This document shows positions 1 to 32,276 of a stretch of 32,276 bases of DNA, piece after piece. The notes under the pieces were generated by a model. It worked only from the letters and a program-made list of their open reading frames with translations. It was not told the origin of the DNA and ran no database searches. The translations under genes were made by a program, and so were the position numbers. The stretch is from contig JAFSMS010000007.1 of NCBI GenBank assembly GCA_017447815.1, positions 1 to 32,276 of the forward strand, given 5' to 3'. This DNA comes from Bacteroidales bacterium (GTDB taxonomy: Bacteria > Bacteroidota > Bacteroidia > Bacteroidales > UBA932). Numbering within the stretch: position 1 is the first letter of the stretch; each line of letters starts with the position of its first letter.

Positions 1-1
1 C

Positions 2-424
2 ATCGACGCCTGGCGGCTGATGATGCACATCGAGGGCCTTCCCACGCTCACTTCCGAGATTGGAAAGAGCCAGTGGATCGATCTGACATCGGCCTTTGGT
101 ACTGCTTCGGTGAGCCTGACTTACCTGTCGGTGGAAGTTCCGGAGGCGACGGTGCAGTCCCTGGGTCTCCAGAAGATCGAGCCCACCAATACGGGCAAGT
201 ATCCCGCCGCTGTGGATGCGAACGGTTATGCCTATGTACAGTTCGGCCGTTTGTATGTGTCTCCCACCAAGGTGGGCTCCGGCAAGATCAAGATTTCGGC
301 CGTGGGCGGCGGTGACCACCTGGGCGGCGGTTCCAATCCTCCGGGAGGCATGGCGCTTGCGCAGGAGGTTTCTCTCATTGCCCGGGATGTTCCCGGCGGT
401 AACGGTACAGGAGGATGGTTATGA
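2..424 (+). CDS. C-terminal fragment of a probable secreted S8 (subtilisin-like) peptidase
   Basis: The reading frame is open from the first base of the window to a TGA at 422-424, so the gene begins upstream and only about 140 C-terminal residues are seen. The fragment is rich in Gly, Ser, Thr and Val, looks like beta-sandwich, and ends with a Gly-rich stretch, a run reading MALAQEVSLIARDV and a final GGWL. From memory, this tail resembles the C-terminal extension of Bacteroidales S8-family serine peptidases, which carry a glycine-rich GGGS..GGM segment before the same kind of strand. No catalytic Asp, His or Ser motif lies in the visible part, so the protease assignment rests on the tail alone. 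The stop overlaps the ATG of the next gene (ATGA at 421-424), which suggests translational coupling. It could instead be another secreted beta-sandwich protein. Confidence 0.5.
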   Translation: MDAWRLMMHIEGLPTLTSEIGKSQWIDLTSAFGTASVSLTYLSVEVPEATVQSLGLQKIEPTNTGKYPAAVDANGYAYVQFGRLYVSPTKVGSGKIKISAVGGGDHLGGGSNPPGGMALAQEVSLIARDVPGGNGTGGWL

Positions 425-855
425 TGAAAAAGATATTTGCTTTGGCAACCGTGCTGCTGGGCCTGGTGGCCTGTGGCGGCAACAGCAAGGATAATCCTGA
501 GACCCCGGCTTTCACCAAGGAGAACCTGGTGGGTGTCTGGGAACTTACCTCCGTGGCAACGAAGGCCACCGTGGGATCCGAGACGGTAAGCGTGTATATT
601 GACTTTGCCTCTTCCGGCAGTTTTACGCTGTACCAGAAGATCGGCCAGGGCCGATACACGAAGTTCGAAGGAACGTATTCCGTTTCCACGGAAGGGAAGT
701 TGAGCGGAAAGTATTCCGGCGGCGCTTCCTGGGGCCCTTATGAGGGGGCGATTTCCGGCTCTACGCTTACGTTGACATCGGCAAAGGGCGGAGAGGTGGA
801 TTCCTATAAGAAAGTGTCTGAAATCCCTGCTGCCGTGCTTTCCAACTTGTATTGA
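421..855 (+). CDS. Lipoprotein with a lipocalin-like domain
   Basis: This small secreted lipoprotein has 144 residues if started at ATG 421. A strong AGGAGG at 409-414 lies 6 bases before ATG 421, while the in-frame ATG at 415 abuts it and would leave no spacing, so 421 (or 424) is preferred. Residues 1-17 form a Lys-Lys plus hydrophobic signal ending in the lipobox LVAC with Cys18, followed by a GGNSKDN linker. The rest alternates short strands and has the pattern LVGVWELTSVA, with a later FEGTYSV and a GAISGSTLTLTS strand, as in lipocalin-like domains of Bacteroidetes lipoproteins. Its ligand is unknown. It overlaps the preceding gene by 4 bases and is closed by a hairpin terminator, so the two genes probably share one transcript. 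Confidence 0.7.
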   Translation: MMKKIFALATVLLGLVACGGNSKDNPETPAFTKENLVGVWELTSVATKATVGSETVSVYIDFASSGSFTLYQKIGQGRYTKFEGTYSVSTEGKLSGKYSGGASWGPYEGAISGSTLTLTSAKGGEVDSYKKVSEIPAAVLSNLY

Positions 856-878
856 AAAGCCCGTTTTTGATGGAAAAT

Positions 879-912
879 CCGCGATGACCCCGAAAAGGTT
901 GTCGCGGTTTTT
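879..912 (+). terminator. Intrinsic terminator after the lipoprotein gene
   Basis: CCGCGATGACC at 879-889 pairs with GGTTGTCGCGG at 897-907. This is an 11-bp stem with two G-U pairs and the loop CCGAAAA, followed directly by five T residues at 908-912. It lies 24 bases after the lipoprotein stop codon and overlaps the upstream part of the hflX promoter. Confidence 0.85.
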
Positions 913-931
913 CGTAAAATCCGTATCTTTG
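899..931 (+). promoter_or_regulatory. hflX promoter (Bacteroidetes type)
   Basis: TATCTTTG at 924-931 is an exact match to the Bacteroidetes -7 consensus TAnnTTTG. A TTG at 899-901 lies 22 bases upstream as a possible -33 element, slightly beyond the usual 19-21. The hflX ATG at 938 begins only 7 bases after the last base of the box, so the transcript should have almost no leader. Confidence 0.7.
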
Positions 932-937
932 CAGTCT

Positions 938-2122
938 ATGAGCGAATTTAAGACCAACAAGGCTGTCTTTGTGGGCGTCATCCTCGAGAAGTGCGGCGAG
1001 CGCAAAGTGCAGGAATACCTGGAAGAACTGCGCTTCCTGGCCGAGACGGCCGGCGCCGTGGGAGACAAGATGTTTACCCAGCGGCTGGACCGTCCCGACA
1101 AGGCGACGTATATCGGCCCGGGAAAACTGGAGGAGATCAAGGAATACTGCGTGGCCAATGAGATCGAATACGTGATTTTTGACGACGAACTCACGGGCAT
1201 GCAGCAGCGCAACATCGAGAAGGTGATTGCCTGCAGCGACGTGATCGACCGCACCAGCCTGATCCTGGAGATTTTTGCCCAGCGGGCCAAGACGTCCTAT
1301 GCCAAGATGCAGGTGGAGTTGGCGCATTATAACTACATGCTCCCCCGGCTGGCCGGCATGTGGACGCACCTGGAGCGCCAGCGCGGCGGCATGGGTACGC
1401 GCGGCGGTATGGGTGAGACCCAGATCGAGATCGACCGCCGTATCGTGAAACAGCGTATTTCCAAACTCAAGGAAGACCTGAAGAAAGTGGACAAGCAGAT
1501 GGCCACGCAAAGGGGTAATCGAGGCTCTCTCGTGCGTTTGGCCCTTGTGGGATATACCAATGTAGGGAAAAGCACTTTGATGAATCTCCTGGCCAAATCT
1601 GACGTGTTTGCCGAGAACAAACTCTTCGCTACGCTGGACACCACCGTCCGGAAGGTGGTTATCGAGAATGTGCCCTTCCTTCTTTCCGACACGGTGGGCT
1701 TTATCCGGAAACTTCCCACCCAACTCGTGGAGGCTTTCAAGAGCACGCTGGATGAGGTCCGTGAGGCCGATGTCCTGGTGCACGTCGTGGACATCTCCCA
1801 TCCGGAGTTTGAAGAGCAGATGCAGGTGGTGGAGCAAACCCTCAGGGATATCGGCGCCGCCAATAAGCCGGTCTTCGTCGTTTTCAATAAGGTGGACGCC
1901 TATTCCTACGAACCGTACGACGAATTTTCTCTCACGCCCAGGCAGCCGATTAACAGAACCCTGGATGAACTGAAGAACAGCTGGATTGCCGAAGAGAAAA
2001 CGCCTTGTATTTTTATCTCCGCGCGGGAGAAAATCGGGATAGAAAAACTGAGAAATGACCTGTATAAAATCGTTGCCGAGATTCATGCGGGCCGTTATCC
2101 TTTTAATAATTTTTTGTGGTAG
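938..2122 (+). CDS. hflX: GTPase HflX
   Basis: HflX is a ribosome-associated GTPase that in studied bacteria splits stalled or stress-damaged 70S ribosomes. The protein has 394 residues from ATG 938. The frame continues upstream to 884, but the promoter at 924-931 lies inside that extension, so 938 is chosen. The N-terminal HflX domain covers about residues 5-195, with a Gly/Arg-rich stretch QRGGMGTRGGMGE at 148-160 and a basic coiled region after it. The G domain carries GYTNVGKS (205-212, P-loop), DTVG (251-254), NKVD (317-320) and SAR (361-363). Length and motif order are normal for the family. It is a single gene between a terminator and a long T-rich gap, so it is probably monocistronic. 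Confidence 0.96.
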   Translation: MSEFKTNKAVFVGVILEKCGERKVQEYLEELRFLAETAGAVGDKMFTQRLDRPDKATYIGPGKLEEIKEYCVANEIEYVIFDDELTGMQQRNIEKVIACSDVIDRTSLILEIFAQRAKTSYAKMQVELAHYNYMLPRLAGMWTHLERQRGGMGTRGGMGETQIEIDRRIVKQRISKLKEDLKKVDKQMATQRGNRGSLVRLALVGYTNVGKSTLMNLLAKSDVFAENKLFATLDTTVRKVVIENVPFLLSDTVGFIRKLPTQLVEAFKSTLDEVREADVLVHVVDISHPEFEEQMQVVEQTLRDIGAANKPVFVVFNKVDAYSYEPYDEFSLTPRQPINRTLDELKNSWIAEEKTPCIFISAREKIGIEKLRNDLYKIVAEIHAGRYPFNNFLW

Positions 2123-2519
2123 GAAATGATTGTGTCACAGCACGTTTGCTTATTGTTTTTAACGGCTGTTCCGCCTATTGTCCTCCCTCGAGATTTTTAC
2201 ATTTTTAGTATTTTTTATCCTATGGTTTCTTCCGTTTGTCGGGGATGATTTGTTACAGGCTTAGATAAATTTTTTAATTTTGATTATTTGAGAAACGGGT
2301 AATTTTGATGGTTTTCTTCCTGATTTAGATTTATGACACTTTTTGTGTGTTAATGCCTCCGACTTAGATAATTATTTTATTTTGTATTATTCGGTTTGGT
2401 TTTTCTTTTAATTCTTCCCGGCTTCGTTTTTCTTCGCCCTTAATTTGTTTTCTCCATCTTCCCGATAACGCCTTACAATTTTTCGTTTCAATTTTTTCGA
2501 CCAAAAGAACAAATCCTCT
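2123..2519 (+). other. T-rich gene-free gap between hflX and ybeY
   Basis: No convincing gene is seen in these 397 bases; open frames on either strand look like chance. The plus strand is visibly rich in T with poly-T and AT tracts, unlike the GC-rich surroundings. It contains a 9-base direct repeat CTTAGATAA at 2260-2268 and 2363-2371, a related TTTAGATTTA at about 2325, and two TAATTTTG boxes (2275-2282 and 2300-2307) that fit the -7 consensus. No clear DnaA box (TTATCCACA) was found by eye. It probably holds the 3' end of hflX and the promoter and leader of ybeY-mnmG; a role in replication initiation is speculative. Confidence 0.6.
2249..2282 (+). promoter_or_regulatory. Candidate promoter for ybeY-mnmG
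   Basis: TTTG at 2249-2252 and TAATTTTG at 2275-2282 are separated by 22 bases, close to the Bacteroidetes arrangement TTTG-N19-21-TAnnTTTG. The start codon of ybeY is about 240 bases downstream, so the leader would be long. A second TAATTTTG at 2300-2307 lacks a well-placed upstream element. In such AT-rich DNA chance matches are likely. Confidence 0.35.
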
Positions 2520-2939
2520 ATGGTTTCCTTTTTTACCGAAGACGTCCGTTTCCCTTTCAGGCAAAAGCGTTTTACTTCCAAGTGGCTGAAATTTGTCGCC
2601 CAGCATGAGGGGCGCAAACTTGGTGACATTTCCGTCATTTTTTGCTCGGACCCGTACATTTTGGACGTCAACAAGAAATATCTTCAGCACGACTACTATA
2701 CCGACATTATCACTTTTGATTACTGCGAGGGGGATGTTCTTTCCGGCGATCTGTTTATCAGTGTGGATTCGGTCCGGGAGAACGCCTCTTTTTATGGGAC
2801 CGATTTCGAAAACGAACTCAATCGCGTTATCGTGCATGGCGTCTTGCACCTGATCGGTTATGACGACCACACGGAGGAGGATATTGCCGTAATGCGTTCC
2901 AAAGAGGACTTTTACCTCTCACATCGTGCCGATATATGA
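2520..2939 (+). CDS. ybeY: Endoribonuclease YbeY (rRNA maturation factor)
   Basis: YbeY is a zinc-dependent single-strand endoribonuclease involved in 16S rRNA 3'-end maturation and ribosome quality control. This 139-residue protein has the family signature near its C-terminus, [16 protein letters not shown] at residues 106-121. His106 and His110 are two metal ligands. In the usual H-x3-H-x5-H motif the third ligand falls at residue 116, which is Asp here, with His at 117. A Cys near residue 42 and the segment [19 protein letters not shown] (62-80) also fit the family. It starts after the T-rich gap, and its stop overlaps the mnmG start (ATGA at 2936-2939), so the two are co-translated. Codons in ybeY and mnmG are noticeably richer in T than in the later genes. 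Confidence 0.94.
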
Positions 2940-4807
2940 ATCAGCAGTTTGATATCATTGTTATTGGGGGTGGCCACGCCGGCTGTGAGGCGGCGATGGC
3001 AGCCGCCAACATGGGTTCTTCTGTCCTTTTGTTGTCTCCCGACCTGAACGGCCTTGCCAAAATGAGCTGCAATCCGGCTGTTGGCGGAATTGCTAAAGGC
3101 CAGATTGTCAGGGAGATAGATGCTCTGGGCGGCTATACCGGCCTGGTGACCGATGCGTCCACCTTGCAATTCCGGATGCTCAATCGTTCCAAGGGTCCCG
3201 CCATGTGGAGCCCCAGGGCCCAGTGCGACAAACAGAAGTTTTCGGCCACCTGGTTGAATTTCCTTCTAAGTAACAGAAAATTAAGTATTTACGCCGATTT
3301 TGCCGCGAATTTCCTCTTTGAGAATCAAAAAATTACGGGCGTTTGTACAGTTACAGGGGCAATTTTCAAGGCTAAAGCCGTTATTTTGACCGCCGGAACC
3401 TTCCTCAACGGGAAAATGTACATCGGCCAGCACTCTTTCGAAGGTGGCCGAATCGGAGAGAAAGCCTCTTACGGAATCTCGGACGAGCTCCGCTCCTTTG
3501 GGATTCCGGTCGCCCGGATGAAGACCGGGACCCCTCCCCGCATCGATTTCCGTTCGGTAGATGTCTCTCGTTTGCAAAAGCAGCCCGGGGACCCTTCTCC
3601 GGAGCGCTTCTCCTTCCTGGATGTTCCCTCGGCTGTTCAGGCCGACGTCCCTCAGATGGACTGCTACCTTTTGCACACCAATGAGAAGGTTCATTCCATT
3701 TTGCGCAGTGGATTCGACCGTTCTCCTCTTTTTACCGGCATGATTCACGGGAAGGGTCCCCGCTACTGTCCCAGTATTGAAGACAAACTCAGGACTTTTG
3801 CCGACAAGGATTCGCACCAGCTTTTCCTGGAGCCGGAAGGCCGTCATTCCCCGGAATACTACCTTCAGGGATTCTCTTCTTCCCTTCCCCTGGAGGTGCA
3901 ATTGGAGGCACTGCACGCGATCGAAGGACTCGAAAACGCCGTCGTTTTCAAGCCGGCTTACGCCGTTGAATACGATTATTTTGACCCGCAGTATCTGCAC
4001 TTTTCCCTTCGCTCCAAACTGGTTGATAACCTCTTTCTGGCCGGTCAGGTCAATGGTACCACCGGATATGAAGAAGCGGCCGCCCAGGGCCTTGTGGCCG
4101 GGATTAATGCCCATTTGTTTTTGGCCGAAAAAGAACCCTTCGTCCTTCGTCGTGACCAGGCTTACATCGGCGTCCTGATCGATGATCTGATTAATAAAGG
4201 TGTTGATGAACCCTATCGGATGTTCACCTCCAGGGCCGAATTCCGAATCCTCCTTCGTCAGGACAATGCCGACTTCCGTCTTACCTCCCTCTCTTATGAA
4301 ATGGGCCTTGCTTCCCGCGAGCGTTATGATACAGTTATGCGCAAACAAGAGGCTGTTGAAGCGCTTTCCGCCTTCTGTGCAGACACCAAAGTCAAGGCTG
4401 CTTGGGTGAATGATTATCTCTCTTCCGTGGATTCTATGCCTCTTTCTGAATCCAAACACCTTTCTGATTTGGTGGCTCGTCCGGAGGTTTCCCTTGGGGA
4501 ACTGCTCCATTTTGTTCCACGTGGAACAAAAACGTGTGCTTTTTCTCAGGAAGAAGTAACCGCCGTTGAGATTGCCATCAAATATGCCGGTTATATTGAG
4601 CGGGAGAAGTTACAGGCCCAGAAGAATGAACGGCTGGAGTATATCAGAATTCCTTCCGACTTCGATTTTGATTCGTTGCAGAGCCTTTCGATAGAATGTC
4701 GGCAGAAACTGAAAAGATATAAGCCCGAGACAATCGCTCAGGCTTCCCGTATTTCCGGCGTTTCTCCGGCAGATATTTCCGTTTTGCTGGTCTATTTCGG
4801 CCGATAG
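2936..4807 (+). CDS. mnmG: tRNA uridine-5-carboxymethylaminomethyl modification enzyme MnmG
   Basis: MnmG (GidA) works with the GTPase MnmE to install the carboxymethylaminomethyl group on the wobble uridine of certain tRNAs, using FAD, NADH and methylene-tetrahydrofolate. The protein has 623 residues, the normal length. The Rossmann FAD-binding motif [10 protein letters not shown] is at residues 11-20, followed by the family segments [25 protein letters not shown] and KTGTPPRID. The helical C-terminal domain ends with [18 protein letters not shown]. The start overlaps the ybeY stop by 4 bases. Residues FVPRGTK (526-532) are encoded by a perfect parS-like palindrome at 4510-4531. The gene converges on ruvA with only 21 bases between the stops. 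In many bacteria gidA is close to the replication origin; the parS-like sites are consistent with that but do not prove it. Confidence 0.97.
4510..4531. promoter_or_regulatory. parS-like centromere site inside mnmG
   Basis: The 16-base core TGTTCCACGTGGAACA at 4513-4528 is a perfect palindrome and matches the ParB-binding consensus TGTTNCACGTGNAACA at every fixed base. The symmetry extends to 22 bp (4510-4531), with flanking T and A residues. It lies within codons 526-532 of mnmG. ParB/Spo0J proteins load at such sites, usually close to the chromosome origin. No parA or parB gene is in the window. Confidence 0.85.
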
Positions 4808-4810
4808 CGG

Positions 4811-4826
4811 GGTTCTACGTGGAACG
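4811..4826. promoter_or_regulatory. Degenerate parS-like site between mnmG and ruvA
   Basis: GGTTCTACGTGGAACG matches the 16-base parS core at 13 positions, and 13 of 14 in the inner GTTCCACGTGGAAC. It fills most of the 21-base gap between the convergent mnmG and ruvA stop codons, and its centre is 298 bases from the perfect site in mnmG. It may be a weaker ParB site. Confidence 0.6.
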
Positions 4827-4828
4827 GA

Positions 4829-5416
4829 CTACAGGCGCTTCAGAGCGGCCTTGATGAGATCTTCTACACGGGCGTTGGGGTTTTCTTTCAAGATGGCCGG
4901 CATCACCTTCCCGATATTCGCCTTGGAGAATCCCAGCATGGTAAGTGCTGTGGTGGCTTCGTCCACCAGGGCGGAATTGTCCGTTTTGAAGAGCGCGGAG
5001 CTCTCGGCCCCCTCTCCTTTCACGATCTTGTCTTTGAGTTCCAAAACAAGCCGCTGGGCACTTTTAAGGCCGATTCCTTTCACGCTTTTGATGCGGTTCA
5101 CGTCCTCGGCCAGGATGGCTTGGCGGATTTCTTCGGAGGAGAGCGTGGACAGCATCATCCGGGCCGACGCCACGCCGATTCCGGACACGCCGATAAGCAG
5201 CCGGAAGAGTTCACGCTCGTCTTTGGTGGCGAAGCCGTAGAAGAGTTCTTCGTCCTCCCGGATGTAGTGATGGATGTAGGCGACCACCTGGGTTTGCAAC
5301 TGGAAGGCTTCGTACGTTTGAAGAGAAATGAGAATGCTGTACCCGATTCCGTGGTTCTCCAGAATAAGTTCCGTGGGGGTCAGTTCGATGATTTGTCCTT
5401 TAATATAGTCTATCAT
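4829..5416 (-). CDS. ruvA: Holliday junction branch-migration protein RuvA
   Basis: RuvA binds four-way DNA junctions as a tetramer and recruits the RuvB helicase motor during recombination and fork repair. The protein has 195 residues and starts with the typical MIDYIKG. The N-terminal OB-fold covers about residues 1-62. Two helix-hairpin-helix motifs are visible as LIGVSGIGVASARMML and IKSVKGIGLKSAQRLVLELK. The small C-terminal RuvB-binding domain (about 146-195) follows a flexible linker and contains EATTALTMLGFSKANI. It is the only minus-strand gene in this region; ruvB is not adjacent in the window. Its promoter is probably the minus-strand TAAATTTG at 5461-5468, which puts an interspersed repeat (5426-5451) in its leader. 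Confidence 0.97.
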   Translation of the reverse strand: MIDYIKGQIIELTPTELILENHGIGYSILISLQTYEAFQLQTQVVAYIHHYIREDEELFYGFATKDERELFRLLIGVSGIGVASARMMLSTLSSEEIRQAILAEDVNRIKSVKGIGLKSAQRLVLELKDKIVKGEGAESSALFKTDNSALVDEATTALTMLGFSKANIGKVMPAILKENPNARVEDLIKAALKRL

Positions 5417-5425
5417 GACAGAAAT

Positions 5426-5451
5426 GATTCTTCGCTTCGCTCAGAGTGACA
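5426..5451 (-). repeat. 26-bp interspersed repeat, copy in the ruvA leader
   Basis: On the minus strand this reads TGTCACTCTGAGCG followed by AAGCGAAGAATC. It differs at three positions from the copy at 8027-8052. It lies between the ruvA start codon and its candidate promoter and is in the same sense as ruvA transcription. Related sequences recur in intergenic regions of various bacterial genomes, as far as I remember. Confidence 0.75.
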
Positions 5452-5460
5452 ATTATTGGA

Positions 5461-5478
5461 CAAATTTATGTAAATTTG
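5461..5478. promoter_or_regulatory. Back-to-back divergent promoters for ruvA and sufS
   Basis: CAAATTTATGTAAATTTG contains a minus-strand TAAATTTG (5461-5468, towards ruvA) and a plus-strand TAAATTTG (5471-5478, towards sufS) separated by two bases. Both match the -7 consensus TAnnTTTG, and the whole is palindromic except for the central TG. No good -33 element was found for either, and each box would lie in the other's spacer region. Confidence 0.6.
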
Positions 5479-5496
5479 CAGACTTATCCAACGCTC

Positions 5497-6714
5497 ATGA
5501 CCGATCAGATTCGCAATCAGTTTCCAGCCCTTTCCGGTACGGTGTACGGGAAGCCTCTGGTGTACCTGGACAACGCGGCCACCTCGCAGCGGCCCCGTTC
5601 CGTCATGGATTGCTGGTCGTCGCTGGTGAGCGGAGCCAATGCCAATATTCACCGGGCCGTTCACCACTTGGCCGGCTTGGCAACGGATGCCTACGAGGAC
5701 ACTCGGCGTGCGGTTCAGGCTTTTCTGAACGCCTCCGCCCCTGAAGAAATCGTCTTCACGTCCGGGGCCACCGCCGCCGTCAATCTGGTCGCGTTTTCCT
5801 TTGGGGAGGCTTTCGTCAAAGAAGGAGACGAAGTGCTTGTGACGGTGGCCGAACACCACTCCGACATTGTCCCCTGGCAACTCCTGTGCGAACGGAAAAA
5901 GGCCCTGTTGAAAGTTCTTGACATTCGCGAAAATGGCACCCTTGCGGTGGAGCAGTTGGAAAATCTTCTTTCTGAGCGCACCAAAATTGTGGCTATTGCG
6001 CACATTTCCAATGTGTTAGGCCTTGTAAATCCGGTGCAGGAAATCGTCTCGCTTTGTCACGGGAAGGGCATTCCGGTGCTGGTGGACGGCGCGCAGGGCA
6101 TCGTTCACGAGCGCGTGGATGTCCAGGCCCTGGATTGCGACTTTTATGTGTTCTCCGGTCACAAACTTTATGCGGCAACCGGCACGGGCGTCCTTTACGG
6201 GAAGCGCCGATGGCTGGAGGCGATGCCCCCTTATATGGGCGGCGGGGAGATGATCGAACACGTCTCCTTTGAAAAGACCACCTTCGCTCCCCTTCCGGAA
6301 AAGTTTGAAGCCGGCACCCAGAACTTCAACGCCGTTCCTACGCTTGTGCCCGCCATGGTGTTTGCCAAGGCCTGCCGGGAAGACAGTTCCCTGCAAAAGG
6401 AGCAGCGTGCCATTTTGGAGTATGTTTATGAGCAAATAACTCAAAATGAGTTAATTACCTTATACGGAACGCCCATTGAATCCAAGATTCCCCTCTTCTC
6501 CTTTGCGGTCAGGGGCGCCCACCACGAGGATTTGGCCCTCATTCTGGACAAGATGGGAATCGCCGTCCGTTCTGGGCAGATGTGCGCCGAACCCCTCATG
6601 GACCGGCTGGGCGTAACGGGGCTTCTCCGGGCATCCTTTGCCCCTTATAATACGATGGAGGAGGCCGAATATTTTATCAAGAGCCTGAACAAGGCCGTTC
6701 ACATGCTGGTATAA
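5497..6714 (+). CDS. sufS: Cysteine desulfurase SufS
   Basis: SufS is a PLP enzyme that takes sulfur from cysteine as a persulfide for iron-sulfur cluster assembly. The start at ATG 5497 is chosen because the upstream frame to 5446 runs through the promoter at 5471-5478; it gives 405 residues, normal for the family. Visible landmarks are YLDNAATSQRP near the N-terminus, AEHHSDIVPWQ, the cofactor Asp in VDGAQG, and the PLP-binding Lys223 in FSGHKLY. The catalytic loop is RSGQMCAEP with Cys363; many relatives have RTGHHCAQP, so the residue before Cys is Met rather than His here. The sufE ATG follows 2 bases after the stop, forming an operon with sufE, a DUF59 gene and folK. Confidence 0.94.
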   Translation: MTDQIRNQFPALSGTVYGKPLVYLDNAATSQRPRSVMDCWSSLVSGANANIHRAVHHLAGLATDAYEDTRRAVQAFLNASAPEEIVFTSGATAAVNLVAFSFGEAFVKEGDEVLVTVAEHHSDIVPWQLLCERKKALLKVLDIRENGTLAVEQLENLLSERTKIVAIAHISNVLGLVNPVQEIVSLCHGKGIPVLVDGAQGIVHERVDVQALDCDFYVFSGHKLYAATGTGVLYGKRRWLEAMPPYMGGGEMIEHVSFEKTTFAPLPEKFEAGTQNFNAVPTLVPAMVFAKACREDSSLQKEQRAILEYVYEQITQNELITLYGTPIESKIPLFSFAVRGAHHEDLALILDKMGIAVRSGQMCAEPLMDRLGVTGLLRASFAPYNTMEEAEYFIKSLNKAVHMLV

Positions 6715-6716
6715 AG

Positions 6717-7130
6717 ATGACACTGGAAGAAAAAAAGCAGGAAATCATCGAAGAATTTTCGCTGTACGACGAGTGGCTGGACAAGTACGAGTACCTGATC
6801 GAACTCGGCAAGAACCTGGAGCCGTTCCCGGAAGACAAAAAAACCGAAGACCGCCTCATAAAAGGCTGTCAGTCACGCGTTTGGCTGGATAGCGAACTGC
6901 GCGACGGCCGCCTTTGGTTCCAGGCCGACAGCGACGCCATCATCACCAAGGGCATCATCTCGCTCCTGATCAGCGTTTACTCCGGCCGTACGGCCGCTGA
7001 AATATCGGCCGACGACTTCGGTTTCGTGCGGGAAATCGGCCTCAAGGACAACCTGTCCCCCACCCGGGCGAACGGCCTGGTGTCCATGATTGACAGAATC
7101 AAGGAGATTGCAGCATCTTATGGAAGATAA
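6717..7130 (+). CDS. sufE: Sulfur acceptor protein SufE
   Basis: SufE receives the persulfide sulfur from SufS and passes it to the SufBCD scaffold, stimulating the desulfurase. The protein has 137 residues and covers the complete SufE fold. The key motif is LIKGCQSRVWLD with the sulfur-accepting Cys51. The region before it, YDEWLDKYEYLIELGKNLEP, is the usual N-terminal helix pair. It lies 2 bases after sufS and its end overlaps the start of the DUF59 gene by 11 bases, so all three are probably translated from one mRNA. sufB, sufC and sufD are not in the window. Confidence 0.95.
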   Translation: MTLEEKKQEIIEEFSLYDEWLDKYEYLIELGKNLEPFPEDKKTEDRLIKGCQSRVWLDSELRDGRLWFQADSDAIITKGIISLLISVYSGRTAAEISADDFGFVREIGLKDNLSPTRANGLVSMIDRIKEIAASYGR

Positions 7131-7503
7131 GAAAGACATACTGACAGCGGAGGATGTAAAGGAGTTGCAGCCGCTTTATGCGGCGGTGATATCGGCCCTG
7201 AAAGAGGTGTACGATCCGGAAATCCCGGTGAACATCTACGACCTGGGCCTCATTTACGAACTCACCATCAACAAGGCGCGTGAAGTCTCCATCCTGATGA
7301 CGTTCACGGCGCCCAACTGCCCCATGGCCGACCAGGTGATCATGGAGGTCCAGCAGGGCGTGGAAGCGGTTCCCGGCGTAAGCAAATGCAGCATCGAACT
7401 CACTTTCGAGCCCGAATGGGACCGCAGCATGCTCTCGGACGAAGCCCGCGTCGAACTGGGCCTGGATTATGACCAGGACGATTACGGCAAGTTGAACGAC
7501 TGA
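7120..7503 (+). CDS. DUF59 / MIP18-family iron-sulfur assembly protein (SufT-like)
   Basis: MIP18-family (DUF59) proteins help deliver iron-sulfur clusters to client proteins; members linked to suf operons are called SufT or SUF-associated factors. The start at ATG 7120 gives 127 residues; the frame is open from 7090, but that would overlap sufE more deeply. The domain contains LKEVYDPEIPVNIYDLGLIY and the conserved Cys motif TAPNCPMAD, followed by a typical VEAVPGV turn and the strand ELTFEPEWD. The C-terminus is acidic (DYDQDDYGKLND). It overlaps sufE by 11 bases and its TGA shares one base with the folK ATG. The operon position supports a role in SUF maturation. Confidence 0.88.
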   Translation: MEDKKDILTAEDVKELQPLYAAVISALKEVYDPEIPVNIYDLGLIYELTINKAREVSILMTFTAPNCPMADQVIMEVQQGVEAVPGVSKCSIELTFEPEWDRSMLSDEARVELGLDYDQDDYGKLND

Positions 7504-7985
7504 TGGAAAGGGTCAACGTATATCTGGGTCTGGGCTCCAATCTGGGAGACCGCGACGTGAATCTTCTGAAGGCCATGAATCGGCTGGACGAAACCTTCGG
7601 CATGCATCCGGAACGGATTTCCCGCATTGTCGAAACGCCCGCCTGGGGCTTTGAAGGGCCGGATTTCTTGAACATGTGCGTTCTGTACAGGCTTCCCCGC
7701 ACGGGGACGCCGGAGCAGCACGCTACCGAAATCCTCCGTCAGGTGAAAGCCGTCGAAAAGGCCCTCGGACGGGAGCCGGAGCCGCTTTTCAACGAAAAGG
7801 GGGAGCGCGAATACCACAACCGGATCATCGATGTCGATATCCTCTGCTATGGAACAGAAACAATTCATACAGAGCAGCTTACCATTCCCCATCCGCTGAT
7901 TGGAGAGCGGGATTTCGTGAAGAAGCCGCTGCTGGAAATCTCCAAACCCGATATCCGCGAGGCGTTTCCCGATATTTTTGCGTAA
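7503..7985 (+). CDS. folK: 2-amino-4-hydroxy-6-hydroxymethyldihydropteridine pyrophosphokinase
   Basis: FolK (HPPK) transfers pyrophosphate from ATP to the hydroxymethyl group of the pterin in folate synthesis. The protein has 160 residues. It opens with VYLGLGSNLGDR (6-17), has ETPAWGFEGPDFLNM in the central region, and carries the HPPK signature near NRIIDVDILCYG, where the two Asp residues bind the magnesium ions. IPHPLIGERDFVKKPLLEI follows as expected. It begins within the DUF59 stop codon (TGATG at 7501-7505), so it is the last gene of the suf-type operon, an association with no obvious biochemical reason. A box TAAATTTG overlaps its stop codon and may serve glyS. Confidence 0.95.
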   Translation: MERVNVYLGLGSNLGDRDVNLLKAMNRLDETFGMHPERISRIVETPAWGFEGPDFLNMCVLYRLPRTGTPEQHATEILRQVKAVEKALGREPEPLFNEKGEREYHNRIIDVDILCYGTETIHTEQLTIPHPLIGERDFVKKPLLEISKPDIREAFPDIFA

Positions 7986-7990
7986 ATTTG
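7983..7990 (+). promoter_or_regulatory. Candidate glyS promoter -7 box
   Basis: TAAATTTG matches TAnnTTTG exactly and overlaps the folK TAA. No clear TTTG is found 19-21 bases upstream. If used, the glyS leader would be about 75 bases and would contain the tandem repeat at 7989-8052. Confidence 0.45.
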
Positions 7991-8052
7991 TCATTCTGAA
8001 CGGCACCTGTCATTCTGAACGGCACCTGTCATTCTGAACGAAGTGAAGAATC
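7989..8052 (+). repeat. Interspersed repeat with tandem partial copies in the glyS leader
   Basis: A 19-base unit TGTCATTCTGAACGGCACC occurs at 7989-8007 and 8008-8026, then TGTCATTCTGAACG continues into AAGTGAAGAATC to complete a 26-base element at 8027-8052. The full element is the same repeat seen in the ruvA leader. The first 14 bases are thus present three times at exact 19-base spacing. Confidence 0.9.
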
Positions 8053-8068
8053 TAAATATCAACGTTAT

Positions 8069-9607
8069 ATGACACAAGAAGAACTTTTCAAGGTACTTGT
8101 AGCCCATTGCAAGGAGTACGGATTCGTCTTCCCCTCCTCCGAGATTTACGACGGCCTGGCCGCCGTATATGATTATGGTCAGATGGGCGTCCAACTCAAG
8201 AACAACATCAAAAACTACTGGTGGGAAGCCATGACCCGCCTCAATGAGAACATCGTCGGCATCGACTCGGCCATTTTCATGCACCCCCGCATCTGGGAGG
8301 CTTCCGGCCACGTGGGCGCCTTCAACGACCCCCTCATTGACAACAAGGATTCCAAGAAACGCTATCGTGCCGATGTCCTCATCGAGGATTACCTGGGCAA
8401 GATCGAAGAAAAAATCGAGAAAGAAGTGGCCAAAGGCCGCAAAAAGTTCGGTGATGCCTTCGACGAGGCCCAGTTCCGCGCCACCAATCCCAACGTTCTC
8501 CGCGAAAAAGCCAAGTACGACGAGGTTCACAACCGTTACGTAAAGGCCGAACAGGCCAACGACTTTGCCGAATACCGCCAGATCATCATCGACTGCGGCA
8601 TCGTCTGCCCCATCAGCGGCACCTGCAACTGGACCGAAGTGCGCCAGTTCAACCTCATGTTCCAGACCTCCATGGGCTCCACGGCCGACGGCGCCAGCAC
8701 CATTTATCTGCGTCCTGAGACCGCTCAGGGCATTTTCGTGAACTACCTCAACGTCCAGAAGACCGGCCGCATGAAGATTCCTTTCGGCATCGCCCAAATC
8801 GGAAAAGCCTTCCGCAACGAGATTGTCGCCCGCCAGTTCATCTTCCGCATGAGGGAGTTCGAGCAGATGGAAATGCAGTTCTTCATCAAGCCCGGCACCG
8901 AACTGGAGTGGTTCAAGAAATGGAAGGAAACCCGCATGAAATGGCACGTGAACCTGGGAATGGGGGCCGAAAACTACCGCTTCCACGACCATGAGAAACT
9001 GGCCCACTATGCCAACGCCGCCACCGATATCGAGTTCAACTTCCCCTTCGGCTTCAAGGAACTGGAAGGCATCCACAGCCGCACCAACTTCGACCTGGGC
9101 AACCACCAGAAGTTCTCCGGCAAGAAGATTGAATACTTCGATCCCGAGGAAAACACCTCCTATACGCCGTATGTCATCGAAACGTCCATCGGCGTGGACC
9201 GCATGTGCCTGGCCGTCCTGGCCCACTCCTACACCGTGGAGAAACTCGAAAACGGCGAGGAGCGTGTCGTGATGAAGATTCCCGCCCCGCTGGCCCCCAT
9301 CAAGGTGGCCGTGATGCCGCTTGTGAAGAAAGACGGCCTGCCGGAACTCGCCCAGAAAGTGGTGGACCAGCTCAAGTACGACTTCTCCTACCAGTACGAC
9401 GAGAAAGACTCCATCGGCAAGCGCTATCGCCGCCAGGACGCCATCGGAACGCCTTTCTGCGTCACCGTGGACCACGACAGCCTCTCTGACGGCAGCGTCA
9501 CCGTCCGTGACCGCGACAGCATGACCCAGGAGCGGGTGAAGATCGAAGACCTCCGCAACCTCATCGAGAAGAAGGTCTCCCTTACCAACCTTCTCCGCAA
9601 CCTCTAA
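8069..9607 (+). CDS. glyS: Glycyl-tRNA synthetase (single-chain class II)
   Basis: This enzyme charges tRNA-Gly with glycine. The protein has 512 residues and is the dimeric single-chain form, not the alpha/beta tetramer of many proteobacteria. Class II motifs are visible: FRNEI and MREFEQMEMQFF (motif 2 region), YLRPETAQGIFVNYLNV in the catalytic core, and ETSIGVDRMCLAVL (motif 3). NWTEVRQFNLMFQT and GIHSRTNFDLGNHQKFSG are family-specific segments. The anticodon-binding domain begins near IPAPLAPIKVAVMPLV and includes KRYRRQDAIGTPFCVTVD. It starts after the repeat-containing leader. The small HTH-protein gene follows 18 bases after the stop, so they may share a transcript. In databases this form is often named glyS or glyQS. 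Confidence 0.97.
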   Translation: MTQEELFKVLVAHCKEYGFVFPSSEIYDGLAAVYDYGQMGVQLKNNIKNYWWEAMTRLNENIVGIDSAIFMHPRIWEASGHVGAFNDPLIDNKDSKKRYRADVLIEDYLGKIEEKIEKEVAKGRKKFGDAFDEAQFRATNPNVLREKAKYDEVHNRYVKAEQANDFAEYRQIIIDCGIVCPISGTCNWTEVRQFNLMFQTSMGSTADGASTIYLRPETAQGIFVNYLNVQKTGRMKIPFGIAQIGKAFRNEIVARQFIFRMREFEQMEMQFFIKPGTELEWFKKWKETRMKWHVNLGMGAENYRFHDHEKLAHYANAATDIEFNFPFGFKELEGIHSRTNFDLGNHQKFSGKKIEYFDPEENTSYTPYVIETSIGVDRMCLAVLAHSYTVEKLENGEERVVMKIPAPLAPIKVAVMPLVKKDGLPELAQKVVDQLKYDFSYQYDEKDSIGKRYRRQDAIGTPFCVTVDHDSLSDGSVTVRDRDSMTQERVKIEDLRNLIEKKVSLTNLLRNL

Positions 9608-9625
9608 CAGAAAACAGTAAGCCGC

Positions 9626-10198
9626 ATGCTTACACTGTTCATAACAGCCGTTCTGGCTACGCTGGTGCTCTATTTCTGGGCTCGCAAGGCCCTCCTGGAG
9701 AAGCAACTCCTCCAGGAGCGGGAGGAAAACGAGCGCATCATGTCCGTCGCCGAAGACTTGCAGAAAAGACTGGGCAAGTTGCAGGAGCAGCGGAAAGAGA
9801 GCACCGGCGGGCTCGGAATGGACATGCTGGACCGGCTGTGCGAACAGTACTATGTCTATGAAGGAACCGACAACCTTCAGCCCAAGATCCTGAAGGAGGT
9901 GAAGAGCCTGGTGGACGGCCTCCGCAGCGACCCCGCCGTCCAGCGCTCCCTGGAGCAGTCGCTGAACGAAAAAAACGACCAGGTCATGACCCGTTTGCGG
10001 GCGGCTTTTCCCAAGTGGAAAGAAGAAGATTTCCTCCTTTACATTTTTACGGCCTCCGGCTTCTCGACCACCACCATTTCCACCCTTCTGGAGAAGGACA
10101 AACCGTACATTTACAACCGGATTTACCGTCTGAAGGAAAGAATTAAGAACGCTGGTACAACGGATAAAGACTTGTTTCTTAACTGTTTAGAACGTTAA
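9626..10198 (+). CDS. Small membrane-anchored coiled-coil protein with C-terminal HTH
   Basis: The protein has 190 residues. Residues about 2-18 form a single hydrophobic segment (LTLFITAVLATLVLYFWA), and a Lys/Glu/Gln-rich coiled coil follows to about residue 55. A helical middle region contains LCEQYYVYEGTDNLQPKILK. The C-terminus has a helix-turn-helix-like stretch: FLLYIFTASGFSTTTISTLL, then a second helix with YIYNRIYRLKERIKN. This end resembles the C-terminal DNA-binding part of large Bacteroidetes TPR regulators of the DUF6377 kind, where a similar TIYNYR..R motif occurs, but here there is no TPR sensor region. It may be a membrane-tethered regulator. It follows glyS by 18 bases and precedes the tonB regulatory region. 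DNA binding is inferred, not demonstrated. Confidence 0.6.
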   Translation: MLTLFITAVLATLVLYFWARKALLEKQLLQEREENERIMSVAEDLQKRLGKLQEQRKESTGGLGMDMLDRLCEQYYVYEGTDNLQPKILKEVKSLVDGLRSDPAVQRSLEQSLNEKNDQVMTRLRAAFPKWKEEDFLLYIFTASGFSTTTISTLLEKDKPYIYNRIYRLKERIKNAGTTDKDLFLNCLER

Positions 10199-10348
10199 AA
10201 ACCGCTTCGCTGGAAAAACGCAAAAATTTGATGGTAAACGGCGGTTTACTCCCTGCCTGCGAGAATTTTGCAAAATTTGTGTTTTTTAATCGTCTGATAA
10301 TCAGTCGTTTAAACACAGTGCTTTGCGAGATTCTTTTTCTTTTTTTCT
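10199..10348 (+). promoter_or_regulatory. Palindrome-rich region upstream of tonB
   Basis: Several short perfect palindromes occur: GTAAAC-GGCG-GTTTAC (10234-10249), AATTTTGCAAAATT (10264-10277), CTGATAATCAG (10294-10304) and GTTTAAAC (10307-10314). One arm of a longer inverted repeat starts at 10324. AAACCGC (10198-10204) also pairs with GCGGTTT (10241-10247), but no T-run follows, so a terminator is not claimed. The palindromes may be regulator-binding sites. Confidence 0.45.
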
Positions 10349-10370
10349 TTTGGGAATGAAAAATCTCGCA
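10324..10370. repeat. Inverted repeat flanking the tonB -33 element
   Basis: TGCGAGATT at 10324-10332 and AATCTCGCA at 10362-10370 are perfect complements separated by 29 bases of mostly pyrimidines. The downstream arm lies in the promoter spacer, between the TTTG at 10349-10352 and the TATCTTTG at 10372-10379. This placement would suit a repressor operator. Confidence 0.55.
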
Positions 10371-10379
10371 TTATCTTTG
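10349..10379 (+). promoter_or_regulatory. tonB promoter
   Basis: TTTG at 10349-10352, a 19-base spacer and TATCTTTG at 10372-10379 match the Bacteroidetes sigma-ABfr consensus TTTG-N19-21-TAnnTTTG exactly. The start codon is at 10414, giving a leader of about 30 bases. Confidence 0.85.
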
Positions 10380-10413
10380 TATCGGAGAAAATAAACCACA
10401 AACAAATCATAAC

Positions 10414-11106
10414 ATGGAAATCAAAAAATCACCCAAAGCCAGCCTCGAGAACAAGAGATTGCTCTTCACCGAGATCGGTCTCGTCGTTGCTCTCGGCATC
10501 GTCTATGGAGCCTTCAACTGGTCCTCCAAAGACGCGCAGGTAGCCGTCCTCGAAGACACCACCCAGGTGCTCGTCGAAGAAGAGATGGTAGCCATCCAGA
10601 ACGAGCTTCCCCCGCCCCCGCCGGAGGCTCCGTCCATCCCCGTCCTGTCCGACCAGATCGACATCGTGGACGATGACATCAAGTTGGACGACGACCTGTT
10701 CATGAACCTGGAAGACAACAACCAGGCCGTGGAAATCCAGGACTACAAAGAGGCTGTGGTGGAAGAAGAGGAAGTGGAGGAGGAAGCCATTCCGTTCCAG
10801 CTCGTAGAAACCAAGCCTTCCTTTAACGGTGGAGACGCCAACGAGTTCTCCAAATGGGTGAACTCCAAACTCGTCTATCCGGAAATCGCCAAGGAAAACG
10901 GCGTGCAGGGTCGTGTCACCCTCCAGTTCACCGTAGAGGCCGACGGCCGCGTAACCAACGTGAAGGTTCTCCGTGGCGTTGACGAGTCCCTGGACAAGGA
11001 AGCCGTCCGCGTCGTTTCCAGCTCCCCCAAGTGGAAGCCCGGCAAGCAGCGTGACCGCGCCGTAAAGGTAACCTACACCTTCCCGGTAATCTTCCAGCTC
11101 CGCTAA
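10414..11106 (+). CDS. tonB: Energy transducer TonB
   Basis: TonB spans the periplasm and passes proton-motive energy from ExbBD to outer-membrane receptors. The protein has 230 residues: a cytoplasmic Lys-rich start, one transmembrane helix at about 18-36 (EIGLVVALGIVYGAF), then a Pro stretch NELPPPPPEAPSIPV and a very acidic linker (VVEEEEVEEEA). The C-terminal TonB domain begins near FNGGDANEFSKWVNSKLVYP and contains GVQGRVTLQFTVEADGRV and the closing KVTYTFPVIFQL. This is a common Bacteroidetes TonB layout, with acidic rather than Lys/Pro-rich linker. It is monocistronic, with its own strong promoter and a terminator. No exbB or exbD is in the window. It may serve the receptor at 13744, but Bacteroidetes usually have several TonB proteins. 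Confidence 0.92.
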   Translation: MEIKKSPKASLENKRLLFTEIGLVVALGIVYGAFNWSSKDAQVAVLEDTTQVLVEEEMVAIQNELPPPPPEAPSIPVLSDQIDIVDDDIKLDDDLFMNLEDNNQAVEIQDYKEAVVEEEEVEEEAIPFQLVETKPSFNGGDANEFSKWVNSKLVYPEIAKENGVQGRVTLQFTVEADGRVTNVKVLRGVDESLDKEAVRVVSSSPKWKPGKQRDRAVKVTYTFPVIFQLR

Positions 11107-11124
11107 AGGAAAGCGCATAAAAAT

Positions 11125-11158
11125 AGGCTGTACCCCCAAAAGGATACAGCCTTTTTTT
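11125..11158. terminator. Bidirectional terminator between tonB and the DUF4857 gene
   Basis: AGGCTGTA (11125-11132) and TACAGCCT (11145-11152) form a perfect 8-bp stem around a 12-base loop. On the plus strand the stem runs into T residues to 11158. On the minus strand it is followed by ATTTTTA. It therefore fits termination of tonB and of the convergent minus-strand operon that ends at 11174. Confidence 0.88.
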
Positions 11159-11173
11159 GTGCCTTGCGGGAGC

Positions 11174-12196
11174 CTAAAGGGTCAGCCGGGGTTTCACCCA
11201 CCCGTCGTTGGCGGAGGTGAAGCGGATGCCCGGGAAGGACCCCTCGCGGGGATAAGGGCGGCTCAGTGTGTCCACCAGCGAGAAATCGCTGCTGCTGAGG
11301 GCCCAGAAGCGCTCCCCCTCGTCGGTGGAAGTCTTAACCGTATAGTAGAACAGGTCTCCGACGATGAGCAGGTCTTCCTTTTCCGGGGTGAAGGACACTT
11401 CCGTGGGGATGACGTGGCCGTCCGGAAGCAGCATCTGGAGGCGGCCGTCACCGCTCACCAGATAGCCCAGGGTGGCATGGTTGTCAAACTCCGTGATCAT
11501 GACAAACTTGAGGGCCAGCCCGTCGGCCTCGGGGAAATGCCGGACGACGACCGTGTCGTTCACCTGCTTGAACTGGTAGAGTTTGTCCTGCGCATCCGTG
11601 ACCAGGTAGCCTTCATCGTAGGCCTTCCGGTGGGAGGGTTTGCCGGAAAAGAGTTTGGCCGGATAGGCAAAACCTTGTTCCTGAAGCGTTTGCCGAAGGA
11701 GGGCGGTCTTGTCGGCCCGGATTTCATTGGTGGCCATTTTCACGATGTCGATGCCGCGGGAGCGGCTCACCAGCGCGTCCTCCGGGTCCTTGAGTTCCAG
11801 GCGCTCGGGAACGCTTTCCATCAAAAGATACACGGGCGGCAGGGTGCGGTTGATGTCCTTGGGGTCGGACGTGGCGATAACCGCATTGCGCTCGATTTCT
11901 TCCAGGCTTACCGCCCGGCCCTCGAGGGTGTCCGGAAGGGCGCCGCGGGAAGCCAGGACGCCTGCGTAGAACATGGGCTGGGCCTCGTCACCGTGGACAT
12001 TGCCCTTGGTGTCGATGAACTGGAACTCCTTCCCCTCGCCGCGGTCCAGGGAGGCGAAATCGTGCAGCGTGCAACTGTACAGGGTGAAGGGCGTGGAATA
12101 AGGCTTGAGGGTAATGAGATTGTACAGCCAGGGCACCACCCAGAAAAAGAGGAGGGCAAGGGATGCGATGAGAAAGATTTTTCCGTAGTTTTTCAT
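11174..12196 (-). CDS. DUF4857 domain-containing membrane-anchored protein
   Basis: The protein has 340 residues. It has one hydrophobic anchor near the N-terminus (IFLIASLALLFFWVVPWLYN, about 7-26), followed by a predicted periplasmic region. The C-terminal half looks like a series of short beta-strands with repeated turns (GYLVTDAQDKLYQF, LGYLVSGDGRLQML, DLFYYTVKT), resembling a beta-propeller-like domain of unknown function. From memory, this matches the DUF4857 family, which in Bacteroidetes regularly follows an ABC transporter ATPase and permease pair, as here. The start is 6 bases after the permease stop, so it is the last gene of a three-gene operon. A role as a periplasmic partner of the transporter is inferred from position only. 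Confidence 0.7.
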   Translation of the reverse strand: MKNYGKIFLIASLALLFFWVVPWLYNLITLKPYSTPFTLYSCTLHDFASLDRGEGKEFQFIDTKGNVHGDEAQPMFYAGVLASRGALPDTLEGRAVSLEEIERNAVIATSDPKDINRTLPPVYLLMESVPERLELKDPEDALVSRSRGIDIVKMATNEIRADKTALLRQTLQEQGFAYPAKLFSGKPSHRKAYDEGYLVTDAQDKLYQFKQVNDTVVVRHFPEADGLALKFVMITEFDNHATLGYLVSGDGRLQMLLPDGHVIPTEVSFTPEKEDLLIVGDLFYYTVKTSTDEGERFWALSSSDFSLVDTLSRPYPREGSFPGIRFTSANDGWVKPRLTL

Positions 12197-12202
12197 GGCC
12201 GT

Positions 12203-12874
12203 CTAGTCTTGAAGTCCTTCTTTGAAACGGGCAACTCCGGAGAAAAGAAGACCGCCGGAGAGCAATACAAACAAAAGCAGCCAGGGGAAGAAGCCGTTGT
12301 AGGCCTCGGGAACGCCGGAAAGGAACATCAGGCGCAAGGCTCCGGCTGCGACCCCCAGCACCACCACCCGCATGCGCCAGGTGGGTTCCAGGCAAAGGGC
12401 CGATGTGAACAGATACCCGGCCCAGCCGGCCAGGTACCACACGGCCATGGTCCGGAGCATCCGGGCGACCAGTTCGGCCGGGACCCAGGTGCCCATGGCC
12501 CAGGCGCAGGCGAGGGCCTGCAGGCCGAAGAGCACGGTGAGGGCCACCAGGCCGTAGGCCGTAATCATGGCCAGCATGCCCGTCTGGCTGTAGGGCAGGT
12601 GCAGGGTGAGTTTGAGGCGTTTGCGCTGGATTTCCGGAATCCACTGCGAGAGGGCCAGCAGGGCGCCGGCGATGACCGGGACATAGCGGAGAATCTCGGT
12701 AAGCACGGTCTCTTTGGTCACCAGGGCTTCCCAGAGGAGTTCCGCCCCCCGGATTTGCACCACCTTGGTGAGGTTCAGGAAGCAGTAGGCGGTAAGGGCG
12801 GCCATCACCACGGCGATTCCCAGCAGGATCCACCGCGTCTTGAGCCACTCCTTGTATAAGATCATTTTATTCAT
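12203..12874 (-). CDS. ABC transporter permease (ABC-2-like)
   Basis: This 223-residue integral membrane protein has about six hydrophobic segments: ILLGIAVVMAALTAYCFL, VPVIAGALLALSQWI, AMITAYGLVALTVLFGLQAL, the region around AVWYLAGWAGYLF, VVVLGVAAGALRLMFL and WLLLFVLLSGGLLF. A short basic cytoplasmic loop EIQRKRLKLTLHLP follows the second. It has no ATPase motifs and sits between the ATPase gene (1 base apart) and the DUF4857 gene (6 bases apart), so it should be the membrane subunit of this transporter. Whether it exports or imports cannot be told; ABC-2-like permeases mostly export. An internal start at Met4 (MILYKEW) is possible. Substrate unknown. Confidence 0.8.
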   Translation of the reverse strand: MNKMILYKEWLKTRWILLGIAVVMAALTAYCFLNLTKVVQIRGAELLWEALVTKETVLTEILRYVPVIAGALLALSQWIPEIQRKRLKLTLHLPYSQTGMLAMITAYGLVALTVLFGLQALACAWAMGTWVPAELVARMLRTMAVWYLAGWAGYLFTSALCLEPTWRMRVVVLGVAAGALRLMFLSGVPEAYNGFFPWLLLFVLLSGGLLFSGVARFKEGLQD

Positions 12875-12875
12875 A

Positions 12876-13595
12876 TCAATATTTTCCCGTTAGTTCGATG
12901 AAAATGTCCTCCAGGGTCATGTCCGGATATCGGCCCATCAGGGAAGCGGCGTTCTCCTGGACGAGGATGCTGCCGTAGTCCATGATGATGACTTCGTCCA
13001 CCAGTTTCTCCAGGTCCTGGATGATGTGGGAGGTGAGAAAGACGGTCTTGCCCTCGGCCTTGGCGTAGTCCCGGAGGTACTCGCAGAAAAGGCGCCGGTA
13101 GCCGGGATCCAGGCCCAGGGAGAAATCGTCCAGGACCAGAAGGTCGGCATTTTGGGCCAAAATGAGGCCCAGGGCCACCTGGGAGCGCTGTCCGTTGGAC
13201 ATACGGGCAATCTTCTGCCCGGGGGCCACCTTCAGTTTCTCCATGAGGCCGTAATAGGCGTCGCGGTTCCATTTGGGGTAGAAGGCGCTGTAGAATTTCT
13301 CAATCTGGCCGATGCTCATGTACGAATACTGCACATGGCCTTCCAGCAGGAGGGCGATGCGCCGGCGGGTTTCGGGGCTGATGCGCTGCACCTCCTCGCC
13401 GAAGAGGGTGCATCGGCCGCTCTGGGGCTTCAGATAGCCCATGAGGATGTTGATGGTGGTGGTTTTGCCGGTGCCGTTCTTGCCCAGAAGGCCCACAATG
13501 CGTCCCGGTTCCACCGTGAAATTCAGGTCCTCGTAGATCTTCCGCTTGCCGTAATAATGCGTCAGATGTTCGCAGGAAATGACAGGTTCTTGCAT
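12876..13595 (-). CDS. ABC transporter ATP-binding protein
   Basis: The protein has 239 residues and a single nucleotide-binding domain. Walker A is GLLGKNGTGKTTT. The signature is MSNGQRSQVALG, where SNGQ replaces the common SGGQ. Walker B is DLLVLDDFSLGLDP, with Asp instead of the usual catalytic Glu after the conserved Asp. The H-loop is in VFLTSHIIQDLE. Both departures are seen in some ABC-2 ATPases, but the Asp substitution may slow hydrolysis. The C-terminal end (PDMTLEDIFIELTGKY) is of the type found in export ATPases. It is the first gene of the minus-strand operon and diverges from the TonB-receptor operon across a 148-base region. Confidence 0.88.
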   Translation of the reverse strand: MQEPVISCEHLTHYYGKRKIYEDLNFTVEPGRIVGLLGKNGTGKTTTINILMGYLKPQSGRCTLFGEEVQRISPETRRRIALLLEGHVQYSYMSIGQIEKFYSAFYPKWNRDAYYGLMEKLKVAPGQKIARMSNGQRSQVALGLILAQNADLLVLDDFSLGLDPGYRRLFCEYLRDYAKAEGKTVFLTSHIIQDLEKLVDEVIIMDYGSILVQENAASLMGRYPDMTLEDIFIELTGKY

Positions 13596-13615
13596 ACGTT
13601 TGCTATTAAGGACTG

Positions 13616-13623
13616 CAAAGATA
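13616..13623 (-). promoter_or_regulatory. Promoter -7 box of the ABC/DUF4857 operon
   Basis: The minus strand reads TATCTTTG, an exact TAnnTTTG match, 20 bases before the ATPase start codon. No convincing TTTG is seen at the -33 position. Confidence 0.6.
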
Positions 13624-13676
13624 GCGATAATGCGCGTGTGTATTTTTAATAAGAAATAGTCATTTCCGCGGATACT

Positions 13677-13694
13677 ATCCCTAAAAATAGGGAT
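13677..13694. promoter_or_regulatory. Candidate operator at the TonB-receptor promoter
   Basis: ATCCCTA-AAAA-TAGGGAT is a perfect inverted repeat of 7-base arms. It ends directly before the TTG of the downstream -33 element and lies in the gap between two divergent operons, so a bound protein could affect the receptor promoter and perhaps both. No regulator gene is nearby. Confidence 0.5.
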
Positions 13695-13724
13695 TGGCGT
13701 GCATCCCCGTACGCGCTAATTTTG
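13695..13724 (+). promoter_or_regulatory. Promoter of the TonB-receptor operon
   Basis: TTG at 13695-13697 and TAATTTTG at 13717-13724 are separated by 19 bases, as in the Bacteroidetes consensus. The leader to the GTG start would be about 16-22 bases. Confidence 0.7.
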
Positions 13725-13743
13725 CAGTCCCAAACCGGAAAAG

Positions 13744-16464
13744 GTGATTGTGAAAAAACTTCATACTGTAGTGTTGGCTTTCCTGCTTTGCTGCATGAGC
13801 GCGGCAGGGCAGGAAGTTTTTTCCGGCGTTGTGAAAGATGCATCCACCGGAGAGCCGGTTCCCGGCGCCGCCGTCACCCAGGGGAAAAACTGGGCCCTGA
13901 CCGACTCTTTGGGCGTTTTTGTGCTGAAAACCCGCGAAAAAACACCGCTCACCATCACGTCCATGGGCTATAAACCGCTCCGGGCGGCCCTTGTAAACGG
14001 GGGCACCTACCGCCTCCGGCAGGATATTTTATCCCTGCAGGAGGTGGTCGTCACCGCCCAGGAGAACCACGGCCTCACCTCTTCGTCCAAGATCGGGGCC
14101 GACGCCATCGCCCACATCCAGCCCTCCAGCATCGCCGACATCCTGGAACTCCTGCCGGGCGGCTCCTCCAGCAACCCGGCCCTGGGCTCCCCGCAAATCG
14201 TGAATCTGCGCGCCGCCGGGTCCCTGCCGTCGGACTATGTCACATCGGCCCTCGGAACGCAGTTCTCCATTGACGGAAAGCCCCTCGGGAACAACGCCAA
14301 CCTCCAGTACACCCCGGCCTGGAGCAATCTCGGGTCCAACTACGTGAACCTGGGAACCGACATGCGCACCATCGGCACGGAAGACATCGAGACCGTGGAC
14401 GTGGTGCGCGGCATCGCCTCCGTGGAGCACGGAGACCTCACCAGCGGCCTTATCCAGATCAAGCGGATCAAGGGCGGAAACGACCTCCGGGCCCGTTTCA
14501 AGAGCGATATGACCTCGAAACTGGTCTATGCCGGAAAGGGCTGGGAGTGGGGCGGAAAAGAGCGCCGCACCCTCAACGCCAGCGTCAATTTCCTGGATTC
14601 CCGTTCCGACCCCCGGAACGTCCGCCAGAACTACAAGCGCCTCACCGGCAGCCTCCGCGGCGGCCGCACCTGGGCCGGCGGCGAACGCTTCGTCCATACC
14701 CTCAACGGCAGTTTCGACTACACCGGCTCGTTCGACGACCGCAAGAGCGACCAGGACATCGACGAGGTGGACGGCCGCCCGGCCGAAACCTACCGCTCCT
14801 CCTACAACCGCTTCCAGTTGGGGGCCGACTACACCCTTCAGGCAAAGGAGAACGATTCCTTCTTCCGCACCTTCAGCGTGAACGCCTCGCTCAGTTACGA
14901 GCGCGACCTGATCGACCGCTGGAAAAACGTCATCCTGTCATCGGAAACGCCCATTTCCGTCTCCCGCGAGCCTGGAGAATTCGACGCCATCATCGTCCCC
15001 ACGCGCTACGAAGCTACCCTCCAGGTGGACGGAAGGCCGCTGTACGCCTTCGTCAACGCCATCGCCCGCTTCCAGAAAGGCATCCACCGCATCAAGGCCG
15101 GAGTGGAGTGGAACTTCGACAAAAACCTGGGCCAGGGTACCCTTTTCGACGTCACGCGTCCCCTTTCCACCACCATGAGTTCCCGTCCGCGCGCCTATTA
15201 TGACATCCCGGCCGACAACCAACTGGCCCTTTTCGCCGAGGAGAACCTTCGCTTCCCGCTGGGGCCCTTCGCCCTGGAAGCCATGGCGGGCCTGAGGATG
15301 TCCATGCTCCTGGGGGCCGACAAAACCTACGCCATCCAGGCCAAACCCTACCTGGATCCCCGCGCCAACCTTCGCCTGGAGATGCCCCAGGCCCTGCTGT
15401 GGGGCTATAAACTGGAAAGCGGCCTGTACGGCGGCGTGGGCGTCCACAGCAAGTTCCCCACCATGGAAATGCTTTACCCGGACACCCTCTATTCGGACAA
15501 GCTTCAGATGAACTACTGGCCCAATGAAAGAGAACTCCGCCGCATCAACATGCTCGTTTACACCATCAACCCGGTGAACCGCAGCCTGGGCGCCGCGCGC
15601 AACGTGAAATGGGAAATCGGGGCCGACGCTTCCTGGAACGGCTGGACCGCCTCCGTGGACTATTTCGTGGAGGACATGACCTCCGGTTTCCGCGGCGGCA
15701 GCGAATACATACAACTCATTTCCAAGGACTACAACGAGCAGGCCATCGACAAGGCCACCCTCACCGGCCCGCCTTCCCTGGAAACCACGCCCTATGTGCT
15801 GGACACCACGCTGGTGTCCTACGGCCTGTCCACCAACGGCAGCCGCACCCTCAAAAAAGGCATCGAATACACCCTGGCCACGGGCCGCATCCCGGTCATC
15901 AACACCCGCCTTACGGTGAACGGCGCCTGGTTCCTCACGCAATACATGAACAGCCAGCCGGAATACCAGCGCCCCTCCTCCGTCATCAACGGCAAGCCCT
16001 ACCCCTACATCGGCATTTACGAAAAGAACGACAGTTATCTGTACGAGTCGTTCAACACCAATTTCCTTTTCGACACGCAGGTGCCCCGTCTGGGGCTCAT
16101 CTTCTCCACCTCCTTCCAGTGCACCTGGTTCACCGGCCAGCAGACGATGGTCGACGATTCCCGCCCCGTGGCCTATCTGGACAAAAACCTGGAGCGGCAC
16201 CCCTACACCGACGAATCCGATGCCGACGGCATCCTGCACCAGATGGTGCGCGAGTTCTCCAGTGCGCTGCTGGACTACCGCCGCATCCCTTTCTTGATGA
16301 ACGTGAACCTCAAGGCCACCAAGAAACTGTTCAAGGATAGGGCCACGGTTTCCCTTTTCGTGAACCGCCTGTTCACCCTGGCCCCTGACTACGAGGTGAA
16401 CGGTGTCGTAAAACGCCGTTCCGGAACCCCTTATTTCGGGATGGAACTGATGCTCAACCTATGA
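13744..16464 (+). CDS. TonB-dependent outer-membrane receptor with carboxypeptidase-like N-terminal domain
   Basis: This receptor is a 22-strand-type outer-membrane barrel that imports a bound ligand using TonB energy. It has 906 residues from GTG 13744, or 904 from GTG 13750. No ATG is suitably placed; GTG 13750 directly begins the Lys-Lys signal peptide (KKLHTVVLAFLLCCMSAAGQ), so it is a serious alternative. After the signal, residues about 23-105 are a CarboxypepD-reg-like domain (GVVKDASTGEPVPGAAV). The plug follows, with LQEVVVTAQ, IQPSSIADILELLPGG, QFSIDGKPLG and the strand DIETVDVVRGIASVEHGD. The remainder is barrel, ending in a strand with GTPYFGMELMLNL. The stop overlaps the next ATG by 4 bases. 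Its ligand is unknown. Association with DUF4876/DUF6850 genes is a known Bacteroidetes layout. Confidence 0.92.
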   Translation: MIVKKLHTVVLAFLLCCMSAAGQEVFSGVVKDASTGEPVPGAAVTQGKNWALTDSLGVFVLKTREKTPLTITSMGYKPLRAALVNGGTYRLRQDILSLQEVVVTAQENHGLTSSSKIGADAIAHIQPSSIADILELLPGGSSSNPALGSPQIVNLRAAGSLPSDYVTSALGTQFSIDGKPLGNNANLQYTPAWSNLGSNYVNLGTDMRTIGTEDIETVDVVRGIASVEHGDLTSGLIQIKRIKGGNDLRARFKSDMTSKLVYAGKGWEWGGKERRTLNASVNFLDSRSDPRNVRQNYKRLTGSLRGGRTWAGGERFVHTLNGSFDYTGSFDDRKSDQDIDEVDGRPAETYRSSYNRFQLGADYTLQAKENDSFFRTFSVNASLSYERDLIDRWKNVILSSETPISVSREPGEFDAIIVPTRYEATLQVDGRPLYAFVNAIARFQKGIHRIKAGVEWNFDKNLGQGTLFDVTRPLSTTMSSRPRAYYDIPADNQLALFAEENLRFPLGPFALEAMAGLRMSMLLGADKTYAIQAKPYLDPRANLRLEMPQALLWGYKLESGLYGGVGVHSKFPTMEMLYPDTLYSDKLQMNYWPNERELRRINMLVYTINPVNRSLGAARNVKWEIGADASWNGWTASVDYFVEDMTSGFRGGSEYIQLISKDYNEQAIDKATLTGPPSLETTPYVLDTTLVSYGLSTNGSRTLKKGIEYTLATGRIPVINTRLTVNGAWFLTQYMNSQPEYQRPSSVINGKPYPYIGIYEKNDSYLYESFNTNFLFDTQVPRLGLIFSTSFQCTWFTGQQTMVDDSRPVAYLDKNLERHPYTDESDADGILHQMVREFSSALLDYRRIPFLMNVNLKATKKLFKDRATVSLFVNRLFTLAPDYEVNGVVKRRSGTPYFGMELMLNL

Positions 16465-16853
16465 GACACAAACTCCTCATATTAAGCCTGTTGGCTTTTC
16501 TTGGCGGCTGTACAAAGCCCGCCTTGGACAACCTGTTCTGCCAACTGAGCCTGCAGGCCGCCCTGCCGGACGGCCGCCAGGCCGTTTCCATCACCGTGGA
16601 TCCGGCCCTTCCCGGCAACCAGTTGCGCAATCTCAATACCGGCATGGCCTATCCCTTCCCCACCTTCGTGAACAACCTGGGCCAGTTGCAGGTACAGAAA
16701 GGCGTGTATGTCATCTCCTTCGACGGAGACGCCCTCTTTGCCGACGGCAGCCATGCCAAAGTGCGTTTCTCGGGCTACGGAACGCCCGCCACGGCCGTGA
16801 ACATCCTGGAAGACGACCAGGTCGTGGAACTTAAACTCACCGTCCTCAGATGA
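16461..16853 (+). CDS. Small lipoprotein of the receptor operon
   Basis: This 130-residue protein has a signal and lipobox FLGGC with Cys17, so it should be a lipid-anchored periplasmic or surface protein. The mature part looks like one beta-sandwich: SLQAALPDGRQAVSITVDP, a loop with GMAYPFPTFVNNLGQLQVQK, GVYVISFDGDALFADG and the final strand VVELKLTVLR. I do not recognise a named family with certainty. It overlaps both the receptor stop and the barrel start by 4 bases (ATGA), so it is tightly co-translated with them. A role in ligand capture or receptor assembly is inferred from position. Confidence 0.75.
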   Translation: MRHKLLILSLLAFLGGCTKPALDNLFCQLSLQAALPDGRQAVSITVDPALPGNQLRNLNTGMAYPFPTFVNNLGQLQVQKGVYVISFDGDALFADGSHAKVRFSGYGTPATAVNILEDDQVVELKLTVLR

Positions 16854-18352
16854 TGACAGCCCTCCTTATATCGCTTTCCCTGCTGCTGCCCCCCGCGGAC
16901 AGCCTTTCGGCCGTTCAGCGCAGTTATGCCCGCGGAGAAAAAGTGCGGGTGAGCGAGGGGACGAGCGCCGCCGCGTATCTTTTCGGCCCGGATGCCGGCT
17001 ATTCCGGGGCGGCGGCTTCCTGGAACTACCGGACGGAGCCCGCGCCCGTCCTCCGCGAGGAAGGAACCGGCCTCAGCGAAGGGCAACTCAATATCGCTAC
17101 CCTGGTGCGGCTGGATTCGCTTTCGGCCGTGCGCGGCAAGGTCCGCTATGCCAACGGCGTCAAGCGCGGTGTCCTGTGGAACAGTTCTTCGGATTATTCC
17201 ACGCTTTATCCGTATGTCATGGCCGACACGGTGGGCGGAGACCTCCGCAAAGAGGAATATGCCTTCTCCGGCGGCTATACGGCCCGCCGGGGCCGATTCC
17301 ACTGGGGCGTCGAAGGCGCCTACCGGGCCCTCCACGAGTACCGCCAGGTGGACCCCCGTCCCCGCAACATCGTGTCGGACCTCCATGTCACCGGATCGGC
17401 CGGCTGGCGTGCCACGCCGGGCTATGTGCTGGACGCCTCCTTCGCTTACCGCCGCTATAGCCAGACCCAGTCCATGTCCTTCCACAACGAGCGGGGCCGA
17501 AACACGGCCATCCTGCATCTCACAGGCCTGGGGGGGCATTTTTCCCGCTTCGCCGGCGCCACCGACTCCTATCTGAACACGCGCTATACGGGGAACGGTC
17601 TCACCGTGGCCGCCGCCTGGCTGCCTGTGAGGGAAGCCGGCTGGAACGCCACGGCCTCCTACAGCCTGCTGGACCTGGTTCACTTCCTGCCCCTTCCCAA
17701 TCAGACAGAAATCCCTTATACGGAATTATATACACGAGAGGCCGATGCCCGGCTCCAGTATCTTTCCCGCGGGGGAGACCTCGCCTGGAAAGCCGGTGCC
17801 TTTGCCCGTTATCAATGGCGCATCGGCCAGGAGATCATCCTGGACAACGGCGCGGCCGGATACATCAAGGAACTGCTCCGGGCCGATATGTTCCACAGCG
17901 GCAACCTGACCGCCGGCGTGGACGGCCTGCTTCAGTGGCGGCAGCGCTGGAGCCTGGGGGCCCGCGCCGATTACACCCTCAATGAAGAGAATTACGCCTA
18001 CCCCGTGCGGACCCTGACTCATGCCGGGATCCGGGCCGGCCTGGACGCCGGCTATCGCCGCCAGAGCGGGCTCTGGCACTGGAAAGCGGCCCTGGGAGGC
18101 GGCCTGTACCGGTCCCTGTCGGGAACGCTCCGCATACCGGAAGAATACACGGACGCGCGGCTTGCCGCCTATTGGCAGGAGCAGTATGCCCGAATCTGCG
18201 CCGGCTCCTACGATGCGCATCTGCTGCTTTATGCCGAGCGCCAACTCTCCGCCCGCCTGTCCCTTTACGCACAGGCTTCCGGCCGGGCGCTGTTCCCCGC
18301 CGGTTTCGCTCCGGCCTTTTACAGCACGCTTAGTTTAGGAATAAATTTTTAA
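16850..18352 (+). CDS. DUF6850-family outer-membrane beta-barrel protein
   Basis: The protein has 500 residues. A short hydrophobic signal (MMTALLISLSLLLPPADS) is followed by an N-terminal segment with YLFGPDAGYSGAAASWNY. The rest is made of many alternating amphipathic strands rich in Tyr, Arg, Ala and Gly with short turns, and it ends in FYSTLSLGINF with a terminal Phe, typical of barrels inserted by the BAM machinery. From memory it fits the DUF6850 family that accompanies TonB receptors and DUF4876 lipoproteins in Bacteroidetes. It has no plug or TonB box. It begins inside the stop of the small lipoprotein, and the DUF4876 gene starts 13 bases after it. Function unknown; it may be a partner channel of the receptor. 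Confidence 0.78.
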   Translation: MMTALLISLSLLLPPADSLSAVQRSYARGEKVRVSEGTSAAAYLFGPDAGYSGAAASWNYRTEPAPVLREEGTGLSEGQLNIATLVRLDSLSAVRGKVRYANGVKRGVLWNSSSDYSTLYPYVMADTVGGDLRKEEYAFSGGYTARRGRFHWGVEGAYRALHEYRQVDPRPRNIVSDLHVTGSAGWRATPGYVLDASFAYRRYSQTQSMSFHNERGRNTAILHLTGLGGHFSRFAGATDSYLNTRYTGNGLTVAAAWLPVREAGWNATASYSLLDLVHFLPLPNQTEIPYTELYTREADARLQYLSRGGDLAWKAGAFARYQWRIGQEIILDNGAAGYIKELLRADMFHSGNLTAGVDGLLQWRQRWSLGARADYTLNEENYAYPVRTLTHAGIRAGLDAGYRRQSGLWHWKAALGGGLYRSLSGTLRIPEEYTDARLAAYWQEQYARICAGSYDAHLLLYAERQLSARLSLYAQASGRALFPAGFAPAFYSTLSLGINF

Positions 18353-18365
18353 CATTCAATAGATT

Positions 18366-19826
18366 ATGAAAAAGAATCTTCTCCTTGCAGCCCTTGCGTT
18401 CGTGGTCGCAGCCGCCTGCCAAAAGACGGAAGTCCCCGAACTCACCGTCTCCACCACCACCATCAACCTGGGTCCTGCGGGCGGTAACCAAATGATTACC
18501 GTCACGTCCAACCAGGACTGGACCGTGACCACCAGCGACAGTTGGATCAATGTGGGTTCCACCAGCGGTTCCGGCACCCTTTCCTTCGCCGTGAGCGTCG
18601 GCCAGTTCACCGAGGCGTCGGCCCGCAGCGGCCAGGTTGTGGTGAAGTCGGCCACCCTCTCCCAGACCATCGCCGTGGTGCAGAGCGCCCCGGTGGCCCC
18701 GGCCGAAACTTCCACCAACAGTTTCAAGGCCATCGCCCTCGGTGGAACATTTGAAATGACTGTTCCACAGGGCTATACCTACACGGTGAACAGCAGCGCA
18801 GACTGGATCACCACCGAGCCGGCCGGCAGCGGCCTCATACTTACCGTGGCTCCCTACGCCAACGCTACCGAGAACCGCAGCGGCAAGGTGGAAGTCCTCT
18901 TCGGCACCAGCGTGCTGGCCGAAGCCACCGTGGAACAGAGTTTCCGCAACGTGGAACCCGGTGAACTGCTCATCGAGGAGGTCTATTTCACCGGCAGCCC
19001 CATCGAAGGCTCCACCAGCCCCTCCATGGACCAGTACATCAAACTCACCAACAACGCCGACCATGTGGTCTATGCCGACAGGGTGCTCTTCGTGACCAAC
19101 TTCATCACGGGCACCATCACCAGCACCGGCGCCACTTATGAGTATCCCGAACTCACGGACGGCCTGGCGGTGAACAATATGTACGCGATTCCCGGCAAGG
19201 GCGACGAGCACCCGGTCGCTCCCGGCGAATCCCTCGTCCTGGCCCTCGCCGCCATCGACTACACCGCCTCCTACCAGGACGGCGAAAACCTCATCGAAGG
19301 CAACCTGAACGCCATCGACCTCTCCAAGGCCGATTTCGAATTCTACGACGAGAACGACTTCTATCCTGACACCGACAACCCCGATGTGGAAAACCTGGAC
19401 ATCTGGTTCAAGGAATCCCGTACCATCACCTCCCTGCACAACCGTGGCTTCGAGAGTTATGCCATCGTGATTCCCCCGTACAACGAGACCGCAGAGACCA
19501 TCATGACCAATCACCACTGGACCGGCACCTATTTCTTCCACTTTATGGAATGGAACTTCGACTATGACCTGGCCGATGAAGATGTGTGGGTGATTCCCGG
19601 CGAATGGGTCCTGGATGCCGTGAACTGCTGCACGGAAGACTCCTTCTTCCAGAACCCCTGGCCCGCCGCCTTCGATGCCGGCTGGACGCACGCCGGCGAC
19701 TATGACCGCGACCCCGCCCGCTTCGGCAAGAGCGTACGGCGCAGCGTTCAGGACGGCAAACTGGTGGACACCAACAATTCCACCAACGACTTTACCCCCA
19801 ACGCCACGCCCTCCCTTAAGAAATAA
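18366..19826 (+). CDS. Lipoprotein with two BACON-type domains and a DUF4876 domain
   Basis: The protein has 486 residues and begins with a signal and lipobox VAAAC (Cys18). Two Ig-like repeats of the BACON type follow, at about 25-105 (GGNQMITVTSNQDWTVT.., SWINV) and 118-197 (GGTFEMTVPQGYTYTVN, DWITTEP). The DUF4876 domain starts near ELLIEEVYFTGS and includes DQYIKLTNNADHVVYAD, the acidic FYDENDFYPDTDNPDVENLD, HNRGFESYAI, GEWVLDAVNCC and the final DTNNSTNDFTPNATPS, all characteristic of the family. The acidic clusters could bind metal ions, but this is not known. It is the last gene of the receptor operon and probably an outer-membrane, surface-exposed ligand-binding lipoprotein; BACON domains are usually linked to carbohydrate or mucin contact. 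Confidence 0.85.
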   Translation: MKKNLLLAALAFVVAAACQKTEVPELTVSTTTINLGPAGGNQMITVTSNQDWTVTTSDSWINVGSTSGSGTLSFAVSVGQFTEASARSGQVVVKSATLSQTIAVVQSAPVAPAETSTNSFKAIALGGTFEMTVPQGYTYTVNSSADWITTEPAGSGLILTVAPYANATENRSGKVEVLFGTSVLAEATVEQSFRNVEPGELLIEEVYFTGSPIEGSTSPSMDQYIKLTNNADHVVYADRVLFVTNFITGTITSTGATYEYPELTDGLAVNNMYAIPGKGDEHPVAPGESLVLALAAIDYTASYQDGENLIEGNLNAIDLSKADFEFYDENDFYPDTDNPDVENLDIWFKESRTITSLHNRGFESYAIVIPPYNETAETIMTNHHWTGTYFFHFMEWNFDYDLADEDVWVIPGEWVLDAVNCCTEDSFFQNPWPAAFDAGWTHAGDYDRDPARFGKSVRRSVQDGKLVDTNNSTNDFTPNATPSLKK

Positions 19827-19830
19827 TTGT

Positions 19831-19838
19831 TATCTTTG
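19831..19838 (+). promoter_or_regulatory. Promoter -7 box of the ThiL-like gene
   Basis: TATCTTTG is an exact TAnnTTTG match starting 5 bases after the DUF4876 stop. No -33 TTTG is visible. The leader would be about 20 bases and contains AGAAG-TTAGCG-CTTCT (19840-19855), a small hairpin just before the ATG at 19863. Confidence 0.6.
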
Positions 19839-19862
19839 CAGAAGTTAGCGCTTCTACAAAGT

Positions 19863-20867
19863 ATGGCAGAATCATTCTCCGACATAGGAAAAGTAGAGGC
19901 GATAGACCAGCTCTATCGCCTCTCTGCATATTCTCCCGTCTCCGGGCTCACCTACACCAGTGCCAAGGGAGGGAAGGTGACCACCGCCGCCCGCATGTAC
20001 CTGGAAGGGATCGACTTCAACCTGGTCTATTTCCCGCTTAAACACCTGGGTTACAAGTGTGTAGTCGGAGTCGTGGGAGAACTGTACGCCGCCCTTTCGC
20101 ATCCCAGGCTGCTCAATGTGGTGCTGGGAATATCGGCCAAGCTGGACTTCCCGCAGGTGAAAGACCTGTGGATGGGCATTACGGTGGCGGCCAAGGAGCA
20201 CGGCTTCGAGGCCGTGAACCTGGACCTTCAGCCGTCCAACAACGGCCTGTTCGTGTCGCTGGCGGCGACGGGAGAGTGTTCTCTCCTGACGGATAAGCGC
20301 CGGATGGCCGCCTCGTCCAAGGACCTCATCTGCGTTTCCGGCGCCCTGGGCGCTGCCTACCTGGGCCTTCAGGTGCTGGAGCGCGGTGCCCGCAGTTTTG
20401 CCAAGGACGGCGTCCAGCCCGACATGAGCCAGTACAAAATGCTGGTGGGAGACTACCTGCGGCCCGAATTGGACGCTTCCGTGGTCTCGCGCCTGGAAGA
20501 TGTGGAAATCTATCCCTCCTACGGTTATTTTGTCACACGCGGGCTTTCTGACGCCCTGAAACGCCTTTCCCGCGACAGCGGCCTGGGCGCCAAGGTCTAT
20601 GCCGACAAAATCCCCTTCGAGGGCAACAGTTTCTCCCTGGGCCGGGAACTGGACATGGACCCGGTGTCGGCCGCGATGAACGGCGGGGACGACAACCGCC
20701 TCCTTTTCGTGATCCCCATCCTGCACCTGGAGAAGTTCCGCCGTGATTTCCAGACCTTTGACATCATCGGCCACTTGGCCCGCCCCGAGGTTGGCACGGT
20801 TTTGGTTACTCCGGAGGGGGTCGAATTCCCGGTCAAGGCCCAAGGCTGGCCGGAACCTGAAGAAAAC
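19863..20867 (+). CDS. ThiL-like AIR-synthase-fold protein lacking most catalytic motifs
   Basis: True ThiL phosphorylates thiamine monophosphate with ATP. This 335-residue protein (ATG 19863; the open frame to 19827 overlaps the promoter) aligns along its whole length with Bacteroidetes ThiL: LEGIDFNLVYFPLKHLGYK (48-65), LICVSGALGAAYLGLQVLER (155-174), YADKIP and NGGDDNRLLFVI near 273-284. The metal and ATP motifs are altered. The N-terminal GDDAAV motif is missing, TDLLVEG reads AARMYLEG, NxSDxxAM reads VVGELYAAL (70-78), GGDTT reads NLDLQ (119-123), and DxSDGL reads FVTRGL (223-228). It is probably a non-catalytic relative with a structural or regulatory role. The stop codon is at 20868-20870. 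The DUF4923 gene follows 16 bases later and the exporter genes after that. Confidence 0.75.
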
Positions 20868-20886
20868 TGATAAAATGCTTCATACC

Positions 20887-21507
20887 ATGAAAAAACTCCT
20901 TTCCATCGTAGCCCTTGCAGTGGCCCTGAGTGTTTCCGCATCTGCCCAGAGCGGGCTCGGCAACCTCGATCTCAAGAACATCGGCAACGTGCTCACCAAC
21001 ATGGCGGGCGCCATCTACTCCGGTCCGGTAACCCTGGACGGCACCTATGCCTATAACGGCGTGGCCGTGTCGGCCACCTCCAGCGAAGGCGGCATCCTCA
21101 CCAACCTGGCCGGCAGCGCCGTCACCTCCGGCATCGAAACCAAGGCCGACGAATACCTGGCCAAGATCGGCGTCAAGCCCGGCGCCCTCACCTGGACCTT
21201 CAACAAGGCCGATAACACCTTCACCCTGAATGTGGGCTCCCTCAGCATCCCCGGCACCTACAAAGTGGGCGACGGAGAGCGCACGGTCACCCTCACCTTC
21301 GGAAAGTCCATGCAGTTCCTGAACATGACCGGCACCCTCGAATCCACCTCCGGCGGCGCCCGCCTGCTCTTCACGGCCGACAAGGCCATGGCCTTCATCA
21401 AGAAACTGGCCTCCAAACTGGGCCAAGCCTCTTCCCAGGTTTCCTCCATCGCGAAGTTGGCCGACGGCTACGACAACTACCGCATCGGCTTCAAACTGAG
21501 CAAGTAA
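20887..21507 (+). CDS. DUF4923 family secreted protein
   Basis: The protein has 206 residues from ATG 20887; an in-frame ATG at 20875 would add four residues before the Lys-Lys pair and is less likely. A clear Sec signal peptide is seen (MKKLLSIVALAVALSVSASA, cleavage near AQS) without a lipobox Cys. The mature part has the Bacteroidetes DUF4923 pattern: GTYAYNGVAVSATSSEGGIL, a helix with IETKADEYLAKIGVKPGAL, TWTFNKADNTFTLNVGS, strands to MQFLNMTGTLEST, then a helix ALxKAMAFIKKLASKLG-like segment and the end YDNYRIGFKLSK. Function is unknown. It lies 16 bases after the ThiL-like gene and 28 bases before the exporter, all on the same strand, and could be periplasmic. Confidence 0.8.
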   Translation: MKKLLSIVALAVALSVSASAQSGLGNLDLKNIGNVLTNMAGAIYSGPVTLDGTYAYNGVAVSATSSEGGILTNLAGSAVTSGIETKADEYLAKIGVKPGALTWTFNKADNTFTLNVGSLSIPGTYKVGDGERTVTLTFGKSMQFLNMTGTLESTSGGARLLFTADKAMAFIKKLASKLGQASSQVSSIAKLADGYDNYRIGFKLSK

Positions 21508-21535
21508 TTCCTGCACAGGATTTCCATTTTTGTGC

Positions 21536-22402
21536 ATGAGCAATCAAAACCCTTTTTCGGCCCAAAACCGGGAGCAGCAGCTTTCCTCGCCCGACCAGAT
21601 CGGCAGCACCCTCAGGATAACGGCCCTGCCCGCCTATCTGCTGGCCCTCACCGTTGTCCTTCTTCTGGGCGCTTTCTTTGTGTGGGGCTTCCTGGGTACG
21701 GTATCAGACAAGGTCTATTACAGCGGAGTCGTTTTTCCTTCCGGCGGAACGGCAGACGTATCCCTTCCCAACCGGGGCATGGTGCGCACCATGTTCGTGC
21801 ACAGTGGAGACAACGTCACCCGCGGTCAGTCTGTGGCCCTCATTTCCATGGAGGACAGTTACAGCATCCTCACCAGCACGGTGGAGGGGACGGTCATAGA
21901 CACCAAGGCCGACAATGAACCCTTCGAGGCCTTCGAGCCCATCCTTAGCGTGGTCAGTGACGACGAACGTCCGTCCCGGCGGGCCATGCTCATCGCCTAC
22001 ATCGACAATGCCGGCCAGCGGGACTTGCGCGAAGGAATGAGCGCCCAGGTCTGGCCCGAGGACGAAAAAAGGGATGAGATCGGTTATGTCCGGGGAAAGG
22101 TTGTGAGGATAGACCGCTACCCCGTAGCGGAAAACCAGGTGAAGCAGTTTCTGAAAAGCGAGGACCTGGCCAGACGCCTGCTGGAATCGGGGAATATGAT
22201 GTATCAGGTCAATATTGAACTGCTTCCATCCAAAGACAACCCCGACCAGTACGACTGGTCCTTCGGCCAGCCCGAAGATGTGAATATGAATGTGGGAACC
22301 TACTGCTCGGTTCTTACGGAAACCAGGCGTCGCAGTATGTTCCAGTATCTGTTTGAGGAGGCCCGCACCCGCTTTCGCGCCGTCAAACTCCGTACCGAAT
22401 AA
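21536..22402 (+). CDS. NHLM-type secretion protein, HlyD-like (shortened)
   Basis: In NHLM/NHLP bacteriocin-export systems this subunit is the inner-membrane adaptor. The protein has 288 residues from ATG 21536; the frame opens at a TTG two codons earlier. The N-terminus reads EQQLSSPDQIGSTLRIT, very close to the LSSPEQLDxLL opening of NHLM HlyD proteins. One transmembrane helix follows at about 35-55 (LLALTVVLLLGAFFVWGFLG), then a lipoyl-like half-domain with GMVRTMFVHSGDNVTRGQ. A long alpha-helical hairpin, usual in HlyD adaptors and present in the second adaptor at 27664, is absent, and the protein is shorter than the family as I remember it. A weak -7-like CATTTTTG at 21525-21532 precedes it. 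Its TAA shares a base with the next ATG. Confidence 0.82.
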   Translation: MSNQNPFSAQNREQQLSSPDQIGSTLRITALPAYLLALTVVLLLGAFFVWGFLGTVSDKVYYSGVVFPSGGTADVSLPNRGMVRTMFVHSGDNVTRGQSVALISMEDSYSILTSTVEGTVIDTKADNEPFEAFEPILSVVSDDERPSRRAMLIAYIDNAGQRDLREGMSAQVWPEDEKRDEIGYVRGKVVRIDRYPVAENQVKQFLKSEDLARRLLESGNMMYQVNIELLPSKDNPDQYDWSFGQPEDVNMNVGTYCSVLTETRRRSMFQYLFEEARTRFRAVKLRTE

Positions 22403-24150
22403 TGAAAGAGGGAAGACACGACAGGGACTCCGCGTCCACGCTGAAACTTATGAGCCGCTATATGAAGGGCAGCACGGGTTTCTTCGTGGTCTCGTTCCTG
22501 CTCCTGATCATCGATCTGGCTTCCTATATCCTGCCGCCCTTCTTCCAGCAGGTTTACACGGACAACGTCATTACGCGCAAGAACCCCGAATGGTTCGGCC
22601 CCCTGATGTTCTTCTACATAGCGCTGTTTCTCTTGGAACTGGTGACCTGGCTGGTGGTGAGCCCCTTGCGTAAGAGGCACTTCTCCAAGCTGAACATCCT
22701 GGCCAATTCCCGCTTTGTCATCAGCCTCCTGCGGCTTTCCATGAGTCGGGTAGAGCAATTCACCTCCGGGGAACTGGTGGCCCGCTATACCAGCATCCGT
22801 ACGGTGTCCCGCACCATGGACAAGTTCTCATCGGCCGTGGTCTTCAGCCTCCGCCCCCTCATCTGTTCCTGGCTGCTGCTCACCTACAGCTGGAAACTGG
22901 GTCTGGTCGTGGTGATATCGATGCTGGCGCTGGTGCTGGTGATGCGGGCTACAGCCAACACGCTCAAGCAGAAGGCCCGGGGATCCGAGGTGACGGACGC
23001 CCGGCTGCAGGGACTCACCTCCACCGGCATCAAGAATATAGAGACCATCAAGTCCATGGGCGGGGAGCGCAACTTCTTCAGCCAGTGGGAGAGCGCTTTT
23101 GTGGAGGCGCTCAACGCCCGGGTCAAAACGAACTCCAGCATGATGAGGGTGGGGGCCATCCCCCTGCTGGTCTTGCATTTGAGCAACGCCCTCATCCTGT
23201 GCCTGGGCGCCTGGTATATCCTCAAGGGAGAACTTACCCCCGGTATGCTCCTGGCCTCCCAGGCCCTGGCTACCAGTATCATCTTCCCTGTCAACTTCGG
23301 CATTACCACCGCCCAGTTCCTGTTCCGTTCCCACGCAGCCATGGAGCGCTTGGAAGAGGTGGAGGAAGCCAGCCTGGAGGGAAACAGCCTGACGCTTCCG
23401 GAGATAGACCGGCTTCCCGCCCGGTCCAAACTGAGCGGAGAGGTGGAACTGCGCAATGTCACGTTCGGCTATGACCGGAGCCAGCCTCCGGTACTCAAGA
23501 ACTTCTCGCTCAAGATTACTCCCGGCCAGCGGGTGGCCTTCGTGGGCTTTTCCGGCTGCGGAAAAAGCACCATCGCCAAACTCATCTCCGGCCTGTACGA
23601 GCCATGGGAAGGAGAGGTCCTGCTGGACGGCATTCCCGTGCAGAAGGTCAACCGTGCGGTAAAGAACAACTCCCTCTCGGTTGTCAACCAGGAAATCACC
23701 CTTTTTGAGGGTACCATCGCCGACAATATCAAAATGTGGGACGAGTCCATCGAAGATTTCTCCATGGTGATGGCCGCCCACGACGCCCAGATTCACCAGG
23801 ACATTGCCGCGCGCCCCGGCGCCTACCATACGCTGCTGGCCGATAACGGGAAAAATTTCAGCGGCGGACAGCGCCAGCGCATCGAGATCGCTACCGCCCT
23901 GGCCAAAGACCCCACCATCCTCATTATGGACGAGGGAACATCGGCCCTGGATCCCAAGACGGAAGAGCAGGTGATGCAGCATATCAACAACCTGGGCATC
24001 ACCCTCATCCTCATAGCCCACCGCCTCAGCACCATCCGGGACTGCGACTGCATCTACGTGATGGAACGCGGTCAACTGCTGCAGCAGGGCACCCACCAGG
24101 AACTTATGCAGCAGGAAGGACTTTACCGTGAACTGATGAAATATGCCTGA
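22402..24150 (+). CDS. NHLM-type ABC transporter permease-ATPase without peptidase domain
   Basis: This protein should be one half of an export ABC transporter for a peptide or protein. It has 582 residues. The membrane domain (about 15-320) includes FFVVSFLLLIIDLASYILPP, FFYIALFLLELVTWLVV and LLVLHLSNALILCLGAWYIL. The ATPase domain has Walker A FSGCGKST with Lys388, signature FSGGQRQR, Walker B ILIMDEGTSALD and H-loop IAHRLSTI, all intact. Family members of the NHLP peptidase/permease/ATPase type carry an N-terminal C39 Cys-protease domain of about 130 residues that cuts the leader peptide. Here the gene starts directly at the first membrane helix region, so that domain is missing. It shares one base with the HlyD-like stop, and the next ABC gene follows 3 bases after its TGA. 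Confidence 0.88.
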   Translation: MKEGRHDRDSASTLKLMSRYMKGSTGFFVVSFLLLIIDLASYILPPFFQQVYTDNVITRKNPEWFGPLMFFYIALFLLELVTWLVVSPLRKRHFSKLNILANSRFVISLLRLSMSRVEQFTSGELVARYTSIRTVSRTMDKFSSAVVFSLRPLICSWLLLTYSWKLGLVVVISMLALVLVMRATANTLKQKARGSEVTDARLQGLTSTGIKNIETIKSMGGERNFFSQWESAFVEALNARVKTNSSMMRVGAIPLLVLHLSNALILCLGAWYILKGELTPGMLLASQALATSIIFPVNFGITTAQFLFRSHAAMERLEEVEEASLEGNSLTLPEIDRLPARSKLSGEVELRNVTFGYDRSQPPVLKNFSLKITPGQRVAFVGFSGCGKSTIAKLISGLYEPWEGEVLLDGIPVQKVNRAVKNNSLSVVNQEITLFEGTIADNIKMWDESIEDFSMVMAAHDAQIHQDIAARPGAYHTLLADNGKNFSGGQRQRIEIATALAKDPTILIMDEGTSALDPKTEEQVMQHINNLGITLILIAHRLSTIRDCDCIYVMERGQLLQQGTHQELMQQEGLYRELMKYA

Positions 24151-24153
24151 GCC

Positions 24154-26259
24154 ATGAACGATCTCTTCTTTGACCAGCTGGTCCAGCGCATAGAGGGCGA
24201 CAAAAAGGCCTTGAATGCCGTCGCCGACATCTTCCGGGGAATGATTGACCGCAAGATGTGGGAGAAACTCACCCATCAGCGGGAAATCCCGACCGACATC
24301 AAGCAGATTGAGGAGCAGTTCTATCAGCAGCAGATCTTTTTCCGCCAGGTGACGCTGGAGGGCAAGTGGTGGCGCTGCTGCTCGGGTAAACTCCTGGCTT
24401 TCACGGCCGATGCCGACGTCCCCGTCATTCTCACCCCCCATTTCGCCGACTATTCCTTCGTGCATCCCGAAAGCGGACAGCGCTGCCGGGCCGGCAAGGA
24501 CCACACCCTCCTCAAGCCGGAGGCTTTCTCCCTTTGTTATCCCTTGCCTCCCCAGAAACTCACGATAGGATCCTTTATGGGATATGCCCTTCGGCAACTG
24601 AGTGTTTACGACGGCATCTTTGCCCTGCTGGCCTGCCTGGCCGTGGTGCTGCTCACCATGTTTACCCCGTACGTGTGCAAGGTCTTGTTCAACGAGGTCA
24701 TTCCCTCCGGAGACACGGCCCAGCTCGTCCCCATCGCCACGCTGTTGTTCAGCGCAGCCGTGGGTCTGGTGACGGTGCAACTCATCCGCAACCTGCTGGT
24801 TGTGCGGATGAAGGACAAGACCGAATACGCCCTGCAGGCGCCCCTGATGACGCGCCTCCTGATGCTCCCCACCACCTTCTTCAAGCGATATGCGCCCGGA
24901 GACCTCTCCAACCGTGTGCTGTCGGTGGTACGGCTGTTCACCCAGCTCTCGCAGGATATGATTTCCACCGTGCTGTCCATGATCTTTACGGTGGTCATGT
25001 TTGTCCAGTTCTTCACCTATGGCGGCCCGCTGCTGTGGACCGGTATCCTGGTCATTGCCGTGTACGCCTTCACCGTTTTCGTCCAGTACCATTACAAAGC
25101 CATGGTGCAGGAGCGTGCCAACGCCAGCGCATCCAAACTCACGGGGCTCATCTTCAACCTGGTATCGGGTGCGCAGAAGATCCGTACCAACGGGGCCGAA
25201 ATCCGGGCCTTCCGCCACTGGGCGGTGGCCTACGAACCCTCCGACGCCTTCAGCAGCCGCTATCCGGCCATGTTCACCATCAGCAACGCGTTCAGTTACA
25301 ACACCCGCCTGCTGCCCATCATCGTGACCATGCTGGCCGCCTGGCACTACGGTCTGGGCCTGTCGGACTACATCGCGTACTGCAGCGTCCTCACCATCGC
25401 CGTGGGGGCCGTGGAGCAGTTTGAGCAGATTACCAAGGACGTGGCGCTGCTGGCCCCGGAAATCAGCCTTTGCCGCCCCATCCTGGAAGCCGAATCCGAA
25501 ATCCAGAGCGGCACCGAAATGCTCCGGCAGGTAAGCGGCTCCATAGACATCACCGGCCTCAAGTTCCGCTACGCCGCCGATATGCCCTACATCTTTGACG
25601 GGCTCGACCTGCATATCGATCCCGGAGACTACGTGGCCCTGGTGGGGCCTTCCGGCTGCGGAAAGAGCACGCTGATGCGCTTGCTGCTGGGCTTTGAGAA
25701 GCCCGAAAGCGGATCCATCTTCTATGATGAGCACAACCTGGAAGACGTGAACCTGCCCAGCCTGCGCCGCTACTGCGTGAGTATCTGCCTGCAGGACGGC
25801 CAACTGGTGGAAGGGACCATTCGTGACAACATCCTGTTCGGCAATGGCTGGTTTCCGGATGAACAGGTTCGGGAGGCCGTCTGCATGGCCGCCCTGGACA
25901 AGGACATCCAGGACATGCCGATGGGGCTTGATACCCGGATATCGGCTGACGGACAGGGGGTTTCCGGCGGTCAGCGCCAGAGAATCCTCATGGCCCGCGC
26001 CCTGATCCGCAAGCCCAGGATCATTTTCCTGGACGAGGCGACGTCGGCCCTGGACAATATCAGCCAGTACAGAATTGCCCAGAACCTGGCCCGGATGAAA
26101 TGTACCCGCATCACCATTGCGCACCGGATGAGCACCATCCGGGAGTGCAACCGCATCATTGTGCTTGCCGGAGGCCGGGTGGCCGAAGAAGGCAGTTATG
26201 ACGACCTTGTGGCAAAAGGCGGCCTGTTCAGTGAAATCATCAAACGGCAGACTGTATGA
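24154..26259 (+). CDS. NHLM-type ABC transporter permease-ATPase with long N-terminal domain
   Basis: This is the second half-transporter, similar to the NHLP export permease/ATPase subunit. It has 701 residues. The N-terminal soluble region (about 1-140) contains PVILTPHFADYSFVHPESGQ and PEAFSLCYPLPPQKL, closely matching the family's N-terminal domain (PVALLP..Y.L.DP.TG..). The six-helix membrane domain runs from about 150 to 440, starting near IFALLACLAVVLLTMF. The ATPase domain has GPSGCGKST with Lys504, VSGGQRQR, IIFLDEATSALD and TIAHRMSTI, all intact. It probably pairs with the preceding ABC protein as a heterodimer. Its TGA overlaps the TolC-like ATG (ATGA at 26256-26259). Confidence 0.9.
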   Translation: MNDLFFDQLVQRIEGDKKALNAVADIFRGMIDRKMWEKLTHQREIPTDIKQIEEQFYQQQIFFRQVTLEGKWWRCCSGKLLAFTADADVPVILTPHFADYSFVHPESGQRCRAGKDHTLLKPEAFSLCYPLPPQKLTIGSFMGYALRQLSVYDGIFALLACLAVVLLTMFTPYVCKVLFNEVIPSGDTAQLVPIATLLFSAAVGLVTVQLIRNLLVVRMKDKTEYALQAPLMTRLLMLPTTFFKRYAPGDLSNRVLSVVRLFTQLSQDMISTVLSMIFTVVMFVQFFTYGGPLLWTGILVIAVYAFTVFVQYHYKAMVQERANASASKLTGLIFNLVSGAQKIRTNGAEIRAFRHWAVAYEPSDAFSSRYPAMFTISNAFSYNTRLLPIIVTMLAAWHYGLGLSDYIAYCSVLTIAVGAVEQFEQITKDVALLAPEISLCRPILEAESEIQSGTEMLRQVSGSIDITGLKFRYAADMPYIFDGLDLHIDPGDYVALVGPSGCGKSTLMRLLLGFEKPESGSIFYDEHNLEDVNLPSLRRYCVSICLQDGQLVEGTIRDNILFGNGWFPDEQVREAVCMAALDKDIQDMPMGLDTRISADGQGVSGGQRQRILMARALIRKPRIIFLDEATSALDNISQYRIAQNLARMKCTRITIAHRMSTIRECNRIIVLAGGRVAEEGSYDDLVAKGGLFSEIIKRQTV

Positions 26260-27671
26260 GAAAGTGGTTTTTTGCGATCGTCCTCCTGTGCTGCTTGCCG
26301 CTGACAGGCAGGGCCCAGAGCCTGGATGAAGTGATCCGGCTGGCCCAGGACAGCACCATCATGGCTTTCCAGAGCCGCTACCAGTTCGAGTACAACTCCC
26401 TGCGCTACGCCCGCTTCGAAGCGCTCCGCAAGCCGCAGTTGGAATTCCGCTTCTCGCCCGCCTACCAGCGCATCATCGCCGATCCGGACCGTCCATACGT
26501 GTACCTGCGCAACTTCGACCGCTTCTCCTCGTCCGCAAAACTGAGGCTGAGCCAGAAACTGCTGGGCTTGGGCGGCGACGCCTTCGTGGAGAGCCAGGCC
26601 CTGTGGAGCGAATATTTCGGGCGGGATGTGAACAACCGCCCCCGGGACATCGTGGCCGTTCCTTTCAGCGTTGGCTATCAGCAGTCCCTTATCGGCTACA
26701 ATCCCTATCGATGGGAGAAAATCGTGGAGGGCCAGCGGCTGGAGACGGCCCGGAAAGAACTGAACTACCAGTTGTACCGCATCGCCGAGGAAGCCACCGT
26801 CCGTTTCTTCCGCCTGGCCTGTGCCCAGGGCAAACTGGACATGTGCCTGCGCAACAAGGAGACGGCCGATACCCTGTATGCCATCGCCCGGGAAAAAGCC
26901 GGCATCGCCATGATCACCCTGGCCGAACTCCGGTCGCTGGAGTTGCAGCGGCTCAATGCCGCCAATGCGCTCCTGAGCGCCAGGGGAGAGGAGCAACTGG
27001 CGCGGGAATCCCTGCTGTCCTATCTCCGTACGGACGCCATCCCGCCGGGCGCCCGGCTCACCGTACCCACCGGCATCAAGCCGGTTCCGCTCAGCGACGA
27101 CGATGTCCTGGAACTCGCCCGCAGCAACAGTCCGGCCCTCCAGCAAAAGCAGATGGAAATCTCCGAGGCGCTCCAGCAGCAGCACAAAGTCCGCCGGGAG
27201 CATGGCGTGAAAGTGGGCGTGGACCTCAGCGTGGGCATACAGCAGATCAGCAACACCTTCCTGGGCGCCTACCGCAACCCGCAGTTCTTTATGTTGGGAG
27301 GCGTCACCCTGAGCGTCCCGCTGATGGACCACGGTGCCGCGAGGAAGGGGGTGGCCGCCGCATCGGCCTGGAAAGCCCGCGAGGAACAGGCCCTCCGGGA
27401 GGAGGAACGCGCCCTGGCCGAAGACGTCACAACCACGCTGGACAAACTCCGTTCCCACGAGCAGCTGCTCACCCATACCGCCGAAGCCGTGGCCCTGGCC
27501 GATGAAGTTTTTTCCCTTACGGCCGAAAACTACGCCAACGGCCTCTGCGACATCAACACCTACTCCCTGGCCCAAAACCGGCGGGACAACGCCTATAACC
27601 AGCATTTGGCGGCATTGGCCGGCTACTGGACCACGTATTACCACTTATTAACCCTTACGCAGTATGAATAG
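26256..27671 (+). CDS. TolC-family outer-membrane channel protein
   Basis: TolC-like proteins form trimeric outer-membrane ducts for export. The protein has 471 residues. A Sec signal (MRKWFFAIVLLCCLPLTGRA, cut near AQS) is followed by SLDEVIRLAQDST, the usual first helix of the family. Two repeats of long helices with beta-strands are visible: KLRLSQKLLGLGG and VPFSVGYQQSLIGYN are strand regions, and the helices include IAEEATVRFFRLACAQGKLD and, later, LDKLRSHEQLLTHTAEAVAL. The second strand pair includes FMLGGVTLSVPLMDHG. The C-terminal repeat ends in SLAQNRRDNAYNQHLAALAGYW. It overlaps the ABC gene by 4 bases and the lipoprotein adaptor by 8, so it belongs to the exporter. Confidence 0.9.
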   Translation: MRKWFFAIVLLCCLPLTGRAQSLDEVIRLAQDSTIMAFQSRYQFEYNSLRYARFEALRKPQLEFRFSPAYQRIIADPDRPYVYLRNFDRFSSSAKLRLSQKLLGLGGDAFVESQALWSEYFGRDVNNRPRDIVAVPFSVGYQQSLIGYNPYRWEKIVEGQRLETARKELNYQLYRIAEEATVRFFRLACAQGKLDMCLRNKETADTLYAIAREKAGIAMITLAELRSLELQRLNAANALLSARGEEQLARESLLSYLRTDAIPPGARLTVPTGIKPVPLSDDDVLELARSNSPALQQKQMEISEALQQQHKVRREHGVKVGVDLSVGIQQISNTFLGAYRNPQFFMLGGVTLSVPLMDHGAARKGVAAASAWKAREEQALREEERALAEDVTTTLDKLRSHEQLLTHTAEAVALADEVFSLTAENYANGLCDINTYSLAQNRRDNAYNQHLAALAGYWTTYYHLLTLTQYE

Positions 27672-28497
27672 GTATCTCGTACTCATCGGCCTGCTCGGCG
27701 TTTTCTCCGCCTGTTTTTCCCGCCAGCCGGCTTCCCTTCCGCCGGTCCAGGCAGAGCCGGAGACCGTTCCGGCGGACCCCGTCGGGGTGCAGAACCGGAA
27801 TCTCCAGCGTTCGATAGAGGCCGAAGGCTTTTCCAGCAAGGGAACCATCCAGGCCGTCACCGAAGTGCCCGTCTATAGCCGTATCGGCGAGCAAATCGTG
27901 GAGTTCAACCTGGTGCTGGGCCAGCGCGTCCGCAAGGGGCAGGTGGTGGTCCGGCTCAACCAGTCGGTCCTTCAGGACAAGATTGCCCGGGGACAGGCCG
28001 AACTGGAAAAGGCCGAATTCCAGTACCAGTCCATCCTGATGGGGCAGGGCTACAAGCGGGGGGAACTGGAGAAAGCCCCCGAAGAAATCCAGCACCTGGC
28101 CCGCGTGAACAGCGGATACAATACGGCCAAGGCCGCCCTGCAGCAACTGGAGCACGAACTCACCTACTGCACCGTCACCGCTCCTGTCTCGGGCGCCGTA
28201 AGCCGCATCGACGCCACGTTGTACGGCGCGGCCACACCCGGTGTCCCGCTCTTTTATATCGTTGATACCGAGCATCTGAAAGTATGCTTCGACGTCTTGG
28301 AGAACGAACTCCGGAAATTCCAGAAAGGAGCCCGGATTCAGGTTATCTCCATCGCCTATCCCACCGAGGTCCACCAGGCCGAGGTGTCGGCCATCAGTCC
28401 CGTGGTGGAAAAAAGCGGGATGGTGCATCTGGAGGCCGTGCTGCAGCCCCATCCGCACCTGATGCCCGGCATGACCGCCATCGTCACCCTGCAGTGA
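27664..28497 (+). CDS. Periplasmic adaptor lipoprotein (HlyD/RND MFP family)
   Basis: This is a second membrane-fusion protein in the same cluster, with 277 residues and the lipobox FSAC (Cys17). The lipoyl half-motif begins at VPVYSRIGEQIVEFNLVLGQ and is closed at TYCTVTAPVSGAVSRID. Between them is a helical hairpin (about 98-165) with IARGQAELEKAEFQYQSIL and an ALQQLEHEL return helix. A beta-barrel domain follows, ending in HLMPGMTAIVTLQ. This is the layout of RND-type adaptors rather than NHLM HlyD. As a lipoprotein it would sit on the inner or outer membrane in the periplasm and could contact the TolC-like protein, supplying the hairpin that the first HlyD-like protein lacks. It overlaps the TolC gene by 8 bases. 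Confidence 0.85.
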   Translation: MNRYLVLIGLLGVFSACFSRQPASLPPVQAEPETVPADPVGVQNRNLQRSIEAEGFSSKGTIQAVTEVPVYSRIGEQIVEFNLVLGQRVRKGQVVVRLNQSVLQDKIARGQAELEKAEFQYQSILMGQGYKRGELEKAPEEIQHLARVNSGYNTAKAALQQLEHELTYCTVTAPVSGAVSRIDATLYGAATPGVPLFYIVDTEHLKVCFDVLENELRKFQKGARIQVISIAYPTEVHQAEVSAISPVVEKSGMVHLEAVLQPHPHLMPGMTAIVTLQ

Positions 28498-28517
28498 GGG
28501 AAATGTTGATAACTTGA

Positions 28518-28549
28518 TTTGGGCGGACAAGGGAAAAACGTTACCTTTG
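28518..28549 (+). promoter_or_regulatory. dnaE promoter
   Basis: TTTG at 28518-28521, a 20-base spacer and TACCTTTG at 28542-28549 match the Bacteroidetes consensus TTTG-N19-21-TAnnTTTG in full. The ATG at 28555 follows 5 bases after the box, so the transcript should start at or near the start codon (leaderless). Confidence 0.82.
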
Positions 28550-28554
28550 TTCCT

Positions 28555-31500
28555 ATGAGTTTTGTGCACCTTCATGTCCATACCCAGTACTCCATCCTGG
28601 ACGGACTTTCTTCCATAGGACAGCTTTTCGACCGGGCCGATGAACTGGGCATGCCGGCCCTGGCCATCACCGACCACGGCAACATGTACGGCGTCAAGGA
28701 GTTCTTCAAATACGCCAAGAAACACCCCAACGTAAAGCCCATCATCGGCTGTGAGGTTTACGTGTCCAAGGGGGACCACCGGCTGCGCGAAAAGGGATAC
28801 TACCACCTGATTCTGCTGGCCAAGAACTACACCGGCTACCTGAACCTGGTGAAAATCGTGTCGGAAGGGCACGTGAACGGCATGTACTATCGGCCCAGGG
28901 TGAGCCATGAGGTGATTGAAAAGCACCACGGGGGGCTCATCTGCTCGTCGGCCTGTATGGCGGGCGAGGTGCCGCGCGCCATTCTCGCGCATGACGAAAA
29001 AGCCGTGGAGAAGGCCATCCTGTGGCACAAACGGGTATTCGGGGAAGACTACTACCTGGAGGTGATGAAGCACAAGACGGAGGTCCCCGGCCTGGACAAC
29101 GAACTGTACAAAAACCAGTGCTACTACGACGAGGAAATCTTCCGCCTGGGGCAGAAGTACGGCGTGAAGGTGATCGCCACCAACGACGCCCACTTCGTCC
29201 GCAAGGAGGACGGTCCCGTGCACGACCGTCTTATATGCCTGACAACCAACGCTTACATCGACGACACCGACCGCCTGCGCTACACCCAGCAGGAATACAT
29301 CAAGTCGGAGGAGGAGATGCTCGCGCTGTTCCCGGACCATCCGGAGGCCCTGGAAAACACGCTGGAGGTGGCTGCAAAGGTGGAATCCTACTCCATCGAC
29401 CGGGACCCCGTGCTGCCCGTTTATGAGATCGACCCCGCCTTCATGGCCGATATCGACACATACCTGGAAAAGTACAAGGACATCATCGATACCGGCCGAT
29501 GCGACAAGCACGGCACCTACCGCGGAGACGGTTTCTGCCATTCGGTGGCCTACCTGTGTCACCTCACCTACCAGGGAGCGCACCAGCGCTATGGGGAAAC
29601 GCTGACCCCGGAACAGGAGGAGCGCATCGACTTTGAGCTCAAGACCATTTGCCGCATGGGCTTCCCGGACTATTTCCTCATTGTCCAGGACTATATCGCC
29701 GCCTCCCGCGCCGCCGGTTCCATGGTGGGGCCGGGCCGTGGCAGCGCCGCCGGTTCCGTGGTCGCTTACTGCCTCAGAATCACCAATCTGGACCCCATCA
29801 AATACCAACTCCTGTTCGAGCGTTTCCTGAATCCGGACCGCATCTCCATGCCGGATATCGACGTGGATTTCGAAGACCTCACCAAGGCGCACGACTACGT
29901 GGAAAAGAAATACGGGGCCGACCACGTCTCCCGCGTGATTACCTTCGGCACCATGGCGGCCAAGAGCGCCATCAAGGACGTGGCCCGCATCAGCCATGTC
30001 TCCATCGACGAGAGCAACCGCCTCACCAAGATGGTCCCCGACCGCCTGAGCGACGACAAGGGAAACGACGTGAAGATAACCCTCAAAAACTGCCTCAAGT
30101 ATGTCCCGGAGATGAAAAAGGAGTTGGAAAGCGGCCCTGAAATCAACCGGGAAGTGCTCAGATATGCCGCCGCGCTGGAAGGCACGGTGCGGCAGGTGGG
30201 CATGCATGCCTGCGCCACCATCATCGGCCGGGGAGACCTCACCGACTACCTCCCCATCTGCCTGTCCAAGGATAAGGAAACGGGGCTGGACGTGCATACA
30301 TCCCAGTATGACGGCCACTACATCGAAGAGGTGGGCATGCTCAAGATGGACTTCCTGGGGCTGATTACGCTCCAGATCATCCACAACTGCCTGGACCTTA
30401 TCAAAGAGCATCACGGCGAAGAAATCGATATCGAGGCCATTCCCATCGACGACGCCCCTACATACGAACTCTACGGCCGCGGAGACACCACCGCCGTGTT
30501 CCAGTTTGAATCGGAGGGCATGAAAACCTGGCTGCAGAAACTGCGCCCGTCCCGTTTCGAGGACCTTATCGCCATGAACGCCCTGTACCGGCCGGGGCCG
30601 ATGGATTACATCCCGGACTTCGTGGCCCGCAAACTGGGCGAACAGGCCATAGAATACGACCTCCCCGAAATGGAGGAATACCTGCAGGACACCTATGGCG
30701 TCACGGTGTACCAGGAGCAGGTGATGCTGCTGTCCCAGAAGTTGGCCGGTTTCACCAAGGGCGAGGCCGACAAACTCCGCAAGGCCATGGGAAAGAAGCA
30801 GATAGACATCCTGAACTCCCTCAAGGACAAGTTCATGGCGGGCGGCACGGCCAACGGCCATCCGGAAAAGGTGCTGGACAAGATTTGGAAAGACTGGGAG
30901 AAGTTTGCCCAGTACGCCTTCAACAAGTCGCACGCTACCTGCTATGCCTGGGTGAGTTACCAGACGGGCTGGCTCAAGTGCCACTATCCTTCCGAGTTCT
31001 TTGCCAGTTGCCTGAACTGCGCCAAGAGCATGGAGGAAATCACCAAGATCATGGACGACTGCAAAGGCCATGGCATCAAGGTGCTGAGCCCCGACATCAA
31101 CGAAAGTTCCGGCCATTTCACCGTAAACAAGAACGGCGATGTCCGCTTCTCCCTGGGCTCCATCAAGGGTTTTGGCGCGAACGTTGTGGATGCCATCGTC
31201 AAGGAAAGGGATGAAAACGGCCTGTTCACCGACATTTACGATTTTACGGAGCGCATGGCGGGCAGCGTGAACCGCAAGAGTTTCGAGTCGCTGGTGAATT
31301 CCGGCGCTTTCGACAGTTTCGGCCACAAGCGCAGCATGTACTTCCAGCCGGGCCGCGGGGGAGAACTGTTCATCGACCTTGTCACCCGTTACGGAGAACT
31401 TTACAAGAACGACACCATTTCCAGCGCTTCCTCGCTCTTCGGAGACATGGAGGAGATGAAGCCGGAGCGCCCGCCCCTCCCGGATTATGAGGGGGAGATG

Positions 31501-32196
31501 GACATCATGGAACTCCTGCAGCGGGAAAAGGACCTGGTGGGCATGTATCTCAGTTCACATCCCCTGGACCGCTATCAGTTCGAGATTCAGAATTTCACCA
31601 CTTGCCACCTGGCCGACCTGTCCAACTATGTGTCCGAGTGCGAAAGCAAGAAAAAGACCGCCAAGGTGTATGTGGCCGGCATCGTGACGGATTTCAAGCA
31701 ACTCACCACCAAGACGGGAAAGCCCTACTCGCGCACCATACTGGAAGACTACAGCGGCTCTTACGAACTGCCCCTGTTCGGAAAAGACCACGAGGCCTTC
31801 ATGCAGTACATGCAGCCGCACGCCGCCCTTTTCCTGGAAGGCACGGTGGAAGAGAAATTCTTCCTCAAGCCCGAGGAACGCGCGCAGGGAAAAACGGCCC
31901 CCTGGGCCTTTAAACTGAAGAAAGTCACCTTGCTGGGCAACATCAGCGACGATATCCTTACCGGCTTCTGCCTGGACATCACCACACCCATGCTCACCCA
32001 GCAGTTCCGCCAGGACCTGGTGCGGGTTATCAAGAAGCACAAGGGAAAAATCCCCCTGAACCTATACCTCTACGACCCCGTCACCCACTATCACATTCAA
32101 TTCTATTCCAAAAAGTTCCAGGTAGCCGTCACCTCCGATTTCATCCGGGACCTCCGTGAAATCGGCATCGACAGGTACGAAGTCCAAAGACGATAA
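28555..32196 (+). CDS. dnaE: DNA polymerase III subunit alpha
   Basis: DnaE is the replicative polymerase subunit that copies DNA in the replisome. It has 1213 residues from ATG 28555; the open frame to 28519 overlaps the promoter. The N-terminal PHP domain starts with FVHLHVHTQYSILDG and has AITDHGNMYG; its His residues suggest that metal binding is preserved. The polymerase core has GPGRGSAAGSVVAYC, the catalytic Asp cluster PDIDVDFED (from residue 433), then ALYRPGPMDYIPDF and YAFNKSHATCYAW. The helix-hairpin-helix region and OB-fold follow (KVYVAGIVTDFKQLTTKTGK). Length fits a complete family member. It is transcribed alone from its own promoter and is followed by GTGCAC repeats. Confidence 0.97.
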   Translation: MSFVHLHVHTQYSILDGLSSIGQLFDRADELGMPALAITDHGNMYGVKEFFKYAKKHPNVKPIIGCEVYVSKGDHRLREKGYYHLILLAKNYTGYLNLVKIVSEGHVNGMYYRPRVSHEVIEKHHGGLICSSACMAGEVPRAILAHDEKAVEKAILWHKRVFGEDYYLEVMKHKTEVPGLDNELYKNQCYYDEEIFRLGQKYGVKVIATNDAHFVRKEDGPVHDRLICLTTNAYIDDTDRLRYTQQEYIKSEEEMLALFPDHPEALENTLEVAAKVESYSIDRDPVLPVYEIDPAFMADIDTYLEKYKDIIDTGRCDKHGTYRGDGFCHSVAYLCHLTYQGAHQRYGETLTPEQEERIDFELKTICRMGFPDYFLIVQDYIAASRAAGSMVGPGRGSAAGSVVAYCLRITNLDPIKYQLLFERFLNPDRISMPDIDVDFEDLTKAHDYVEKKYGADHVSRVITFGTMAAKSAIKDVARISHVSIDESNRLTKMVPDRLSDDKGNDVKITLKNCLKYVPEMKKELESGPEINREVLRYAAALEGTVRQVGMHACATIIGRGDLTDYLPICLSKDKETGLDVHTSQYDGHYIEEVGMLKMDFLGLITLQIIHNCLDLIKEHHGEEIDIEAIPIDDAPTYELYGRGDTTAVFQFESEGMKTWLQKLRPSRFEDLIAMNALYRPGPMDYIPDFVARKLGEQAIEYDLPEMEEYLQDTYGVTVYQEQVMLLSQKLAGFTKGEADKLRKAMGKKQIDILNSLKDKFMAGGTANGHPEKVLDKIWKDWEKFAQYAFNKSHATCYAWVSYQTGWLKCHYPSEFFASCLNCAKSMEEITKIMDDCKGHGIKVLSPDINESSGHFTVNKNGDVRFSLGSIKGFGANVVDAIVKERDENGLFTDIYDFTERMAGSVNRKSFESLVNSGAFDSFGHKRSMYFQPGRGGELFIDLVTRYGELYKNDTISSASSLFGDMEEMKPERPPLPDYEGEMDIMELLQREKDLVGMYLSSHPLDRYQFEIQNFTTCHLADLSNYVSECESKKKTAKVYVAGIVTDFKQLTTKTGKPYSRTILEDYSGSYELPLFGKDHEAFMQYMQPHAALFLEGTVEEKFFLKPEERAQGKTAPWAFKLKKVTLLGNISDDILTGFCLDITTPMLTQQFRQDLVRVIKKHKGKIPLNLYLYDPVTHYHIQFYSKKFQVAVTSDFIRDLREIGIDRYEVQRR

Positions 32197-32276
32197 GTGC
32201 ACCAAACCCCCCCTCGTGCACCGAACCACCCCTTTTCGTGCACGAGGCCGCCGCAAACCGCCCCTCGTGCACCGAA
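32197..32276. repeat. GTGCAC repeat cluster after dnaE
   Basis: GTGCAC occurs at 32197, 32216, 32238 and 32268. CCCCTCGTGCACCGAA is present twice exactly (32210-32225 and 32261-32276), 51 bases apart, and the second copy runs to the window edge, so the array may continue. No gene is seen in these 80 bases. Confidence 0.75.
32212..32247. repeat. Stem-loop within the GTGCAC cluster
   Basis: CCTCGTGCAC (32212-32221) and GTGCACGAGG (32238-32247) are perfect 10-base complements with a 16-base spacer. No T-run follows the stem, so it is not a classical intrinsic terminator, but it may stop or stabilise the dnaE transcript. Confidence 0.6.

Follow-up and report, generated by a model that had tools for sequence, protein, structure and literature searches.

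The locus examined here raises the question of what an exporter related to the NHLM/NHLP leader-peptide systems might carry, and along what path, when neither a leader peptidase nor a precursor gene accompanies it. It lies in a stretch of 32,276 nucleotides from a Bacteroidales genome (the window, which is the entire contig JAFSMS010000007.1). The five-gene operon given in the preliminary description, at 21536-28497, was recovered with exact coordinates and with all genes on the + strand, and its tight packing was confirmed, neighbouring genes overlapping by 1, 4 or 8 bases or being separated by a 3-base gap. The order is HlyD-like protein, ABC1, ABC2, TolC-like outer-membrane channel (OEP) and lipoprotein adaptor:

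21526..21535, + strand: promoter-like -7 box CATTTTTG, one mismatch to TAnnTTTG, adjoining the first start codon
21536..22402, + strand: HlyD-like inner-membrane adaptor without hairpin, 288 aa; TIGR03794 131 bits in two stretches
22402..24150, + strand: ABC1 permease-ATPase without C39 peptidase, 582 aa; TIGR03796; PF00664, PF00005
24154..26259, + strand: ABC2 permease-ATPase with an N-terminal domain of ~150 aa, 701 aa; TIGR03797 617 bits
26256..27671, + strand: TolC-like outer-membrane channel (OEP), 471 aa; PF02321 74.7 bits
27664..28497, + strand: MacA/RND-type lipoprotein adaptor, 277 aa; TIGR01730 101.9 bits; lipobox Cys17

The HlyD start was placed at ATG 21536, the mechanically called reading frame beginning at TTG 21530, and the QQLSSPDQ sequence in this protein includes the LSSPDQ reported earlier. 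Eleven of 19 cassettes have the strict form of TAnnTTTG, the Bacteroidetes -7 promoter motif, no more than 60 nt from the start, as against 1.4% of random 60-mers (the 19 starts include those of L079 and L088, which are not on ATG); the 60 nt before the start of the window's own cassette contain no strict match. No RNA structure was detected 3' of the cassette (z -0.14).

Relation to NHLM exporters

All three inner-membrane proteins have NHLM models as their best NCBIfam matches, which supports the NHLM-like descent proposed in the preliminary description, but every score falls under the curated cut-off: 131 bits against 156.2 for HlyD (TIGR03794, positions 2-90 and 254-413 of 421), 553.4 against 853.3 for ABC1 (TIGR03796, 139-709 of 710) and 616.9 against 709.4 for ABC2 (TIGR03797, 26-685 of 686). 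Because the ABC1 match begins at profile position 139, the C39 part is absent, and Pfam likewise gives no PF03412 match in ABC1 while matching PF00664 and PF00005, so that the reported loss of this domain holds with both profile collections. The N-terminal domain of ABC2 was considered as a degenerate C39 domain, and this was unsupported (hhalign probability 0.3%); PADLOC matches on the ABC proteins seem to reflect general ATPase similarity. ATPase motifs are intact in both proteins of the window. The nearest solved bacterial exporters are a PCAT-type peptide exporter chain for ABC1 and HlyB for ABC2. These type IV ABC half-exporters also match models of lipid A and glucan exporters, as would suit export of an envelope lipid, glycolipid or polysaccharide; such matches are well under cut-off and are outscored by far by the NHLM models, and the loci have no linked glycan or lipid gene in common, making a non-peptide substrate improbable.

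The cassette is a derivative of leader-peptide exporters that falls outside NHLM membership. It resembles the three-gene NHLM/NHLP exporter, as presented in the available part of PMC2887384, in having paired ABC proteins and HlyD in one operon, but differs in scoring below the cut-offs, in having no C39 domain, HlyD hairpin or linked precursor, and in possessing a second adaptor. As in the HlyB-HlyD-TolC type I secretion system, an ABC protein, an adaptor and a TolC-like channel, here encoded together, would lie along one path; unlike that system, the window has two different ABC proteins, a hairpin-less HlyD and a lipoprotein adaptor, and no linked substrate gene.

Two adaptors and an outer-membrane channel

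A feature not seen in the preliminary description is that the TolC-reaching hairpin is missing from the window HlyD, whose lipoyl halves are separated by 15 residues compared with 103-155 in 17 relatives from the phylum (fetched from 29 other matched genomes), all of which have the hairpin and a C39 domain. HlyD is also hairpin-less in L102 and L103, which bear C39 and have no second adaptor beside them, and for this reason the hairpin is perhaps not a strict criterion of the NHLM class. A hairpin-length insert is retained in the second, lipoprotein adaptor, which scores over the TIGR01730 cut-off, has MacA-like and RND adaptors as its nearest solved chains, and carries an invariant lipobox Cys17 (20/20).

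The operon does encode its own TolC, over the PF02321 cut-off, and a second adaptor, as first described. The channel is not special to it, since an OEP-like gene adjoins the exporter in 8 of the 17 C39-bearing phylum relatives; a cassette-specific OEP was rejected when an OEP profile, recovering divergent members that tblastn had missed, found these and one beside L104. A second adaptor stands beside the exporter in none of the 17. MacA/RND-type adaptors are those of MacAB-TolC and TriABC-OpmH efflux, and TriABC too has two adaptors in the part of PMC8277102 available; in the window, however, the two belong to different families, and the ABC proteins are a bacteriocin-exporter pair, distinct from MacB and RND.

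ABC1 and ABC2 would pair as a heterodimer in which both ATP sites are active, and on which the short HlyD would sit and pass substrate to the lipoprotein adaptor and thence to the OEP, the job of one adaptor being split over two proteins. The step dividing the adaptor may be wrong, because the RxxxLxxxxxxS motif, the TolC-binding motif at the hairpin tip in the available part of PMC3391258, is absent from the hairpin region in 10 of 10 second adaptors (two chance matches lie elsewhere), and because BesA, according to the portion of PMC8277102 available, is a hairpin-less adaptor able to work alone.

G551 (locus L085), a diverged member from the same genus that bears C39, shares the five gene kinds and the hairpin-less HlyD, but has C39 on ABC1, the lipoprotein adaptor gene before the OEP gene, a VKOR-like gene (under the Pfam cut-off) before HlyD and a 70-aa Gly-Gly precursor directly after the OEP.

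Distribution and transfer of the cassette

The five genes recur in the same order within one Bacteroidales genus, where 13 of 300 genomes, the window's own included, carry them with an ABC2 identity of at least 72%, and a more diverged version is carried by 5 further genomes. From 25 loci first listed, L082 and L083 were excluded because their ABC matches are distant, and the C39-bearing L080, which is labelled Oscillospiraceae, served for comparison only; the 40 cassette-type loci surveyed for cargo include ten duplicates (L089-L093, L096-L100) and represent ~30 distinct contigs. Recurrence in many contigs argues that the arrangement is not due to chance. All carriers are draft MAGs, the window's own genome being 86% complete with 4% contamination and G621 having two dnaE copies, as might be expected of an assembly or binning artefact; but since the same order is repeated across contigs from many separate MAG records, with 14 different upstream neighbours among 20 loci, such an artefact is very hard to credit.

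Horizontal transfer follows from the conflict between the cassette and dnaE trees (AU p 1.75e-5, 7.1e-11, 1.45e-8 and 6.4e-37), although some common signal with dnaE remains, as indicated by a rho of 0.20 for 12 genomes (0.36 without G621). Between the window and L074, dS is 0.03-0.05 in the cassette and 0.20-0.52 in five neighbouring genes, and in G514, G594, G616, G552, G540 and G621 DUF4923 and dnaE adjoin with no cassette between them. Terminal repeats were rejected as a mobility signature: among 18 loci only that of L074 (24 bases, 22 matching) beat all 306 mismatched flank pairs. L066 came second, above most mismatched pairs.

All five genes appear constrained, with dN/dS of 0.06-0.28 in 11 pairs, many of which have dS near or above 1. 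Loss of the C39 domain and precursor, together with damaged copies (an internal OEP deletion in L068; the OEP or ABC2 in two pieces in L077/L090 and L078), would fit the remains of a bacteriocin operon that is no longer in use and is decaying. Against this stand the dN/dS values, the ATPase motifs retained in 22 of 22 C39-less ABC1 rows and the continuing transfer, and we regard decay as most unlikely.

Search for a cargo and proposed function

The scanned genes of the window contig include no recognisable precursor or modification enzyme, and NHLP leaders were found in 0 of 40 cassette-type loci compared with 7 of the 22 classical loci, the two query loci among them, in agreement with the absence of a linked precursor reported earlier. 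Nor did the survey of homologous loci reveal a conserved cargo gene, no sixth gene being common to them except generic ABC ATPases. Gly-Gly scans are insensitive, the strict version detecting only 2 of 22 classical loci. In 18 carrier genomes there were no matches to NHLP or Nif11 leaders (TIGR03793, and TIGR03798, which matched in 1 control), YcaO or TIGR04149 (1 weak match in 8 others); the TIGR03793 and TIGR04149 negatives are weak because no control genome gave a match. TIGR03793 does recognise the leader of L102, with a score of 80 bits; TIGR04149 fails to detect the precursor of G551. Because all carriers are draft MAGs, genes missing from them are not proven absent.

The preliminary description had allowed for an uncleaved or a separately processed substrate. 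No support was obtained for a C39 peptidase acting in trans: 16 of the 18 carrier drafts have no PF03412 match, and neither of the other two has the peptidase of a window-type exporter. In G551 the matches are its own ABC1 and a weak one in the gene before HlyD; in G616 a single 345-aa frame combines a weak sigma-70 region-4 match with a partial C39 match that follows it, and is for that reason unlike an exporter peptidase.

Our preferred explanation, held tentatively, is that of a cleavage-free efflux or immunity pump with a divided adaptor. Export would proceed without leader cleavage, and the usual substrate might be a toxic peptide or compound met by the cell; a linked bacteriocin is disfavoured, given that no cargo gene moves together with the cassette and that the searches of carriers yielded no exporter-type leader peptidase. 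The Mr10EFGH enterocin immunity transporter is likewise genus-restricted and mobilised by itself, in some cases with no bacteriocin gene present, and shows that an immunity ABC transporter can be an orphan (available part of PMC10598978); its gene set differs and it is Gram-positive, so that the analogy extends to the proposed role only.

A close rival is secretion of an unlinked leaderless product, in which a peptide or small protein, leaderless or addressed in some other way and encoded elsewhere, is exported uncut. Its gene, belonging to the genus core, need not travel with the cassette. The nearest solved exporters, PCAT-type for ABC1 and HlyB for ABC2, the precursor immediately after the OEP in C39-bearing G551, and the whole-protein type I systems without C39 or CLD described in the available part of PMC6959600 are all consistent with this. 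However, a linked gene was found in no locus, the loci and profile searches gave no candidate for a secreted substrate, and the wide spread of dnaE identity among the carriers (62-98%) would require a core product. We consider own-product secretion a serious but doubtful possibility; because the cassette moves without cargo, efflux or immunity is at least as likely. That the ABC proteins are closest to peptide exporters fits secretion equally well.

Returning to the efflux or immunity pump, a broader and more speculative proposal is that a class of mobile peptide-immunity machines may have been born from bacteriocin exporters, a single Bacteroidales lineage dropping precursor and leader peptidase, keeping the whole envelope conduit with its adaptor over two proteins, and spreading it as an independent cassette, the two halves of which (HlyD-ABC1-ABC2 and OEP-lipoprotein adaptor) are swapped between lineages. 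The loci form a natural series, from classical NHLM exporters (C39, hairpin, and a precursor in some loci) through G551, where C39 and precursor are retained, the hairpin is lost and the second adaptor is present, to the window type with neither C39 nor precursor. Through this series it can be tested whether a leader-peptide exporter can become a cargo-free pump, and whether the work of one periplasmic adaptor is divisible between two. Should the cassette prove to confer immunity, it would give members of gut communities a mobile means of defence against peptide antimicrobials. The five-gene operon of these gut Bacteroidales is thus compact and horizontally transferred, and encodes an ABC exporter with components in the inner membrane, periplasm and outer membrane. 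Judged by its sequence, this exporter descends from peptide-bacteriocin exporters and may now act as a pump and not as a bacteriocin secretor.

Gene content and C39 state of the exporter

The window is the entire contig C73 of a draft genome that totals 2.51 Mb over 118 contigs, with 86% completeness and 4% contamination. The five genes of the cassette lie on the + strand at 21536-28497, with overlaps of 1, 4 and 8 bases and a single 3-base gap.

Genes of the cassette (21536-28497, + strand), in order, with best NCBIfam models
First gene, +: HlyD-like protein, 288 aa; TIGR03794, 131 bits (cut-off 156.2)
Second gene, +: ABC1, 582 aa; TIGR03796, 553.4 bits (cut-off 853.3)
Third gene, +: ABC2, 701 aa; TIGR03797, 616.9 bits (cut-off 709.4)
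Fourth gene, +: TolC-like outer-membrane protein (OEP), 471 aa
Fifth gene, +: lipoprotein adaptor (MFP), 277 aa

The preliminary description had assigned the three inner-membrane proteins to the NHLM exporters, and the NHLM models TIGR03794, TIGR03796 and TIGR03797 are indeed their best matches, but none reaches its cut-off. Its observation that the ABC proteins lack the C39 leader peptidase domain was borne out: the TIGR03796 (NCBIfam) alignment of the window ABC1 begins only at profile position 139, so that C39 is absent, and Pfam is concordant. All 22 ABC1 rows that lack C39 have Walker A, signature, Walker B with its glutamate and the H-loop, and so does ABC2 at each of their loci but L087, where it is truncated by the contig end; the signature pattern used gave no match in ABC1 of L085 (the G551 genome's locus) or ABC2 of L103. 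ABC1 and ABC2 are likely to pair as a heterodimer in which both ATP sites are active.

Of 300 sampled genomes of the genus, source genome counted, 18 have an ABC2 relative (E up to 1e-80), all carriers being draft MAGs; 13 share 72-100% identity, G621 54%, and four diverged ones (G501, G551, G605 and G606) 32-42%. PF03412, the C39 model, was matched in two of these 18 genomes. G551 is the sole carrier with C39 in ABC1; the match in G616 (L107 1216-2253, - strand) is a partial C39 lying behind a weak sigma-70 region-4 match within a frame of 345 aa. One change explains the C39 state on the ABC1 tree, on which the placement of L085 and L087 is unsure and long branches are flagged. Across the order, TIGR03797 (E up to 1e-110) matched 6 of 393 genomes, four above cut-off, and a phylum scan with ABC1 (E up to 1e-95) matched 30 of 395; the 29 other matches have 35-44% identity and open frames of 719-784 aa, and C39 stands directly ahead of the ABC part in all 17 relatives fetched. 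Named genome contigs, when scanned, yielded 25 loci, many of them in records titled as MAGs of the rumen, reticulum or omasum.

The two adaptors and the outer-membrane channel

The substrate would pass uncut from HlyD through the lipoprotein adaptor to the OEP. The lipoyl halves of HlyD are separated by 15 residues in the window and in the measured diverged genus members (L084-L087), by 103-155 in the 17 phylum relatives, and by 57, 17, 17 and 155 in the Bacteroidales NHLM loci L101, L102, L103 and L104. In the solved HlyD (8dck), profile positions 30-193 correspond to chain residues 55-409, about 190 residues extra. The hairpin tip of HlyD, MacA and AcrA is the TolC-binding part, according to PMC3391258. 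The lipoprotein adaptor has an invariant Cys17 (20/20), and MacA/RND adaptors can be aligned over it, hairpin stretch included. The simplest reading of these alignments is that the work of the HlyD hairpin may have been transferred to this second adaptor; counting against it, the RxxxLxxxxxxS motif is absent from its hairpin region in 10/10 sequences, and BesA is functional without a hairpin (PMC8277102).

No second adaptor adjoining the exporter was seen in the 17 phylum relatives, in which the adaptor profile matches their own HlyD; separate adaptor genes occur only at L187 and L189, ~5-7 kb from the exporter. A linked OEP is not special to the cassette, being present in 8 of the 17 and in L104.

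Precursor genes near the exporters

The absence of a linked precursor, first noticed in the window, was followed up in its relatives: NHLP leaders (queries from L102 and L103) were found in 0/40 cassette-type loci (duplicates included, ~30 distinct contigs) and in 7/22 classical, C39-bearing loci, two being the query loci themselves, and no sixth gene recurs across cassette loci save generically matching ABC ATPases. The proposed survey of homologous loci gave no conserved small gene and, among cassette-type loci, a Gly-Gly leader only in L085. The strict Gly-Gly small-ORF scan (1/40 cassette-type loci) is insensitive, because it detected only 2/22 classical loci; a looser pattern returned the identical single match and zero on reversed sequence.

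L085 14287-14499: Gly-Gly leader precursor of G551, 70 aa, leader LSEEELKNVTGG, two core cysteines

This gene lies 90 bases past the OEP with its own promoter-like TATGTTTG box, and its product matches no NCBIfam model. Ahead of the G551 HlyD is a VKOR-like gene (under the Pfam cut-off) with no relative in the other compared cassette loci. At L102 2102-6660, a DUF4135 (LanM-like) gene and three genes for NHase-like leaders adjoin an NHLM exporter that has C39 and whose HlyD is hairpin-less. Three diverged loci have an Amidohydro_3 gene 3' of the exporter, at a distance of a few kb or less: L084 (18046-19899), L085 (14616-16430) and L088 (13976-14821).

The cassette differs from an NHLM system in its sub-cut-off model scores, its missing C39 and its lack of a precursor, and we file it as an NHLM derivative. 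No description of such an arrangement was found in the titles and abstract openings of open-access literature on NHLM/C39 exporters, two-adaptor machines and orphan immunity.

Insertion sites, recombination and proposed role

Upstream neighbours are diverse, with 14 different ones among 20 loci with upstream flank (manual count). Ahead of the window cassette are a DUF4923 gene and a thiL-like gene that scores below the cut-off for thiL; after it comes a gene read from its sequence as dnaE (likely start ATG 28555). Six genomes carrying the cassette elsewhere have DUF4923 and dnaE directly adjacent with no cassette between, converging in G514, G594, G616 and G552 and codirectional in G540 and G621. 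The cassette separates the two genes in G518, where they converge, and in the window, where they are codirectional, so the dnaE segment was also inverted between these relatives. In G000, G540, G621 and G685 this segment points one way, and in G518, G514, G594, G616 and G552 it points the other, as if repeatedly flipped. Compared with a close relative (L074, L089), window 28504-32183 and 11183-13624 are both inverted.

In L074 (7100-14400) the end of the DUF4923 gene (3' side) and the bases just past the cassette share a 24-base direct repeat (22 matching), which may be a relic of insertion. A TAnnTTTG box is strict at 11/19 cassettes, with one mismatch in the window; no other conserved DNA was seen beyond the cassette's start and stop, and no transfer gene was recognised. 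Elsewhere in the window (13744-19826), genes for a TonB-dependent receptor, a 130-aa frame, DUF6850 and BACON-DUF4876 stand in a row as an uncharacterised outer-membrane locus.

Across 12 genomes, identities of dnaE and of ABC1 plus ABC2 correlate with a rho of 0.20 (p 0.11), or 0.36 when G621 is left out, the cassette being the more similar in 41/66 genome pairs. In AU tests, with groups picked after inspection of the identity matrices, cassette data rejected the grouping of G000, G518, G514, G594, G685 and G540 (p 1.75e-5) and the union of G552 and G027 (p 7.1e-11), and dnaE data rejected two cassette groups (p 1.45e-8 and 6.4e-37). Between the window and L074, dS is 0.03-0.05 for the cassette genes and 0.20-0.52 for five neighbouring genes.

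Sequence identities indicate that the cassette subunits recombine. L062 and L094 share 91-92% in OEP and MFP and 74-79% in ABC1 and ABC2, and the window and L061 90% in HlyD and 73% in ABC1; across 15 loci, the correlation of identities is 0.92 for ABC1-ABC2, 0.73 for OEP-MFP, 0.71 for HlyD-OEP and 0.42 for ABC1-OEP. dN/dS is 0.06-0.28 in 11 cassette pairs, many near saturation, and 0.08-0.20 between the window and L074.

The cassette could secrete a product of its own encoded at an unlinked site, which in our judgement is less likely than not and ranks a little below efflux or immunity. In Enterococcus, PMC10598978 describes an immunity ABC transporter that is mobilised and sometimes orphan. 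Because no cargo gene moves with the cassette and its carriers yielded no exporter-type leader peptidase, we favour efflux or immunity over secretion, and tentatively suggest that the cassette may be an efflux or immunity machine.
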